Below, in pieces: positions 1-64,000 of a stretch of DNA of 64,000 nucleotides; within the stretch, counting starts at the first letter, position 1; each line of letters opens with the position of its first letter. The stretch covers positions 1-64,000 of the forward strand of contig NZ_ATJV01000047.1 in the NCBI RefSeq assembly GCF_000443165.1. The letters are read 5' to 3'. The notes below the pieces were generated by a model. That model had not been told where the DNA came from and ran no database searches. It was given only the letters and a program-made list of their open reading frames with translations. The stretch is from Thauera terpenica 58Eu (GTDB lineage Bacteria; Pseudomonadota; Gammaproteobacteria; Burkholderiales; Rhodocyclaceae). Both the position numbers and the translations under genes were made by a program.

Positions 1-196
1 CCCCTACGAATTCATCTGCAAAGCATGGCAAAACACGCCGGACAGATTCAAAATCAATCCAGTCCAGCACACCGTGGGACTAAACACCTAAAGCACTCTT
101 CCGCCGCGACGAGAATCTGCCGTCGTCGTGCCTCCGGGCCGCTATCCGGAAGCCCGCCCCGGGTAACGTCGCGCCGCACAGCATGCTGTTCCCGCT
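1..196. other. Non-coding left edge downstream of pntB
   Basis: I see no convincing gene here. The reading frames crossing it are short or antisense shadows of pntB. GC-rich inverted repeats could act as a transcription end, but none is followed by a clear T-run. Confidence 0.4.
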
Positions 197-1576
197 TCAC
201 GTTTCCAGCGCCTTCACATGGGTGATCACTTCGGCGATAGCCTGCTGCGCGCTGCCGTACAGCATGCGGCAGTTGTCCTTGTAGAACAGCGCGTTCTCGA
301 TGCCCGAGTAGCCCGCGCCCTTGCCGCGCTTCACGACGATGACGTTCTGCGCCATGTCCACGTTGAGGATGGGCATGCCGTAGATCGGGCTGCTCTTGTC
401 GGTGCGCGCCACCGGGTTCACCACGTCGTTGGCGCCGATCACCAGCGCCACGTCGGCCTGGGCGAAGTCGGCGTTGATCTCCTCGAGGTCGAAGATCTTG
501 TCGTAGGGCACCCCGGCCTCGGCGAGCAGCACGTTCATGTGCCCCGGCATGCGCCCGGCCACCGGATGGATGGCGAAGGCCACTTCCACCCCGCCCTCTT
601 CCAGCAACTGCGCCATCTCCCACACCTTGTGCTGGGCACCGGCCACCGCCATGCCGTAGCCCGGCACGATGACGACCTTGCTCGCATAGCGCATCACCGA
701 GGCGGCATCGAGCGCGGAGAATTCCTTCATCGTGCCCTCGATCTCCTGTCCCTCGCCACCGGCGGCGGCACCGGTGAGCGGCGTGAAGATGACGTTGGAG
801 ATCGGCCGGTTCATGGCCTTGGCCATCAGCTGGGTGAGCAGCGTACCCGAGGCACCGACCACGATGCCGGCGACGATCAGCGCCGGATTGCCCAGCACAT
901 AGCCTTCGAAGCCCACCGCCAGGCCGGTGAAGGCGTTCAAGAGCGAGATCACCACCGGCATGTCGGCGCCGCCGATCGGGCTGGTGAGGATCACCCCGAG
1001 CACCAGCGCGAGCACGAAGAACAGCACGATCAGCGTACCCGACGGGGTGTCGGAGGCGATGATCGCCAGGCCGAGCAGCGCGGTGACCGCGGCCAGGGCG
1101 ATGTTCACCTTGTTCTGCTGCGGCAGACGGTAGGCCTTCTTCATGATGCCCTGCAGCTTGGCGAAAGCGACGCAGGAACCGGAAAACGCCACCGAGCCGA
1201 TCAGCGCGCCCAGCACCGCGAGCGTGGCCACTACCGTGCCGTGCACCTCGCCGCGGGCGAACTCCAGGGCGGCGATCGCCGCCGCCCCACCTCCGCCCAT
1301 GCCGTTGTAGATGGCGACCATCTGCGGCATGTCGGTCATCTTGACCGCCTTGCCCGACCACCAGGCCAGCGCCCCGCCGAGCACGATGGCGAGGATCATC
1401 AGGCCGTAGTTCTGCATGCCCGGGGTCTGCAGCGTGACCAGGGTGGCCGCGACCATCGCCCAGCCGGCCCAGACGATGCCCTTGCGGGCGGTCACCGGCG
1501 AGCTCATCGCCTTGAGGCCGAGGATGAACACCACCGCCACGACGAAGTACGAGAATTGAATGAATCCGTTCAACAT
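197..1576 (-). CDS. pntB: NAD(P) transhydrogenase subunit beta
   Basis: Beta subunit (459 aa) of the proton-translocating transhydrogenase, which uses the proton gradient to move hydride from NADH to NADP+ in the inner membrane. The first ~270 residues are a series of hydrophobic segments (domain II). The last ~180 form the NADP(H)-binding domain III, with the GYGMAVAGAQ nucleotide loop, the GANDVVNP motif and the RGKGAGYSG segment near the C-terminus. Length matches the usual ~460 aa. The start abuts the preceding small subunit, so the three pnt genes form one operon. NADPH made here could serve the dienoyl- and enoyl-CoA reductases encoded further along. Identification is secure. Confidence 0.96.
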   Translation of the reverse strand: MLNGFIQFSYFVVAVVFILGLKAMSSPVTARKGIVWAGWAMVAATLVTLQTPGMQNYGLMILAIVLGGALAWWSGKAVKMTDMPQMVAIYNGMGGGGAAAIAALEFARGEVHGTVVATLAVLGALIGSVAFSGSCVAFAKLQGIMKKAYRLPQQNKVNIALAAVTALLGLAIIASDTPSGTLIVLFFVLALVLGVILTSPIGGADMPVVISLLNAFTGLAVGFEGYVLGNPALIVAGIVVGASGTLLTQLMAKAMNRPISNVIFTPLTGAAAGGEGQEIEGTMKEFSALDAASVMRYASKVVIVPGYGMAVAGAQHKVWEMAQLLEEGGVEVAFAIHPVAGRMPGHMNVLLAEAGVPYDKIFDLEEINADFAQADVALVIGANDVVNPVARTDKSSPIYGMPILNVDMAQNVIVVKRGKGAGYSGIENALFYKDNCRMLYGSAQQAIAEVITHVKALET

Positions 1577-1879
1577 TTAGGCGCCCTCCTTCTTCTTGTC
1601 ACCCTTGTTGAACATCGCCAGCATGCGCTCGGTGACCACGTAGCCACCGGCCGCGTTGGCCGCCCCGAGGAAGACCGCGACGAAGCCGATCGCCAGCTGC
1701 AGCGGATCCTCGGGATCGGCGTGGCCGAGCACGACCATGGCGCCGACCAGCACGACGCCGTGCACGAAGTTGGAGCCGCTCATCAGCGGCGTGTGCAGGA
1801 TCACCGGCACGCGCGAGATCACCTCGTAACCGGTGAACGCGGCCAGCATGAAAATATACAAAGCGGTAATGCCGTCCAT
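1577..1879 (-). CDS. NAD(P) transhydrogenase subunit alpha, membrane part
   Basis: About 100 aa and almost entirely hydrophobic, with three predicted transmembrane segments. It corresponds to the C-terminal membrane part of PntA, which is encoded separately in many bacteria. I chose the ATG at 1879 because a strong GGGGAGG ribosome site lies 5 bases upstream; a TTG at 1897 would add six residues but overlap the pntA stop. It sits between the soluble alpha part and pntB, the standard order for a three-gene transhydrogenase. Confidence 0.92.
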   Translation of the reverse strand: MDGITALYIFMLAAFTGYEVISRVPVILHTPLMSGSNFVHGVVLVGAMVVLGHADPEDPLQLAIGFVAVFLGAANAAGGYVVTERMLAMFNKGDKKKEGA

Positions 1880-1893
1880 GTGTGCCTCCCCGG

Positions 1894-3018
1894 TCAAAGT
1901 CCCAGAACCTGCTTCACGCCGGCATGGCGCAGCTCACCCGCATGGGTGAGGCAGCAGCCGGCCATCACCTCGTCCTCCCAGTCGAGCGCAAGCGCCCCGT
2001 CCTTGATGAAGGGTGAGATGAAGTTGAAGAGGTTCTTGGCGTACATCTCGGAGGCATGCACCGGCATGCGGCTGGCGATGTGGGTGGGGCCGATCACCAG
2101 CACGTCGTCGATCCAGGTCTTCTCGCCGGGCACGGTGCCCTCGACGTTGCCGCCAGTCTCGGCGGCCATATCCACCACCACCACGCCGGGCTTCATGCGA
2201 CGGATCATGTCCGCGCTGATGATCTTGGGCGCGCGCTTGCCGGGGATCGCCGCGGTGGTGATCAGCGCGTCGCACTGCCCCACCGCCTTGGCGAGGCGCT
2301 CGGTCTGCTGGGCGCGCTCCTCGTCGGTGAGCTCACGCGCGTAGCCGCCGCTGCCCGCGGCCGACACGCCGGTGTCGACGAACTTGGCGCCGAGCGATTC
2401 GACCTGCTCGCGGGTTTCGGGGCGCACGTCGTAGGCTTCGACCATGGCGCCGATGCGGCGCGCGGTGGCGATGGCCTGTAGACCCGCGACGCCGGCGCCG
2501 ATCACCAGCACCTTGGCGGGGCGGATGGTGCCGGCGGCGTAGGTCAGCATGGGGAAGAACTTGGGGCTGTGGTCGGCAGCGATCAGCGCGCACTCGTAGC
2601 CGGCCACCGCGGCCTGGCTGGACAGCGCGTCCATCGATTGCGAGCGCGTGATGCGCGGCAGCAGTTCCAGCGCGAAGGCGGTGATCTGCTTGTCCATCAG
2701 GAGCTTCGCGCGATCGGCGTCGCCCCACGGCTGCAGCATGCCGAGCAGCACGCTGCCCGGTTTCATGGCGCCGAGCTGTTCGGCGTTGGGCGGCTGCACA
2801 CAGAGCAGCACGTCGGCCGCGGCGTACAGCGCCTGGGCGTCGGCCGCGAAGTCGATGCCGGCAAAGGCGTCGTCGCGGTAATGCGCCGGCACGCCGGCAC
2901 CGGACTGCATCAGCACTTGTGCGCCGAGCCCCTGGTATTTCTTCACCACGTCCGGGACGACAGACAAGCGTCGTTCACCGGGCATGGTTTCACTGGGAAT
3001 GCCAATTCTGATAGACAT
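1894..3018 (-). CDS. pntA: NAD(P) transhydrogenase subunit alpha, NAD-binding part
   Basis: 374-aa soluble domain I of the transhydrogenase, which binds NAD(H) and passes hydride to domain III of PntB. It resembles alanine dehydrogenase. Visible are the RRLSVVPDVVKK segment near residues 17-28, the GAGVAGLQAIATARRIGA Rossmann loop near 170-190 and the TTAAIPGKRAP motif. The ATG at 3018 is preferred over a TTG at 3027. The ribosome site is weak, so expression may depend on the upstream leader. First gene of the pnt operon. Confidence 0.94.
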   Translation of the reverse strand: MSIRIGIPSETMPGERRLSVVPDVVKKYQGLGAQVLMQSGAGVPAHYRDDAFAGIDFAADAQALYAAADVLLCVQPPNAEQLGAMKPGSVLLGMLQPWGDADRAKLLMDKQITAFALELLPRITRSQSMDALSSQAAVAGYECALIAADHSPKFFPMLTYAAGTIRPAKVLVIGAGVAGLQAIATARRIGAMVEAYDVRPETREQVESLGAKFVDTGVSAAGSGGYARELTDEERAQQTERLAKAVGQCDALITTAAIPGKRAPKIISADMIRRMKPGVVVVDMAAETGGNVEGTVPGEKTWIDDVLVIGPTHIASRMPVHASEMYAKNLFNFISPFIKDGALALDWEDEVMAGCCLTHAGELRHAGVKQVLGL

Positions 3019-3133
3019 ATTGGACAAGCAAAGCTACTTCGAAAGAGAAGCAGGGCGTCGCGCAACAGGGGGAAGAGGAGAGAAAAGCCCTGAAGACCGT
3101 CGTGGCGACAACCCGAAAACGGTCACATGGAAC

Positions 3134-4768
3134 TCACATTCCCTGGTAGATCGGCCCTTCGCCGCCCTGCGGGACCACCCAGTTGATGTTCTGGGTGGGG
3201 TCCTTGATGTCGCAGGTCTTGCAGTGCACGCAGTTCTGCGCGTTGATCTGCAGGCGCGGGCCGGCCTCTTCCTGGACGATCTCGTACACCCCGGCCGGGC
3301 AGTAGCGCTGCTCGGGGGCGTCGTGCTGGGCGAGGTTAACGCTGATCGGCACGCCCGCGTCCTTCAGCTGGAGGTGACAGGGCTGCTCTTCTTCGTGGTT
3401 GGTGTTCGACAGGAACACCGAGGACAGGCGGTCGAAGGTCAGCACGCCGTCCGGCTTGGGGTAGGCGATCTTCTCGCACTCGGCCGCGGGCTTGAGCGCG
3501 GTGTGGTCGGCGCTGTTGTGCAGCGTCCACGGCACCTTGCCGCCGAAGAGATTCTGGTCGATGCCGAACAAGAGCGAACCCATCCATAGGCCCTTCTTCA
3601 TGTAGGGCTTGAAGTTGCGCGTCTTGTGCAGCTCGGCGTGCAGCCAACTCGTGCGGAAGGCCTCCGGAAAGGCGGCCAGTTCATCGCGGCTGCGCTCGGC
3701 GCCGAGCGCGTCGAAAGCCGCCTCGGCCGCCAGCATGCCGCTCTTGATCGCCGCGTGGCTGCCCTTGATGCGCGCGGCGTTGAGGAAGCCGGCGTCGTCG
3801 CCGATCAGCGCGCCGCCCGGGAACACCAGCTTGGGCTGGCTCTGCAGGCCGCCGGCGGCGATTGCCCGTGCGCCGTAGGCCAGGCGCTTGCCGCCTTCGA
3901 TGTACTTGCGGATTTCCGGGTGGGTCTTGTAGCGCTGCATCTCCTCGAAGGGGGAGAGATGCGGGTTGGTGTAGTTCAGCCCCACCACGAAGCCGATCGA
4001 CACCAAATTGTCCTCGAGGTGATAGACGAAGCCGCCGCCGTAGGTGGCCGAATCCATCGGCCAGCCGGCGGTGTGCACCACCAGGCCGGGCACATGGCGC
4101 TCGGCGGGCACTTCCCACAGCTCCTTGATGCCGATGCCATAGGTCTGCGGGTCGACGCCTTCGCGCAGTTTGTACTTGGCTTCGAGCTGCTTGCCGAGGT
4201 GGCCACGACAGCCTTCGGCGAACAGCGTGTATTTGGCGTGCAACTCCATGCCCGGCTGGTAGTTGGGGCCGGGCTCGCCCTCGCGGGTGAGGCCCATGTC
4301 GCCGGTGGCCACGCCCTTGACCGCACCGGCCTCGTCGAACAGCACCTCGGCGCCGGCAAAGCCGGGATAGACCTCGACGCCCAGCGCCTCGGCCTGCTCG
4401 CCCAGCCACTTGGCGACATTGCCCAGGCGCACGATGTAGTTGCCGTCGTTGTGGAAGCTGTCGGGCAGCAGCGCGTTGGGGATCTGCCGGCCGCCGGTCT
4501 CGGACAGGAAAATCACCCGGTCCTCGGTGACCGCGGTCTTGATCGGTGCGCCCTGTTCCTGCCAGTCGGGGATCAGTTCGCTGAGCGCGCGCGGGTCCAT
4601 GACGGCGCCCGAGAGGATGTGCGCGCCGATCTCCGCGCCTTTCTCGATCAGGCACACGGAGACGTCGGTGCCCTTGTCCTGCGCCAGCTGCTTGAGCCGG
4701 ATCGCCGCGGCCAGGCCCGCCGGGCCGCCGCCCACGATCAGGACGTCGAATTCCATGGATTCGCGCAT
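3134..4768 (-). CDS. Electron transfer flavoprotein-ubiquinone oxidoreductase
   Basis: 544-aa membrane-associated FAD/[4Fe-4S] enzyme that takes electrons from reduced ETF and delivers them to quinone, the exit route for acyl-CoA dehydrogenase electrons. The FAD loop VGGGPAGLAAAIRL lies near residues 11-24. The C-terminal ferredoxin-like part holds CVHCKTCDIKDPTQNINW, supplying cluster cysteines. Length equals the family norm (~545). It is upstream of pntA and downstream of etfA on the same strand, so ETF, its quinone reductase and the transhydrogenase form one redox block. An ATG four codons later is an alternative start. Confidence 0.95.
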   Translation of the reverse strand: MRESMEFDVLIVGGGPAGLAAAIRLKQLAQDKGTDVSVCLIEKGAEIGAHILSGAVMDPRALSELIPDWQEQGAPIKTAVTEDRVIFLSETGGRQIPNALLPDSFHNDGNYIVRLGNVAKWLGEQAEALGVEVYPGFAGAEVLFDEAGAVKGVATGDMGLTREGEPGPNYQPGMELHAKYTLFAEGCRGHLGKQLEAKYKLREGVDPQTYGIGIKELWEVPAERHVPGLVVHTAGWPMDSATYGGGFVYHLEDNLVSIGFVVGLNYTNPHLSPFEEMQRYKTHPEIRKYIEGGKRLAYGARAIAAGGLQSQPKLVFPGGALIGDDAGFLNAARIKGSHAAIKSGMLAAEAAFDALGAERSRDELAAFPEAFRTSWLHAELHKTRNFKPYMKKGLWMGSLLFGIDQNLFGGKVPWTLHNSADHTALKPAAECEKIAYPKPDGVLTFDRLSSVFLSNTNHEEEQPCHLQLKDAGVPISVNLAQHDAPEQRYCPAGVYEIVQEEAGPRLQINAQNCVHCKTCDIKDPTQNINWVVPQGGEGPIYQGM

Positions 4769-4861
4769 GAGTGCTGATTCTCTTCGTATTGAGCCACCAC
4801 GGCGGCCCGTTGGCTGTTAGTCGATACGGGGCTTGTGGCCCCGCTCATAAGCGGCATTCGC

Positions 4862-5794
4862 TCAGGACAACGCGGCGGTGAGTTCCGGAACCGCGGCGAA
4901 GAGATCCGCGACCAGGCCGTAGTCGGCGACCTGGAAGATAGGTGCCTCGGGGTCCTTGTTGATCGCCACGATCACCTTGGAATCCTTCATGCCCGCCAGG
5001 TGCTGGATGGCGCCCGAGATGCCCACCGCCAGGTAGACCTGCGGGGCGACGATCTTGCCCGTCTGCCCGACTTGGTAGTCGTTGGGCACGAAACCCGCGT
5101 CAACCGCCGCTCGGCTCGCGCCAAGTGCGGCGCCAAGCTTGTCGGCGAGCGGTTCGAGCAGCGCGTGGTAGTTCTCGCCGCTGCCCAGGCCCCGGCCGCC
5201 GGAGACGATGATCTTGGCCGCACCGAGTTCGGGGCGTTCGCTCTTGGTCAGCTCACGCCCGACCAGCTTGGAGAGGCCCAGGTCGGCGCCCGCGGCCAAA
5301 TTCTCGACCGCGGCCGAACCGCCTTCTGCCGCCGCCTCGAAGGCGGTGGTGCGCACGGTGATCGCCTTCACAGCGTCGGCACTCTTGACCGTGGCCATGG
5401 CGTTGCCGGCGTAGATCGGACGCACGAAGGTGTCCGCAGCTTCGACCGCGACGATGTCGGAGATCTGCGCCACGTCGAGGAGCGCCGCCACGCGCGGCAT
5501 GACGTTCTTGCCGTAGGAAGTGGCCGGGGCGAGGATGTGGCTGTAGCCCGGCGCATTGGCCACCACCAACGCGGCGACGTTCTCGGCCAGTTGCGCTTCG
5601 TAGTGCGGGGCGGCCGCGCACAGCACCTTGGCCACGCCGGCGAGCTTGGCCGCGGCGTTGCAGGCGCCTTCGCACCCTTGGCCGGCCACCAGCACGTGGA
5701 TGTCACCGCCGATCGCAGCGGCAGCCGTCACGGTGTTGAGCGTGGCGGCCTTGATCGATTGATTGTCGTGTTCAGCAATAACCAGAATCGCCAT
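4862..5794 (-). CDS. etfA: Electron transfer flavoprotein alpha subunit
   Basis: 310-aa alpha subunit of ETF, the soluble FAD carrier between acyl-CoA dehydrogenases and ETF-QO. The C-terminal FAD domain shows [12 protein letters not shown] near residues 195-206, [20 protein letters not shown] and the [18 protein letters not shown] signature. The start lies 1 bp after the etfB stop, so the two subunits are cotranscribed and probably translationally coupled. Confidence 0.96.
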
Positions 5795-5795
5795 C

Positions 5796-6545
5796 TCAGA
5801 TCACCTTCGCTTCGTTCTTGAGCTTGTCGACGAGTTGCGCGACATCCGCGACGCGCACGCCGGCGCTGCGCTTGGGCGGCTCGGCCACTTTCAGGGTCGC
5901 CAGACGCGGCGCGACATCCACGCCCAGTTCATCGGGCTTGACGGTGTCGAGCGGTTTCTTCTTGGCCTTCATGATGTTGGGCAGCGTGGCGTAGCGCGGC
6001 TCGTTGAGGCGCAGGTCGGTGGTGACCACCGCCGGCAGCTTGAGCTCGATGGTTTCCAGGCCGCCGTCGATCTCGCGGGTCACCGTGGTGCTCTCGCCCG
6101 CCAGCGTGACCTTGGAGGCGAAGGTGGCCTGCGGCCAGCCCATCAGCGCGGCGAGCATTTGCCCGGTCTGGTTGGCGTCGTCGTCGATCGCCTGCTTACC
6201 GCAGATCACCACCTGCGGGGCTTCCTTGTCGCACAGCGCCTTCAACAACTTGGCCACGGCCAGCGGCTGCAGTTCGACATCGGTCTCGACCAGGATGCCG
6301 CGGTCGGCACCGATGGCCATCGCCGCGCGCAAGGTTTCCTGGCAGGCGGCCACGCCGCAGCTCACCGCCACCACCTCGGTGGCCACGCCGGCTTCCTTGA
6401 GCCGCACCGCCTCTTCCACCGCGATTTCGTCGAAGGGATTCATGGCCATCTTGAGATTGGACAGGTCCACTCCTGTCCCATCCGCCTTGACTCGCACCTT
6501 GACGTTGTAGTCAAGCACGCGTTTGACAGGTACCAAAATCTTCAT
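5796..6545 (-). CDS. etfB: Electron transfer flavoprotein beta subunit
   Basis: 249-aa beta subunit of ETF (AMP-binding, dimer partner of EtfA). It begins [16 protein letters not shown] and carries the ETF-beta signature region around the [15 protein letters not shown] segment. The ATG at 6545 is chosen because a GAGGAG ribosome site lies just upstream; an earlier in-frame ATG at 6560 lacks one. It heads the etfB-etfA pair and is well placed to serve the acyl-CoA dehydrogenase at 39.3 kb. Confidence 0.96.
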
Positions 6546-6571
6546 GGTTCTCCTCTGCATTGTTTGGGGAG

Positions 6572-6591
6572 CACCTCTCGAATGAGAGGTG
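6572..6591. repeat. 8-bp stem, 4-bp loop hairpin before etfB
   Basis: Perfect inverted repeat CACCTCTC-gaat-GAGAGGTG between the molybdoprotein gene and etfB. No T-run follows on either strand, so it is more likely a processing or attenuation hairpin than a strong intrinsic terminator. Confidence 0.45.
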
Positions 6592-6616
6592 ATCTACGCC
6601 TTGCCCATTGGGGTAC

Positions 6617-7345
6617 CTATGTTCCCCCTGCCTTGAGGGAGGCCGCCGCCTCCCTCCTCTCCAGTGCCGTACGCATCATCCGCCGGGCCCCGGGAGCAAG
6701 GAGCTTGTAGAGCACGCGGATGAACCAGTTCGGCAGGTAGCGGGCGCGCTCTTCGAAGGCGACGCGACCGCGCGGGTGATCCATCAGATCGGGATAGGGA
6801 AATGGAAAGCGGTATTTCCGCCGGTTCCGCCAAAACTCGATCGCCGCGACATGCTTGGCGTTCTTGTAGCCGTAGTGCGCAGGTGCGACGAGACGCAGCG
6901 GCGCACCGTGGGCAATATCGAGGGGTTTGCCGTCGAGCTCGTCGGCGAGCAAGACGTCGTCGGCCAGCAGATCCCGCAACTGCATGCTGACCGCGTAACC
7001 GTCCTGACCGCGGAAGACGACGAAATCCGCACCGTCAAGTGGCTGAACTGTGCGCAATACCACTTGCAGGTAGAAGTCCCTGAACCGCACCCCTCCCCAG
7101 CGCAGGCCGCGATACGACCAGGTGGTGACGCAGTGAAAATCGGACACCTGTTCAACCCGCTCCAGGGCGTTCAACTCGCTGGTGACAATGATTTCGCTAC
7201 GCACATCGCCGCCAATCTTGAATGCCTTCTGCGTCGGCGAATGTGGAAAACGCTTGGCGAACAGGCCCAGGCCGAAGCGTTCGAAGCTGGGGTATTCAAC
7301 CTGCCCGGGCGGCAGCGCTTTGGCGTTCTTGTCGGTCGTGGTCAT
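6617..7345 (-). CDS. Molybdopterin-dependent oxidoreductase, sulfite-oxidase fold
   Basis: 242-aa protein made of the molybdenum-cofactor domain of the sulfite oxidase/YedY superfamily. The cofactor cysteine is probably Cys72 in the DFHCVTTWS segment; the SYRGLRWGGVRF stretch follows. No signal peptide, haem domain or C-terminal dimerisation domain is visible, so this is a minimal version, probably cytoplasmic. The ATG at 7345 has a GGGAG ribosome site; longer upstream readings lie inside the next gene. Substrate unknown. It ends a run of minus-strand genes encoding CoA-ester enzymes, just upstream of etfB. Confidence 0.82.
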   Translation of the reverse strand: MTTTDKNAKALPPGQVEYPSFERFGLGLFAKRFPHSPTQKAFKIGGDVRSEIIVTSELNALERVEQVSDFHCVTTWSYRGLRWGGVRFRDFYLQVVLRTVQPLDGADFVVFRGQDGYAVSMQLRDLLADDVLLADELDGKPLDIAHGAPLRLVAPAHYGYKNAKHVAAIEFWRNRRKYRFPFPYPDLMDHPRGRVAFEERARYLPNWFIRVLYKLLAPGARRMMRTALERREAAASLKAGGT

Positions 7346-7367
7346 GGTTTCTCCCGTCCCCGGCTCG

Positions 7368-8360
7368 CTACGCCTGGCTGCCGGCCGACGCGCGCGCCGG
7401 CCGCAACTCGAGCCCATCGAGGAAGCGCAGCACGTGCGCGTTGGTCTCGCCAGGCTGCTCAAGCTGTACCCAGTGCCCGGCACCGTCGATCAGTTCGACA
7501 AAACGCAAATCCTCAAAACACGGCACGAAGTGCTCGCGCCATAGTGGATCGAACAACAACACCGGATCCTCGGATCCGGCAAGGAAAGCCGCCGGCTGTG
7601 AAATCTTCATTCCATCGAGTTCGGGAGTGCTGGCCGAAAGGGTCGGGATGTTTCGGTACCAGTTGAGCGATCCTCGGAAACCTGAGTGCTGGTACTGAGC
7701 CACGTAGTAGTCCATATCCAGCTCACTCATGAAGCTCGATAGATCACCGGGCGGTGGTAAGGCGTCCAGCAGTCCGCTCGAACGCGGGCGCGCCATCTGA
7801 CATAAGAAGGTCGTCTGACCTGCCTGGCCACACACCGAGTAGTAGATGCTCGCGAGACTCGCCCGGACGTCTCGCTCCAACTCTCGCTCAGCGATGCCGG
7901 GTTCCTGGAAATAGCGCATGTACCAAAACGCGTCGTCGTTACCTGTGGGATCGACCGTCTCCGGACCCATACGCCAGAAGGGCACCGATAGTCCCATTAC
8001 CGCGCGACACTGGCGCGGATGCAGCAAGGCGGTGTACCAAGCCACTACGCAGCCCCAGTCGTGACCGACGACGACAAATCGCTCGTCGCCGAGTGCCTGC
8101 GCAATGCCCACGACGTCACCCGCCAGTTTGCGGATCGCGTAGTCCTCGACCGCCGGCGGCGCTTCGCTGCAGCCGAAGCCCCGCATATCGGGAGCTGCGA
8201 CCCGGTAGCCGGCATCAATCAGCGGGTCGATCATGTGGCGCCACAGGTACCAGCATTGAGGCCAACCATGCACGAGGATCACCAACGGACCTTCCCCGGC
8301 GACCAGAGACCGCAGGCGAATACCGTTGACGTGCAGTTGCTCGAAACTCCGAACGTTCAT
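7368..8360 (-). CDS. Alpha/beta hydrolase, epoxide-hydrolase-like
   Basis: 330-aa alpha/beta hydrolase. The oxyanion motif HGWPQCWYLWR lies near residues 33-43, the nucleophile elbow GHDWGC gives an Asp nucleophile, GSEDPVL carries the likely acid, and GAGHWVQLEQP the catalytic His. An Asp nucleophile favours an epoxide hydrolase or dehalogenase-like reaction over an esterase. The ATG at 8360 follows AAGGAAG; an ATG 10 codons earlier is less well placed. It resembles the hydrolase at 40.6 kb in architecture. Substrate unknown. Confidence 0.82.
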   Translation of the reverse strand: MNVRSFEQLHVNGIRLRSLVAGEGPLVILVHGWPQCWYLWRHMIDPLIDAGYRVAAPDMRGFGCSEAPPAVEDYAIRKLAGDVVGIAQALGDERFVVVGHDWGCVVAWYTALLHPRQCRAVMGLSVPFWRMGPETVDPTGNDDAFWYMRYFQEPGIAERELERDVRASLASIYYSVCGQAGQTTFLCQMARPRSSGLLDALPPPGDLSSFMSELDMDYYVAQYQHSGFRGSLNWYRNIPTLSASTPELDGMKISQPAAFLAGSEDPVLLFDPLWREHFVPCFEDLRFVELIDGAGHWVQLEQPGETNAHVLRFLDGLELRPARASAGSQA

Positions 8361-8386
8361 CCGTGTCTTCCTTGTCGGATTGAGCG

Positions 8387-9658
8387 TCACAGTGACGCGC
8401 AGAGATCGTCCCAGCGCGCGGCAAGCGCGCCTCGGTGATCCGGGGCGGAAATGGCGATCAGGCGCTCCGCACGCTGAACAAGCGAAGCGCCCCGCAGATC
8501 GGCCACGCCGTGTTCGGTCACTACGAGATCAGCTACATGGCGCGGTGCTCCGACGAGGGCGCCCTCGCCCAGGCGCGGCACGATGCGCGACAGCGCCCCG
8601 CCTGAGGCACTCGACAGCAGCGCGAACACCGCCCGGCCGCCCGGCGACAGGCGCGCGCCTGCAGCAAAGGCCGGCATGCCACCGACGCCGGCGACAAGCT
8701 GCCCGTTGAGGGTGTCGCAGTTGACCTGACCGAAGAGGTCCACTTCGAGCGCCGCATTGATGGCGACGAAGTTGTCGATCGCACCGATTTTCCGCGGATC
8801 GTGGGTCTCGCACACCGGTGCGAAGCGAAAGGTCTCGTCCCGCGCGACGCGTTGGTAGTACTCCGCATCGCCCAGGGCGACGCCGACCGTCACAGCGTCG
8901 CGCCCGCGGATGGCGCCCTCGTCGATCAACGGCACGATCGAGGCCGTGGCCATGCCGGCATGGAGCCGGAGCCCGCGATGACCGCGCAGCGTAGCGAGCA
9001 CCGCTGCCACCATCTTGCCGATGCCGACTTGCACAGTGTCGCCGTCGCGCACAACGGAGGCCACCTGGCGCGCTAGAAGGGCGAACTGCTCGTTGGTCGA
9101 TTCCGCCGGATAGCTCAGCAGATCCGCCGCATGCTCGATCACCGCTTCACACTCACTGATGTGCAGTGACACGCTACCGCGCGTACGTGGCATGGAAGGG
9201 TTGATGTGCGCCACCTTGCGCTTCGCCCGACCCCAGGCGACTGGCGCGAAGTCGTGGCACACGCCCAAGCTCAACCAACCGCCCGCGTCCGGCTCACTCG
9301 TCTGCACGACTGCCACGTCGATGTCGAGTTGCGCCAGATCCTGCCAAGCACCAAGGTAGTCCGCCGGCAGCAGTTCCACCCGCCCGGACTGGAAGCCAGG
9401 CCGGAAAGCCGGCGACATGAAGTAAGCACGCTGACGCGCTTGCGGGTGCAAGCTCACGTAGGCGCCGTCGTTGATACCGGGAAAGAACACGCCCACGAAG
9501 CGCACCCCGGCTGCCTTCTCCGGCATCGCACGCAGGGCGTCGCGCACCGCCAGCGATTCACCCGACACCCCACCGAGGAAAACCGTCATCCCTGGTTCGA
9601 ACGAGGCAACGAGTTCCTCCACCGACTGGCGCGGCGGGGCCGCCCTGCTCGCCATCAT
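8387..9658 (-). CDS. Acetyl-CoA hydrolase / 4-hydroxybutyrate CoA-transferase family protein
   Basis: 423-aa class I CoA-transferase. The family motif ALEVDLFGQVN holds the probable catalytic Glu, followed by GGMPAF, and VVTEHGVADLRG is the conserved C-terminal segment. Such enzymes move CoA between acids or hydrolyse acetyl-CoA through a glutamyl-CoA intermediate. The ATG at 9658 is 2 bp past the thiolase stop with no obvious ribosome site, indicating translational coupling. Beside the thiolase and the HMG-CoA-synthase-like gene it may recycle CoA at the end of a side-chain degradation route. Confidence 0.88.
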   Translation of the reverse strand: MMASRAAPPRQSVEELVASFEPGMTVFLGGVSGESLAVRDALRAMPEKAAGVRFVGVFFPGINDGAYVSLHPQARQRAYFMSPAFRPGFQSGRVELLPADYLGAWQDLAQLDIDVAVVQTSEPDAGGWLSLGVCHDFAPVAWGRAKRKVAHINPSMPRTRGSVSLHISECEAVIEHAADLLSYPAESTNEQFALLARQVASVVRDGDTVQVGIGKMVAAVLATLRGHRGLRLHAGMATASIVPLIDEGAIRGRDAVTVGVALGDAEYYQRVARDETFRFAPVCETHDPRKIGAIDNFVAINAALEVDLFGQVNCDTLNGQLVAGVGGMPAFAAGARLSPGGRAVFALLSSASGGALSRIVPRLGEGALVGAPRHVADLVVTEHGVADLRGASLVQRAERLIAISAPDHRGALAARWDDLCASL

Positions 9659-9660
9659 GG

Positions 9661-10863
9661 TCACGCGCCCAGACGGCCGATGATGGAGACAGCGCACACG
9701 TTCTGGTGCGGATGCCCGCCCAGATTCTGCGTGAGCCCGATGTCAGCCCGGGCTAGCTGTCGCTCACCAGCCCGCCCCAGAATCTGCAGGTAAACCTCAT
9801 AGACCATGCGCAGACCCGAGGCTCCGATCGGATGACCAAAGCACTTCAGCCCACCGTCCACCTGGCACGGGATCGCGCCATCGCGGTCATAGCGGCCTTC
9901 CAAGATGTCATAGGGCGCACGACCTGGGTCGCTGAGACCCAAGTTCTCCATGAGCACCAGCTCGGTGATAGAGAAGCAGTCATGCACCTCGATCAGGTCC
10001 AGCGCCGCGCGTGGGTCGGTGATCCCGGCCTCGCTGTAGGCACGCTGCGCAGCCACCTCCGCGGTACGGATCGACGCGCCGTCCCAGCTGTGGAACTGCG
10101 CTTCCTCTCCGTTGGAGACCGCGAGCTGCAACGCTTTGACTGTGACGATGTCGCGCTTGCCAAGCTGTTCGGCGATCTCCGGCGTGGTGACGATTGCGCA
10201 GGCCGCGCCGTCGCTGACCCCGCAGCAATCGTACAGGCCCAGCGGTTCAGCCACCTTGGGCGCCTTGAGAACATCGTCGATGGTGATTCGATTGCGGAGG
10301 TGTGCTTTCGGATTAAGAACCGCGTTGTCGTGGCTCTTCACTGAGACATGGGCCATCGCCTTCTTCAGATCGTCACGCGAGATGCCGTAGCGCGCCTGAT
10401 ACGCCGAGGCCAACTGAGCAAAGGCGCCCGGCGCAGAGGCATTCGGCTGCCACAGGTCGGTGACCACGCCGCGCGTGCGCACCGGCAGGCCGCCATAGCC
10501 GGTGTCCTTGAGCTTCTCGACACCCAACGCCAGTGCGATGTCGCAAGCGCCGGACGCCACTGCATAGACCGCGCCACGCAGCGCCTCGGTGCCGGTCGCG
10601 CAGGCGTTCTCTACCCGCGTCGCGGCAATGAAGGGCAGGCGCAGCCCCTGGGCCAGGGGACCGGCGGTCTTGCCGACGTTGTTCTCTTCCAGACACACGC
10701 CGAGCCAAGCGGCCTCGATTTTTTCCTTCTCGATGCCCGCGTCGCCGAGCGCTTCGGAGAAAGCCTCGAGCATCAGATCTTCCGCGTTGTCAGACCAGCG
10801 CTCGCCAAAACGCGAGCACCCCATGCCCAGGATCGCCACGCGATCACGAATTCCAGCTGCCAT
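9661..10863 (-). CDS. Thiolase family protein (SCP-x-like)
   Basis: 400-aa thiolase of the lipid-transfer/SCP-x-like branch. The nucleophilic Cys is in ENACATGTEA, and HDCFSITELV and GHPIGASGLR supply the later motifs. It differs from the classical biosynthetic/degradative thiolase at 16.2 kb in lacking the usual C-terminal CxGGGQG. Such thiolases work on branched or ring-bearing acyl-CoAs and usually pair with a DUF35 protein, as here: the next gene upstream carries a DUF35 domain and ends 2 bp before this start. Ribosome site GGAGAA precedes the ATG. Confidence 0.88.
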   Translation of the reverse strand: MAAGIRDRVAILGMGCSRFGERWSDNAEDLMLEAFSEALGDAGIEKEKIEAAWLGVCLEENNVGKTAGPLAQGLRLPFIAATRVENACATGTEALRGAVYAVASGACDIALALGVEKLKDTGYGGLPVRTRGVVTDLWQPNASAPGAFAQLASAYQARYGISRDDLKKAMAHVSVKSHDNAVLNPKAHLRNRITIDDVLKAPKVAEPLGLYDCCGVSDGAACAIVTTPEIAEQLGKRDIVTVKALQLAVSNGEEAQFHSWDGASIRTAEVAAQRAYSEAGITDPRAALDLIEVHDCFSITELVLMENLGLSDPGRAPYDILEGRYDRDGAIPCQVDGGLKCFGHPIGASGLRMVYEVYLQILGRAGERQLARADIGLTQNLGGHPHQNVCAVSIIGRLGA

Positions 10864-10865
10864 GT

Positions 10866-12344
10866 TTATTCTCCAGCCTTGCGCTGCGGACGCGCTTTCC
10901 AGAAGTAGCGGCGGAAGCCACGCGCGCGGTCGAACTCCTTGACGCGGAACACCATCTCCAGCGGGACACCGACCGCCAAGTCACTCGGCTCGCAGTCCAC
11001 GAACTCCATCAGTACCCGCGCCCTGCTGTCGAATTCAACGTGCCCGAACATGAACGGCGGGCAGGGTTTGTAGGACAACCAGTCGCTGGTGAAGCTGCGC
11101 ACCCGCGCCGGTTCATCGGCGAGCCGATGGGGCGTCTGGGAGTCCACCGCACCGCACTCCGGATTCACGCAGATGCGCCCGGCGGGAAACTGCACCGTGC
11201 CGCAGTTCCCACAGCGCCCGCCCTCGAAGCCGGCGACCATGTCAGTTGCGCGCCATGCGGCCGAGAGCGCGGTCTTGTTGTCCATCTCCGCACGCATTCC
11301 CCACTCCAATCCGATCTGGCCGGTAAAGGAGAGGTACTTGAGATAGTTGCTCTCGGCCTGCCCGCCGGCGAGCCAGTCTGCGTCCTGCGCCGCAGCGGCG
11401 ACCAGTTCGGTCGTCTCCAGCACCAGCGCATCGCAGCCGCTGCCGAACTGCACCAGCAGAATGCGCTGACCCGGCTGCGCTTGAGCCAGCACGTGCGCAA
11501 GCATCAGCAGGGGATGCGCCGCACCGGTATCCCCGCACTGCTCAAATAGGCTGTCGGCGACCGCCTCCGTGCGCACGCCGAGCTTCTTCGCCGTCGTGCC
11601 GGCCACCCGGCGCAGAAGCTCGGGCATGACAAAGTGGTCCACCTCGACCGCCTCGACGCCGGCCGTAGCAAGCGCCTGCTTCACCGCCTCGGGCACAATT
11701 TTCGCGAAGCCCTCGTCTCGCACCCAACGCTCTTCCCAGCCGTAGTCGCCGTCGCGCCCGGCCTCACGAAAGTGATCGACGAAGTCAGCCGTGACGCTCG
11801 CCATGCCGCGCAGCACCGCGAGCGGCGCGCCTTCTCCAACCAGCATCGCCGCCGCGCCGTCGCCGACGTTCAGTTCGGCGGTACTGGCCGGGGTGGGGAT
11901 GCGGCGATCAGCCGCGATCACCAGTTCGCACCCTGTGTTCGCCCTCAGTGCTGCCATCAGGGCGGAACTCCCGGCGCGCAGGCTGCCGCACTTGTCCGCT
12001 GCAGCGAGCCCGGAACCCAAACCAAGGGCCGCGCCGACGATCGCCGAATTGAGCCGATCGGCAAACGGCAGGGTGGTCGATGCGAGGGACAGCGAATCGA
12101 CGCGTGCGTCCCCCGCCCGGCGAATTGCCGCGCGGCCGGCTTCAACCGCCATGGTCACCGCATCCTCGTCCCAGTTCGCCATCGCACGCTCGCCCTTGGC
12201 GAGCGCCTTCAATCCCGGCGCCATCCAGCGATGGCCCGCTGCCACCGCCTGGCGGTCCAAGCGCAACCGTGGCACATAGACGCCCACTGCCAGGATGCCG
12301 CGTTGCCCGCCTGCTCTGCTGTCTTCGATCATCGATTCATCCAT
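10866..12344 (-). CDS. HMG-CoA-synthase-like / DUF35 OB-fold fusion protein
   Basis: 492-aa fusion. Residues ~15-350 resemble the 3-oxoacyl/HMG-CoA synthase thiolase fold, beginning with GILAVGVYVPRLRL and with the likely acyl-accepting Cys in ADKCGSLRAGSSA. Residues ~370-485 are a DUF35 zinc-rubredoxin/OB domain with CGNCGTVQFPAG and a second cysteine pair. In archaea and some catabolic bacteria these are separate proteins in a complex with a thiolase; here two parts are fused and the thiolase gene follows directly. It may condense or cleave a beta-branched acyl-CoA. The reaction is inferred, not shown. Confidence 0.83.
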   Translation of the reverse strand: MDESMIEDSRAGGQRGILAVGVYVPRLRLDRQAVAAGHRWMAPGLKALAKGERAMANWDEDAVTMAVEAGRAAIRRAGDARVDSLSLASTTLPFADRLNSAIVGAALGLGSGLAAADKCGSLRAGSSALMAALRANTGCELVIAADRRIPTPASTAELNVGDGAAAMLVGEGAPLAVLRGMASVTADFVDHFREAGRDGDYGWEERWVRDEGFAKIVPEAVKQALATAGVEAVEVDHFVMPELLRRVAGTTAKKLGVRTEAVADSLFEQCGDTGAAHPLLMLAHVLAQAQPGQRILLVQFGSGCDALVLETTELVAAAAQDADWLAGGQAESNYLKYLSFTGQIGLEWGMRAEMDNKTALSAAWRATDMVAGFEGGRCGNCGTVQFPAGRICVNPECGAVDSQTPHRLADEPARVRSFTSDWLSYKPCPPFMFGHVEFDSRARVLMEFVDCEPSDLAVGVPLEMVFRVKEFDRARGFRRYFWKARPQRKAGE

Positions 12345-12364
12345 GCTTGTGGAAATGTCCGTGC

Positions 12365-13339
12365 CTACGGCAGACCACGGGTCACCGGTGACCCGGCGGA
12401 AAGATCAAACCCGGCAATGTGCCTCAGATAGTCAATGGGCCAACACATCTCGACATGCCCAACACCCGGCTGGCCGTCGATGGTGACCGCCATCGAGCCC
12501 TCGTTGAGCATGACCATTGGACTGACGACGAAGGGGTACAGCGCGAAAGTCCGCCCGAGCACCTCTGTGCTGCGACCGAGTTCGTCGCGCACCAGCGCAC
12601 GAACCGCGGTGTGGGCCAGGCGTTCGTCATGATCGAAGCTCACATCCACCGTTTCGACCTCTGCCAGATGCCCGTCACGCTGTACATAGCCGCGTAGCAC
12701 CGTGCGCCCGAGCGCCTCCACCTGCCAGAAATGCACCACCAGATCCTGCCCAGCCTGGGCCTCGAGCCATTTCCAATGCTGGGAGAAAAACCAGTCACGC
12801 GTACCCCAGGAGTGATCGCGGTGGCCCATGGTCTCAAACGGGATCTGCTTGCCGTCGAGCGTCAGCACACCGCTCACCTTTCCGCTCTGTTCGATGCGAT
12901 CTTCCGCCACCCAGCCGGGGCAGCCGTCGCGATGGCCGCCATAGGCATAGGCCGGGTGCACCGCTTCGAAGCGATAGTCGAGCTCTGCCCTCCCCCCGGC
13001 AACCACTCGCACATGGGCATCTTGGAACGGTCGCCCGTGGCGCACACGGACACGACCGACCCCCCAGTCGTCGAAGCCGGCCGATGCGGGCACATCGATC
13101 CCATCGCACATATCGACTACCGGTTCGCCGACACCCGGTCCATAGACTACAAAGGCCGAGCCAGCCTTACCCAGACCGTTGACCCAGGTGTACACGAAGC
13201 AAGCAAGGTTCTGTTCGGGCAGCTGCAGCATGAATACCAGAGATTCGCGCGCCAGCGCATCTGCGCGAAGCTGGTGGCGGCTGTCGTGCACCGGATCGAT
13301 CCGTCGTTCGGGCGATTCCAGTCTTGCGTGATCCTTCAT
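12365..13339 (-). CDS. AttH/CrtC-like (DUF7064/7065-type) protein with HRDHSWG motif
   Basis: 324-aa beta-rich protein without signal peptide or membrane segment. The GHRDHSWGTRDW segment near residues 170-181 is the hallmark of lipocalin-like AttH/hydroxyneurosporene-synthase relatives, a group often seen in lipid, steroid and terpenoid gene clusters. Biochemical role unknown. It heads the minus-strand operon of HMG-synthase-like, thiolase and CoA-transferase genes. The ATG follows a strong AAGGAGGAG site, and a palindromic operator lies 57 bp upstream. A second member of this type is encoded at 58.8 kb. Confidence 0.72.
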   Translation of the reverse strand: MKDHARLESPERRIDPVHDSRHQLRADALARESLVFMLQLPEQNLACFVYTWVNGLGKAGSAFVVYGPGVGEPVVDMCDGIDVPASAGFDDWGVGRVRVRHGRPFQDAHVRVVAGGRAELDYRFEAVHPAYAYGGHRDGCPGWVAEDRIEQSGKVSGVLTLDGKQIPFETMGHRDHSWGTRDWFFSQHWKWLEAQAGQDLVVHFWQVEALGRTVLRGYVQRDGHLAEVETVDVSFDHDERLAHTAVRALVRDELGRSTEVLGRTFALYPFVVSPMVMLNEGSMAVTIDGQPGVGHVEMCWPIDYLRHIAGFDLSAGSPVTRGLP

Positions 13340-13395
13340 ATCTCCTCCTTGTATCGACCCATGCGCAAAAGTGGCTCGTGGGCAAAGTTGTTGAC

Positions 13396-13416
13396 TATAT
13401 CGTCCTGTACCATATC
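13396..13416. promoter_or_regulatory. Operator-like palindrome, copy 1
   Basis: Imperfect 21-bp copy of the CGTAYGGTAC-N-GTACCRTACG palindrome; the right half matches 8 of 10 positions and the left 6 of 10. Reading toward the gene at 13339, a perfect -35 box TTGACA (13422-13427) lies just upstream of the site and a TATAGT lies at its downstream edge, so a bound protein would cover the promoter. Confidence 0.6.
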
Positions 13417-13480
13417 TTTCGTGTCAACACCTATCTGCAATACGATCAAGATCACCCCTCAAACCAACTCAAGAGCGCTA

Positions 13481-14585
13481 TTAACCCGGCAATCAAATAG
13501 GCTTTGATATAATTCGGGCATGGAAAAGATCGATGCCCGAAAACTCCCGCCCGAAGCCCTGGAGCACATTCGTCGCCAAGCATTTGTACTGCGCAAGCAA
13601 GGCTACACATGGACGCACATCGCTGAAGTGTGTGGGGTTCATGTCGGTACCGTTCTGAAATGGGCGCGCCGCGCCCAGGCTGACGATCTCGACGCGGTCA
13701 TCAAGGGCGGGCAACGTGGTCGGCGCCATGGCTCGGGACGAACTTTGACGCTGGTCCAAGAGGAGCAACTGCGTTTGAAGATCATCGGTTCGAATCCTGC
13801 CCAGCTTCAGCTTGAGTTCGCGCTGTGGAATCGTCGCGCAGTCATGCTCGCCATCAAGCAACTCTTCGGCATCGACATGCCCATTCGTACCGTTGGTGAG
13901 TACCTTCGGCGCTGGGGCTTCACGCCACAGCGGCCGGTCAAGCGCGCGCTCGAGCAGGATCCGGCCCGGCTCAAGGCATGGCTTGAGGATGAGTACCCGA
14001 AGATCGTTGCGCGCGCCAAGACGGAGGATGCCGAAATCTACTGGGGGGACGAGACCGCCATTCGTCAGGACTCGAACTGGGTGCGCGGTTACTCGATCGC
14101 AGGGCTGACGCCGGAGCTGCGCCTGCCGGCCGGTCGTCATGGATCGACGTCGATGATCTCGGCGATTACCAACCAGGGCTTGGTGCGCTTCTCGTTCTTC
14201 GAGGGCGCCATTGATGCCGAGCGTTTCATCGTCTTCCTGAAAGATCTGATTCAGGACGCGCAACGCAAGGTGTTCCTGATCGTCGACAATCTTCGCGTGC
14301 ATCGTGCGAACCGTGTCCGCGACTGGGTTGCCGAAAACACCGAGAAGATCGAACTGTTCTACCTGCCGCCGTACGCGCCGGAACTCAACCCCGACGAGTA
14401 CCTCAACCGGGATCTGAAAACGTCGATACGTTCCGGGCCGATTGCCAAGACCGCCACCGCACTGCTCGAGAAGGCGCGAGTGTGCATGATGCGCATCGCT
14501 GCGATGCCGGATCGAGTGCGGTCGTATTTCAGCCATGAGTACGTTCGCTACGCTCAGTAATTTGGCTATTTGATTGCCGGGTTAA
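13481..14585 (+). mobile_element. IS630-family insertion sequence
   Basis: 1,105-bp element bounded by inverted repeats perfect over 21 bp (23 bp counting the flanking TA and one more base: 13478-13500 and 14566-14588). It is flanked by TA on both sides (13479-13480, 14586-14587), the TA target duplication typical of IS630/Tc1-mariner elements. It holds one intact transposase gene and looks complete. It lies between the operator of the operon at 13.3 kb and the MarR gene without breaking a recognisable gene. Confidence 0.9.
13520..14560 (+). CDS. IS630-family transposase
   Basis: 346-aa DDE transposase in a single frame. N-terminal helix-turn-helix region with YTWTHIAEVCGVHVGTVLKWARR near residues 30-55. 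The catalytic acids are in IYWGDETAIRQD, LIVDNLRVHRA and LPPYAPELNPDEYLN. It appears functional. Confidence 0.95.
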   Translation: MEKIDARKLPPEALEHIRRQAFVLRKQGYTWTHIAEVCGVHVGTVLKWARRAQADDLDAVIKGGQRGRRHGSGRTLTLVQEEQLRLKIIGSNPAQLQLEFALWNRRAVMLAIKQLFGIDMPIRTVGEYLRRWGFTPQRPVKRALEQDPARLKAWLEDEYPKIVARAKTEDAEIYWGDETAIRQDSNWVRGYSIAGLTPELRLPAGRHGSTSMISAITNQGLVRFSFFEGAIDAERFIVFLKDLIQDAQRKVFLIVDNLRVHRANRVRDWVAENTEKIELFYLPPYAPELNPDEYLNRDLKTSIRSGPIAKTATALLEKARVCMMRIAAMPDRVRSYFSHEYVRYAQ

Positions 14586-14633
14586 TAGTAGCAAGGTGAA
14601 ATCGATGGATGTACGCAGCATCCCTTACAGGGC

Positions 14634-14634
14634 C
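14634..14634. other. Intergenic stretch upstream of the MarR gene
   Basis: The ~175 bp between the IS630 end and the MarR start is non-coding. It holds a weak match to the window's palindromic operator at 14649-14669 (right half 8 of 10 positions, left half poor) and presumably the promoter of the marR-phosphatase unit. Confidence 0.3.
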
Positions 14635-14762
14635 TTTGCCAACAGAACAGTACTTACGCGTACAATATGTGCATTCATGCGCCTGTACGCAGATTCAGCA
14701 GGCAATCGTCCGCCCAGTTTCGGCGCGCCCGTCTGGCGCGCCACGACCACGAAGGAAATCGA

Positions 14763-15320
14763 ATGGCCACCACCCGTACGACGCGGAAAAGCAGGGGCGT
14801 GGAAGCCGAATCGTCCGCACCTGCAAGAAGTGCGTTGCCCGATCAGACAGCGCTGCGCCGCGACATCCGCTTGGGCTACCTGATCCACGACGTGTCGCGC
14901 ATGCGACGTACCGCGTTCGACCAGCTGATGAAGCCGCTGGGGATCACTCGCGCGCAATGGTGGGTGCTCGCACACCTGTCCCGCCACGACGGCATGGCGC
15001 AGACGCAGCTCGCCGCTATGCTCGATGTAGGCAAAGCCAGCCTTGGCTCCCTGCTCGACCGACTCGAAGCCACCGGCTTCATTGAGCGCCGCCCCGATGC
15101 GGTGGATCGCCGCGTCAAGCGTGTATTCCTGTCACGTAGTTCCCACCAGCTGCTTGAACGCCTAGTGACCATCGAAGCCGCATTCAACGAGCAGATTCTC
15201 GGCGGACTGAATGGCGAAGACCGCGACGCGCTGATCCGCATGCTTTCCACAATCAAGGAATCGCTACTCAAGCTGGAACTACCTGACACGACCGGACTCG
15301 ACACGGGCGAGATCGATTGA
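14763..15320 (+). CDS. MarR-family transcriptional regulator
   Basis: 185-aa winged-helix regulator. An N-terminal basic, disordered tail (~40 aa) precedes the MarR core. The recognition region runs through LAAMLDVGKASLGSLLDRLEATGFIERR (about residues 90-120), and the beta-wing has DAVDRRVKRVFLS. The ATG at 14763 has AAGGA 6 bp upstream. It is cotranscribed with the phosphatase gene (TTGA overlap). It is the only small one-component DNA-binding regulator seen among the catabolic genes, so it is a candidate reader of the palindromic operators, although those could equally belong to a TetR-type protein outside the window. Confidence 0.9.
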   Translation: MATTRTTRKSRGVEAESSAPARSALPDQTALRRDIRLGYLIHDVSRMRRTAFDQLMKPLGITRAQWWVLAHLSRHDGMAQTQLAAMLDVGKASLGSLLDRLEATGFIERRPDAVDRRVKRVFLSRSSHQLLERLVTIEAAFNEQILGGLNGEDRDALIRMLSTIKESLLKLELPDTTGLDTGEID

Positions 15321-16087
15321 AAACTGACACTTCCGCTAGCGGCCGCGCGATGCGGCAGCACCGTTTCCTGGGCGCGCCCAACTTTCGCGACCTAGGCGGG
15401 CTGCGTACGCAAGATGGGCGCAGCGTTCGGTGGGGTTGCCTGTTCCGCTCCGACTCACTGGCCGAACTGACGCCTGACGACCTTGAGCGCTTCTCCACAC
15501 TAGGCTTGCGTTCGGTCATCGACTTGCGCGATGACGACGAACGCGAAAGGAAGCCCAACCGCCTGCCCGATCGCGCCGCAATCTCGCAGCACGCCATCGG
15601 CTTCCTGCCGCGCGGAGCACACCACCTGCTGACCTCGCTGGGTCCAACATCCACCGCCGAGGCAGTGCATCACGCACTGACCGAGTATTACGGACAATTT
15701 GCGATTGCCCACGCGCAAAACTACGCGCGCATGTTCGAGATCCTGCTCCAGTCCGATACCTTGCCCGCTCTGGTTCATTGCACCAGCGGTAAGGACCGCA
15801 CCGGTTTCGGGATAGCACTGCTGCTGTCGGCGCTGGGTGTCGAGCGAGACGAAATCTTTGCAGACTATCTGCATTCGAATCGCGCACCGCGCGATCTCCG
15901 CTTCATGCTGCGCAAGGACGTCCCACACGAAACGGTCCGGGCTCTGATGGGTGTGCGTGCCGACTATCTCGAAGCCGCATTCGCCGCGATCGAAACACAC
16001 TGGTCATGTTTCGACCACTTCCTTGCCGAGGCGCTGGGGATAAACGAAGCCCGTCGCCAACAATTACGGGAACAGCTTCTCGACTAA
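15317..16087 (+). CDS. Tyrosine-protein phosphatase, IphP-like
   Basis: 256-aa protein-tyrosine/lipid phosphatase. The P-loop VHCTSGKDRTG near residue 154 supplies the Cys and Arg of CX5R; the N-terminal FRDLGGLRTQDGR segment is typical of the IphP family. It overlaps the marR stop through TTGA, using a TTG start at 15317; an ATG at 15350 is the alternative. No signal peptide, so cytoplasmic. Substrate unknown. Linkage to a MarR regulator inside a catabolic cluster is unusual. Confidence 0.85.
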   Translation: MKTDTSASGRAMRQHRFLGAPNFRDLGGLRTQDGRSVRWGCLFRSDSLAELTPDDLERFSTLGLRSVIDLRDDDERERKPNRLPDRAAISQHAIGFLPRGAHHLLTSLGPTSTAEAVHHALTEYYGQFAIAHAQNYARMFEILLQSDTLPALVHCTSGKDRTGFGIALLLSALGVERDEIFADYLHSNRAPRDLRFMLRKDVPHETVRALMGVRADYLEAAFAAIETHWSCFDHFLAEALGINEARRQQLREQLLD

Positions 16088-16136
16088 GGCATTTTCGCCG
16101 TATCCATTGCGTGGCAATCGTCGCATTGCATTGCAC

Positions 16137-16157
16137 CATATGGTCCTGTACCATACT
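16137..16157. promoter_or_regulatory. Operator-like palindrome, copy 2
   Basis: CATATGGTCC-T-GTACCATACT, 21 bp, ending 28 bp before the thiolase ATG. A TTGCAC at 16131-16136 directly abuts it and TACTTG starts 17 bp after that, so the site overlaps a likely sigma70 promoter. Confidence 0.65.
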
Positions 16158-16185
16158 TGCTGTTATTCGAACAGTGGGGATGGAC

Positions 16186-17370
16186 ATGTCATCACGTGAA
16201 GTGCTCGTAGTTGGCGCCGCTCGCACCGCGATCGGCGGCTTTGGCGGATCACTCAAGGACGTACCGATGCGCGAACTAGCCACCACGGTCACCAGGGCGG
16301 CACTGGAGCGCGCAGGTGCGCCGGCCGAGGAAGTCGGTCATGTGGTGTTCGGCAACGTGATCCCTACCGAACCGGCCGACGCCTACCTGAGCCGCTTTGC
16401 CGCACTGGAAGCCGGGTTACCAAAGGAAGTTCCCGCCTTCAACGTCAATCGCCTGTGCGGCTCGGGCCTGCAGGCCATTGTCTGCGCGGCACAGACCATT
16501 AGCGCCGGCGACGCGGATGTCGCGGTCGGTGGCGGTGCGGAATCGATGAGCCGCGGCCCCTACATCATCCCGGCACATCGTTGGGGCGCACGGATGGGCG
16601 ACTCCCAGGTCATCGACTATATGAATGGCATCCTGCATGACCCGTGGGACCGCGTGCACATGGGGATCACCGCCGAGAACGTCGCCGAGCGCTACGGCAT
16701 CAGCCGGCAGTTGCAGGACGAGCTGGCGCTGGTGAGTCAGCATCGCGCCGCGCGCGCCATCGAGGAAGGTCGTTTCGCCAGTCAGATCGTACCGATCGAG
16801 ATCCACAGCCGGAAAGGCGTGGTGAGATTCGCGCAGGACGAGCATGTGCGCGTAGGTGTCACCGCAGAACAACTCGCGGGCATGAAACCGGCCTTCAAAA
16901 AGGACGGCACGGTGACCGCTGGTAACGCTTCGGGAATCAACGATGGGGCTGCGGCGGTTGTGCTTGCCGAGGCCGCAGCGGCCAAGCGCCTGGGCATGAC
17001 ACCATTGGCCCGCTTGGTGAGTTACGCGCACGCTGGCGTCGACCGGATGTACATGGGCATCGGTCCGGTACCTGCTTCCCGGCTCGCGCTCGCACGGGCG
17101 GGGCTTACCGTAGCGGACATGGACGTCATTGAATCCAATGAGGCTTTCGCTGCACAAGCCTGCGCGGTGGCGAGCGAACTCGGCTTCGATCCCGAAAAGG
17201 TCAACCCAAATGGCTCAGGCATCTCGCTCGGTCACCCCGTGGGCGCCACTGGCGCCATTATCACCACCAAGGCGATCTACGAGTTGCAGCGTATCGGCGG
17301 GCGCTATGCGTTGGTGACGATGTGTATCGGCGGCGGCCAGGGCATCGCCGCGATCTTCGAGCGGGTGTAG
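16186..17370 (+). CDS. Acetyl-CoA acetyltransferase / 3-ketoacyl-CoA thiolase
   Basis: 394-aa classical thiolase. Nucleophilic Cys in NRLCGSGLQAIVCAAQ near residue 91, His in GHPVGATGA near residue 350, and acid/base Cys in CIGGGQG near the C-terminus. Length fits FadA/PhaA/AtoB. The ATG at 16186 has GGGGATG upstream; an ATG two codons earlier is possible. A longer reading from 16006 overlaps the phosphatase gene and is not supported. It has its own operator/promoter. Confidence 0.94.
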   Translation: MSSREVLVVGAARTAIGGFGGSLKDVPMRELATTVTRAALERAGAPAEEVGHVVFGNVIPTEPADAYLSRFAALEAGLPKEVPAFNVNRLCGSGLQAIVCAAQTISAGDADVAVGGGAESMSRGPYIIPAHRWGARMGDSQVIDYMNGILHDPWDRVHMGITAENVAERYGISRQLQDELALVSQHRAARAIEEGRFASQIVPIEIHSRKGVVRFAQDEHVRVGVTAEQLAGMKPAFKKDGTVTAGNASGINDGAAAVVLAEAAAAKRLGMTPLARLVSYAHAGVDRMYMGIGPVPASRLALARAGLTVADMDVIESNEAFAAQACAVASELGFDPEKVNPNGSGISLGHPVGATGAIITTKAIYELQRIGGRYALVTMCIGGGQGIAAIFERV

Positions 17371-17375
17371 TTTCC

Positions 17376-17393
17376 GCGCGCCGGACGGCGCGC
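17376..17393. repeat. GC hairpin between thiolase and cache genes
   Basis: Inverted repeat GCGCGCC-ggac-GGCGCGC just after the thiolase stop. No U-tract follows, so at most a partial terminator or mRNA-stabilising hairpin. Confidence 0.4.
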
Positions 17394-17416
17394 CCATTCG
17401 ACTGCAGGAGGCTCAT

Positions 17417-18295
17417 ATGAAACGTCAGGATCTGCTCGCCGCACTTCTACTCGCCATGGCCCTGCCGGGTCCGGTCTCGCCAGCCTACGCAGAAACGGCA
17501 CCGGCAGCGGCTCCACTGCCCGGCGACACGGACGAGAGTCGCCGCGCGGAGGCCCTGCTTGGGCGCGCCGTCACACACCTGCGGTCGCACGGCGGCAAGG
17601 CACTGGCCGATTTCTCCGTAAGCGGCCACTTCGTCGATGGCGACCTGTATGTCTACGTGCTCGACACCCAGGGCGTCTTGCAGGCTAGCGGTGGCGCCTC
17701 CTTCCACATGATCGGGCGCAATGTCCTAGAGTACCGCGACCCGGACGGCAAATCTTTGTTCGCCGAGATTCTCGCCGGTGCTCGCAAGGACGGGCGCGGC
17801 CTGATTCACTACCGCTGGCTTAATCCCCAACGCGGCACGGTCGAACGAAAGGCGGCCTACTATCAGGCGGTCAATGACTACATCGCCGCCGTCGGCTACT
17901 ACGCACCGCGCGCCACACCCGAACAGGCGCTGTCGGTCCTGTGGCGCGCGGTAGACGAACTCCAGCGCAGAGGGACAGCAGCGTTCGACGCCTTCAACGA
18001 CTTGAACGGTGGTTTCGTACGCGACGATACCTATGTGTTCGTAGTTGGCATCAAGGACCAGCGCATGCACGCACACGGCGCAAACCCGCGCCTAGTGGGC
18101 CGCAAAGTTGCCGAACTGAAGGATGCCGCAGGCAAGCCGATTATCGAGGAGATGCTGCGGATCGTGGTCCAGGCAGATGAGGGAAGTCTGGAATACCAGT
18201 GGCGCAATCCAGCCACCGGCGCGATCGAGAACAAGCGCACCTTCCTACGCCGTATCGGCGACTACATGGTGGGCGTGGGCTACTACCAACCCTGA
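17417..18295 (+). CDS. Exported tandem cache-domain protein
   Basis: 292 aa. A signal peptide (KRQDLLAALLLAMA, cleavage near AYA-ET at residue 26) is followed by two homologous cache sensor repeats, about residues 45-155 and 170-290. Each ends with a YxVGYY-type motif (YIAAVGYY, YMVGVGYY) and contains the GRNVLEYRDPDGK / GRKVAELKDAAGK loop. No transmembrane anchor or signalling domain follows, so it is a free periplasmic ligand-binding protein rather than a receptor. Strong AGGAGG site. It may bind an organic acid of the pathway; the partner is unknown. Confidence 0.8.
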   Translation: MKRQDLLAALLLAMALPGPVSPAYAETAPAAAPLPGDTDESRRAEALLGRAVTHLRSHGGKALADFSVSGHFVDGDLYVYVLDTQGVLQASGGASFHMIGRNVLEYRDPDGKSLFAEILAGARKDGRGLIHYRWLNPQRGTVERKAAYYQAVNDYIAAVGYYAPRATPEQALSVLWRAVDELQRRGTAAFDAFNDLNGGFVRDDTYVFVVGIKDQRMHAHGANPRLVGRKVAELKDAAGKPIIEEMLRIVVQADEGSLEYQWRNPATGAIENKRTFLRRIGDYMVGVGYYQP

Positions 18296-18332
18296 GCGGC
18301 GCGCCGGAACACCCGGCGACCGCAATCCGGAT

Positions 18333-18369
18333 ACGGGCTGAACGGGCGGCAACCGCCCCTTCAGCCCGT
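18333..18369. terminator. Bidirectional hairpin between convergent genes
   Basis: Long stem: ACGGGCTGAA and GGGCGG pair with CCGCCC and TTCAGCCCGT around a CAA loop, with one C/C mismatch. It lies exactly between the convergent cache gene and the small helical protein gene. No T-run follows, so it may work as a strong hairpin for both strands. Confidence 0.65.
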
Positions 18370-18379
18370 GTCGCTGACG

Positions 18380-18916
18380 TCAGCGGCCGACCAGCGTGTC
18401 GATGTCGGGCACGGCAGCCGGGTCTGGCTCCCAACGCTGCGGCTTCATCAGCGCCCGGTCGCGCAGCAACTGCTCCTTCGACATCGCCAGCAGGATGGAT
18501 TCGATGCACTCGCGCGCGCCGATGTCCGCACTCGTCGCGGACGCATCAACCAAGGCGCAGAGCGCGCCGCGCAGTTGCAGGATGGCCGCGTAGAGTTCAT
18601 CCGGCCCGGCCTTGCAGCGCTCGAGGACTTCGGTGGCACGCGCGCACGGCACAGCCACCTGCTCCAGCCCCGCAGCAGTGACCCGATCTTCTGTCCCCAC
18701 CGCCTTGAGTTGCTGCGCTGCCTCGACCAGGCGCTGCAGCTCGTCGCGGTCGAATCGAAACTGCACCGGCAACTGGGTCTGCATCAGGTTCAACATGCCG
18801 ACCACCAGGTTCGCCTGTTCGACCGCCAGCATGTTGCCTTGCGGCAGCGCCGGGATGATTACGTCGGACATTGCCTTGATCATCGCAGCAAGCTGTACTT
18901 CCGGACGCATCTGCAT
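18380..18916 (-). CDS. Small helical protein of unknown function (paralogue of the gene at 63.5 kb)
   Basis: 178 aa, predicted mostly alpha-helical, with no signal peptide or recognised motif. The ATG at 18916 lies just after the stop of the kinase gene with GGAGGGG upstream, so the two are coupled. The central segment QANLVVGMLNLMQTQLPVQF followed by RFDRDELQRLV aligns with QARLIIGTLRLIAKRLPLAY followed by RYDCDELRRYV in the partial gene at the right window edge. Recurrence in two catabolic clusters suggests an accessory role. Function unknown. Confidence 0.7.
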   Translation of the reverse strand: MQMRPEVQLAAMIKAMSDVIIPALPQGNMLAVEQANLVVGMLNLMQTQLPVQFRFDRDELQRLVEAAQQLKAVGTEDRVTAAGLEQVAVPCARATEVLERCKAGPDELYAAILQLRGALCALVDASATSADIGARECIESILLAMSKEQLLRDRALMKPQRWEPDPAAVPDIDTLVGR

Positions 18917-18917
18917 G

Positions 18918-20117
18918 TCAGTGCCCCTCCTCGATGAGCGTTCGCATTTCATCGACGATCATGCCGCCGATGCCGATCAGCCAGGCAACCAAGATGTCCT
19001 GGTGGGTCTTGCCGTTGCGCGCGATGCGATAGCCGGTGCCGAGGATCAGCGTGGCGATCGAATAGGCGTTGTAGACCTTGTACCAGTGCAGGGTGCGAGG
19101 GTTTACGCTGAAACCCGACGCCTTCTCGTACTGCTCATAGAACTCCTGCTCCGGCAAAAGGCCGCACACCAGCATCGTTGTACCGTCCTCGGCCAGCGAG
19201 GCGAAGGCGCGGCTGGTCGTCCACGCGATATCCTGATGGCGGTCGCCGATACGCCCCAGTTCCCAGTCGAGCAGCGCAGTGATCCGGTTGTCGTGCTCGG
19301 TATAGAGGAAATTGCCGGTGCGGTAGTCGGAATGCACCAGCGAGGCGTGATCCAGTACCGGCAGGTTCCGGCGCATCCAGGCCGTGGCCAGATGCATCAT
19401 CGGCACGTCCTCCTCACAGTCCTCGGTCCATACCCGCTCCCACCAGTTCACGCCCCACTCGGCGCACTGCGTGGTGCCCACCGCCGGGGTCTCGAAGGCG
19501 TCGAGCGCATCGCGCGAGAAATCGTGGCGGTGAATGCGCGCGAGCAGGTCTACGAACTGGGGGGCCAAGTGCTCACGCAGCTCACGCGGAAGGACGGTGC
19601 CAAGCCCGCTGACCCCTGCGACCGCCTGGCTGGGCCGAGGCACCCCCGGCGCGAAACCGTAGATCAGCGCCGGATAGGGCAGGTATCGTCCTTCCGGATC
19701 ACACCAGAACACCGGCGGCACCGGCACCACGCCCTCCATCGCCTTGATCAGCTGGAACTCGCGCAGCCGACTGGTCTCGACGATCGATTCCGCCGGCTCC
19801 ATGCGCAGCACCATCGCAGTCCGCTCGTAGCCGACGCCCGGACGCTGCCATTCCAGTTCGAAGGCCATCTGCAGCTTCGACGCACCGCCGGACAGCCAGC
19901 GGGCGTTGTCGATCCGATAGTCGGCAACGTTCTCGGCGCGCAGCAGCGCATCCACCCCGTCAACCAGCTGTTCGAGGGTTACCGGGGCAAAGGGTGAACC
20001 GCCGCGCCGGGCGAGCTTGCGACTCAGAATGCGGTCGATCTCCCGTTCGCAGGGGAAGCGCGCCCGGAGGTTTTCGATCCACGCGCCATCCGGACGGTTC
20101 TTGTCCAAACCGATCAT
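18918..20117 (-). CDS. Phosphotransferase family protein (APH/ACAD10-like kinase fold)
   Basis: 399-aa protein of the aminoglycoside-phosphotransferase fold. The Brenner-like catalytic loop LVHSDYRTGNFLY gives the catalytic Asp and Asn, and ITALLDWELGRIGD the Mg-binding Asp. Members of this branch accompany acyl-CoA dehydrogenases in branched- and cyclic-acid degradation, where they are thought to phosphorylate hydroxyacyl substrates. I place the start at 20117 (MIGLDKN), with GGAGA 8 bp upstream, rather than at earlier Met codons that lack a ribosome site. Operator copy 3 lies 75 bp upstream. Confidence 0.85.
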   Translation of the reverse strand: MIGLDKNRPDGAWIENLRARFPCEREIDRILSRKLARRGGSPFAPVTLEQLVDGVDALLRAENVADYRIDNARWLSGGASKLQMAFELEWQRPGVGYERTAMVLRMEPAESIVETSRLREFQLIKAMEGVVPVPPVFWCDPEGRYLPYPALIYGFAPGVPRPSQAVAGVSGLGTVLPRELREHLAPQFVDLLARIHRHDFSRDALDAFETPAVGTTQCAEWGVNWWERVWTEDCEEDVPMMHLATAWMRRNLPVLDHASLVHSDYRTGNFLYTEHDNRITALLDWELGRIGDRHQDIAWTTSRAFASLAEDGTTMLVCGLLPEQEFYEQYEKASGFSVNPRTLHWYKVYNAYSIATLILGTGYRIARNGKTHQDILVAWLIGIGGMIVDEMRTLIEEGH

Positions 20118-20191
20118 GATCCATGTCTCCATTTGTGGTGTGGGTATGCAGGGGGCAACGACCGCAATCGGTCGGCCAGAATATTCCCGTG

Positions 20192-20212
20192 CGTATCGTA
20201 CTGTACCATACC
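20192..20212. promoter_or_regulatory. Operator-like palindrome, copy 3
   Basis: CGTATCGTAC-T-GTACCATACC, 21 bp, in the 150-bp divergent region between the kinase gene (minus) and the transglutaminase-like gene (plus). It could control both directions. Confidence 0.65.
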
Positions 20213-20267
20213 GTTCGTGGTATAGATGAAATAATCCCGCAAGCCGACGAAGCATTCCACCGCCGCC

Positions 20268-21022
20268 ATGATCTGTCACCTACCGGGCGCCGACGCCCCG
20301 CTCGCGGCCGACCTGGCCGCCACGACTCTGATCGACTCCACCCACCCCGTGATCGCAGCCTTTGCCAAGGACATCGCTGGCGATGCGGCAACAGCGCAGG
20401 AACGCGCTGCGCGCCTGTATCTCGCGGTGCGGGATCGCGTGCGCTACGACCCGTACCAAGTGCGGCTCACGACCGAAGGAATGTGTGCAAGCCGCACGCT
20501 TGAGCGGGGCTACGGTTGGTGCGTACCCAAGGCGGCGCTGCTCGCGGCGGTTTGCCGCCCCTGCGGCATTCCGGCGCGCGTGGGCTACGCCGATGTGCGC
20601 AACCACCTGTCCACCCGGCGCATGCGTGCCCTTCTCGACAGCGATGTCTATTACTGGCACAGCTACACGGCGATCCACCTCCACGACCGCTGGGTCACGA
20701 TCTCGCCCTGTGCAGACGTGGGGGCCTGGCGCCGCTCGAGTTCGACGGTAGCTCCGATTCGATCCTTCATCGCTTCGACACCACCGGTCGCCAACACATG
20801 GAGTACATCGCCTACCGCGGCGAATACGACGACGTGCCGCTGCAGGAGATCCGCCGGACGTTTGCCGAACGCTACCCGAACATGATGCAACTCTTGGCCG
20901 CCGACTTCCCCGAGGATTGCGACGCCCCCCCGAATCGCCGCGCACGCTGTGAGCATGAGCACTCAGCTCAGCTACCCTCCATGCCACCCGACCGGCAAAG
21001 GAACATCGCGCGCCCTTCGTAG
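20268..21022 (+). pseudogene. Transglutaminase-like protein, frameshifted
   Basis: The first ~150 codons encode a transglutaminase-like (papain-fold) domain: Cys in GYGWCVPKAALLAAVCR, His in the YADVRNH and YWHSYTAIH segments and an Asp in LHDRWVTISP. After about 20720 the homologous reading continues in another frame (GGLAPLEFDGSSDSILHRFD, then MEYIAYRGEYDDVPLQEI), while the original frame turns into low-complexity Ser/Thr/Arg sequence and stops at 20885. A short deletion or indel near the GGGGG run at about 20728-20732 is likely. The shifted frame ends at 21022, overlapping the convergent MaoC gene. Confidence 0.7.
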
Positions 21023-21447
21023 GACACGACCGTGTCGCCATGCTGATTCACTGCCTCCTGCAGTAGCGTGATCACCCCGCGGTCCGGCTTGCTCACCGAG
21101 CGGCGTGCGGCAAGGATCGTCGCCCGGGCGCGCAAGCGGTCGCCAGGACGCACCGGTAGCCGCCAGCGCAGCGCATCGATCCCGGGCGAGCCCATCGCCG
21201 AGACCTGCGGGATGAAGTGATCGCAATACAGGCGCATCACAATGGAGCAGGTCATCCATCCGCTGGCGACCAGGCCGCCAAAGTGCGACTGACGGCCCGC
21301 CTCCGCATCTAGGTGGAAGGGCTGAGGATCGTATGCGCGTGCAAAGGCGACGATCTCCTCCTCGGTCACTTGGTAATCGCCGAACTCGGCTACTTCGCCG
21401 ACCGCATAGTCTTCGAAGTAGCGCTCCTTGTAAGGCACGAATTTCAT
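20968..21447 (-). CDS. MaoC-family (R)-specific enoyl-CoA hydratase
   Basis: 159-aa hot-dog-fold hydratase. The motif AYDPQPFHLDAEAG near residues 38-51 supplies the Asp and His of the hydratase-2 active site, followed by FGGLVASGWMT. It probably hydrates a trans-2-enoyl-CoA. The ATG at 21447 follows GGAG; an earlier Met 18 codons upstream is not supported. It is the last gene of a minus-strand run with the SDR and old yellow enzyme. Confidence 0.88.
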   Translation of the reverse strand: MKFVPYKERYFEDYAVGEVAEFGDYQVTEEEIVAFARAYDPQPFHLDAEAGRQSHFGGLVASGWMTCSIVMRLYCDHFIPQVSAMGSPGIDALRWRLPVRPGDRLRARATILAARRSVSKPDRGVITLLQEAVNQHGDTVVSYEGRAMFLCRSGGMEGS

Positions 21448-21497
21448 GGGTGCCGCGCTCCAGCAGGTTGTGAGGGGAAAGGGATTCGACAGTACTT

Positions 21498-22367
21498 TCA
21501 ATCCGTCTCTCTGAGCATCTCAGGTGCCGTCGCGCGGTGAAAACCCTCGAACGGCCGGTTTCGTGACGCCTCTCCGAGCGGCCAGGTCTGCCGCGCATTC
21601 GGTGTGCCGCCATCGACCCGGACGCACGTGCCGGTTATGTAGGCAGCCGCGGGTGAAAGTAGGAACACGATCGCCGCCGACACTTCCGCCTCGGTACCGA
21701 AACGCTTGAGCGGTACCTTGGCGGCGTACCTGCGCAACTCCCGCCGAGCCTCCGGCGTATAGCGGTCGAACCCGCTTGAGGCGATGCCGCCCGGCGCCAC
21801 GGTATTCACGCGCACGCCATCGGCCGCCCATTCGCAGGCCGCCGTCTCGCTGAGCGTAAGCATGCCGCCGCGCGCTGCAGCGGAATGACCGAAGTTCGGC
21901 CAGCCGTGCCAGATGTCGGCAATGATGTTGACGATCGCGCCACCATGGGCCGCCAACCAGCGCGCGTGCGTCTCGCGCATGAAGATGAAGCCGCCGGTGA
22001 GGTTGTTGCGCACTACCGCCTCGAAGCCGTTCGTGCTGATGTTGCGCAGCGGTGTCATCCATTGCCCGCCTGCGTTGTTGACCAACCCATCGATCCGCCC
22101 GGTGAGCGCCAGCACCGCGTCGATCGTCTGCCCCACGGCGACCTCGTCGCGGATGTCGCAGACATGCATGCTGACCCGCCCGCCGTCCTCGACGATCTCA
22201 TCGCGCACCTTTGCAAGCTTCTCTTCGCTGCGGCCGACGATTGCTGCATGCGCCCCCAATGCAGCCAGTTCGTGAGCCGTGCAGCGGCCGATACCACTGC
22301 CGCCGCCGGTAACTATCACGGTCTGCCCGGAAAAGAGTTGGGAATGGAATACCGAACCGTAGGACAT
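21498..22367 (-). CDS. SDR-family reductase, trans-2-enoyl-CoA-reductase-like
   Basis: 289-aa short-chain dehydrogenase. NADP-binding TGGGSGIG near residue 20 and NNAGG near 98. The usual Tyr-x3-Lys is absent: the equivalent stretch reads HSAAARGGM, as in peroxisomal trans-2-enoyl-CoA reductases, which lack the Tyr. A carbon-carbon double-bond reductase is therefore more likely than an alcohol dehydrogenase. The ATG at 22367 follows GAGG. It lies directly downstream of the old yellow enzyme gene. Confidence 0.82.
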   Translation of the reverse strand: MSYGSVFHSQLFSGQTVIVTGGGSGIGRCTAHELAALGAHAAIVGRSEEKLAKVRDEIVEDGGRVSMHVCDIRDEVAVGQTIDAVLALTGRIDGLVNNAGGQWMTPLRNISTNGFEAVVRNNLTGGFIFMRETHARWLAAHGGAIVNIIADIWHGWPNFGHSAAARGGMLTLSETAACEWAADGVRVNTVAPGGIASSGFDRYTPEARRELRRYAAKVPLKRFGTEAEVSAAIVFLLSPAAAYITGTCVRVDGGTPNARQTWPLGEASRNRPFEGFHRATAPEMLRETD

Positions 22368-22411
22368 GGTGTGATCCTCGCTACATGTGAGAAGGCGCGC
22401 AGGAAACCCGA

Positions 22412-23524
22412 TCAGAACAGGTTGTCGAGCGCATCGACTACTGCCCGCCCACCGCACCAGCGGTCCGGGCTGGCCAAAGCGAACTGGCGCGCGAAGAGAT
22501 CGTCGGCACCCAGCGCGTAAGCGGCCTTCATCGCCCAGCGCGGATCGAGCAACATCGCCCGCGCTATGGCCACGCAATCGGCATCTCCGCGCGCGACTGC
22601 CTGTTCGGCCATGCGCGGCTGATGCAGCATGCCCACCGCCCGCGTGACCAAACCGGTCGCCGCGCGCGTTCGCCTTGCAAACTCGAGCAGATAGCCGGGC
22701 GCCGCGGGAATGCGCACGCCCTTTGCAACCGCGCCGGCGGACACACATACAAAGTCCACACCTACGTCGCGCAGCGCTACGCAAACTTTGAGTGTCTCAG
22801 CAAAGCTCATGCCTCCTGAATCCCAGTCGTGGGCGTTGATCCGGACCCCCAGCGCCCGATCAGCCGGCCATGCGGCACGCACCGCAGCGACGGCGGCCAA
22901 TGGGAAGCGCATCCGGTTGTTCAGTGTGCCCCCGAAATGGTCGCTGCGCCGATTTGCGAGTGGAGACAGGAAACTTCCAAGTAGGTAGCCGTGGGCGAGG
23001 TGCAGTTCCAGGTAATCCAATCCAACTGCTAGCGCCCGTCGCGCGCTGTCGGCGAAGGCCACCTCAACCGTGGTCATACCCGCCTCGTCCATCTGTTCCG
23101 GCACCGCCCGGCCTGCTCCGAAGGGAATGGCTGATGGTGCCTTGATGGGCCAACCGCCTTCCCGAAGTCCGTCCCCGCCATCCCATGGCGGCAGACAGGC
23201 GCCCTTTCGTCCGGCGTGATTCAACTGGATACCGAGGCGAATCGGCGACAGGCGCCGAATATAGCCGATCAGTTCCGCGAGCTCGGCCTGCTGCTCATCG
23301 GAATACAGGCCCAAGCACCCGGTCGTGACCCGGCCTTCCGGCAGCACCGCGGTCGCCTCAATCGTCAAGGCGCCCGCACCGCCGACCGCCAGCGCCCCGT
23401 AGTGCTGGAGATGCCAGTCACCCGGGCACCCTTCGCTCGCGCTGTACTGGCACATCGGCGATACGAAGACCCGGTTCGTAATACTCATCGGGCCGATCTT
23501 AAGGGGCGTGAATAGGGCTGACAT
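22412..23524 (-). CDS. Old yellow enzyme family NADH:flavin oxidoreductase
   Basis: 370-aa FMN barrel enzyme of the YqjM/NamA-XenA class. SPMCQYSASEG near the N-terminus, HYGALAVGGAGALTIEATAV, IQLNHAGRKGA and LELHLAHGYLLGSFLSPLAN are the family landmarks. Such enzymes reduce activated C=C bonds; 2,4-dienoyl-CoA or cyclic enone reduction would fit the neighbours. Start at 23524 with GAGG upstream. It diverges from the SDR at 23.6 kb across operator copy 4. Confidence 0.92.
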   Translation of the reverse strand: MSALFTPLKIGPMSITNRVFVSPMCQYSASEGCPGDWHLQHYGALAVGGAGALTIEATAVLPEGRVTTGCLGLYSDEQQAELAELIGYIRRLSPIRLGIQLNHAGRKGACLPPWDGGDGLREGGWPIKAPSAIPFGAGRAVPEQMDEAGMTTVEVAFADSARRALAVGLDYLELHLAHGYLLGSFLSPLANRRSDHFGGTLNNRMRFPLAAVAAVRAAWPADRALGVRINAHDWDSGGMSFAETLKVCVALRDVGVDFVCVSAGAVAKGVRIPAAPGYLLEFARRTRAATGLVTRAVGMLHQPRMAEQAVARGDADCVAIARAMLLDPRWAMKAAYALGADDLFARQFALASPDRWCGGRAVVDALDNLF

Positions 23525-23558
23525 GGATACCTCGACGACAAAACTCTTGCTTTGATTT

Positions 23559-23579
23559 CGTACGGTACTGTACCATACG
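23559..23579. promoter_or_regulatory. Operator-like palindrome, copy 4 (best copy)
   Basis: CGTACGGTAC-T-GTACCATACG, a 21-bp palindrome with a single asymmetric pair. It lies in the 121-bp divergent region, 35 bp from the old yellow enzyme start and 66 bp from the SDR start. It defines the consensus for the other copies. Confidence 0.75.
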
Positions 23580-23645
23580 ATCTACATCGAGACGATGCCG
23601 CAGAAAACTGCTCATCGAAGATGGAAAGCAAGAGACGGAGGCACA

Positions 23646-24563
23646 ATGAGCAAGGATCTGCTGGCAGGAAAGGTGGCCCTGGTAACCGGCGCCGGGCGCG
23701 GTGTCGGGCGTGGCATTGCGCTCGAACTGGCGGCTGCGGGTGCCAAAGTAGTGGTCAACGACATTGGCGCGACGACCAGCGGCGAAGGTCAGGACCTCAG
23801 CCCCGCACAGGAAGTCGTGGCCGAAATCGCCGCCGCCGGCGGCGAAGCGGTGGTCGACACCAACTCGGTGGCCGATTGGGACGAGGCCCACGCGATGGTA
23901 CAAACTGCCATCGACAGCTTCGGCCGCATCGACATCGTGGTGAACAACGCCGGCATCCTGCGCGATACCATCTTCCACAAGATGAGCCGCGAAGAATTCG
24001 AGGCGGTCATCAATGTGAATCTCAATGGTGTGTTCTACGTAAGCCGCGCCGCCGCGCCGCACTTCAAGGAACAGAGCGGCGGCTCCTATATTCACATCAC
24101 ATCCAGCTCCGGGCTGATCGGCAATTTCGGACAGGCCAACTACGCGGCCGCCAAGCTGGGTGTGGCTGCGTTGTCCAAGAGCATCGCGATGGACATGCAG
24201 CGCTTCAACGTACGTTCCAATGCGGTGGCTCCATGGGCATGGACCCGCATGGTCGACACCATCCCCGCTGAAACCGAAGAGCAAAAGAAGCGCGTCGAGG
24301 GACTGAAGAAGCTGGTTCCGGAAAAGATTGCCCCCTTCGTCGCCGCACTGGCGAGTGACGCCGCGAGCGGCGTCACCGGGCAGATCTTCGGCGTGCGCAA
24401 TAATGAGATCTACCTGTTTAGCCAGTCACGCCCGGTCCGGACTGCGCATACCTCGGACGGTTGGACACCGGCGAGCGTGATCGAACGCGTGTTCCCGATG
24501 TTCCAGAATGATTTCTACCCGTTGCACCGCTCGGGCGACGTGTTTACCTGGGAGCCCGTCTGA
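23646..24563 (+). CDS. SDR-family (3R)-hydroxyacyl-CoA dehydrogenase-like protein
   Basis: 305-aa SDR resembling the dehydrogenase unit of peroxisomal multifunctional enzyme 2. TGAGRGVGRG near residue 12, then NNAG, with the catalytic SSSG and YAAAK in ANYAAAKLGV. The C-terminal ~45 residues (QSRPVRTAHTSDGW) extend past the minimal SDR fold, as in MFE-2-type enzymes. GGAGG precedes the ATG at 23646. Probable step: oxidation of a 3-hydroxyacyl-CoA. Monocistronic, followed by a strong terminator. Confidence 0.88.
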   Translation: MSKDLLAGKVALVTGAGRGVGRGIALELAAAGAKVVVNDIGATTSGEGQDLSPAQEVVAEIAAAGGEAVVDTNSVADWDEAHAMVQTAIDSFGRIDIVVNNAGILRDTIFHKMSREEFEAVINVNLNGVFYVSRAAAPHFKEQSGGSYIHITSSSGLIGNFGQANYAAAKLGVAALSKSIAMDMQRFNVRSNAVAPWAWTRMVDTIPAETEEQKKRVEGLKKLVPEKIAPFVAALASDAASGVTGQIFGVRNNEIYLFSQSRPVRTAHTSDGWTPASVIERVFPMFQNDFYPLHRSGDVFTWEPV

Positions 24564-24633
24564 CGGTCGCGCCCACAGCCACCCATCCGGTTCGACACGT
24601 TTTCTCCCTCTCCTCCTCGAATCGGAGTTTTTA

Positions 24634-24658
24634 AGCCCGCTGATGCGGGCTTTTTTTT
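24634..24658 (+). terminator. Rho-independent terminator
   Basis: AGCCCGC-tgat-GCGGGCT followed by an 8-T tract, 70 bp after the SDR stop. Canonical intrinsic terminator separating the catabolic run from the GGDEF-EAL locus. Confidence 0.92.
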
Positions 24659-24781
24659 GTTCTTCCAAAGGCGCTTCCTTCGCCATTCACGCAAGCTAGC
24701 GCTCGACCCGGCGCTTCGTGCTGCGAACATCTGCTCGGTGCGGCACCTATACTTCCGTTACTTGCCAATGGGCGAACCAGT

Positions 24782-26324
24782 ATGAAGTCAAATGGTTCAG
24801 GCGCCGATCGCGGCCCTTCTCGTACCACCCGCAAAGGCAGTGAAAAATCGAGGCTCCATCGAGCGCTTCGAACCTTGAGCGCCGGCAACAGGACATTGCT
24901 GCGCGCGGTGCAGGAACACGATCTTCTGCACGGCATGTGCCAAGTCATTGTCAATGAAGGTGGGTATCGCTTGGCGCACGTCGCCTTCGCACAGCACGAT
25001 GTCGACAGAACCTTGTCGATGCAGGCTTACGCACTCGGCCGTGACGAACCGGCGGAGCGGCAATTCTTCGATCAACTGCAGCTTACCTGGGCCGATACCT
25101 CCCTCGGGCAGCATGCTGGCGCAATCGCAGTGCGCAGTGGCGAGCCGTGCATCGGCCGCCACTTGCTCACCGATCCCGGCCACGCCCCCTGGCGTGCGGA
25201 CGCGCTTCGCCTCGGGTACAGTTCGCTGTCGGCCTTTCCACTAGTGATCGACGCCAGCGTCGCCGGGGTGCTGATCATCGCCGATTCTGATCCTGAGGCC
25301 TTCGATGCCGACGAGGTCAGGCTGCTCGGCGAGCTGTCCGAAGACCTGGCCTACGGTATCGCCAATCAGCGCAATCGCATCCTGCGCCAGGAGGCCGAGG
25401 CGAGCCTCGCGCGTACCGCCTTCGTAGACGCACTGACCGGCCTGCCGAACCGCGCGCTGTTTCACACCCAGGTGCAGACGGCGATCGACACCGCAAGGCA
25501 CGGGCATCGATCGCTCGCTGCAGTGCTGCTGAGCGCAACCCACCTGCACGAGGTCAGCGACATCCTCGGCTACCAGCAAGCCGAGCTACTGACCTGCTCG
25601 TGCGCTCGGCAGCTGGAAGCCGCCGTTCGTGAGGGCCAGTTTCTTGCCTGCGTCGGCGAAGGAGAGTTTGCCCTGCTATTGCCGGAGACCGATGTCGGCC
25701 AAGCGGTCCGAGAGGCGCGCGAGCTGGTTCGCTAGCTGAGCGCTCCGGTCGAGGTGGGCGGGTTGAGCATCAGCCCCGGATTGTGCGCCGGCGTTGCGGC
25801 CTTTCCCGGCCACGGTACGGACGCCGATGCGCTGGTCCGTCGGGCGCGCATGGCAATGTTCGACGCCCGTCGCCGCGGCAAGGACTGCACCGTGTTCGCG
25901 ACCGAGTTGGAGGCGCAGCGCAGCGCCCGCCTGGCATTGATGCTCGACCTGCGTCGCGCCATCGAGCAGAAGGCATTGCTGCTCTACTGCCAGCCCAAGG
26001 TCGATCTGGCCTCCCGGCACGTCTGCGGCGCGGAAGGTCTGGTGCGCTGGCAACACCCCACACAGGGCATGATCCCCACGGAGGAGTTCGTGCGCATCGC
26101 GGAAACCTCGGGGCTGATCACCCCGCTGACCTACCGCGTGCTCGAGGCCGCGTTCCAGCAAAGCTACGCCTGGCACGAGAGCGGCCTCGACCAGCCGCTG
26201 TCGGTTAATCTGTCCGCGTGCGATCTGCACGACCCGGCACTGGTCGACACGTTGCAAGGTTTGTTCGCCACGTGGGGCACGAAACCCGAATGGATCCAGT
26301 TCGAACTGACCGAGAGCGCACTGA
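24782..26324 (+). pseudogene. GAF-GGDEF-EAL protein, 5' part with in-frame amber codon
   Basis: 5' part of a cyclic-di-GMP signalling gene. A GAF domain covers roughly residues 45-200 and a GGDEF domain 215-370; the signature is degenerate (GEGEFALLL), so this half was probably not a cyclase. A TAG at 25733-25735 interrupts the frame, but the same frame resumes at once and continues into an EAL domain (AEGLVRWQHP, then LSVNLSACDL and ELTESAL). A single CAG-to-TAG change explains it. The coding sequence is then cut by an IS21-family element at 26325; the rest is at 32000-32397. Removing the insertion restores ELTESALMKDPIAAL in frame. Confidence 0.9.
26319..26324. repeat. IS21 target-site duplication, left copy
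   Basis: CACTGA, repeated at 32000-32005 immediately after the right IS end. A 6-bp duplication is within the 4-8 bp range of IS21 elements. Confidence 0.85.
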
Positions 26325-26397
26325 TGTCAGGCGACACCGTAAATTGACCCCCTAGCGACACGAGGAACTGACCCCCTCGTTCGCAAGGAGGCCACTG

Positions 26398-27678
26398 TTG
26401 GAAACGAAGCACAGCGAGGTGAATCCTGTACGCCGTCTGGTTTGCGGAGTGCGGGAGATGTTGGAGCCGGAGGCGGTCACGACGATCGTTCGGTTGGGGC
26501 AGTCGGGGTGGGGCGCGAAGCGGATTGCCAGGACGTTGGGCATCGCGCGCAACACGGTGCGGCGCTATCTGAACGCGGGCGGGCCGGTGCCCTACCGGCA
26601 GCCGCAGCGCGACAGCGTGCTGGGCGGTCATGAGGCGTGGCTGCGGGAGCGTTTCCTGCAGCATCGGGGCAACTGCGACGTGGTGCGTCAGCAGTTGAGC
26701 AAGGAGCTCGGGATCGACACGAGCCTGCGCACGGTCGAGCGCGCGTGCCGTGGGTTCCGCCAGGAGCTTGAAGCCAGTCGCCGTGCGACGATCCGCTTCG
26801 AGACTGCTCCGGGCGAGCAGATGCAGATCGACTTCGGCCAGACGCGGGTGCTGATCGGTGGCGAGCCGGTGCGGGTGTTCCTGTTCGTGGCGACGCTGGG
26901 CTATTCGCGCCGGGGGTTTGCGTGCGCGTTCCGGCACGAGCGCCAGAGCGCGTGGTTCGCCGGGATCGAGGCGGCGTTTGCGCATTTCGGCGGACGGTCG
27001 CAGACGCTGCTCATCGACAACGCCAAGGCGCTGGTCGACAAGCACGACACACAGACGCGCCAGGTTCGGCTCAACAGCCGCTTCGAGGCGTTCTGCCGGC
27101 ACTGGGACATCGTTGCCCGGGCGTGCGCACCGTTTCGCGCCCGCACCAAGGGCAAGACCGAGAACGGCGTGGGCTACGTGAAGAAGAACGCCATCGCCGG
27201 TCACGCCTTCGAGAGCTGGGCGGCGATGGAGGCGCACCTGGCGCGCTGGCAGCGCGAGGTGGCCGATGTGCGCATCCACGGCACGACGGGCGTCACGCCC
27301 GCTGAGCGCTTCGACCTGGAGCGCGATCACCTGCGTCCGGTCGACGGGATCGCTCCCTTCCTGCAGGTGCGCGAACTCGTGCGCCGGGTCAATTCCGAGG
27401 GCTGCATCGAGCTCGACACCAACGCCTACAGCGTGCCGTGGCGCTTGATCGGCGAGACGGTGACAGTCATCGTCAGCGCCGACACCGTCGTGGTCGAGTA
27501 CGCCGGCGAGGAAGTAGCCCGCCACGCGGAGCTCTCCGGCAGTCGCGGTCGCAGCATCGAGCGCCGCCATCTGCTGGGTGGATCGCCACCACCGGCCGAG
27601 ATCGAGACGCCGCCGCCCACCGATGCGCTGCTGCGTCCGTTGGCCGAGTACGAAGCCCTCGTCGGAGGAGGCTGGTGA
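26398..27678 (+). CDS. istA: IS21-family transposase IstA
   Basis: 426-aa transposase. N-terminal helix-turn-helix (GWGAKRIARTLGIARNTVRRYL near residues 38-59), integrase core with first acid in MQIDFGQT, second in TLLIDNAKAL and third Glu in KGKTENGVGYVKK. The TTG start at 26398 has a strong AAGGAGG site; an ATG at 26458 is the alternative. Its stop overlaps the istB start (TGATG), the usual IS21 coupling. Confidence 0.93.
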   Translation: METKHSEVNPVRRLVCGVREMLEPEAVTTIVRLGQSGWGAKRIARTLGIARNTVRRYLNAGGPVPYRQPQRDSVLGGHEAWLRERFLQHRGNCDVVRQQLSKELGIDTSLRTVERACRGFRQELEASRRATIRFETAPGEQMQIDFGQTRVLIGGEPVRVFLFVATLGYSRRGFACAFRHERQSAWFAGIEAAFAHFGGRSQTLLIDNAKALVDKHDTQTRQVRLNSRFEAFCRHWDIVARACAPFRARTKGKTENGVGYVKKNAIAGHAFESWAAMEAHLARWQREVADVRIHGTTGVTPAERFDLERDHLRPVDGIAPFLQVRELVRRVNSEGCIELDTNAYSVPWRLIGETVTVIVSADTVVVEYAGEEVARHAELSGSRGRSIERRHLLGGSPPPAEIETPPPTDALLRPLAEYEALVGGGW

Positions 27679-28180
27679 TGCTCGAACCCGAACGACTCGA
27701 CGAATTGCTCACCCGGCTGCGGCTCACGGCGATCCGCGACCAGCTCGATAGCCTGCTCGATGAAGCCAGCCGGGCACAGATGACGCTGCGCGAAGCGCTG
27801 CTGTTCCTGGCCGAGCGCGAGGTCGCCCGACGCGCCATGCGGCGCATCCAGATGGGCATGAAGCTCGCCCGTTTCCCGTGTGTGCGCACGCTCGAAGGCT
27901 TCGACTTCGACGCACAGCCCTCGATCGATCCGGGGCAGATCCGGGATCTGTCCACCGGTCGCTGGATCGGCCACGGCCAGGCCTTGTTGCTGCTCGGCCC
28001 GCCGGGCGTGGGCAAGACGCACCTGGCGGTCGCACTGGGGCGCGAAGCGGTCGATCGCGGCTATACGGTGCTCTTCACCTCGGCGGCGGCGCTGATGGCC
28101 GGGCTGACGAAGGCGCACGCCGATGGCCGGCTCGAGGAGAAGCTGTTGCAGCTCTCGAAGCCCAAGCTGCTGATCATCGA
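27678..28180 (+). pseudogene. istB: IstB ATPase, 5' part
   Basis: N-terminal ~168 codons of the IS21 helper ATPase, with Walker A GPPGVGKTHLAVAL. The coding sequence stops matching at LLIID (Walker B), exactly where the RIT inverted repeat begins. The reading frame runs on into the RIT element. The 3' part is at 31649-31939. Because the ATPase is broken, this IS21 copy cannot transpose by itself. Confidence 0.9.
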
Positions 28181-28209
28181 TTTATGTGCAGCAGCCAGTG
28201 ATGTGGAGT
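28176..28209 (+). repeat. RIT element left inverted repeat
   Basis: 34-bp sequence beginning ATCGATTTATGTGCAG, perfectly repeated in inverse orientation at 31595-31628. Its first 5 bp (ATCGA) also belong to istB. Confidence 0.9.
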
Positions 28210-28268
28210 CCGACGGCCAATCCCTGACGTGGCGCGGGCTTTTGCCTCGGCGACTCCACATTGCTTCG

Positions 28269-29291
28269 TCACAACCGTCTCAGCCATCCGACGAGGTCGA
28301 CGTCAATGCGCGCGCCGGTCTCGGCGGGCGGAGCCAAGGCTTCCGGAAACACCTGGGCAAGCGCCTGGCGTTTCGAGTCCAAGTCGGCACGTGCGTACTT
28401 CATCGTCGTGTTCAGGGTGGAATGCCCAAGCCATTGGCTGATCGTCGCGAAGTCAACTCCGGCCTTGAGCAAGTAAATCGCCGTGGTATGTCTCAGCGAG
28501 TGGGGGTGTATCCGCTTCTCCTTCAAGGTGCTCGCCGTGGTTGTACTGGCCGCGACGTACTTGTTGAGCAGATACCGGACACCGAAGCGTGTGAGCTTGC
28601 CGCCGCGTTGGTTCGTGAATAGCGTTACGTCGGTCGTCGCGCCCCTCGATGTCTGCTGCGCCAGCGTTTGCAATCGAGCTGCGGTCGAAGCCCAGATGGG
28701 GCAGATCCGTACCTTGCCGCCTTTGCCGCGCAGTCGGACTTGGTATGGTGGCTCGGTCCGAACGTCGCTCAGCTTGAGATCGAGCACCTCCTGGACTCGG
28801 GCCCCGGTATTGAGCATCAGCGCGAACAGCGCGTAGTCGCGGCGCCCCGTCTCGGTAGTACGGTCAATTTGCCCAAGGATCGCTTCGGCCTCGGCCGACT
28901 CCAGATACTCGATCGGTGCGTTCCTTGCGCCGCGCTTGAACGGCAACCCCAGCACGCGTTGCAGCTCGGCAAGATGGGTGGGCGATTCAGTCGCGAGGAA
29001 GCGGGCAAATGTGTGCAGCGCGGCCAGCCGGACATTGCGCGTAGCAATGCTGTTGTGGCGCTCGATCTCGAGGAACATCAGGAACTGCCCCACGTGCTCA
29101 GCGGTAAAGGCGTCGAGATCGAGATCCTCAAGACGGCGGTCGCAGTGTGCGGATACGAATCGCAGGAACAGAACCAAGGCGTCGCGATAGCTGCGAAGGG
29201 TGTGCACACTCATACCGCGAAGCGTTGGCAGATAGTCGCGGAAGAACTTCTCGACGCACAGGCCGAGCTCGTTGGGGCGGATGCGCTTCAT
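28269..29291 (-). CDS. RIT tyrosine recombinase, third gene
   Basis: 340-aa phage-integrase-family recombinase. SAM-like N-terminal core-binding domain, then the catalytic domain: Arg in NTGARVQEVLDLKL, His/Arg in HSLRHTTAIYLL, His in QWLGHSTLNTT and Tyr in MKYARADL. The start at 29291 overlaps the preceding gene by ATGA; the much longer open frame to 29621 is antisense-type overlap and is rejected. Complete catalytic set. Confidence 0.93.
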   Translation of the reverse strand: MKRIRPNELGLCVEKFFRDYLPTLRGMSVHTLRSYRDALVLFLRFVSAHCDRRLEDLDLDAFTAEHVGQFLMFLEIERHNSIATRNVRLAALHTFARFLATESPTHLAELQRVLGLPFKRGARNAPIEYLESAEAEAILGQIDRTTETGRRDYALFALMLNTGARVQEVLDLKLSDVRTEPPYQVRLRGKGGKVRICPIWASTAARLQTLAQQTSRGATTDVTLFTNQRGGKLTRFGVRYLLNKYVAASTTTASTLKEKRIHPHSLRHTTAIYLLKAGVDFATISQWLGHSTLNTTMKYARADLDSKRQALAQVFPEALAPPAETGARIDVDLVGWLRRL

Positions 29292-30265
29292 GATGTGCCT
29301 CCGTTGATCAGATGACCAAAGTGGGTTTCGAAGCGCTCGCTGGCGGCCGCGGCGATATCCGGTAGCCACTTCAGGTAGTAGGCCGTCGAGACGATCGACA
29401 CATGCCCCATGTAGATCGCGAGCTTCGGCAAATTGGACTGCACATCGGCGCCCTGCCTGTACCAGCGCAGCAGCGCCCCTACGGCGAAGCTGTGGCGAAA
29501 GTCGTGAACCCGCGGCCGACGCCCATCCGGACTTCGGACATTGGCGGCCCGGATCAACAGGTGCAGGCCACGGCTCAGGCCGGTGCCGGTATAGGGGCGC
29601 AGACCACGCGTGCAGTTGCATAGCAGGGGCGAATCGGGCGCTGTACTCAATGGTGGCACCAGCCGCTTCCGCAGGTAGGCGCGAAGTTCGCGGCAGGCGT
29701 CGAGCGAAAGTGGCACGAAGCGGGACTTGTGGAACTTCGACTCACGAATCCGCAGCACGCCCGCGATCGGATCGGCATCGGCCAAGGTCAGGCGCAACAG
29801 CTCACCACGACGTAAGCCGGCGGTATAGAGAAGGACGACGGCCAGTCGCAAGACAGCGGGCAGCAGCGGAGAGCCCGACGTCGCACGTTGCTGCGCGGCA
29901 ACGGTCAGCATACGGGCCACGGCATCGGGGCCGAAGATCACCGGCGCGCTGTACGGGCACGGCCGCGGGAAACGATTGGCGTCCGGCACGAAGCAGCTTG
30001 GTTCGGTGCGTTGCCGAAAGAGGCAGAAGTTGCGCACTTCGCGCTGCCGACTCCGCCGGACGTTGGCGGTCAGTTCGGCGAAGGACTTGCTCCACTCATC
30101 GAACAGGGTTTGATCGAGATCCGCGGCACCGCGCACGTGCATGAACTGGAGCAGCGAAACGAGGACTCGTTCCACCTCGCCGTAGCCGCGCCCGAGCGCG
30201 CGCTTCCACCGCAAATACCGGTCGACGAGAGGTTCGAGTGCAACATCGGGACGGAGAGCGTTCAT
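29288..30265 (-). CDS. RIT tyrosine recombinase, second gene
   Basis: 325-aa recombinase. Catalytic Arg in TAGLRRGELLRLTL, His/Arg in HDFRHSFAVGALL, His in YMGHVSIVST, Tyr in TAYYLKWLPD. Overlaps both neighbours by 4 bp (ATGA), so the three proteins are made in fixed stoichiometry and may act as one complex. Confidence 0.93.
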   Translation of the reverse strand: MNALRPDVALEPLVDRYLRWKRALGRGYGEVERVLVSLLQFMHVRGAADLDQTLFDEWSKSFAELTANVRRSRQREVRNFCLFRQRTEPSCFVPDANRFPRPCPYSAPVIFGPDAVARMLTVAAQQRATSGSPLLPAVLRLAVVLLYTAGLRRGELLRLTLADADPIAGVLRIRESKFHKSRFVPLSLDACRELRAYLRKRLVPPLSTAPDSPLLCNCTRGLRPYTGTGLSRGLHLLIRAANVRSPDGRRPRVHDFRHSFAVGALLRWYRQGADVQSNLPKLAIYMGHVSIVSTAYYLKWLPDIAAAASERFETHFGHLINGGTS

Positions 30266-31503
30266 GACAGTCTCCTCGTCCCGTCGGCCGCCAGTGACGG
30301 AAGCGGCAGCCCCACCTCCCGCAGTGCCTCGGTTTGCAATCTCAGGTAGACGCAGGTGCTCTCGAGTGTATGGTGGCCCAGCAGGTCGCCAATCGCCTTG
30401 ATGCCGACGCCACGTTCGAGCAAATGCATCGCAAATGCGTGGCGCAGGCTGTAGGACGAACTGCCCTGCAGCGGCAATCCGCTCAGCCTCGCGCGTTTCT
30501 CATAGACGTCGCACAACGCCGTGTGCTTGATCGGGCCGGCGGGCGTGCGCCCACGCAGGAAGAGCTGCGGGAGCGCGCTTCCCGGTCGCCCACTTCGGAG
30601 ATAGCGCTTGAGGAGGCGAAGCGCCTGATCGGATAGTGGCAGCACGAGCAACGAGTGGGTCTTGCGCTGCTCGACGTGTAGCGTCTTGTTCGCCCAGTCG
30701 ATCGAGGCCAGCGTCAAGGTCACGATCTCGGATGGGCGTAGGCCGTAATACGCCATCAGATACAGCATCGCGTGGTCGCGGCAGCCGAGTGAGTCGGAGC
30801 GGTAGATCGAGCGCAGCAACTTCAGTACGAGATTCCAGGCCAACGCGCGCGGCGGCAACTCGTCCCGATAGGTGCGTGGCGTATCGATGATGTCGAGGCG
30901 CTCGCGCAGTTCCCCCCGGTCATGGCAGAACCGGAGGAAGGCACGCAACTGGGCAATTGTGTGCTGGAGAGACTGACGCTTGAGTCGCTGCCCGGCGGCG
31001 ATAACAAACTGTTGGACCGCGTGTACGGACAGGTCCTGAAACGAAGCGTCGGCCGGCACAGCGTGGGCAAGAAAGGCCGTAGCGCTTGTAAGGTGCTGGC
31101 TGATCGTACTGGCAGCCAGTCCCCGCGTCTCGCGAAGATAACGCCGGTACGCATCGAGAACGGGCGAAAACCGGTTGCAATCAGGCTCGACGACAAGGCG
31201 GCCGTTGGCAGCGAGGAAGCGCTCGAATGCACGCCGCGTTCCGCAAAACTGGGGCTGCTGGTGGGGCGACGCAAACATCGTGGCGAGTTCGGCGACCGAG
31301 AACACCGCATCCGGCGTGACTGATCCGCGGGCTTCGAGGACCTGCTTCAGCCTGCGGACGTGATCATGTGCCGGATCGTGCGCATAGCCTGCAAACACCA
31401 GCCAATCGGCGAAGTCCGCGAGCCAATCGGCGACAGGGGATTCGAGGTAGCGCCGGTGATACTTGGGGAAGAGAGCTGTAAGCATCGTGGTCTCCACGTT
31501 CAT
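30262..31503 (-). CDS. RIT tyrosine recombinase, first gene
   Basis: 413-aa recombinase, the first of the trio. Arg in YYGLRPSEIVTLTL, His/Arg in YSLRHAFAMHLL, His in DLLGHHTLEST and Tyr in CVYLRLQTEAL. The gene begins about 90 bp inside the right inverted repeat, so its promoter must lie in the terminal region. Confidence 0.93.
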   Translation of the reverse strand: MNVETTMLTALFPKYHRRYLESPVADWLADFADWLVFAGYAHDPAHDHVRRLKQVLEARGSVTPDAVFSVAELATMFASPHQQPQFCGTRRAFERFLAANGRLVVEPDCNRFSPVLDAYRRYLRETRGLAASTISQHLTSATAFLAHAVPADASFQDLSVHAVQQFVIAAGQRLKRQSLQHTIAQLRAFLRFCHDRGELRERLDIIDTPRTYRDELPPRALAWNLVLKLLRSIYRSDSLGCRDHAMLYLMAYYGLRPSEIVTLTLASIDWANKTLHVEQRKTHSLLVLPLSDQALRLLKRYLRSGRPGSALPQLFLRGRTPAGPIKHTALCDVYEKRARLSGLPLQGSSSYSLRHAFAMHLLERGVGIKAIGDLLGHHTLESTCVYLRLQTEALREVGLPLPSLAADGTRRLS

Positions 31504-31594
31504 TGAGGTGGAAAACCACGGTACGCCGCGGGGGCCGTATTAACGTTGAGTGCGGATGCGTCGATGCAATGCTCGTCGCAGCGTCAATCCCGCT

Positions 31595-31628
31595 ACTCCA
31601 CATCACTGGCTGCTGCACATAAATCGAT
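31595..31628 (-). repeat. RIT element right inverted repeat
   Basis: 34 bp, the exact reverse complement of 28176-28209. Confidence 0.9.
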
Positions 31629-31652
31629 TAATGTTCGGCGCAACATTAATCG
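31625..31652. repeat. 11-6-11 palindrome at the RIT right junction
   Basis: CGATTAATGTT-cggcgc-AACATTAATCG: perfect 11-bp arms around a 6-bp centre, directly outside the right 34-bp repeat and overlapping the istB junction. The 11-6-11 geometry is that of Xer/dif-type tyrosine-recombinase core sites; the role here is inference. Confidence 0.8.
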
Positions 31653-31939
31653 ACGAACTGGGCTACCTGCCGCTCGAACCGGCGGCCGCGCACCTGTTCT
31701 TCCAGCTCGTGTCGCGGCGCTACGAACGGGCCAGCATGCTGATCACCAGCAACCGGCCGGTCGGCGAGTGGGGACACGTGTTCGGCGACGCCGTTGCCGC
31801 CACCGCCATCCTCGATCGGCTGCTGCACCACAGCCAGGTCATCACGATCCGGGGTGACAGTTACCGGCTGCGCGACAAGCGCCGCAGCGGCCTTCTGCAG
31901 AAGGCCGCTGCCCCCACCCCGATCACGTCGGAGAGTTGA
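31649..31939 (+). pseudogene. istB: IstB ATPase, 3' part
   Basis: C-terminal part of IstB, starting IDELGYLPLEPAAAHLFF and including LITSNRPVGEWG. It joins the 5' part at 28180 in frame through ATCATCGA/CGAACTGG, giving LIIDELGYL. It ends 60 bp before the IS21 right tip. Confidence 0.9.
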
Positions 31940-31999
31940 TTAACCCAGGGGGTCAATTCCAGATGTCGTCAGGGGGTCAAATCTTCGTGTCGCTTGACA

Positions 32000-32397
32000 C
32001 ACTGATGAAGGATCCCATTGCCGCGCTAGAGGCGATCAAGCGCATCAAGGACCTGGGAGTGGAGTTGTTCATCGACGACTTCGGCATCGGTCACTCCAGC
32101 CTGAGCTACCTGCACCGGCTACCGGTCAATGCGCTGAAGATCGATCAGTCCTTCGTCCGCTCGCTGTCCGCCGACGCCGTATCGGTCTCGATCGTCCAGT
32201 CGATCATCGAACTCGGGCACCGGCTCACCCTGGAGGTCGTGGCCGAAGGCGTGGAAACCGAAGAAACCTGCGATCAGCTCGCGGGACTCGGCTGCGACAC
32301 CATCCAGGGCTACTATGTGGCCCGTCCCATGCCCGCTGAGCGCTTCGGTGACTGGCAACTACAGTACGAGGCCGGCCGCGGTGCGGCCCCGCACTGA
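32000..32397 (+). pseudogene. GAF-GGDEF-EAL protein, 3' part
   Basis: C-terminal part of the EAL phosphodiesterase domain: DDFGIGHSSLSYLHRLPVNALKIDQSFV and the late EGVET motif. It begins directly after the IS21 right tip with the duplicated CACTGA. The metal-binding Asp pair is intact, so the original protein probably had phosphodiesterase activity. An open frame from 31936 would fuse IS sequence to it, but a functional product is unlikely. Confidence 0.9.
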
Positions 32398-32412
32398 GTC
32401 AAGAGCACCCCG

Positions 32413-34116
32413 CTACACTTTGAAGCGCTGCACCGTCAGGCGCAGTTGCGCCGCTGCGTCATCCAGCGCTTGAGACACGGTGGCGCTCAGCGTGCCGGCA
32501 GCGCAGTTTTCTTCGCTCACCCGGGCCAGCGTCTCGACCTTGGACGACATCGACGTCGCCGCGCGGTCCTGGTCGATCATCGCCGCCGACACGCCTTCGA
32601 TCACTACCGTCGCTTCGGCAGTATGGGCGCGAATCTGCTCCATCTGCCGCTCGCCTTCCTCCGACATTCGCCGCCCTTCGCTCGCCGCATTCACCACCGA
32701 ATCCATGTTGGACACCGCGTGGCGAATCGACGATTGCATCGCGGACACTTTGACACCGATCTCCTGTGCGGAACTGGTGGTGCTCTCGGCTAGCTTGCGC
32801 ACCTCGTCGGCGACCACGGCGAAGCCTCGGCCCTGCTCACCCGCACGTGCCGCCTCGATGGCGGCATTGAGCGCGAGCAGATTGGTCTGATCTGCCAACT
32901 GCTTGATCACGTCGACGATGCCCGAGATACGTTGCGATTCAGCCTCCAGAGCGTTGACCGTGTCGCTGGCCTGAATGATCTCGCTGGCAAGCGACTCGAT
33001 CGCTCGGCTGGAGCGGCGGATAACGTCTGCACCGCTGGTCGCCGCTGCGTTGGCCTCCTGAGAGTGCGCCAACGCCTCGCCGGCGTGATTGGCAATGCTG
33101 GAGATGTTCTGCAGCATCTCCGCCACCGCCGCAGTCATCGTCATCGCCGCCTCGCTCTGGCGACCTGCCGCATCGGCCACGCTGGACGACACATCCGAGG
33201 CACGCTGCGAGGATTCGCCGATGCTACCGGCCGAATGCAGCACATCGCGCAGCGACATCTGCACTCGCTCGACCAGCGCATTGAGCGATTCGGCAGTCTG
33301 CGCAAGCTCGTCGCGCCCTTCGACCTTGGCACGGACGTTGAAGTCACTGCTCTCGGCGATATGCACCAGGGTGCTGCGCATGGTATCCAGCGAGCCAACT
33401 ACGCTGCGGACGATGGCAACCCCGAGCACGGCCAGCAGGACGCCGGCCACCACCGCGGCACCGAGCAAGAGGCGCGTCACTGTGGCCACCGTACGGTCAC
33501 CCTCGGCCCGGGACACCGCAGCATCCTCGATACTCGTTGCCGCGAGCTTGCTGAGTGGGACATCCAGGGTGGCATAAGAAATCGCCCAGCGCGCGGCATA
33601 GCCTTCAAACTCCAGAAAGCGGGCGCGGAACGTCATCCAGTCCCGCGCCGCGACCAGCTGACGGGTCAGTTCGGCCTGCCGCTCGTCGTTGCGGGCAAAG
33701 TCCTCCCACAAGGGCTGCAGTTCCTCCCACTGCTCGGCCTGCCCGGCGCTCTTAGGCAGCACCCGGTACGCCTCATAGGCGTCGTTGGCACGCTTGCTCG
33801 CTTCGTCGTAGCGCTCGCGGATGCTCGCGAACAGGGCCCGCCCCTCGTCCAGCAACTCGGCTTCGTCCGGCATCAGGGTTTCGTACTTCTCCAGCTTCCA
33901 GGCCGCTCCTTCCTGCACTGCGACGATCGCCTCCAGCCGGCTCGCGCGCAGCACGCCCAGCCAGCGCACGGCGGCCAGGCTCTGTTCGCTCACATCGTGC
34001 ATCACCGCCGCGACACGCTGAAGACCGATCCACCCCGCGCCACCGACGAACAGCAGCGCCACGACTGAGAACACGACCAAGAGCATCAGCTTGATCCGTA
34101 CCGGTATGCGGTTCAC
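32413..34116 (-). CDS. Methyl-accepting chemotaxis protein
   Basis: 567-aa chemoreceptor in the inner membrane. TM1 about residues 8-28, a periplasmic four-helix-bundle ligand domain to about 200, TM2 about 205-228, then HAMP and the cytoplasmic signalling domain, whose tip reads [20 protein letters not shown] followed by [16 protein letters not shown]. The start is a GTG at 34116 with AGGGAGG just upstream, rather than the ATG at 34176. Convergent with the broken GGDEF-EAL gene. The ligand may be a pathway substrate, by position only. Confidence 0.93.
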
Positions 34117-34278
34117 CTGCACCTCCCTGAATTGTCGATGTCGATCGCCTTGGCCCACCCCACCGCCGGACGCCATCCGGTGGGCGTTCCGGTGAGCCGT
34201 GCTAAATGCTTATCGGCAGGCGATAGTTAGTCTTTAACAATATCGTCTTCTTTCGAACTATCATGTACGGACGCTTGC

Positions 34279-34686
34279 TCAGACGGCGAGGCGGATCGTT
34301 GCCCGGCCGCTCGCAATGCGGCGCCCGTCCAACGTGCACATCAATATCTCAATCTCGGCAGCGGCGTCGGTGCGCGCAACCAGTTGCATGGTGAGTACGC
34401 TCGGCTGTCCGACCAGCAGGACACCCTCGAAGCGCGTAGTGAAGCTACTCAGCTGCGCCGACTCGTAGCGGCTGGTCAGCAGACGGCCCATGCGGGCCAT
34501 GTTGAGCATGCCATGTACGATCAAGTCGTCGAAGCCGGCGGCATGAGCGAAATCGCGGTCGAGATGAAGCGGGTTAAGATCACCCGACGCCTCGGCGTAG
34601 CGGCGCAAGTCCTCGGGCCGGCAAGGATCGCCTGTCTCGCGGGCCAGTTCGCTGCCGATCTCTGCGGTCAGAAGGTCCGCACTCAT
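34279..34686 (-). CDS. MaoC-like hydratase, catalytic subunit
   Basis: 135-aa hot-dog protein with a canonical hydratase-2 motif, ASGDLNPLHLDRDFAHAAGF, giving the active-site Asp and His, then VHGMLNMA. It overlaps the preceding FAS1-type gene by ATGA, an arrangement seen for heterodimeric enoyl-CoA hydratases such as those of steroid side-chain degradation. Last gene of the operon starting at 40.5 kb. Confidence 0.88.
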   Translation of the reverse strand: MSADLLTAEIGSELARETGDPCRPEDLRRYAEASGDLNPLHLDRDFAHAAGFDDLIVHGMLNMARMGRLLTSRYESAQLSSFTTRFEGVLLVGQPSVLTMQLVARTDAAAEIEILMCTLDGRRIASGRATIRLAV

Positions 34687-35111
34687 GCTTCGTCGCTCCG
34701 CGGTGGATTGCGCACCAGCACCAACTGGCGCGAGCGGCCGAGCACGCCGGCCTCCTCGTCGGCGAAGGTCGTCTCGATCAGCGCAAACTCGAGTTGCCCC
34801 TCGCGCCGATCGTAGATGTCCGCGACGCACCGCGCGACGCTGACCTTCATGCCTGCGCGGATCGGCGCAACATACTCGAACTGCTGCTCGGCATGCAGGA
34901 TGCGCTTGAGGTCCGCGCCAAGCGCTTCCATGATGCGGCGCGAACTGTTGTCCTGCCCTTCCAACACCTTCATGAAGGTCGGCGGGGCGATCTCGCGGCA
35001 CGCCGGGTCAGGGTCACCAATTGCCTCCGCAAAAGCGGCCAGCGCCGCCGGCTCCACCGTTACCGTGAATGCGGGCAGGCAATAACCGATGCGGCTCCGG
35101 TCAAGCGCCAT
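34683..35111 (-). CDS. MaoC/FAS1-type dehydratase N-terminal subunit
   Basis: 142-aa hot-dog domain of the FAS1-dehydratase type, lacking the Asp-His motif of its neighbour (PTFMKVLEGQDNSSRRIM, then YVAPIRAGMKV). It probably builds the other half of a heterodimeric hydratase and shapes the substrate pocket. The start at 35111 overlaps the preceding gene end by 11 bp. Confidence 0.83.
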   Translation of the reverse strand: MALDRSRIGYCLPAFTVTVEPAALAAFAEAIGDPDPACREIAPPTFMKVLEGQDNSSRRIMEALGADLKRILHAEQQFEYVAPIRAGMKVSVARCVADIYDRREGQLEFALIETTFADEEAGVLGRSRQLVLVRNPPRSDEA

Positions 35112-36726
35112 GCCGCACCGCCAGAAAAAACTCGCCGAGCCGATCGCCCGCGCCGAAGAGTTCGGGCGCGCAGGCACGCGCCCGCTCGAGCCTCGCAGCG
35201 GCCTCGGATTCACCCAGTTGGCGCAGGAAGGCGATGGGACCGCCGCAGTACGCAGGCACCAATCCGGCCACAACGGCCGCGCTGTCGAGCACCGCCTCGT
35301 CGGAAACCCGGCCTTCGGCCAGGGCCTCGAGCGCCCCTTCGAGCACCACAAGAATCTGTCCGTCCTCGTCCAGGCCACGTGCGCAAGCTTCGTGAGCACG
35401 CACGGCCAACTGCGGAATCAAGGGTTCTCGGCCGAACGAGACAAGCACGCCGTCGGGCCGCAGACTGCGCGCAATAAGCAAGGCTGCCGCATGTGCCAGC
35501 GCGTCGCCGTTCGACACGACCTCTACGACCCGCCCGTGCGGACTGCGCTCCGCCACCCACACACTTGCTCCGCATCCGGATGCGGCTCCGTCCGTCAACC
35601 CTTGGCTGCCCTTCAGGTAAGCGACGCGAGTTGCAGCCTGCGTTTCACCGCGCCCACCGACCAGTACCGCGATGTCGCGACGCCCGGATACGTTAGCGTC
35701 GGCCAGTTCGACTCCCGACGCCGCGAGCGCCTTGCCCAGTTCGGGACAGTCGTCGCCCACGAGGGCTACGCGCACCGCACCGGCGTCAGGCGCCCCGTCG
35801 AGGACCTTGAGCGAACGCTGGCGGTCGAGGAAAAGCGAGCGGACCATATTGCCCGCGACCGGATCCTGGATCAGACCTACGAAGATGTCCATTTCATTGG
35901 CAAGCGCAGCATCCATCGGCATGGTCCAGCCCTGGACGACACAATCCATGATCGCTCGATAGGCCGGGTAGTGCGCAAGCAACGCCGGCGACAGGTCGAG
36001 GATCTGAGCGATTCGCGCGTGCGCTCCGTCCTGATCGAGGGCGAGCGCGCCGCTGTCGAACGTCACCCCCTCGGTGTCCCATACCTTGCGCGCATCGCAC
36101 AGTGCCAGGGCACGAGCCTTGGCACGCTCGAGCAACCGCTCGACCGGCGCAATCTCGTCCACCACGCCACACTCCAACGCAGCCGCGGCCTTTAGCGGCT
36201 CGCCACGCAGCAGCATCTCGAGGCCCAGCCGGGCACCCACCATCCGCGGCAGCCGCTGCGTACCGCCGGCGCCGGGCAGCAGCCCCAGCTTGATCTCGGG
36301 CAACCCAAGCAGAACACCGCGGCGATCGGACACCACACGCCCGTGACAGGCAAGACACAACTCCAGGCCACCGCCAAGGGCGAGGCCATCCACCGCGGCG
36401 ACAAAGGGTTTCGGGGAGCGCTCCAGCCTGCGGAAGATGCGACCGAGCCGCCCGCACAGCTCAACGAGTTGCGCGTGGCTGTCGGTCATCGCCCGCTCGG
36501 TGAACATGCGGATCATCGCCAAGTCGGCCCCGGCGAGGAACGCCCCCTTGCCCGAAGCGAGGACGACCGCGACCACCCGCTCGTCGCCCAGGACCCGGTC
36601 GACAAGGCGCTCGAGCGAATCCATCATGTCGAGCGAGAAGACGTTCATCGTGCGGCCCGGCATGTCGATGCGGGCCATCAGCACTCCGTCCTTGCCGAGG
36701 CTGGTTTCGATGTTCTGGTCAGTCAC
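35101..36726 (-). CDS. FadB-like enoyl-CoA hydratase with degenerate dehydrogenase half
   Basis: 541 aa. Residues ~1-300 are a crotonase domain with GLALGGGLELCLACHGRV and LPEIKLGLLPGAGGTQRLPR, carrying both catalytic Glu positions of FadB. The remainder follows the FadB layout but lacks a GxGxxG NAD loop (VRVALVGDDCPELGKALAAS instead) and is ~170 aa short of FadB. So it probably acts only as hydratase/isomerase. GTG start at 36726. Lies between the BadI-like and MaoC genes. Confidence 0.82.
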   Translation of the reverse strand: MTDQNIETSLGKDGVLMARIDMPGRTMNVFSLDMMDSLERLVDRVLGDERVVAVVLASGKGAFLAGADLAMIRMFTERAMTDSHAQLVELCGRLGRIFRRLERSPKPFVAAVDGLALGGGLELCLACHGRVVSDRRGVLLGLPEIKLGLLPGAGGTQRLPRMVGARLGLEMLLRGEPLKAAAALECGVVDEIAPVERLLERAKARALALCDARKVWDTEGVTFDSGALALDQDGAHARIAQILDLSPALLAHYPAYRAIMDCVVQGWTMPMDAALANEMDIFVGLIQDPVAGNMVRSLFLDRQRSLKVLDGAPDAGAVRVALVGDDCPELGKALAASGVELADANVSGRRDIAVLVGGRGETQAATRVAYLKGSQGLTDGAASGCGASVWVAERSPHGRVVEVVSNGDALAHAAALLIARSLRPDGVLVSFGREPLIPQLAVRAHEACARGLDEDGQILVVLEGALEALAEGRVSDEAVLDSAAVVAGLVPAYCGGPIAFLRQLGESEAAARLERARACAPELFGAGDRLGEFFLAVRHGA

Positions 36727-36739
36727 GGTCGCCCGCCCC

Positions 36740-37534
36740 TCACGCGTATTTCTTGAAGTCGGGCTTGCGCTTCTCGTTGAAGGCGCGCACCCCTTCGCGC
36801 GACTCCTCGCTCTGGTAATAGCCCTTCACCGCGGCCACGCCCATGAAGCTGATTCCGCGGATGTTTTCGCTGTCGGCGTTGAAGGAGCGCTTGGCGATGG
36901 CGATCGCGGTGGGGCTCAGCGCGTTGATTTCGGCTGCCCAAGCCTCGCACTCGGCGTCCAGCTGCTCGTGCGCCACAACCTTGTTCACCAGCCCCATCGC
37001 CAGCGCTTCCTGCGCGGAGTAGCGGCGGCACAGGAACCAGATTTCGCGCGCCTTCTTCTCGCCGACAATGCGCGCGAGGTAGGCGGTGCCGAAGCCGGGA
37101 TCCACCGAACCGACCTTCGGGCCGACCTGGCCGAACTTGGCGTTTTCGGAGGCGATGGTCAGGTCGCAGATGGTGGCGAACACATTGCCGCCGCCGATTG
37201 CGAAGCCCTGCACGCGGGCGATCACGACCTTGCGGCAGTCGCGGATGGCCGACTGCAGCTCTTCGATAGGCAGGCCGACCATGCCACGCGGACCGTACAG
37301 GCCGTCCTCGGACAGATGCACCTTCTGGTCGCCGCCGGTGCAGAACGCCTTGTCGCCGGCCCCGCCGAAGATGACGGTGTTCACCGACTTCTCCTCGTCG
37401 GCCATGCGGAAGGCCTGGATCAGCTCCTCCACGGTCTGCGTGCGGAAGGCGTTAAACACGTCCGGGCGGTTGATGGTGATGCGCACCGCGTTCTCGCCGA
37501 CCTCGTAGAGGATATCCTTGAACTCTTGAGCCAT
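36740..37534 (-). CDS. BadI/MenB-like crotonase, probable 2-ketocycloalkanecarboxyl-CoA hydrolase
   Basis: 264-aa crotonase of the MenB/BadI branch: RPDVFNAFRTQTVEELI, then AFCTGGDQ, RVQGFAIGGGNVFATICDL, FGQVGPKVGSVDPGFGTAYL and the tail ESREGVRAFNEKRKP. BadI hydrolyses 2-ketocyclohexanecarboxyl-CoA to pimelyl-CoA. The neighbouring SDR is BadH-like, supporting a ring-opening role, and no menaquinone genes are nearby. Substrate ring size is unknown. Confidence 0.85.
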   Translation of the reverse strand: MAQEFKDILYEVGENAVRITINRPDVFNAFRTQTVEELIQAFRMADEEKSVNTVIFGGAGDKAFCTGGDQKVHLSEDGLYGPRGMVGLPIEELQSAIRDCRKVVIARVQGFAIGGGNVFATICDLTIASENAKFGQVGPKVGSVDPGFGTAYLARIVGEKKAREIWFLCRRYSAQEALAMGLVNKVVAHEQLDAECEAWAAEINALSPTAIAIAKRSFNADSENIRGISFMGVAAVKGYYQSEESREGVRAFNEKRKPDFKKYA

Positions 37535-37574
37535 TTTTCTATTTCCTGAATGATTGGTGGGAAAGCGGCGGCGC

Positions 37575-38342
37575 TCAGCCGTGCATGGTCAGACCGCCGG
37601 AGATGCTGACGGTCTGGCCGGTCATGAAGGAGGCGTCGTCGGAGGCGAGGAAGGCGACCATGCCCGGATAGTCATCGGGCTCGCCGATACGGCCGAGCGG
37701 CACGCCGCGCACCATCGCGTTGCGAATCTTCTCGCCCTGCTCGCCGGTGCCGACGAAGGCGTCCATTGCCGGGGTGTTGGTGGGGCCAGGGCACACGCAG
37801 TTGAGCAGCACGTTGTTGCGCGCCACTTCGCGCGCGAGGGCCTTGGCGAAGGCGATGGTCGCCCCCTTGCAGCCCGAATACACCACCTCGCCCGAGGAGC
37901 CCACGCGACCGGCATCAGAGGCAATAAAGATCACCCGCCCGCCACCACGCTGCGCCATGCCGGTCACCACGGCATGCGTCATGTGGATCGGCCCCAGATA
38001 GTTGATGTTGACGATCTTCTGCCAGAAATCCGGCGTGGTCTTGAGGAACGCGGTCGGCGTATCCCATCCGGCATTGTTCACCAACGTCCAGACGGGGCCG
38101 AGCTTCGCCTCGATCGAGGCCACGGCAGCCTTGACCGCCTCGTAGTCGGTGATGTCCACCACCTCGAAATCGGCCTTGCCACCGGCGAGTTTGATCTGCT
38201 CGACGGCAGCCGCTGCCGCCTCCTTGTTGAGGTCCAGCACGCCGACCGCCATGCCTTCCTCGGCCAGGCGCTTCGAGATCGCCAAGCCGATGCCGCTTGC
38301 ACCGCCCGTCACGAGGGCGACTTTATCCTTGAGTCCTTTCAC
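37575..38342 (-). CDS. SDR dehydrogenase, BadH-like (2-hydroxycycloalkanecarboxyl-CoA dehydrogenase)
   Basis: 255-aa SDR with all catalytic residues: TGGASGIG, NNAGW, Ser in FIASDAGRVGSSGE and Tyr/Lys in YSGCKGA. It resembles 2-hydroxycyclohexanecarboxyl-CoA dehydrogenase, which oxidises the ring hydroxyl just before BadI cleavage; the BadI-like gene follows 40 bp downstream. Assignment rests on family resemblance and context. Confidence 0.82.
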   Translation of the reverse strand: MKGLKDKVALVTGGASGIGLAISKRLAEEGMAVGVLDLNKEAAAAAVEQIKLAGGKADFEVVDITDYEAVKAAVASIEAKLGPVWTLVNNAGWDTPTAFLKTTPDFWQKIVNINYLGPIHMTHAVVTGMAQRGGGRVIFIASDAGRVGSSGEVVYSGCKGATIAFAKALAREVARNNVLLNCVCPGPTNTPAMDAFVGTGEQGEKIRNAMVRGVPLGRIGEPDDYPGMVAFLASDDASFMTGQTVSISGGLTMHG

Positions 38343-38395
38343 AGCGCTTCCTCCTTGAATGCACAGAATTGATCGTCGAATCGGTCACATCCGGC

Positions 38396-39283
38396 TCAGA
38401 CGCTGCGCTGAGCCTTGCTCTTCTCGCTGGCGGCCTTCGCGGCGGCCTTGGCCTGCGCCCATTGCTCGTCGCTCATCGAATTGAGGCCGGCAAAGGTCGA
38501 CGGCGCGGCCAGATGGTGACCGCCGTCGATGGTGATGGTCTCCCCGGTGATGTAGTCGGCCCCGTCCGAGAGCAGCAGTAACACCAGGTTGCCCAGCTCG
38601 GACATTTCACCAAATCGTCCCATCGGAACCTGGTCGGCCTGGGTTGCGCCGACGGAACTGTCCGCGGTGGGATTGAGCATCTGCCACGCGTAATCGGTCG
38701 GGAACGGCCCTGGCGCCACCGCGTTCAGACGAATGCCGTAGCGCGCCCACTCCACCGCCAAGGACATGGTCATGGCGTTCACCGCGGCCTTTGCCATCGC
38801 GGACGGGACCACGTAGGGCGAGCCGGTCCAGATCCAGGTCACCAGCGTCGACACCACCGAACCCTTCAGCCCCTGCTCGATCCAGCGCCGCCCCGCGCAC
38901 TGCGTCGTGAAGAAGGCGCCATCCATCACCGTCGAGGCAATGGCCTCGTAGCCACGCGGACTCAAGTCCTTGGTCGGCGCAATGAAGTTCGCCGCGGCGT
39001 TGTTCACCAGCCCGGTGAGCGGCCCGTAGTTGTCCCAGATTTCACCGACCGCCGCATCGACAGCTTCGTAGTTGCGGATATCAACCGCCTGCCAGAACAC
39101 TCGCTCGCCGACTTCGCGATTGATCTCGGCGGCAGCCTCCTCGAGCACCTGGGCACGCCGGCCCCAGATGTGGACCTGGGCACCATGCGCCGCCATGTGG
39201 CGGGCAAGCCCCTTACCGATACCGGTACCACCGCCGGTGATGAGGATGCGCTTGCCCTCAAGGCAGTTCCTGTCGTAAAGCAT
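38396..39283 (-). CDS. SDR reductase, 2,4-dienoyl-CoA-reductase-like
   Basis: 295-aa SDR. TGGGTGIGKGLA at the N-terminus and NNAAANF in place of NNAG. The usual active-site Tyr is replaced: VVPSAMAKAAVNAM matches the PSAxAKA pattern of 2,4-dienoyl-CoA reductases, which keep the Lys but not the Tyr. Likely NADPH-dependent reduction of a dienoyl-CoA. Operon member between the acyl-CoA dehydrogenase and BadH-like genes. Confidence 0.82.
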   Translation of the reverse strand: MLYDRNCLEGKRILITGGGTGIGKGLARHMAAHGAQVHIWGRRAQVLEEAAAEINREVGERVFWQAVDIRNYEAVDAAVGEIWDNYGPLTGLVNNAAANFIAPTKDLSPRGYEAIASTVMDGAFFTTQCAGRRWIEQGLKGSVVSTLVTWIWTGSPYVVPSAMAKAAVNAMTMSLAVEWARYGIRLNAVAPGPFPTDYAWQMLNPTADSSVGATQADQVPMGRFGEMSELGNLVLLLLSDGADYITGETITIDGGHHLAAPSTFAGLNSMSDEQWAQAKAAAKAASEKSKAQRSV

Positions 39284-39346
39284 TTCGTCTCCTGTTCGCG
39301 CGCATTGCAGGTGGCGCGCTCTTCATACTTTGTTCGGCCCGCTCGC

Positions 39347-40522
39347 TCAGCGGGCAGTGGCGGCCACCGCCTCGCGACGACGCGCAATCAGGTCGCGGCC
39401 GATGAGATACTTCATGATCTCGATCGAACCGCCCGCGATCTTCACGATGCGCGCATCCGCGTAGGCGCGGGCGATCGGGTACTCCCACATGTAGCCCCAG
39501 CCGCCGAACAGCTGCAGGCACTCGTCGACCACCTTGCAATGCAGGTTCGACAGCCACATCTTTGCCATCGCCGCGTCGATCGCGTCGAGTTCGTTGTTCA
39601 TGAACAGCTCGATGCACTTGTCGGTGAATACCCGGCCGATGGTGGCCTCGGTCTGAAGTTCGGCAAGCTTGAACTGCGTGTTCTGAAAGTCGGCGATGGT
39701 CTTGCCGAATGCCTCGCGTTGAGACACGTAGTCCGCGGTGTATTCGATAACTGTTTCCGCCACGGTAGCCGAGCGAATCGCCTGGGCTAGGCGTTCCTGC
39801 GCGAGCTTGGTCATCATCAGCGCGAAGCCCTGCCCTTCACCGCCCAGCATCGCCGCGGCGGGCACCCGCAGATCCTCAAAGAAGAGCTCCGAAGTGTCCT
39901 GCGCCTTGAGACCCAGCTTCTCGAGGTTCTTGCCGCGCTTAAATCCGGGCAGTGAGGTATCGATAAGGAACAGCGTGACGCCCTTGGCGCCCGCGTCCTT
40001 GTCGGTCTTGGTCGCAAGCACCAGCACGTCGCACATCTGGCCGTTTGAAATGAACACCTTCTGGCCGTTGATCACGTAATCGTCGCCGTCGCGCACCGCG
40101 CGGGTGCGGACGTTCTTGAGATCCGAGCCGGCATGGGGCTCCGTCATGCCGAGCGCACCGATCGCCTCGCCACTGACCATCCGGGGCAGCCACTGCTTCT
40201 TCTGCTCCTCGGTACCAAAAGACTTGATGTAGGTCGCCACCAGGTCGCAGTGGATCAGGAAGCCCGGACCGGTGAAGCCGCTGCGCGCCATCTCCTCGAA
40301 CACCACCACGTCGAAGAGATAGTCGAGACCGAGGCCGCCGTATTCCTCCGGCACGGTGCAGCACAGCAGGCCGGCCTCGCCGGCCTTGAGCCAGACCTCG
40401 CGCGGCACGATGCCGTCCTTTTCCCACTGCTCGTGATACGGCCGGATCTCACGATCGATGAACCGCAGCACCGTGTCGCGAAACATCTCGTGCTCTTCAT
40501 TGAAGAGGCTGCGCTTGATCAT
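39347..40522 (-). CDS. Acyl-CoA dehydrogenase
   Basis: 391-aa FAD enzyme with the usual three-domain layout. Signature ALGMTEPHAGSDLKNVRTRA near residues 130-150, C-terminal QLFGGWGYMWEYPIARAYADAR with the FAD-binding Gly-rich segment. It introduces an alpha,beta double bond and passes electrons to ETF. The ATG at 40522 follows GGAG; Met codons further upstream are less likely. First gene of the ring-opening operon. Confidence 0.93.
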   Translation of the reverse strand: MIKRSLFNEEHEMFRDTVLRFIDREIRPYHEQWEKDGIVPREVWLKAGEAGLLCCTVPEEYGGLGLDYLFDVVVFEEMARSGFTGPGFLIHCDLVATYIKSFGTEEQKKQWLPRMVSGEAIGALGMTEPHAGSDLKNVRTRAVRDGDDYVINGQKVFISNGQMCDVLVLATKTDKDAGAKGVTLFLIDTSLPGFKRGKNLEKLGLKAQDTSELFFEDLRVPAAAMLGGEGQGFALMMTKLAQERLAQAIRSATVAETVIEYTADYVSQREAFGKTIADFQNTQFKLAELQTEATIGRVFTDKCIELFMNNELDAIDAAMAKMWLSNLHCKVVDECLQLFGGWGYMWEYPIARAYADARIVKIAGGSIEIMKYLIGRDLIARRREAVAATAR

Positions 40523-40552
40523 TGCGTGCTCCATGCATCGATTTCGATGTCT

Positions 40553-40566
40553 GTATGGTGCCATAC
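40553..40566. promoter_or_regulatory. Operator-like palindrome, short-spaced variant
   Basis: GTATGG-tg-CCATAC, 31 bp upstream of the acyl-CoA dehydrogenase ATG. The arms equal those of the 21-bp operators (GTAYGG and CCRTAC), but the gap is 2 bp rather than 7. A second palindrome, GTATT-gttt-AATAC, lies at 40588-40601. Confidence 0.5.
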
Positions 40567-40625
40567 GATTTAACACGCATCAAGACCGTATTGTTTAATA
40601 CTTTCTAGGCTCCCTCGCAGCTGCC

Positions 40626-41516
40626 TCAATCGCCGGCAGGACCAACAAAGTCGACGATCCGCGCGCCCACCGTCTCGGCCTGCTCCAGATGAAGGAAGTG
40701 GCCGCTTCGGGGAATCATCCCGGCCACCGTTCCGGGCCCTCCGCCGACCATGGCAGCAGCCACGTCCTCGTCGGTCAGCCCGATGCAGCCGTCGATCTCG
40801 CCGTGCAAATAAAGGAGCGGCTGAGGGATGGCACCGACTGCGGCACCATAGTTGAAGCTGAAGCTGACGGGCTCGAAGAAGGCCCGGTAGTAGCCCAGTG
40901 CGGCACGCAAGTTATCCGGCGCGGTGAGGCTGCGGCGCAAGTGCGCAAGATCCTCGGTGGCATCGTAGCCCGGCGACCAGTCGGCCCACAGCGCACGGAT
41001 GAAGGCAAAGTCGTTAGCCCGGACGACATCGTCGGCTACCGCCATCTGGAAAAACCACATGTAGAAGGAGCGCTTGAGTTGCTCGTAGCGCGAATGGCGC
41101 ACCGCGAGCAGTTGCAATGGCGGGACCGCCAGCGCCACGCAGCGGCGCCATAGCCGCGGCCCCTGTAGCGCGGCCGAGTAGGTCGCAAGCGCACCCCAGT
41201 CGTGCCCGATCAGTACCGCGCGCTCATCGCCGCCCAGCGCCTGGTGCAACCCGTTTGCGTCCGCCCCGAGTGCGAGGAACAGCTCGGCGCCGTCCAGGCG
41301 GCCCATGTCGGGCGCTCCGCTCGGCGCATAGCCACGCATGTAGGGGGCAACCGCGCGGTAGCCCTGCGCGGCGAGCATCGGCATCAGGTGGCGCCAAGTC
41401 ATCGCAGTGTCGGGAAAGCCATGCAGCAACAACGCGAGCGGCCCCTCGCCGTGGGCAAGATACTGGAAGCTCAGGCCGTTGGCCTCGACCGTGCCTGTTT
41501 CGAAGGAGGTGTTCAT
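40626..41516 (-). CDS. Alpha/beta hydrolase, epoxide-hydrolase-like
   Basis: 296-aa hydrolase. HGFPDTAMTWRHLMPML near residue 33, nucleophile elbow IGHDWGALATYS with Asp, HGEIDGCIG with the acid region and SGHFLHLEQAE with the catalytic His. Same general type as the gene at 7.4 kb. It lies upstream of the ring-opening operon and downstream of the NorD-like gene. Substrate unknown. Confidence 0.82.
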   Translation of the reverse strand: MNTSFETGTVEANGLSFQYLAHGEGPLALLLHGFPDTAMTWRHLMPMLAAQGYRAVAPYMRGYAPSGAPDMGRLDGAELFLALGADANGLHQALGGDERAVLIGHDWGALATYSAALQGPRLWRRCVALAVPPLQLLAVRHSRYEQLKRSFYMWFFQMAVADDVVRANDFAFIRALWADWSPGYDATEDLAHLRRSLTAPDNLRAALGYYRAFFEPVSFSFNYGAAVGAIPQPLLYLHGEIDGCIGLTDEDVAAAMVGGGPGTVAGMIPRSGHFLHLEQAETVGARIVDFVGPAGD

Positions 41517-41588
41517 TGTTGTGCGGGTCTCTTCTAGTGAGAAAGGTTTCCGAAGCTCCGTTTTCGCCGCGCGAACCGATCCGCCTTT

Positions 41589-43319
41589 CTAGGCGGCGCG
41601 ACCAGGCGCAGTACGCCGGGTGGTGGCCGCCAGCGCGTGCTCCATGACCCCTCGAAGTCGTATCAACAGGTCTGTCGTATTGGCGACCGACATGTAGTTC
41701 GCCGATCCGTAGGCGGCGGCCAGGCGCTCACTTTCGGCGTCGCTACCGACACTCAGGCATACACAGGCAACGCCGCGCGCGGCCGCCTCATCGAGCGCCT
41801 TTCGGGTGTCGGCGGCGGCGTAGTCGCCCTCGTACTGGTCGTCGTGCGGGTAACCGTCGGATACCAGCACCAGCAGCTTGAAGGGCGTGCCCGCACGCTT
41901 ATCGATCATCTCGACGCCATGGCGGATGGCGGCACCGCAACGCGTGTAGCCGGCCACCGAGAGCTGCGCCATGGGTTCCCGCGATCCGCCGCCGAGACGC
42001 TCATCGAAGGCCTTGACGTGCTGGAAGCGCACCAGCCGGCGCCCCCAGGAATGGAAGCCGTAGAGCGCCACCCGGTCTCCGAGCAGTTCGAAACTGCGCA
42101 CCAGTTGCCATGCGAGGCGCGCCTGGCGGTCGAATACGCGGTCAGCGCCGAGACACTCGAGAGTGGAACTGGAGGTGTCGAGCAGGACCATGACGCCCAA
42201 ATCACGCCGGGTACGCAGGCTCGCCGAATAGATACGCTCGTCGCCGGAGTGGCCGGTACGCAGGTCGACCGCAAGGCGGATCATCGGATCGAGGACCAGC
42301 CCGTCGCCTTGGGGCTGACCGGAATGTCGGCGGAAACCGAGGCACAGCGTCGCCAACGCGCGCTGGAAGCCGATCTCGGCGGGACCATCGAGGATGGCGG
42401 TATCGAAGGCCGGCTCCTCGCTGCCCGGCGCGACCTCCTCCACGTTTGTCCAGTTCGACCGGTAGCGCCGCTGGCTGGCGTCCCACTCTGGATAGCAGTG
42501 CGCACCCTCCTCATTGGCGAGCATCGCGCTCGGAATCGCCAATGCCAGGCTGGTGCGCAGTGCCTGGCGGATGTCGCCGATGCGGCTGCTCGCACGCCCG
42601 CTGACCATCTCGGACGAACCCTCGACCCCCGACTTGGCCGACTCACCGTCGGGCGAGGACTGCATATCGAAGATTTCGCGCATGAAGCGCGAGAAGAACC
42701 CGTCCTTGCCAAGCGGCGAGGACAGCAGCTTCCAGAACGGATTACGCGTCAGCGCATCCTCGTCTTGTTCGATGTTCTCAGGCTCGACCGTGCTCAATTG
42801 CGACTCGAGTTGGTCGAGCTTGCCGGCGTCCATCGCCCGGCCGCCGCCGCGCGCGTTCCTGCGCAGCACCGACCAGGGTTTGAGCGTGCCGTACCACGCC
42901 GGAGGCCGCGGCAGACGGGTCATGCCGCGCGCGATTCGTAGGGATTCCTCCGCACTCGCGGGACATTGGCCGGTGCGGTAGGCATCGAGCTCCCCGAGGA
43001 ACGGAGCCGGTAGCCGATCCGCTATCAGCCTCGCGCAGCGCTCGACTTCCAGTAACAGGTAGCGCTGGCGCTGCTCGATGCTGCCGACCAGGGCAGGCAG
43101 CCCCATTCCGTGCAACGCCTGGCCGGCGAGTAGCGCGCATTGCACCAGGAGCTCGCGTGCATCCTCCCCCCCCCGGCGCTCGAGACTCAGGAAAACGCGC
43201 TCGCCGTCGGTCCATGCCGGCGCGGCTGGGTCGACCAGATAGCTGATCGCCACCGGACGCCCGACCACCGCCGCAGCCAGCAGGCGCAGTGGGTGCGTAT
43301 CGCGCTGTGCGGGCTCCAC
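41589..43319 (-). CDS. NorD/CoxE-like VWA-domain protein
   Basis: 576-aa protein with a C-terminal von Willebrand A domain (about residues 385-560). The MIDAS is DTSSST, with YTRCGAAIRHG and the SDGYPHDDQY loop. NorD, CbbO and CoxE proteins act with a MoxR AAA+ partner to mature metalloenzymes. The partner gene lies 3 bp upstream. GTG start at 43319. Its linkage to a molybdenum-enzyme operon rather than to NO reductase genes suggests it matures that enzyme. Confidence 0.85.
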   Translation of the reverse strand: MEPAQRDTHPLRLLAAAVVGRPVAISYLVDPAAPAWTDGERVFLSLERRGGEDARELLVQCALLAGQALHGMGLPALVGSIEQRQRYLLLEVERCARLIADRLPAPFLGELDAYRTGQCPASAEESLRIARGMTRLPRPPAWYGTLKPWSVLRRNARGGGRAMDAGKLDQLESQLSTVEPENIEQDEDALTRNPFWKLLSSPLGKDGFFSRFMREIFDMQSSPDGESAKSGVEGSSEMVSGRASSRIGDIRQALRTSLALAIPSAMLANEEGAHCYPEWDASQRRYRSNWTNVEEVAPGSEEPAFDTAILDGPAEIGFQRALATLCLGFRRHSGQPQGDGLVLDPMIRLAVDLRTGHSGDERIYSASLRTRRDLGVMVLLDTSSSTLECLGADRVFDRQARLAWQLVRSFELLGDRVALYGFHSWGRRLVRFQHVKAFDERLGGGSREPMAQLSVAGYTRCGAAIRHGVEMIDKRAGTPFKLLVLVSDGYPHDDQYEGDYAAADTRKALDEAAARGVACVCLSVGSDAESERLAAAYGSANYMSVANTTDLLIRLRGVMEHALAATTRRTAPGRAA

Positions 43320-43322
43320 GCC

Positions 43323-44137
43323 CTACTCCGACAGGTAGGTGTGTACCACTTCGCACAGGCCGTGCAGGATCTCGGCGTCGTCGCACAGCGGCTGCAGCAT
43401 CGCCACCCGCGCCGCAGCCCTTGCCGACAGGCCCTCGCTCATCATCCGCGCGGTGCTGACCAGGGTGCGGGTCGAGCACACCTCCGGCAGCGTACCCTTG
43501 TCCAGGCGCCGGATGGCATGGGCAAGCTTGACGAGATCGCGCGCACGGGGCTCGTCGATGCCGCTCTCCGTCATCACGATGCTCGCCTCGATCGCGCCCG
43601 CCGGGTAGTCGAACTCAATACCGATCATGCGCTGGCGGGTCGATTGCTTGAGATCCTTCAGCACGCTCTGGTAGCCCGGGTTGTAGGACACCACCAGCAT
43701 GAAGCTGTCTGGGGCGACCAGCCGTTCGCCCAGGCGTTCGAGGTTGAGTTCACGGCGGTGATCGGCCAGCGGGTGAATCACCACCGTGCTGTCGGCACGC
43801 GCCTCGACGACTTCGTCGAGGTAGCAGATTGCCCCGCTGCGCACCGCGCGCGTCACAGGCCCGTCGACCCATACGGTATCGCCGCCCTGTAGCAAGTAAC
43901 GCCCAACGAGGTCGGCGGCCGTGATGTCCTCGTGGCAGGGCACAGTGATCAGCGGCAGCCCGAGACGTGAGGCCATGTGCTCGACGAAGCGGGTTTTGCC
44001 GCAGCCGGTCGGCCCCTTGAGCATCACAGGCAGGCGTTGTCGGTGTGCCGCCAGGAAGACCTCAACCTCGTTGTCGCACGGCAGGTAGTAAGGATGCTCA
44101 GACGTCTGTCCAGCCCCCTCTCGACTACTGCATTCAT
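43323..44137 (-). pseudogene. NorQ/CbbQ-like MoxR AAA+ ATPase, apparent 1-bp frameshift near the 5' end
   Basis: The main frame encodes a complete AAA+ core: Walker A KGPTGCGKTRFVEHM, Walker B AICYLDEVVEA, sensor VVSYNPGYQS and the C-terminal lid. The expected N-terminus (HPYYLPCDNEVEVFLAAHRQ) continues upstream in the same frame, but no start codon is found there. An ATG at 44137 with a good GGGAGA site lies in another frame. One extra G in the G5 run (C5 at 44114-44118 on the plus strand) would join them as MNAVVERGAGQTSEHPYYLP. Either a real frameshift or a homopolymer sequencing error; otherwise the gene looks healthy. Confidence 0.75.
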
Positions 44138-44170
44138 AGTTGTCTCCCAGGTTGCCCGATCGGCCAGCAC

Positions 44171-45532
44171 TCAGGACGGCAGCAGATCCATGGTCGCCGC
44201 GCTGCGCTTCTTCGGCGCCGTGCCGTTCAGCGCGCCGTCGAGCTTCAGGGCCGCCCGCTCACCGCTGAACACGGCGGCTTCGACGCCGGCCTGCGAAAAG
44301 TAGTCGCCGGCGAGGCAGACTCGCGGCGGCATCTTGTCGTAGATGGCCTCCAGCCGTTCGTAATGCCCGGGCCCGGCGATGGTCAGGCCCTTCTCATAGC
44401 GGAAGAGATGCACGAAGCTCGGCTCCGGCGCCGGCCCGAAGGCGCGCATCGCACCTTCCACGGCTTCGCGCCGGATGTCGTCGTCGCTCAGGTGCGCCAA
44501 TGGCGGAGTATTGAAATACACCCCCACCGCCTCGCCGCCGGGCGGCACCGAGCCGGGGTGGCGGCGGCTTTGCAGCACCATCGCGCCGATGTTGCGGGTC
44601 TCGCCGTAGCCCACCGGCATCACGATGTCCACCGGGTAGTTTGGCCAGGGATTCTTCGCGTAGCCGATCTGCACGTGGGCATACTCGGTGTACGGCGTCT
44701 CCATCAGGGTCGTGTACACCCGCTGGTCGATGAAACCGGCCATGAGCCGCGCGGCGACGAAGGATTCGGTCGCCAGCACCAGCCCGTCGGCCTCGTGCCA
44801 TTCGCCCCCCGCGAAGACGGCATAGCGCTCGCCGCGCCGTTCGACCTCGTCCACCGCGGTCGCGAGGCGGACCGTGGTGTTGCGGGCCCCGGCGACGAGC
44901 CATTCGCTGACCTGCCCGATGCCCTCCGGCGGCACCGACAGCGCCATCTTGTTGGCCTGCTTGATGATCGACAACGGAAACGGCAGCGACAACCAGCTGG
45001 CGGGCACGGCATAGAGGAAATCCATGATCGGGCGCACGATGTACTCGTGGGCGCGGTCGCCGAGGTTGCGGCGCGACCACGATTCCAGGTCTTCCTTGGT
45101 GTCGTAGCGGGCCAGATCCGCGCTGTCGAAGGGATTGGCGGCCTGCCGGCTGAGCAGCAGCCTGAGCCCGGCGGAGGCGATCTTGAGGCGGTCACCGAAG
45201 GTCAGCGTCGGAATCTTCAGGTAGCTGAGCAGATTCACGAAGCTGACCCGGTAACGCGCGTCGTCGTTGTCCTGCAGTTCGGCAGCCCCCGCCCAGGGGA
45301 CGACCTTGTCGGCCACGCCCAGCTCCCTGAGCAAGGCAAAAGTGCGCGGGTAGATGCCCCCCATCAGAAAAAGCGCGCCGGTACCCAGGTTGAAGCCGTC
45401 CCGATGCAACTGCTTGGTGCGGCCACCGACCTTGTCGGCCGCCTCGAACAGCATCACTTCGTGTCCCTGCTTGCCCAGCGTGTAAGCCGCGGCGCAGCCG
45501 GCCGGCCCGCCGCCGATCACGATTACCTTCAT
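44171..45532 (-). CDS. FAD-dependent oxidoreductase, phytoene-desaturase/amine-oxidase-like
   Basis: 453-aa flavoprotein. FAD loop VIGGGPAGCAAAYTLGKQGHEV at residues 4-25, GGRTKQ motif, GTGALFLMGG, and a C-terminal VCLAGDYFSQAGVEAAVFSGE FAD signature. The superfamily includes phytoene desaturases, protoporphyrinogen oxidases and monoamine oxidases. Embedded in the molybdenum-enzyme operon between chaperone and NorQ-like genes, with GGAGA before the ATG. It may act on the hydroxylated product or on a cofactor; the reaction cannot be named. Confidence 0.82.
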   Translation of the reverse strand: MKVIVIGGGPAGCAAAYTLGKQGHEVMLFEAADKVGGRTKQLHRDGFNLGTGALFLMGGIYPRTFALLRELGVADKVVPWAGAAELQDNDDARYRVSFVNLLSYLKIPTLTFGDRLKIASAGLRLLLSRQAANPFDSADLARYDTKEDLESWSRRNLGDRAHEYIVRPIMDFLYAVPASWLSLPFPLSIIKQANKMALSVPPEGIGQVSEWLVAGARNTTVRLATAVDEVERRGERYAVFAGGEWHEADGLVLATESFVAARLMAGFIDQRVYTTLMETPYTEYAHVQIGYAKNPWPNYPVDIVMPVGYGETRNIGAMVLQSRRHPGSVPPGGEAVGVYFNTPPLAHLSDDDIRREAVEGAMRAFGPAPEPSFVHLFRYEKGLTIAGPGHYERLEAIYDKMPPRVCLAGDYFSQAGVEAAVFSGERAALKLDGALNGTAPKKRSAATMDLLPS

Positions 45533-45591
45533 GAATCGTCTCCAGTGTCCTTGTGTGTCGATGGCATGCGGCAGCACCGCATGCCGTCCCG

Positions 45592-46122
45592 TCATGCTTG
45601 GGCGAGGCGCTCGATTTCGCGGTCGACGAAATCCGATGCCGTCTCCACCAGCTCGATGCAGCGCGGATCCGCACTCTTCAGCGCGCCCCTGACGCCATGC
45701 ACCGCGCGGCGCAGGTGGCGTTGCAGGAAATCGCGCTGCGCGCGGGCGAGCGAGCCCAGCGCCTCTGCGTCGCCGGCCGAGCGGCTCTCCAGGTGCGCCA
45801 GGAAGTGCATGAACTGGAACTCCACGCTGAGGTGGTCGGGCATTTCGGCGCGCTCTTCGCGCCCCAGCCCGAAGAAGCCGTAGAAGCGCATCAGCTCCTC
45901 GAACAGCGCGCTCTGGTCGACGTCGGCGTAGGAGCCCTCGCGCAGCGAGCAGGCGGTCCTGCACACCGAGGGATCGAAGGCTTCATTGAAGACCGCACCG
46001 GGAATCGCGAGCGCGCTGCGCGCCGCACCGTCGTAGGTGAAGGCGCTCGCCAGCGCGCCGTAGAGCCCGCTGCGCCCGGCGGCATCGCCGGCCAGCGTGG
46101 CCATCTCGTCGCGCGCGTTCAT
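45592..46122 (-). CDS. TorD/DmsD-family molybdoenzyme chaperone (delta subunit)
   Basis: 176-aa all-helical chaperone. The helix segment ALFEELMRFYGFFGLGREERAEMPDHLSVEFQFMHFLAHLE carries the family pattern (E-x-P-D-H-L-x-x-E-F-x-F-M). It inserts molybdenum cofactor into, and holds back Tat export of, its partner. It overlaps the alpha-subunit stop by ATGA, as expected for a dedicated chaperone. Confidence 0.9.
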   Translation of the reverse strand: MNARDEMATLAGDAAGRSGLYGALASAFTYDGAARSALAIPGAVFNEAFDPSVCRTACSLREGSYADVDQSALFEELMRFYGFFGLGREERAEMPDHLSVEFQFMHFLAHLESRSAGDAEALGSLARAQRDFLQRHLRRAVHGVRGALKSADPRCIELVETASDFVDREIERLAQA

Positions 46123-49022
46123 GTCCGGCCCCCGTCGGCGATGCGCTCGACTTCGACGCGCGTATCGCGGTCGAAGACCGAGTTCTGCCCCTGCAGCAGG
46201 CCCGCGGTGAGATGCGGATGCCCGCCGGCCAGCTCGACGGGGTTCAACGGCGAGGGCGACACGGTGTTCATGTCGCCCGGCCCCTCGAACTGATACTGCT
46301 CCCAAGCGTGATGCATCAGCGTCTGCCCGGGCCGCAGGCTGGGCGACACCTTGGCCCTGCACTTGAAGCTGCCGATGTCGTTGCGCACGCGGATCCAGTC
46401 ATCGTCGGCGATGCCGCGCTGCACCGCGTCGGCCACGGACATCAGCATGTAGGGCTCAGGGCGGGCCTCCAGGCGCAGCATCAGGCTGCTGTCGCGCCAG
46501 GTGGAGTGGATGCTCCAGCGCGTCTTGCCGCCGGTCATCATCAGCGGATAGTTGCCGCCGATCATCGGCGGCGCCTTGAAGCGCGGCAGCAGTTCGTCGA
46601 GTTCGTCGTAGAACGGGTGGTCGACGAAGAACTGGATGCGCCGGCTCGCCGTCGGATACGGCACCTTGTCGCGCACGTGGAAGGTCAGCGGCACGATGCT
46701 GTCGTCGGCGGGGAACTCGCACATGCTGCCGATGGAGACCGGATCCTCCGGCAGGCCGTCGAAGCGCGCGAAGCCCTTCTGCTTGACCTCGTCCCAGGTC
46801 TTGTTCTTGTGCGTGGAGGAGAGGTCGAAGATCGCGCGCGCCACCTTGTCGTCGTCGCCCTCGCGGAATTCGCCCTGCATGGTGAGGTCGTCGTACAGGG
46901 TGTCGAGCTTGACTTCCAGCCCCTGCGGGCTCTTCACCGCGCTGATTCCGCGCTCCCGCGCGCGCTTCTGGATGTGCTTGGCCAGCAGCACGATGATGCT
47001 CCAGTCGGTCTTCGCCTCGCCGAGCGGCGCGGTCGCCTGATCGCAGGTGGTCAGGTAGGGCGACAGCGGCGTGACCCACTTGAGGTTGGTGCGCTCGTAC
47101 CACGGCGCGGCGGGCAGCACGTAGTCCGCGTGGCGGGCGGTGGAGTTGATGCGCCAGTCCATCACCACGACCTTCTTCAGCTTGGGCCACAGCACCTCGA
47201 GCAGCTTCTCGCTGCCGCGCAGCCGGCGCAGCGGATTGCTGACGAGCGAGATCATGATGCGCGGCGGCCGATCCGGCGCCGGCTGCAGCGGCTGCCACTG
47301 CTTGCTCAGCGACTCGTCCAGGTAGGCCTGCAGCGGCCGCTTGTTGCCCAGCCCCCATTCTTCGGCGCGCGCCGACAGCTCGCCGATGCCGCCATGGACC
47401 GACCAGAACAGCGTGCCGGACGTCCAGATCGGCAGCCGGATCAGCGGATTGCCCGGCACGAACATCAGGCGCCCGAGCCCCTGCACCACCATCTCGTGCG
47501 AATCGCCGGCGTCCAGCCGCTGCTGGATGAAGGGTTCGAGGCGGCCGAAAGTCTCGGCGACCTCGCGCATGTTCGGCGTCAGCGCGAACTTGTCGCCGCC
47601 GTCGACGTTGAGCACCGGGAAGCCCGAGAAACCCGCTCCGCGCCGGCCGATGTTGCCGGTCAGCGCGAAGATCAGCGCCATGGCGCGCTCGGCGAGGTTG
47701 CCGTGGTAGTACTTGCACATGCTCGTCTGGGCGATGTTGGCGACCTTGTCCACGCTGACGATCTCGTGCGCGAGGCGCCGGATCATCTTCGGGCTGACGC
47801 CGCACATCTGCGATGCCGCCTCGGGCGTGTAGTCGGCCAGGCGGTCCCTGAGCAGTGAATAGACGCTGCGCACTTCGACGCGCTGGCCGTCCTTGAGCGT
47901 CACGCTGCGGCTCACGTCCAGCATCGGGTCGAGCGCTTCGAGCGCCAGCGAGCGGAAAGGCGCCGTCTGCAGGCTGTCGCTGTGGGCGTCCCACAGCATG
48001 TGGTGGTCTTCCCTGCCCTCGGCCTGCATGTCGGCCTGCTTGAGGAAGCGGCTGGTGTCGGTGCGCACCAGCAGCGGCAGGTCGGTCTGCTCCTTGACGA
48101 AGGCCTCCTTGACGTGGCCGCCAGCGACGATCAGGTGACACACCGCCATCGCCAGCGCCGCGTCGGTGCCGGGCTTGATCGGGATCCACAGGTCGGACTT
48201 GATCGCCGACGGGTTGTAGTCCGGCGCGACCGAGATGATCTTCGCCCCGCGGTAGCGCGCCTCGGTGAAGAAGTGCGCCTGCGGGATCTGCGTATAGATC
48301 GGGTTGCCGCCCCAGAACAGGATCAGGTCGGAATAGAAGTAGTCGTCGGCGGAGCGCTCGAAGGCGATCTTGCCGAAGGTCTCCAGCGTGCCGCGGCGCG
48401 AGTCGCCGATCTCGCCGTCCATGTCCAGGCTGATCGACTGGGTCAGCATGCTGAAGCGGCCCTGCGCCGCCATCGACACGCCGAGGTCGATGCCCGGCCC
48501 CAGGTCCCAGATCGTGCGGTCGGTGCCTTCCTCGACGGTGACGTCGAGATAGGCGTCGGCGATGTCGTCGAGCGCCTCGTCCCAGCTCACGCGCTCCCAC
48601 TTGCCGCTGCCGCGCGGCCCCACGCGGCGCATCGGGTGCGTGATGCGGGTGTCGTCGTACATGCGCTCGGAAAAGCAGCCGCCCTTCTGGCAGCCGCGCG
48701 GGTTGTAGTCGGGCAGCTCGGGGTTGATCTGCTCGTACTCGGCGGCCTGCTCCTCGCGATAGACGATGCCGTCCTTGACGTACACGTCCCAGGAGCAGTG
48801 CGCCTGGTACCAGCAGTTGAGGTGGTGGGTGCTGCGCACCACCTTGTCCCAGGTCCACTGGCTGCGATAGACGTCCTTCCACGAGGTGTACAGCGGCACG
48901 GCCGGTGCGTTGCCGCCGGCGACGCCCGCTGCCGCGTTGACGACGAAGCCGGGCAGGGAAAGGCTGCCCATCAGCGCCGCCGCGCTCTTCAGGAAGCCAC
49001 GACGATTCATCACGGCGCTCAT
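46119..49022 (-). CDS. Molybdopterin alpha subunit, ethylbenzene/steroid-C25-dehydrogenase type
   Basis: 967-aa catalytic subunit of a type II DMSO-reductase-family enzyme. A twin-arginine signal (NRRGFLKSAAALMG, residues 6-19) predicts periplasmic export. A His/Cys cluster site is visible: H66-x3-C70, C76 and C111. MDGEIGDSRRG probably holds the molybdenum Asp ligand of type II enzymes (inference). Length matches EbdA (~975) and steroid C25 dehydrogenase. Known relatives hydroxylate ethylbenzene, p-cymene or sterol side chains anaerobically with water. Coupled by ATGA to both the beta gene and the chaperone gene. Substrate unknown. Confidence 0.9.
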   Translation of the reverse strand: MSAVMNRRGFLKSAAALMGSLSLPGFVVNAAAGVAGGNAPAVPLYTSWKDVYRSQWTWDKVVRSTHHLNCWYQAHCSWDVYVKDGIVYREEQAAEYEQINPELPDYNPRGCQKGGCFSERMYDDTRITHPMRRVGPRGSGKWERVSWDEALDDIADAYLDVTVEEGTDRTIWDLGPGIDLGVSMAAQGRFSMLTQSISLDMDGEIGDSRRGTLETFGKIAFERSADDYFYSDLILFWGGNPIYTQIPQAHFFTEARYRGAKIISVAPDYNPSAIKSDLWIPIKPGTDAALAMAVCHLIVAGGHVKEAFVKEQTDLPLLVRTDTSRFLKQADMQAEGREDHHMLWDAHSDSLQTAPFRSLALEALDPMLDVSRSVTLKDGQRVEVRSVYSLLRDRLADYTPEAASQMCGVSPKMIRRLAHEIVSVDKVANIAQTSMCKYYHGNLAERAMALIFALTGNIGRRGAGFSGFPVLNVDGGDKFALTPNMREVAETFGRLEPFIQQRLDAGDSHEMVVQGLGRLMFVPGNPLIRLPIWTSGTLFWSVHGGIGELSARAEEWGLGNKRPLQAYLDESLSKQWQPLQPAPDRPPRIMISLVSNPLRRLRGSEKLLEVLWPKLKKVVVMDWRINSTARHADYVLPAAPWYERTNLKWVTPLSPYLTTCDQATAPLGEAKTDWSIIVLLAKHIQKRARERGISAVKSPQGLEVKLDTLYDDLTMQGEFREGDDDKVARAIFDLSSTHKNKTWDEVKQKGFARFDGLPEDPVSIGSMCEFPADDSIVPLTFHVRDKVPYPTASRRIQFFVDHPFYDELDELLPRFKAPPMIGGNYPLMMTGGKTRWSIHSTWRDSSLMLRLEARPEPYMLMSVADAVQRGIADDDWIRVRNDIGSFKCRAKVSPSLRPGQTLMHHAWEQYQFEGPGDMNTVSPSPLNPVELAGGHPHLTAGLLQGQNSVFDRDTRVEVERIADGGRT

Positions 49023-50191
49023 GCCCGACCTCCATTCTTGTATTCCGCCTTGCTGAAGAAGCGGATCGTCGACGCCTTGGGTTCGCTCGATTCCGCCATC
49101 GACGCCATGACTTCGTCCGACGACAGCGGGTCCTTCTCGCCCAGCGGATTCTTGAAGCCCTGGCGGTTGGCCGGGATCGGGCGCATGCGTGCGGCATCGC
49201 GCGGGTGCTTCTGGAAGGGGCCGAACATGTCGAGCCACTTGCGCGCGATCAGCAGGTCCATCAGTTCGGAGGGTTCGCCGCGCCGGCTCTTGTCCTGCTC
49301 GCGCCTGACGGTTTCGAGGGCGTGATGCACGCCGTCGCCGAACAGCGAGACCAGGTATTCGGTGGGAATGCGCGGCTCGTCGGTGGCGTTGCCGTCCTCG
49401 TCGAGCTTCGGCGGCGACAGCGGCGGCACGTAGAACACGTTGGGCTCGGTGCCGTACTCGGCATGCAGCGGCAGCGCCACCTTCCACTTCGTCACCAGCT
49501 TCCAGATCGGCCCTTCGGGGTCATCGAGGTAGCCGACGAAGCGCACGCGCCCCGGGCACTGGCGCGAGCAGGCGGTGGTGACGCCCTCGTCGATGCGCGG
49601 GAAGCAGAAGATGCACTTCTGCGACACGCCTTCCATCTCGTTGTAATAGATCTTCTTGTAGGGGCAGGCTTCCTGGCAGAAGCGGTAGCCCTTGCAGCGG
49701 TCCTCGTCGATCAGCACGATGCCGTCCTCTTCGCGCTTGGTGATCGCCTTGCGCGGACAGGCTTCGAGACAGGCCGGGTGGGTGCAGTGGTTGCAGATCC
49801 GCGGCATGTAGAAGTAGTGGCTGTTGGGGAACTCGCCGCCGCCCTGGTCCTCGTCCCAGTTCGGCCCCTTGCCGTGCCTGCCGCCGTCGGCCGCCAGCGA
49901 GATGTCCGACTTGCCGCCGAAGAACACGTCCTTGTGGTTGAACTCCCAGGCCTTGCCGAAATCCTCCACCGTCGGGCGGATGCCCGGCTGCGCCACGCCG
50001 TCCTTGAAGCCGCCGCCCATCTTTTCGAAGTTGTGCGGCGTGCCGGCTCCGGGCTGGGTGTTCACCGTGTTCCACAGCATGTGTTCCATGCCTTCACGGC
50101 GGGTCCACAGGGTCTTGCAGGCCACGGTGCAGGTCTGGCAGCCGATGCACTTGTTGAGGTCCATGACCATGGCCACTTGTCGCTTGCTCAT
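49019..50191 (-). CDS. Iron-sulfur beta subunit of the molybdenum dehydrogenase
   Basis: 390-aa electron-transfer subunit with four cysteine groups: C15-IGC-QTC-TVAC, CNHCTHPACLEACP, CKGYRFCQEACP and CIFCFPRIDEGVTTACSRQCPGR. The Tyr in the third group replaces a cysteine, as in NarH/EbdB where that cluster is 3Fe-4S. No signal peptide; it would be exported with the alpha subunit. Somewhat longer than EbdB (~350) owing to a C-terminal extension. Confidence 0.93.
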   Translation of the reverse strand: MSKRQVAMVMDLNKCIGCQTCTVACKTLWTRREGMEHMLWNTVNTQPGAGTPHNFEKMGGGFKDGVAQPGIRPTVEDFGKAWEFNHKDVFFGGKSDISLAADGGRHGKGPNWDEDQGGGEFPNSHYFYMPRICNHCTHPACLEACPRKAITKREEDGIVLIDEDRCKGYRFCQEACPYKKIYYNEMEGVSQKCIFCFPRIDEGVTTACSRQCPGRVRFVGYLDDPEGPIWKLVTKWKVALPLHAEYGTEPNVFYVPPLSPPKLDEDGNATDEPRIPTEYLVSLFGDGVHHALETVRREQDKSRRGEPSELMDLLIARKWLDMFGPFQKHPRDAARMRPIPANRQGFKNPLGEKDPLSSDEVMASMAESSEPKASTIRFFSKAEYKNGGRA

Positions 50192-50203
50192 GCGAAAGCT
50201 CCT

Positions 50204-50833
50204 TTACGCGTCGAGGACCAGTTCGGCCCAGTCGATCGAAAACGCCTTGATCCCGCCGCGCTCGTCGTTGCCGCCGCGCCACACCGCGAAACCGATGCCG
50301 GTCTTCCCGCCTGCCTCGAGCGGGGCGACGTCGCCGCGGCTGCCGAGCACACGGGTGATCACCACATGCCAGCGCCCATCGCGCGCCAGCGCGCGCGCGC
50401 TACAGTCGAGCTCGGGCCCGGAGTTGGTCGACTGGCCGATGCCGGTGGCGAGCTGCGACTTCACCCCCGGCTTGTTCGCCTGCCAGCGCAGGAAATGGAT
50501 CGGCGCGTCCTCGGCGCCCATCAGCATGAGCACCGGGTTGCCGCGCACCGGCAGGGCGAGGGCCAGCGCATCGGGAAAATCCGTGCCGCCGGGGCTGACC
50601 CCGGTCCAGCTCACGCGCACGGCCCAGCGCAGGCCGTCGTGCACGGCGGCGACCTCCAGCCCGGGATCCGCGCCGTACTCGCGCCCCTGCCAGGAATTGC
50701 GGATGTATTCGGTCGGCTGCATCACCAGCGGCGCCGCAATCATGTCGATCCGCACCGGCTCGAACCTGGCCCAGCCTGCATCACCGGGCTCGGCGAAGGC
50801 CGCCACATCCTTTATTCGGCGTGTCACTAGCAC
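50204..50833 (-). CDS. Haem b gamma subunit of the molybdenum dehydrogenase
   Basis: 209-aa protein of the ethylbenzene-dehydrogenase-related haem-binding family. VLMLMGAEDAPIHFLRWQANKPG probably contains the Met ligand and GGIKAFSIDW the Lys ligand known from EbdC (positions inferred). No clear signal peptide. Start GTG at 50833 with AAGGAGA upstream. It is the first gene of the operon, giving the order gamma-beta-alpha-delta, unlike the alpha-beta-gamma-delta order of ebdABCD. Confidence 0.85.
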   Translation of the reverse strand: MLVTRRIKDVAAFAEPGDAGWARFEPVRIDMIAAPLVMQPTEYIRNSWQGREYGADPGLEVAAVHDGLRWAVRVSWTGVSPGGTDFPDALALALPVRGNPVLMLMGAEDAPIHFLRWQANKPGVKSQLATGIGQSTNSGPELDCSARALARDGRWHVVITRVLGSRGDVAPLEAGGKTGIGFAVWRGGNDERGGIKAFSIDWAELVLDA

Positions 50834-50926
50834 TCTCTGTCTCCTTGGTCCGCACAATTGGCCGGCATGATTCGACTCACACCACTCGGACCCGGACTTT
50901 CCGGCCGGCCGGCCAAGCCTGCACCT

Positions 50927-50941
50927 ACCCTGAGTTAGGGT
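50927..50941. promoter_or_regulatory. Inverted repeat in the divergent regulator/dehydrogenase promoter region
   Basis: ACCCT-gagtt-AGGGT in the 263-bp gap between the gamma-subunit gene (minus) and the MalT-like regulator gene (plus). Candidate regulator binding site by position and symmetry only. Confidence 0.4.
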
Positions 50942-51096
50942 CGGGCGCCCGAACCCGGGCCTGGATGCGCGCCGCGCCAGCGCGGAAGCGGCGCGCAGGC
51001 TTCCTGGCGGGAAAGCGAGCGCGTAGAATCGCCGTCAGGACGGAGGCAGCGAAGAAGCCCGGCGGCGCACGGGCCACACCACGGAGGAAGCAGGCA

Positions 51097-53844
51097 GTGA
51101 GCAACCTGGCAGCGACGAGGACAACGACCGACGCCGGCACCGGTGTCGCGAACGACCAGCAGGATGCGCCTGCGCTCCATCTCAAGCCGGTATGCACCCG
51201 TACGATCCGGCGCTTCTCGCGCCTCGACGCCCTGCCGCCGCTGCTGCTCGTCGTCGCCCCCACCGGCTACGGCAAGACCGTCTTCCTCTCGACGATTGCC
51301 GAGCACCTGCGCCGCTGCGGCTGCCGGACGCTGGTGCATACGCTGGACGAAGGAGAACCGGATTTCAGCACCGCCCTGCTGAGCATCGAACAGCTGCTCG
51401 GTTGCGTCAGCATGGACATCGGGATGATGTTCTGCGGCGGCCCGATGATCGAGTCCGACTCGCGCATCGACAACATCCTCCAGGCGGCGGGAAGGCTCGA
51501 GGAAGACGTGGTGGTGCTGCTCGACGGTTTCGACGCGTCGCGCGACACCGAACTCGGCAACCTGGTCGAGCACCTGGCCCTCAGCCGCCTGACCCGCCTG
51601 CGCATCGTCCTGACCACCACCGAGCTGCCGGCGGAGATCCTGCACCGGGTGCGCCTGCAAGGCGGCACGAAAGAGCTGGGGCCGGCCGAACTCAGCATGG
51701 GCAGCGAGGAAATCCGCGAGCTGTTCGCGACCGCGCAGGTCAACCCGGTCCAGCTGACGGCCGACCAGGTGGCTGCGATCGAGGCCCAGACCGAAGGCTG
51801 GCCCGCGGCCGTGCGCCTGATGCACGTCGCCATGTCCTCGAACGTCGATCCGGGCGCGCTGCGCATCGGCGACGGCTTCGAGACCAGCCTGACCGATACC
51901 CTGTCGCGCAAGGTGCTCGCGGCGCTCGACCCGGCGATCACGCGCTTCCTGTTCGAGATCGCCGATCTCGAAACCTTCAACGCCGAGCTTTGCGCCCACA
52001 TGACGGGCAACAGCCGCGCCGGCGAAATCCTCGCCGAGCTGATCCGGCTGAACCTGATGATCTTCCCCGCGACCGGCCGTCCCGGCTGGTACCGCCTGCA
52101 CAACCTCTTCCGCGACTTCCTGCGCCGCGAGTCGCACGCCGCGCGCGACGAGCGGGAGCGCAACGCGCTGCTGGCGCGGGCGCTGGACTGGTGCCGGCGG
52201 AACGGCCATCTGCACGACGCCTTCGAACTGGCCCTGGGCATCCGCGACGGCCGCCAGGCGAGCGAACTGCTGGCGGCGCGCGCCCAGCGCCTGGTGCGGG
52301 ACCAGGGGCAGATCTACTACTACATCACCGCCTACGAGCGCCTGCTCGAGATCGAGGCGTTCCCGGCGGACGAGGCGCAATACTGGTACGTCTGGGCGAT
52401 GGTCTTCGCCCGGCAATACGAAAAGGCCTACCGCGTCCTCGCCGCGATGCGGCACGGCAACGCCACGGACGCTCCGGACGACCGCATGCTCCGGCACAAG
52501 CAGGCGCTGCTGTCGACCATCCTGTTCTCCCTCGACCGCGTCGCCGAGGCACGCACGCGCGGCGAGCGCTGGCTCGAATCGGACGACGGCCTCGAGCCCT
52601 TCGAGACTTCCGGCGTGGCCTGCGTGGTCGGCACCTCGGGCGTGGCCGAACTGGACTTCCAGGCCGCGCGGCGGGGCATCCAGCTCGCACGCAACGCCAT
52701 GAGCCGGGCGGGGAGCGAATACGGCCTGGCCTGGATCAGCTGCCTGGAGGCTCTGGTCGACGTCGAGGAAGGCGACACGCCGTTCGACGTCTCCCCCCTG
52801 AAGGAGGCGATCGAGCGCGCGCGGCGGACCCTCGGCCCGCTGGCGCCGATCATCTCGACCATGGACATCATGGCCGCACGGATCGCGCTGGAACGCGGCG
52901 AGCTGGACGAAGCGCGCGAACGCGTGCTGCACGGCCTCAGCCAGGCCAAGCAGCACGGCTTCGTCGACACGACCAAGGTCGCCCTCGACGTCGCGATCCG
53001 GCTGTGGGACGGCTGCCAGGACTCGGTCTTCGCCCCGCGCCACCTGGACGCGGTGGCCACCAGCTTTCCCCCCCGCCTGCAGTTGATCCTGAACTGCGCG
53101 GTGCTGGTCAGGCTCGTCCGCCTGGGCCTGACGCAGCAGGCGCTCGACTGGGCGCGCCGCCAGGATCTCGAAGGCCTGCTCGGCACGCGCCCACCGGCCT
53201 TCCCCGCCGGTCAGCTCGGCAGCGCCCGCCGCGCCCGGCTCGACGCCCGCCTCGCCTGGCTCGTCGCGCAGCGGGACTTCGGCGCCGCGCTGGCGCTCGT
53301 GGAAACCGAGCTGCAGCCCGCGCTGAAATCGACCTGCGCCACCTGGAAGGTCCACCTGCTGCTGAACCGCGTCCAGATTCTGTCCTGCATCGGGCAGGCG
53401 GCCCAGGCAGGCAAGTCCCTGCTGCGTGCGATCGGCATCGCGGCGCCGCGCCACCTGCGCCAGCCCTTCATCGAGTTCGCCGACGTGATCCGCCCGCTGA
53501 TCGTGACCGACGACAGGAAGCAGTGGCCCCTGGTCACCGAAGTGGAACTGAGCTTCTTCGCCGAGTTGAAGCAGCGCCTCAGCACCACCCGCGAGCTCGA
53601 CCGCAGCGCGGGCGCGAACGAACCCGCGCGCGAGAACGTCGATCTCGAAACGCCGACTGCGCGCGAACTCGAACTGCTGGGCTATCTCGACGGCGGCCTA
53701 TCGAACCAGGACATCGCCGACCGGCTCGGCCTCACCGTGGGCACGGTGAAATGGCACCTGCACAACCTCTTCACGAAGCTGGGCGTGCGCAACCGTTCGG
53801 CAGCGCTGTTCAAGGCCAAGCGGGTCGGGTTGCTCGGCCGTTGA
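51097..53844 (+). CDS. MalT-like LuxR-family ATP-dependent transcriptional regulator
   Basis: 915-aa large one-component regulator. Walker A APTGYGKTVFLSTIA near residue 50, a STAND NTPase region, tetratricopeptide-like middle, and a C-terminal LuxR helix-turn-helix (TARELELLGYLDGGLSNQD then IADRLGLTVGTVKWHLHNLF). The GTG at 51097 with GGAGGAAG upstream is preferred; an ATG at 50965 is possible. Divergent from the molybdenum-enzyme operon and therefore its likely activator. Confidence 0.9.
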   Translation: MSNLAATRTTTDAGTGVANDQQDAPALHLKPVCTRTIRRFSRLDALPPLLLVVAPTGYGKTVFLSTIAEHLRRCGCRTLVHTLDEGEPDFSTALLSIEQLLGCVSMDIGMMFCGGPMIESDSRIDNILQAAGRLEEDVVVLLDGFDASRDTELGNLVEHLALSRLTRLRIVLTTTELPAEILHRVRLQGGTKELGPAELSMGSEEIRELFATAQVNPVQLTADQVAAIEAQTEGWPAAVRLMHVAMSSNVDPGALRIGDGFETSLTDTLSRKVLAALDPAITRFLFEIADLETFNAELCAHMTGNSRAGEILAELIRLNLMIFPATGRPGWYRLHNLFRDFLRRESHAARDERERNALLARALDWCRRNGHLHDAFELALGIRDGRQASELLAARAQRLVRDQGQIYYYITAYERLLEIEAFPADEAQYWYVWAMVFARQYEKAYRVLAAMRHGNATDAPDDRMLRHKQALLSTILFSLDRVAEARTRGERWLESDDGLEPFETSGVACVVGTSGVAELDFQAARRGIQLARNAMSRAGSEYGLAWISCLEALVDVEEGDTPFDVSPLKEAIERARRTLGPLAPIISTMDIMAARIALERGELDEARERVLHGLSQAKQHGFVDTTKVALDVAIRLWDGCQDSVFAPRHLDAVATSFPPRLQLILNCAVLVRLVRLGLTQQALDWARRQDLEGLLGTRPPAFPAGQLGSARRARLDARLAWLVAQRDFGAALALVETELQPALKSTCATWKVHLLLNRVQILSCIGQAAQAGKSLLRAIGIAAPRHLRQPFIEFADVIRPLIVTDDRKQWPLVTEVELSFFAELKQRLSTTRELDRSAGANEPARENVDLETPTARELELLGYLDGGLSNQDIADRLGLTVGTVKWHLHNLFTKLGVRNRSAALFKAKRVGLLGR

Positions 53845-54630
53845 CGGCTTCGCCCTGCCAGCCTGCACCGGGAAGGCTCGCACTGGTCGGACAAAGCTCG
53901 ACCTGCGCCAGTCGTACTGCCGAGTGACGATCGGAAACGCCCAGCTTGCGGTATATGGTCTTCAGATGCCATTTCACCGTTTCCGGCGCAATCGACAGCG
54001 CCCTGGCGATCTGCTTGTTGGAGTTGTTCTGCATCAGCAGTTCCAGCACCAGCGTTTCGCGACGGGAAAGCGTCTCGACGGCATGCGGGGCGGCGCCGGT
54101 TCTGTCAAACGGCGTCTCGACTCCAAGTGCGGTAAAAAGCCGTTTCCACCAGTCGGCCCGGGGCGATGATTCACCTTCTGCGGTGGCGCAGCTCAACAGC
54201 AAGGGAACGATCGCTTCGCCCTCATCGGCCAGGAAACGCACCATGCCGTTGCGCGCGCTCAACGCAAGCACTTCGGCAAGGCATCCCTGCGCCTCCGCGG
54301 TATTGCCAAGCGCGTGGAGGGCGACGGCCAACAGGATGCGGAGCTGCGCGATCTCGTAACGAGTTACTGCCGGGCACCGCTCCCCGGTCGCCAACGCGTC
54401 ACCGAGCAAGCCTCGCACCTCGGAGAAGCGCCGCAAGTGCAGCAGCCAGCGCGCCCTTGCCGCCAGGGCCAGCATCTCGATATCCGCCCTGTCCGGCTCG
54501 TTCCGCGCAAGCAGGTTGCGGATGGCGTCGAGCTTGTCGAGGGATCGCTGCGCCGCCGCAATCTGGTTCTCCCTCAACTGAATGCGCAGCCGCTCCACGG
54601 CACAGGCCGCCGCCAGAGCCGGCCAGCCAC
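53810..54630 (-). pseudogene. Second MalT-like LuxR regulator, 3' part
   Basis: C-terminal ~273 codons of a MalT-like regulator, including the DNA-binding domain (LSRRETLVLELLMQNNSNKQ then IARALSIAPETVKWHLKTIY). The coding sequence begins at ECRGWPALAAACAVERL at the left edge of an IS1634-family insertion. It overlaps the end of the convergent paralogous regulator by 35 bp. Without its own promoter and N-terminus it is probably not functional. Confidence 0.88.
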
Positions 54631-54636
54631 GGCACT
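54631..54636. repeat. IS1634 target-site duplication, left copy
   Basis: GGCACT, repeated at 56559-56564. Removing the element plus one copy fuses the two regulator halves in frame. Confidence 0.85.
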
Positions 54637-56558
54637 CCCGAGTTCGACAGTTCACCCCCCAAAAAGCCGTTTTTTGAGAAATCGCCCCAGTGTTCATGCG
54701 GGTTGTAGGCTGATTTTACAAAAAGTCGTGTAGTGGCACGCTTTCTATGCCGCTTGCCATGTTTGACAAGCTATCCAGTGCTGTTAAAGTCGAGGCATGT
54801 TCCTCAAGATCACGCGCTCCGGTACCCGCCAATATCTCCAGCTTGTCGAGGCCTTTCGTGACGAGGCGGGCAAGGCCAGGCATCGCACCCTGGTCACGCT
54901 CGGGCGTCTGGATCAACTGACGGACAGTCTCGATTCCGTCATTTCTGGCCTGCTCAAGGTGACGGGTCGGCCAAACTTCCTGGATGCAGCGTTGCCTGCG
55001 GTCGAGTTCGAATCGGCCCGAGCACTGGGCAACGTGTGGGCTCTGAACGAACTGTGGGAGTCCCTGGGCTTTGGCGAACTGCGCCGCGTGTTCCGCAAGA
55101 CCCGGCACAGCATCGATGTCGAAGCGCTCATTCGGGTGATGGTGTTCAATCGCCTGTGCGATCCGGAATCCAAGCTCGGTGTCTTGCGTTGGCTCGATAC
55201 GGTGGCCATGCCGGGCGTTGAGGTGGAGACGATCACCCATCAGCATTTGCTGCGTAGCATGGATGCCCTGGTCGATCATCAAGCGGATGTGGATGCAGTG
55301 GTCGCAAACTTGCTGCGCCCCTTGATCGATCAGGAACTGTCCGTGGTGTTTTACGACATGACCACGATCCGCACCGAGGGGCTGGCTACGGTCGATGGTG
55401 ACGTCCGCCAGTACGGGATGGCCAAGGAGGGGCTCATTGCCCGTCAGGTCATGCTTGGCGTGGTGCAAACGGGCGATGGGCTGCCGATCTACCATGAGGT
55501 CTTTGCCGGCAATACGGCAGAATCGCCGACGCTGTTGCCGACCTTGAAGACGGTGCTGGAACGCTTCCCGTCGATTAGCCGGGTGGTCCTGGTCGCAGAC
55601 CGGGGTTTGCTGTCGCTGGACAATCTGGAAGCGCTCTCCGAGATCCGACTGGAAAGCGGCAAGCCGCTGGAATTCGTACTGGCGGTTCCGGGACGGCGTT
55701 ACAGCGAATTCGCCGATCTGCTGCGTGACTTTCAGAGGCAGTGTGAGGCGGCCGAGCAGGAAATCGTGGACGAATTGCCCTGGCGTGGATTGCGTCTGAT
55801 CGTCGCGCATCATCCCGAACTTGCGCGGCAAGCCCAGACACTGCGCCGCGAGCGCATCGAAACGCTGGAAACGCAGGCGAACACCTGGGTCGGCAAGCTT
55901 GATGCACAGGATGCGGGCGTGAAGGCTCGGGGTAAAAAACTCTCCGACAGCGGCGCCAAGGCGCGCCTCTATCACGCCGTCAAGGACGCTCGCTTGGCAA
56001 ACATCATCCGCGTTGATCTGAAGAACGAGCGCTTCGCCTACGAGATCGACCACGACGCCTTGGCGCTTGCTGAACTGATGGATGGCAAGTTGCTGCTGGT
56101 GACCAACACACCGGATCTGTCGCCCCAAGGGGTCGTCGACCGCTACAAGTCGCTCGCCGATATCGAGCGCGGCTTCAGGGTACTCAAGTCCGAGATCGAG
56201 ATCGGCCCGGTGTTTCATCGGCTTCCGGAACGGATCAAGGCCCATGCAGCCATTTGCTTCATCGCCTTGATCCTCTATCGCGTCATGCGCCAGCGCCTGA
56301 GCAGCGCCGATGCGCCTCTGTCACCCGAGCGAGCGCTGGAAGAACTGCAGAAGCTTCAGCGCCATCAGATTCGTATCAATCAGGCCGACAGGCCAGTCAC
56401 TGGCATCTCTCGCCTATCCGAAACACAGGACCGCGTCTTTGCCGCCCTGAGGCTGAAAAAACCCACACAACCACAGCAACTTTCTCTCTTGTAGTACACG
56501 TTTTTGAACCACGGTTCATATAAAACAGTAACTTACGCGTTTAACTGTCGAACTCGGG
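54637..56558 (+). mobile_element. IS1634-family (IS4-like) insertion sequence
   Basis: 1,922 bp with 16-bp perfect terminal inverted repeats (CCCGAGTTCGACAGTT inward from both ends) and a 6-bp target duplication, as usual for IS1634. One intact transposase gene. It disrupts the minus-strand MalT-like gene. Confidence 0.9.
54797..56494 (+). CDS. IS1634-family transposase
   Basis: 565-aa DDE transposase. FLKITRSGTRQYLQLVEAF at the N-terminus and YDMTTIRTEGLATVDGD with the first catalytic Asp, then VVLVADRGLLS with the second, and the YKSLADIERGFRVLKSEIE region with the Glu (the Y-x2-R-E-like signature is relaxed). Single uninterrupted frame, so presumably active. Confidence 0.92.
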   Translation: MFLKITRSGTRQYLQLVEAFRDEAGKARHRTLVTLGRLDQLTDSLDSVISGLLKVTGRPNFLDAALPAVEFESARALGNVWALNELWESLGFGELRRVFRKTRHSIDVEALIRVMVFNRLCDPESKLGVLRWLDTVAMPGVEVETITHQHLLRSMDALVDHQADVDAVVANLLRPLIDQELSVVFYDMTTIRTEGLATVDGDVRQYGMAKEGLIARQVMLGVVQTGDGLPIYHEVFAGNTAESPTLLPTLKTVLERFPSISRVVLVADRGLLSLDNLEALSEIRLESGKPLEFVLAVPGRRYSEFADLLRDFQRQCEAAEQEIVDELPWRGLRLIVAHHPELARQAQTLRRERIETLETQANTWVGKLDAQDAGVKARGKKLSDSGAKARLYHAVKDARLANIIRVDLKNERFAYEIDHDALALAELMDGKLLLVTNTPDLSPQGVVDRYKSLADIERGFRVLKSEIEIGPVFHRLPERIKAHAAICFIALILYRVMRQRLSSADAPLSPERALEELQKLQRHQIRINQADRPVTGISRLSETQDRVFAALRLKKPTQPQQLSLL

Positions 56559-58551
56559 GGCACTCAGCAAGGATTTCGGCACGGTCGAGCAAACCTAGTG
56601 CCGTTTCCGCCCGCCCTTGCAGCACATGTATCCGGGCCAGCGAAACGTAACCCGTCTGGGTCGGTTCGATGAAGCAGGCTTCGTCGACGACGTCCAGCCG
56701 GTTGGCCAGCAGGCTTTCCACCGCCTCGAGGCGATCCCATTCGTAATAGATGCCGGCGAGGGAGGCGGCACAAAGGGCGGCCGTGGCCGAGCGGCGTCCC
56801 ACTTGGCGCTCGCAGGCCTCCAGTTGCCGTTCCAGCCGCAGCGAAGCGGTGTACATTTGCCCCTCCTGGATTTCCAGGGTGGCAAACAGGCTGGCGTAAT
56901 AGGCCAGCAGCAGCAGGTTGTGGGCCACATCGGCCTTCGGCCGATAAAACTCGCCGACCCGCCTGGCAGCCTCGAGGTCTCCGGCCTTGCGGTACAGGTG
57001 CAGCATGGCGTTGAGAAAAGCCTCGTCGATCCAGTCGAAGCCTTGCTCGGGCCTGCGTCCGTCGGGAAAGCGTTCCTGCCAGACCGCCTTGCCGAGCGCC
57101 AGCGCGTCGCCAATCCGGTCCTGCATGCTGAGGATGGAGACGCGCTGCGCGCGCAAGGTGCGGCGCAATGCTTCACCGTCGGGCGGCGGGTTTGCGCGCA
57201 GTTGCGTGTCCACCTCGTCCGCGAGGGTACGGGCCTCTTTCGGCTGGGCCGTCAAGAGCAAGGCCCAGATCAGTGCGATGCGCAGGTTGATGCGCGACTT
57301 CAGCGCTTCCTGCGGCAGTTTCCCGATCCAGGCAAGAAAGATCCGTATGTGGCCGCTACCAAGTTCGTCCAATGCGCAGCGTTCCAGCCATTCGACCGCC
57401 AGATCGCTGCGGTCGGCATTGAGCGCATGCCGCACCGCCTCGGCCCACAGGCCCTGCCCCGAGAACCATTCGGCAGCACGCAGATGCAGTTCCTGCGCGG
57501 TGTCGGGCCGGTGACGCGTCAGCTGGGTGCGCAGGAAGTCGGCAAAAAGGGCATGGTAGCCATACCATTCCCGCTCCTCGTCGAGCGGCTGCAGAAACAG
57601 GTTCTGCCGGACCAGCCATTCCAGTTTCTCCACCGCGTCGCTGCGCCCCGTCAGGTATTCACACAGAGCGCCGTGCAACCGGTCGAGGATGGCGGTACGC
57701 AACATGAAATCCACTGTATCGGCGGGGATGCGGGACAGTACGTTTTCGAGCAGGTATTCGCCGAGAACCGGAGCCGGCCAGAGAAACGCCGGAGTGGAAG
57801 TGTGCATGCCGCCGCGTTCCGGAATGCTCAGCGTGGCGATCTGCAGGCCGACCGCCCAACCCCCGGTGGTATCGTGGATGGCGCGGATCTCGTTGGCCGA
57901 TAACGCCGACGAAACCGAATTGGCAAAGAAGAGCTGCGTCTCCTCGATGCTGAAGCGCAGCGCCTCGACGTTGATCTCCACCAGTTGATCGCGGGCCCGC
58001 AGTATCGCCAGCGGCAGCGGCGGAGCGGCACGACAGGCCACCACGATGTGCAGGTTGGCGGGGATGTATTGCAGCAGGAAACCAAGCAGATCGTGGACGG
58101 CCGGATCGGATATCTTGTCGTAATCATCGAGAATCAGCGTGACTTCCCGGCCGAGTTCCTGCACGGCGTTGAGAATCGACGTCAACTGTATTTTTTCCGA
58201 AAGGATCCTCCCGACGTTATCGAATTCGGGCGAATCCTCGGTCAGGTTGCGGAACGCCATGATGAAGGCTTTGGTCAGGTACTCGACGAAACGGGTCTTG
58301 TCGTTATCGTCCTGATCGAGCGTCAGCCACGCCGTCACCCGCCCTTCCCGGCTCAACTGCTCATGCCATGCAGTCAGCAACGTGGTCTTGCCGAATCCCG
58401 CGGGCGTATCGAGCAAGGTCAGCGCTCGCTCCTGGCCGGATTCCAGCAGTGCAATCGCCGCATCGCGCCGGACTGTCGTGCGCGTGAGCCGCGGTGGTCT
58501 GAGCTTTGTCTTGATGAACAAGGGCGAGGCGCGGGAGTCCTCTGTAGCCAC
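56559..58551 (-). pseudogene. Second MalT-like LuxR regulator, 5' part
   Basis: N-terminal ~663 codons: Walker A DTPAGFGKTTLLTAWHEQL near residue 40, LILDDYDKISD Walker B, STAND and helical-repeat regions. The GTG start at 58551 has AAAGGAGA upstream. The frame breaks after LLDRAEILAEC at the IS. The reconstructed gene (two parts minus 1,928 bp) would encode 937 aa, close to the intact paralogue and to MalT. It points toward it, and diverges from nothing coded upstream, so it may have controlled the genes at 58.8-63 kb or the molybdenum enzyme. Confidence 0.88.
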
Positions 58552-58801
58552 TGTCGTCTCCTTTGCGACCCGCCGTCCATTGCAGGGGTCATCTCTTGGG
58601 GTGGCGCAACGATCCGGCTTACCGGCTGCCACCTCGGCAAATTGCAGTACGGCGACCCGCCGCCCTGTAATCTACCCGGAGATCGGACGTGAAACAACAA
58701 GACCCACGCTACCCATCGCGGTGTGACGAAAGGAAAAACCGGCCGGACGGCAGGAAGAAATTCCCCCGCGCCCGGCCGGTGGCGCCTGCAGCCGGCGAGG
58801 A

Positions 58802-59869
58802 TCAACTACCGAATGGAATCTCGAAAATGCCGTAACCACGCTCACCGTCGCAACTCACCTCGACGACGTGCTCCTGAATCCCGAGCGAAACGGGATTTCG
58901 GCGAGAATCGGATGGCTCCCAGCGCTCACCGGCAATTTTCAGCGCCCCTTGCCTCATGCCGTGAATGATGCCATCGAGTCCGCCATAATTGCCGCCGCGC
59001 AAGTGCAGCGAAGTAGGCAGCCGGCGCATGTTCACATTCAGAACCCTGCCCGAGGCCAGATGCACCTCGACGGCGGCATTCAGGAAATGCTCACATTCGG
59101 CGAAATCGACCTTGCGGACGACCTTGTCGACTTTCTCCTGCGCACCACCGGCCGCATCGCTCCAGCGGATCAAGCCTTCGAAGAAGCGTTCGGTGCCATC
59201 GGCTTCGTGCGTCTGGAAATACCACAGATAGAAGGATTCGAGCTGCACGCAAACCCAGTTGTAACGAGAGCCCCAGTTGGCCTGCCGGAACCAGGCCGAG
59301 GTGTCCTCGATCACGGCGATGCCGGGGCGTACGCCCCAGGAACGATCGCGGATCGCCCAGTGCCTGTCCTGCGTCAGTTCGATCCGCCTACCGTCGATCT
59401 CGGCCCATCCCTCGACCCGCCCGACATGGCCGAAATGGGTCCAATCCCAGACGCGGCGGCCTTCCACCATGGATACCAGGCGTAGCGGATCCAGCGGCTG
59501 GAAATTGGCGATGTAATCGAAATCGTAGCGGACGCCGTATGCATTTTCGTCGAGGCGGAATCGCCAGCGCTTCATGGGCTCCAGGATTTCGGCATGGAGG
59601 GGGCCGATGTCCATTTCGCCGCGGTTGCCGTTCACCAGTTCGCGGGAAGCACGCACATTGATCTGGAACTCCGGCGTGCAGACGAGACTGAAGCCGTCCA
59701 TGACCCGCATGTTGGGATAGACGCCGATTCCCTGAGCAATGGAAAGCGAGCCATCGACCGCCTGCAGATTGAAATAAAAACGGTCGAACCAGCGTGGGTC
59801 ATCATCGACCACATGTTCCAGGGTGCCGTAGTTCTGGTGAATCAGGGCGTCGTCGAGACGTGTCGGCAT
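58802..59869 (-). CDS. AttH/CrtC-like (DUF7064/7065-type) protein with RDRSWG motif
   Basis: 355-aa protein without signal peptide. The ELTQDRHWAIRDRSWGVRP segment near residues 180-198 matches the motif of the protein at 12.4 kb, and the N-terminal half is rich in aromatic beta-strand patterns. Strong AAGGAGG precedes the ATG at 59869. Last gene of the DUF1302-DUF1329 run. Role unknown; relatives occur in lipid and steroid catabolic clusters. Confidence 0.75.
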   Translation of the reverse strand: MPTRLDDALIHQNYGTLEHVVDDDPRWFDRFYFNLQAVDGSLSIAQGIGVYPNMRVMDGFSLVCTPEFQINVRASRELVNGNRGEMDIGPLHAEILEPMKRWRFRLDENAYGVRYDFDYIANFQPLDPLRLVSMVEGRRVWDWTHFGHVGRVEGWAEIDGRRIELTQDRHWAIRDRSWGVRPGIAVIEDTSAWFRQANWGSRYNWVCVQLESFYLWYFQTHEADGTERFFEGLIRWSDAAGGAQEKVDKVVRKVDFAECEHFLNAAVEVHLASGRVLNVNMRRLPTSLHLRGGNYGGLDGIIHGMRQGALKIAGERWEPSDSRRNPVSLGIQEHVVEVSCDGERGYGIFEIPFGS

Positions 59870-59960
59870 GAAGCCTCCTTGCATTGAGGATTGAAAGAAG
59901 AAATGACATTGCGGGAATACCGGGCCAGAAAGCAGGGAATCCGGATCAGCCGCTCCCGCC

Positions 59961-61316
59961 TCATTGCATGCCCCGGTTGCGCAAGGCGTCCGACTGGAAG
60001 TCGCTGACTTTTCCAGTGGCACCGAATTTCAGCGCGGGCTGCTTTATTTCATTGTCGATCTGGCCGATGAAAAGATTTCCGCTACTCAGGTCGTGCACCA
60101 TATAGGGACGCTGGTGCATCAGGGGTACGTCATACAACTGGGTGAGCGGAAATGCATAATTGCGCCAGAGATCGCCCCGGCCGTCGTATGCATCCACGGC
60201 GGCGATCAGCCAACTGTCTTCATCCAGATAGAAGGTGCGTTTGGGATAATTGTGGCTCATGCCCTTTTTCAGCGTTGCCTCCACAACCCAGACCCGATGC
60301 AGTTCATAGCGCATCAGGTCGGGCTTGACGAAACCCTTGTCGAGCATGTCCGCATACTTGAGCTTCGGATCGATCAACTTATAGGCGTTGTAGGGAATGT
60401 AAACTTCCCGCTTACCCTCCAGCTTCCAGTCATAACGCTCCATGCTGCCGTTGAAGCCATGCCAGTCGTCGGTGATGCGCATCGCCTCCGTACCATCGTC
60501 CACGTTGTCGAAAGCGACGTTCGGCGCACGGCGGACGCGGCGTTGGCCGGAATTGTAGATCCATGCAGCGCGATCGTTCTTGGCGTAGTCGATGGGTTCA
60601 TGGACCAGATAGATCGTACCGACCAGCGTCGATGGCGCAGTGTACTCGGCAAAGTAGTAATACAGATCGTTGGGCCGCGGCTTGTCCATGTTCGAAGCCT
60701 GGATCTGGTCTTCGCAATAACCGATCTTGTAGAAATCACCGTTGGGCCGGATCGGCAACCAGTTTGCACACCAACGGTAACCGCCGTACCAGCGCAACAG
60801 GTGGTTGTACATCGCTTCCTGGCCACTCTTCGGGATTGGAAAACCGATCCCCGGAGCGGTGTAATTCTGCAACTGTCCGGTCTCGTCCAGCTTGACCGAG
60901 GCCGCCTGCTGCTTGACGTGCGCATACACCTCGTTGGGCAGTGCAAAAGTACGATGTGTCGTATACACCGGCATTCGGTAGTTCGGATACTTCTTGAACA
61001 TCGCCATCTGGCCGGCCGTGAGTTTGTCCTTGTACTGCTCGTAATTCTGGGCAGTGATGACGAACAAGGGCTTCTCGTCGGGGAAAGGATCGGTATAGCC
61101 GTTTTCCGGCTTGAAACCGGGGGGCGGTTCGGTCAGGCCGCCGTTCCAGGCGGGGATGGTGCCGTCCTTGTTGCCCGCCTTTTCAGCGCCCATCGGGGTC
61201 AGATCGTTGCCGAGCCGATCCGCCTCCGCCTGCGACACGGCAGCCCACGACAACGGGCTCGCCGCCAGGATGACAGCACCGGTCGCGATCGTCAGAATTC
61301 TCTTTAAGCTTTTCAT
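59961..61316 (-). CDS. DUF1329 exported lipoprotein-like/outer-membrane-associated protein
   Basis: 451 aa. Signal peptide of about 25 residues (ILTIATGAVILAASPLSWAA). The mature part begins with the family's LGNDLTPMGAEKAGNKDGTIPAWNGG. DUF1329 proteins belong to the LolB-like fold and are nearly always encoded next to DUF1302 proteins, as here, in clusters for hydrophobic substrates. Probable role: envelope handling of a hydrophobic compound (inference). Confidence 0.9.
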   Translation of the reverse strand: MKSLKRILTIATGAVILAASPLSWAAVSQAEADRLGNDLTPMGAEKAGNKDGTIPAWNGGLTEPPPGFKPENGYTDPFPDEKPLFVITAQNYEQYKDKLTAGQMAMFKKYPNYRMPVYTTHRTFALPNEVYAHVKQQAASVKLDETGQLQNYTAPGIGFPIPKSGQEAMYNHLLRWYGGYRWCANWLPIRPNGDFYKIGYCEDQIQASNMDKPRPNDLYYYFAEYTAPSTLVGTIYLVHEPIDYAKNDRAAWIYNSGQRRVRRAPNVAFDNVDDGTEAMRITDDWHGFNGSMERYDWKLEGKREVYIPYNAYKLIDPKLKYADMLDKGFVKPDLMRYELHRVWVVEATLKKGMSHNYPKRTFYLDEDSWLIAAVDAYDGRGDLWRNYAFPLTQLYDVPLMHQRPYMVHDLSSGNLFIGQIDNEIKQPALKFGATGKVSDFQSDALRNRGMQ

Positions 61317-61334
61317 TCACCTTGCTCCTGTTTC

Positions 61335-63179
61335 TCAAAAGCTCGCGCTGAACGTCGCGGACATGTAGTCTCGGTCCCGCAACGGATCGAACTTGGCGTC
61401 CCTGTTGAAAGTGTTGTAACTGACGTCGAACGTGTATTGCTTGGCGTAAGTGAATTTCACGCCCAGACCGAGCACCTGCCGGTCTTCGATGAACTGGCCG
61501 TCCACCGAATAGCCTTTCACGTCGTGGGACCAGAAAGCGCGGGGGGAAGCGCTGATGCCGGTATCGAGGACGTTGTTGAACGTGAGTTGGCCGAGCAGGC
61601 GGTAACCCCACGCGCTCTTCGTCACGTAGCCGTCGTCCAGCGAGCATCCGTCCTGATTGATGCTGAGCCCGACGTCACACGTATTGCCGCCATAGGCCAT
61701 GTCGGGACCGGGGCCGAAGATGAAGGCACGATTGAAGCGAAGATCCCCGCCGCGTGGCAGATCGTTCCACTGGTAGCCGACTTCGCCGAGCACCAGCCAC
61801 TGGTCAGCGCCCAGAAATCTGTTCCCGGCCTGAAGTGCGTTGATCTGGATCTGGTTCTTGTTGGTCTTGACGCCACCGTGCAAGGCACCGATGGCACCCG
61901 CACCGTTGGCCGCAGCCAGCGCCGCGAGAGGGCCGGCGCCGAACGATCCGTAGAACATGTCGTTGCCGTCGAGTTGGGCACGTACGTCGCGGGTCTGGCT
62001 GAATTCGCCGCTGACCGACCACCCCAGAATATTGGTGGCCGCGCTCACCCCGTAAACCTTGAGATTTTCAGGATATTCCCAGAACGCCGCGATCGGGGAC
62101 ACCGTACCTGGAAAGGTATCGTACTTCAGGGAAAACACCGGCGTGCGCGCGTGGATATTCATGGCATAGATGCCGAATTCCGTGTCAAGCGCATCCACGG
62201 CGAAACGATACGTCACACCAAACTGCCCGGAGTTCTTTGCGTCCTTGCCATCGACCGTCGGAATGTAGGTACCGCTTGCCAGCGCCTCCGGCGTCGACCC
62301 GAGATGGTTCAGAGCACTGGCGTTGATACACCGGCCCGGATCCTTGGCGATGTTGCCCTGCGCCACGGCCCAGTAGTTCCCGCACCCTGCTTCAATGGGA
62401 GTGGGCTCCCACCTCAATTGGTAGAAGGCCTCGACCGAGCCGAATTCGCCCAGGCTCTGGCTGCCGGACAGCATCCAGACTGGCATGAAGACCTCCTTGA
62501 GTTCGGCGCCGGGGCGACGAGCAGCCGGCACATCGATCGGATTGATCTGGTTGATGCCCTGGATGAAGACGCTCTCGCCCCAGTTCAGGACATGCCTGCC
62601 GCCACGAAGCTGCAGGTCGTTCCCGCCCAGGCCGCTGAAGGTGCCATAGACATAGGCATCGAGCACGGCGACGCCCGAGAACTTGAGCAAGGGATCGTAG
62701 CCTTTGTCCGACAGCGGCTTGCGCTTCGTCAAGGTGTTGGTGGCCGGGTCGTAGCCGTTGTAGCCATTGGGCTGGTTGCCGAAGCGGACGTCCTCGTCCT
62801 TGAGCGTTCTGTCGTACCACGCTTTCGCCCTGATCAAACCGCCAAGCGTGCCCTTCTTGAAAGACACCTCACTCAGGATCTTGAAGGGGGTCGAAAAGGC
62901 ATCACCCTTGCCGTAATTGAGGTTTCCTTCGTCAATCGTATTGTTGCCGGTGCCGTTGGTCAGCCCTACCAGCGCGCCATTTCCCCGGCCGTAGAGTTCC
63001 GAATCAGGATTTCGCATACGGATGCTGGTCCCGACCGATACGGTGGTGAGCCATTTTCCTGTCCACCCGTCGCCGAATTCGAATTCGGTGACTGCCCGGC
63101 TGTCGCTTGCGAAGCAAACCGCCAACAAAGTGGCGACTGCCTTCCATGGAATGTTCTTTCCAAGGCACCTCGTCTTCAT
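61335..63179 (-). CDS. DUF1302 outer-membrane protein
   Basis: 614 aa. N-terminal signal peptide (about 29 residues, ending SRA), then a long beta-strand-rich region with repeated aromatic/glycine patterns and a C-terminal Phe (SATFSASF), the outer-membrane beta-barrel signature. QLRGGRHVLNWGESVFIQGINQINP is characteristic of DUF1302. It lies 18 bp upstream of the DUF1329 gene. Likely a porin-like uptake or sensing protein for the hydrophobic substrate. GGGAGG ribosome site. Confidence 0.9.
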   Translation of the reverse strand: MKTRCLGKNIPWKAVATLLAVCFASDSRAVTEFEFGDGWTGKWLTTVSVGTSIRMRNPDSELYGRGNGALVGLTNGTGNNTIDEGNLNYGKGDAFSTPFKILSEVSFKKGTLGGLIRAKAWYDRTLKDEDVRFGNQPNGYNGYDPATNTLTKRKPLSDKGYDPLLKFSGVAVLDAYVYGTFSGLGGNDLQLRGGRHVLNWGESVFIQGINQINPIDVPAARRPGAELKEVFMPVWMLSGSQSLGEFGSVEAFYQLRWEPTPIEAGCGNYWAVAQGNIAKDPGRCINASALNHLGSTPEALASGTYIPTVDGKDAKNSGQFGVTYRFAVDALDTEFGIYAMNIHARTPVFSLKYDTFPGTVSPIAAFWEYPENLKVYGVSAATNILGWSVSGEFSQTRDVRAQLDGNDMFYGSFGAGPLAALAAANGAGAIGALHGGVKTNKNQIQINALQAGNRFLGADQWLVLGEVGYQWNDLPRGGDLRFNRAFIFGPGPDMAYGGNTCDVGLSINQDGCSLDDGYVTKSAWGYRLLGQLTFNNVLDTGISASPRAFWSHDVKGYSVDGQFIEDRQVLGLGVKFTYAKQYTFDVSYNTFNRDAKFDPLRDRDYMSATFSASF

Positions 63180-63530
63180 TCCTACCCTCCCTTTTTATTT
63201 CGCTACGGTCAAACCTTTCCTGGATTCTTCTGGAATATCTTTCCATCACCCGACGAATCCGAAACAAAACGGTACGCCACAATACTTAATTTTTGCTGAG
63301 ACCATTCGGGGGGAGCCGGGGGGGGGAGAATGGGGGGTAAGAACATGTTGCCGCACCGCAGCACCATCACGGGATCGACCGCTACCTGCTTCAGAACGCT
63401 GGGTTCGTTTGCGTCCCTGCCGCACTCCCGGGATATCCATGGATCATTTCCATCCCACCGAGACGGTGACGCCCCGCCCCCGCCCGCTGGTATGGCGGCT
63501 ACGGCTCCCCTGCACCCGCACCGAGCTGCA
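63180..63530. other. 351-bp intergenic region upstream of the DUF1302 gene
   Basis: No supported gene. It contains the ribosome site and presumably the promoter of the DUF1302-DUF1329 unit. A pair of long G runs lies at about 63306-63345. I see no palindrome matching the 21-bp operator. Confidence 0.5.
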
Positions 63531-64000
63531 CTAGCTTTCGGACCGGCGCTGGATCGGCGGCAATTGTTCCTCGATGGGGGTCGGGGGATTCTCCGGATCG
63601 ACCTGGAAACCCATGTCGACGACCAGCGCCAGTTCGCGTTCGAGCTCATGTCTGGACATGGCGAGGACGCGCCGGCGCAATTCCCTCCTGGCCTCGGGGG
63701 GGCCGCCGTTATTGGTTTCCTGGATGAACTCCCCCACGACTGCACGCAATTCGAAGATCGCATCCTCGATCTCCGACGGATCGCTACGCGCACCATCGAG
63801 CACCTCGGCCCCCGAGGCAGCCAGGTTCTTCAACCGGACTCTCGTATCGGGGTCGATCGCATCGCCCATTTCCGCCATCAGTTCGCCCAGTTCGCAGGCA
63901 AAAGCGACATAGCGCCGCAGCTCGTCGCAATCGTAGCGGTAGGCGAGCGGCAGGCGCTTGGCGATCAGGCGCAGCGTGCCGATGATGAGGCGGGCCTGCT
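63531..64000 (-). CDS. Partial small helical protein, paralogue of the gene at 18.4 kb
   Basis: Runs off the right edge; 156 codons are visible to the TAG at 63531. The segment QARLIIGTLRLIAKRLPLAY, then RYDCDELRRYVAFACELGEL, aligns with the 18.4-kb protein. The C-terminal half is shared more weakly (RRRVLAMSRHELERELALV versus ESILLAMSKEQLLRDRALM). Helical, no recognised domain. The internal ATG at 63878 is not the true start, because homology continues upstream of it. Confidence 0.75.
   Translation of the reverse strand, partial: QARLIIGTLRLIAKRLPLAYRYDCDELRRYVAFACELGELMAEMGDAIDPDTRVRLKNLAASGAEVLDGARSDPSEIEDAIFELRAVVGEFIQETNNGGPPEARRELRRRVLAMSRHELERELALVVDMGFQVDPENPPTPIEEQLPPIQRRSES

Follow-up and report, generated by a model that had tools for sequence, protein, structure and literature searches.

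The 21-bp palindrome that recurs in a catabolic gene cluster of Thauera terpenica 58Eu is quite probably the operator of a MarR dimer (gene at positions 14763-15320) that represses a regulon for anaerobic monoterpene degradation; binding, repression and ligand are what we infer here. Positions refer to the window, that is, the whole stretch of 64,000 nucleotides of contig C47 that was analysed. The cluster is similar to the island for anaerobic monoterpene degradation in Castellaniella defragrans. The original prediction had described a regulon of CoA-ester catabolism; its catabolic character held up, whereas the pathway is monoterpene degradation and not generic CoA-ester catabolism. The regulon is apparently undescribed, although of a known kind.

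All four predicted palindromes are present, far above chance. At 13396, 16137, 20192 and 23559, respectively, 14, 14, 16 and 18 of the 21 positions equal their own reverse complement (maximum, 20). The consensus first proposed, searched with up to three mismatches, matched three of the four sites (16137, 20192, and 23559) as well as one shifted overlap of 20192, versus 0.00 in shuffled sequences, and the site at 13396 is further from it than the other three. For the 21-bp operator we derived a consensus of approximately RTAYSGTMC-W-GKACSRTAY. The degenerate 19-base consensus RTAYSGTMCNGKACSRTAY has four exact matches in the whole 4.15-Mb genome, while the same pattern read backwards has none. 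A motif common in the genome had been named as grounds for rejecting the operator, and the exact matches are only the four cluster sites. Site-to-gene-start distances, put at 28-75 bp, were measured as about 28-72 bp. The statement that no copy was seen inside genes needs qualification, as weak matrix matches occur within genes at 22348 (15.2), 18011 (14.1), and 51189 (13.8).

Operator 1 (13396-13416, minus strand) lies 57 bp before the start (13339) of a DUF7064 protein gene (12365-13339, minus strand), the first of a same-strand run that continues at 8387-12344 with genes of the ketoacyl-synthase-III/ChsH2 type (here HMGS-like), thiolase and acetyl-CoA hydrolase types. An insertion element (13479-14587, plus strand) with terminal inverted repeats at both ends and a transposase-like open reading frame (13520-14560), which we take to be an IS630-type transposase, separates this operator from marR. 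The end of marR is overlapped by a tyrosine-phosphatase-like gene (15317-16087, plus strand), whose NCBIfam match is weak and whose ortholog in Azoarcus KH32C is annotated as a tyrosine-protein phosphatase. Operator 2 (16137-16157, plus strand) precedes a BktB-type beta-ketothiolase gene (16186-17370, plus strand; NCBIfam PRK09051, 686 bits, cut-off 565). Operator 3 (20192-20212, unstranded) lies between divergent genes for an APH-type phosphotransferase (18918-20124, minus strand, start approximate) and a transglutaminase-like protein (20268-20885, plus strand; Pfam PF01841). The NCBIfam APH matches of the former are weak and below cut-off, and the protein matches at 45% a Denitromonas protein carrying Pfam APH; by gene order and 82% identity its gene is the ortholog of CDM25241, to which the C. 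defragrans table gives the name acyl-CoA dehydrogenase protein. Operator 4 (23559-23579, unstranded) lies between divergent genes for an OYE-type NADH:flavin (FMN) oxidoreductase (22412-23524, minus strand; Pfam PF00724) and a short-chain dehydrogenase (SDR; 23646-24563, plus strand; Pfam short-chain dehydrogenase) resembling 3-hydroxyacyl-CoA dehydrogenases, a function suggested by its likely C. defragrans ortholog, CDM25246.

The prediction that a shared operator marks a catabolic regulon is supported by sites that five other genomes have in the orthologous promoters, and by sites at more genes of the same pathway. Using a matrix built from the four window sites only, we examined the upstream regions of 27 orthologous target genes in other genomes, of which 20 scored at least 13 and the remaining seven below 13; genes were kept at a minimum of 55% identity and 60% length, and two divergent genes with a common site counted as two. 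The same threshold was reached upstream of 11 of 152 other genes, namely, six mrcB genes, two maoC genes, one operon-head HMGS-like gene, one marR gene and one artefact; nine of the 11 look like further targets. The artefact is one of coordinates, from a gene at a locus edge. With scores of at least 16, the window-only matrix gave 17 matches at 16 distinct places across the 13 marR-ortholog loci (262 kb) and one match across 20 control stretches (398 kb) taken from seven of these genomes. These control counts include a Denitromonas terpene contig piece (L110) that was accidentally taken in, and the sole control match is upstream of Denitromonas geoA; the two best refined-matrix matches in L110 precede geoA and an APH paralog. 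The refined matrix comprises 19 sites, weaker ones being omitted, and its scores are circular for the training sites but not for C63, C86, L110, and L141. De novo palindrome discovery across whole ortholog loci returned only conserved coding repeats, and we therefore relied on the window-only matrix and orthologous promoters.

Site by site, the ortholog of operator 1 is present in Denitromonas, Azoarcus Aa7, and genome G299 and weak in Castellaniella, and operator 2 has an orthologous site in all five other loci. The counterparts of operators 3 and 4 in Denitromonas occupy the same intergenic regions (19.4 and 27.8, respectively); scores of at least 13 were found upstream of the APH-type gene in three of five other loci and, for operator 4, in four of five on the OYE side and four of seven on the SDR side. 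No site of at least 12.5 was found in 20.5 kb of Aromatoleum (L052), whose MarR is 70% identical, nor any in 4.3 kb of G068 (best score, 10.7). The strict pattern, searched genome-wide with up to one mismatch, occurred in 5 of the 13 other genomes that bear marR and in 7 of 28 other genomes of the same genus, 20 of these 28 being shown to be without a marR ortholog; it was uninformative as a genome discriminator, five of the seven same-genus matches sharing one unrelated sequence, ATACCGTACGGGGCGGTAT.

A weak operator (40552-40572, minus strand) lies 29 bp upstream of an mrcB-type acyl-CoA dehydrogenase gene (39347-40522, minus strand; likely start, 40522; Pfam) that heads the mrc ring-cleavage set, with TTGATG at 40578-40583. 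Its scores (13.7 with the refined matrix, 14.7 with the window matrix) are by themselves not significant; the refined score is one that chance matches also reach, and it is the position that supports the site. A site was present upstream of mrcB in all seven other loci with an MrcB ortholog, six of them scoring at least 13 with the window-only matrix and Castellaniella 12.6. The site at 40552-40572 had been overlooked in the original prediction. Elsewhere in this genome, additional sites precede geoA (C86:5437) and a DUF1302 gene (C63:28043); the former has a counterpart in Denitromonas and the latter in G299. The upstream regions of geoA in Castellaniella (-0.1) and G094 (6.9) and of the DUF1302 ortholog in Denitromonas are without a site. 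Collectively, these sites support a regulon that would be wider than first seen, spread over several operons and contigs.

The 185-aa product of marR (14763-15320, plus strand; Pfam MarR_2) carries a MarR winged-helix domain (PF12802, 59.6 bits, cut-off 27; PF01047, 51.2, cut-off 24.6). Its AlphaFold model (mean pLDDT, 78.3; pTM, 0.58) has the MarR fold, and the top Foldseek matches were the SlyA-DNA complex 3q5f and MarR 3bpx, with E values of about 4e-9. Residues G90-K91-A92, L94-G95, R100, R117, K119, and R120 are invariant in 14 aligned MarR sequences; we assign them to the recognition helix and wing. The earlier nomination of this gene as a candidate for the binder is favoured by ortholog linkage, by site-marR pairs in G192, G344, and G116, where strong sites precede marR, the MarR proteins are 56-58% identical and the neighbour genes differ, and by the lack of any TetR on the contig (0 of 18 genomic TetR_N matches on C47). 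Palindromes lie near or around marR in several genomes; this co-occurrence is partly built in, because the ortholog loci were retrieved by a MarR search. A weak copy claimed before marR (14649-14669, plus strand), overlapping a TACAAT −10-like box, proved marginal: it is hardly palindromic (6 of 21) and scores 12.5 versus 26-29 for the real sites, but a similar element, CGTATTTAGTCGTACAATATG (14.2), precedes marR in Azoarcus KH32C, Aa7, and G299, and weak autoregulation is possible on these sequences.

This MarR is thus the best candidate regulator, and we regard it as unlikely that the palindrome is a true operator bound by another protein, be it a TetR encoded on C63, a second MarR encoded beside geoB (C47:76927) or some unlinked regulator. 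The C63 protein, the one TetR_N match of 18 on that contig, is encoded about 3.4 kb from the site there and near pathway genes, and a 66% ortholog stands near PPDK and geoA in Denitromonas. However, the best match before its gene scores only 7.5 and that before the Denitromonas ortholog 8.6; no ortholog was found at an E value of 1e-15 in the other loci examined (parts of genomes, Denitromonas aside), and the KH32C plasmid, which bears MarR and several sites and was searched, is without one. The second MarR shares the window's contig, occurs also in the Castellaniella and G299 stretches and has a 55% relative elsewhere on the Denitromonas contig; yet it was not found (E value, 1e-8) in the Aa7 stretches examined or in the site-bearing KH32C and Denitromonas stretches, except for a 30% match to another KH32C MarR. 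The long 9-bp half-sites would fit TetR dimers too, and a similar palindrome adjoins an unrelated TetR gene in G091, a genome without a close MarR ortholog. That type of TetR has no match in this genome at an E value of 1e-10, and of 12 other genomes that bear marR, two gave matches, of only 33% and 25%.

The promoter layout bears on how the presumed MarR-operator complex acts. The original prediction had at least two of the sites overlapping −35-like boxes, which is not the main pattern, as in the clearest promoters the site lies just behind a −35-like TTG and over the presumed −10. For operator 1, the −35 is TTGACA (13422-13427) and the presumed −10 GACGAT (13399-13404); for operator 2, these are TTGCAT (16126-16131) and TACCAT (16149-16154). 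Among 42 promoter orientations that we picked from the site list, with marR sites excluded, a TTG preceded the operator at a distance of exactly 11 bases in 18, versus 1 of 42 in the opposite orientation. It did so for mrcB in 8 of 8, bktB in 6 of 6, and DUF7064 in 4 of 5 cases. Judged from sequence, the position of the operator in these three families is that of a repressor. A generic promoter scan found one promoter versus 2.1 expected, which by itself lends the predicted promoters no support. Some MarR/SlyA-type proteins activate, and the geoA, maoC, and APH sites have no TTG exactly 11 bases upstream; both points would favour a MarR that acts mainly as an activator or anti-silencer and not as a simple repressor. 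We hold this improbable, since the mrcB, bktB, and DUF7064 sites extend over the spacer and the presumed −10, a place at which polymerase is blocked by a bound protein. That the palindromes are chance or non-regulatory repeats is scarcely credible given the empty shuffles and the sites kept in orthologous promoters of other genera, even though the genome scan found 8 places (one a shifted overlap) versus 4 for the control pattern at up to two mismatches and fewer than the control, 64 versus 85, at up to three, weak matches by themselves therefore being meaningless.

In the favoured repressor model, the MarR dimer would, without substrate, sit over the −10 box and the promoter spacer, starting 11 bases after the −35, and block RNA polymerase. 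Once monoterpene is consumed, a CoA-thioester intermediate may bind the dimer; the ligand is probably a CoA ester, and perillyl-CoA or a ring-cleavage product would be our guess. The liganded dimer would then leave the DNA, and its release would jointly induce the beta-oxidation, mrc ring-cleavage, geoA, and putative uptake genes. In C. defragrans grown on alpha-phellandrene, products of the orthologs of the APH, thiolase, hydroxyacyl-CoA dehydrogenase, mrcB, and maoC genes rise, while the counterpart of the Thauera MarR is unchanged, as is the dienoyl-CoA reductase ortholog downstream of OYE (PMC4109377); the gene pairing is partly by gene order. In the same data, GeoA is induced although its gene has no site there, and many island genes without a site of their own are induced as well. 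One of the MarR proteins of that island, CDM25292, was reported as 77% identical to T. terpenica EPZ16235, most likely the gene at 14763 by gene order; in the portions of PMC4109377 consulted it appears as an annotation, with no operator or regulon given. The MarR ortholog that we scanned from C. defragrans DSM 12141 is 70% identical over its length.

We incline, by a narrow balance, to a broader proposal, in which anaerobic monoterpene degradation in Rhodocyclaceae and Castellaniella would have one MarR clade as its dedicated switch. This MarR would sense a monoterpene-derived CoA ester and, through a single operator carried along by mobile islands and a plasmid, control uptake, alcohol oxidation (geoA), ring cleavage (mrc), and beta-oxidation; together with its operator it would also mark other pathways, e.g., an unassigned glycyl-radical enzyme in G116. 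Two strong sites stand alone, in G262 and G344, with no recognised terpene gene nearby. The regulation of anaerobic monoterpene degradation appears undescribed in the open-access literature searched, where we did not find the operator described either; the sections of PMC6394551 consulted contain nothing on regulation. The operator gives a concrete regulon, predicts geoA, the DUF1302 gene, mrcB, and maoC as unlinked members, and could serve for finding more terpene genes and possibly as a terpene-CoA biosensor.

Several described regulators share traits with this system. AtuR represses the acyclic terpene utilisation cluster in Pseudomonas via inverted repeats; it differs in belonging to the TetR family and in its pathway. 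The atu genes are reported absent in C. defragrans (PMC4109377). CouR of Rhodococcus jostii is a MarR repressor of a CoA-thioester pathway, freed from its inverted-repeat operator by p-coumaroyl-CoA (PMC4737184), but its substrate class is different and no close relation to the Thauera MarR was seen; a solved chain under the name of CouR (6c28) is among the sequence matches of the latter, at 47 bits. In CouR, the conserved Arg36 and Arg38 bind the phosphates of CoA. The nearest described system is BadR of the bad-ali regulon in Aromatoleum sp. CIB and Rhodopseudomonas palustris, a MarR-type repressor of a related alicyclic-acid ring-cleavage pathway whose operator overlaps the promoter and whose repression is lifted by a pathway CoA ester (PMC9795900); MrcD, MrcE, and MrcF resemble BadH, BadI, and BadK (PMC4109377). 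The Thauera pathway differs in being one of monoterpene degradation, with a regulon over several operons and contigs, and while the BadR operator is CAAN4TTG over −35 boxes (PMC9795900), that of Thauera is a 21-bp GTATGGTAC-type palindrome over the spacer and −10. Within 150 bp of the five window operators there is no copy of CAAN4TTG, which occurs 14 times in the whole window (CAATNNATTG, none). At the ring-cleavage genes, a site precedes mrcB in the window (weak) and in all seven other loci with an ortholog; control through it would be a BadR-like trait.

The four 21-bp palindromes of the original prediction are present at 13396-13416, 16137-16157, 20192-20212 and 23559-23579, and a scan of the whole 4.15-Mb genome with their degenerate consensus, RTAYSGTMCNGKACSRTAY, returned four exact matches, all of them these window sites. 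The first site adjoins a DUF7064 gene, which stands at the head of a series of CoA-ester genes, and the second a gene for a BktB-type thiolase. The third and fourth each separate two divergent genes: phosphotransferase (APH) from transglutaminase-like, and FMN oxidoreductase (OYE) from SDR. With up to two mismatches, the consensus occurred at 8 places in the genome versus 4 for a control pattern, and lone weak matches were therefore given no weight. A weaker fifth copy (40552-40572, score 13.7) precedes an mrcB-type gene, within the longest open reading frame yet 5′ of the likely true start at 40522. All 7 other loci that carry an mrcB ortholog have a site at the corresponding position. Because an in-gene match at 22348 (score 15.2) outscores it, it is position, not score, that supports the mrcB site.

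Orthologs of the MarR protein encoded at 14763-15320 were found in Denitromonas ohlonensis (74% identity), Azoarcus sp. Aa7 (73%), Azoarcus KH32C (75%, on a plasmid), genome G299 (77%), Castellaniella defragrans DSM 12141 (70%), Aromatoleum toluclasticum (70%) and more distant genomes. Using the matrix built from the four window sites alone, we obtained 17 matches (16 distinct places) scoring at least 16 in 13 marR-ortholog loci totalling 262 kb; the controls, 20 stretches (398 kb) drawn from seven of the same genomes, gave 1. Among the orthologous target promoters, 20 of 27 scored at least 13 (bktB, 5/5; DUF7064, 3/4; OYE, 4/5; SDR, 4/7; APH, 3/5; transglutaminase, 1/1), as did 11 of 152 non-target genes. 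These 11 comprised six mrcB genes, two maoC genes, an HMGS-like gene heading its set in KH32C, one marR gene and one artefact; with mrcB and maoC thus among the high-scoring matches, both look like additional targets, judging from sequence. A weak site (score 11.1) at C63:8645-8665 (L116), on another contig of the T. terpenica genome, occupies a position orthologous to that of the KH32C maoC site (L085:36198).

A refined 19-site matrix revealed sites upstream of a DUF1302 gene (C63:28043, score 19.9) and of geoA (C86:5437, score 19.8), both of which had been left out of the training set. The intergenic region of G299 that matches the one on C63, between the PPDK and DUF1302 orthologs, carries a site scoring 25.0, and geoA of Denitromonas is preceded by a site of 20.2. 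The DUF1302 ortholog of Denitromonas has no site, nor does geoA in Castellaniella and in genome G094. As these sites are kept in some species and absent from others, regulon membership differs among species. Denitromonas also has an operator-like site (L110:10924-10944, score 18.1) approximately 57 bp 5′ of a second APH-type phosphotransferase gene. Strong lone sites occur at L142:1500 (G262, 21.2) and L143:1500 (G344, 22.8); no named terpene genes were matched in the 3-kb loci around them.

A TTG starts exactly 11 bases 5′ of the operator in 18 of 42 promoter orientations, including 8/8 mrcB, 6/6 bktB and 4/5 DUF7064 promoters; the reverse orientation gave 1 of 42. In the remaining promoters the TTG is at −10, −12 or −13, or is missing from the vicinity. 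With a 17-base spacing, the right half-site supplies the −10 hexamer, in many cases TACCAT, TACGAT or GACGAT. In the original prediction, at least two of the operators overlapped −35-like boxes; in the mrcB, bktB and DUF7064 promoters, however, the operator follows the −35 box and covers the presumed −10, a layout that would suit repression by occlusion.

The MarR protein has both the sequence and the fold of its family, as determined by profile and structure-model comparison, and all 14 aligned sequences agree at the residues that we assigned to its recognition helix and wing. Strong sites lie 146-204 bp 5′ of marR in G192 and G344 (MarR 57-58% identical) and in G116 (56%), where the marR-site pairs sit among different gene neighbours. 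Counting against MarR, Aromatoleum has the protein and no recognisable site, and the strong lone sites of G262 and G344 adjoin no known terpene gene. Two further points against it are the Denitromonas ortholog of the TetR encoded on C63 and a related palindrome in a TetR neighbourhood of G091; however, the C63 gene lacks a comparable site upstream, and the TetR rivals did not recur throughout the site-bearing loci searched, which cover parts of those genomes. Contig C47, which contains the window, has no TetR gene. The G091 palindrome, TGTACGGTACTGTACCGTACC (L060:8784-8804), is full and is flanked by genes for an FAA hydrolase and an AefR-like TetR protein; no close MarR ortholog was found in G091.

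Returning to MarR as the candidate regulator, the weak site 5′ of its gene reaches 12.5 in the window, and its counterparts in KH32C, Aa7 and G299 reach 14.2. Since it overlaps a TACAAT box, its conservation may simply be that of the promoter. The level of the C. defragrans MarR was unaltered on alpha-phellandrene in the available part of PMC4109377, which fits autoregulation that is weak at most. In Denitromonas, Aa7 and G299, the first operator and marR share a single intergenic region, whereas in the window an insertion element with terminal inverted repeats (13479-14587) divides them. In G116 (L058:9629-13002), a strong operator-like site (10357) separates the marR ortholog (56%) from a divergently oriented gene for an 828-amino-acid glycyl-radical enzyme (Pfam, PFL-like and Gly_radical). 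Against each of the 12 NCBIfam models listed, this enzyme scored below the cut-off, and its best solved relatives are glycerol/diol dehydratases, benzylsuccinate synthases being weaker. PMC12583861 describes a limonenylsuccinate synthase of the benzylsuccinate-synthase kind, which the G116 enzyme does not appear to resemble.

The nearest described system is BadR, which shares a MarR repressor, a CoA-ester effector and related ring-cleavage enzymes (PMC9795900, available part). However, no copy of its operator, CAAN4TTG, lies 150 bp or less from any of the five window operators, which rules out a BadR regulon by operator. CouR is likewise a CoA-ester-responsive MarR (PMC4737184, in part), and by analogy the candidate system is predicted to work like BadR and CouR. 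Our search of the open-access literature found no description of the operator and regulon, which are apparently undescribed there.

By content and by the numbering of T. terpenica proteins EPZ16226-EPZ16291, the window genes match the C. defragrans monoterpene island in the accessible text of PMC4109377. Identities to the DSM 12141 orthologs (APH, 82%; bktB, 79%; DUF7064, 72%; OYE, 68%) equal the figures given there for strains 65Phen and 58Eu, while for MarR we computed 70% (DSM 12141) versus the 77% listed. According to the same source, the 65Phen orthologs of APH, bktB, hydroxyacyl-CoA dehydrogenase, mrcB, maoC and geoA are found only or more on alpha-phellandrene, some proteins being paired with orthologs by gene order and 65Phen differing from the scanned strain DSM 12141. 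The DUF7064 and OYE products were undetected in that part of the study; the dienoyl-CoA reductase ortholog, whose gene follows OYE, was unaltered. Because many genes without their own site were likewise induced, these data are consistent with the regulon, not specific to it.

The island on contig C47 holds a second MarR gene adjoining geoB (L062:12927-13454; C47:76927-77454). A weak operator-like match (L062:10171-10191; C47:74171; score 15.5), absent from orthologs in the other loci, lies directly 5′ of the acyl-CoA dehydrogenase gene preceding geoB. From its position, we infer that L062:1555-2058, which gave no Pfam match at E 0.001, is the gene named as a MarR regulator (EPZ16280) in Table 1 of PMC4109377. 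Three phage-integrase-type tyrosine recombinase genes stand side by side on the minus strand at 28269-31503, a possible sign of island mobility.
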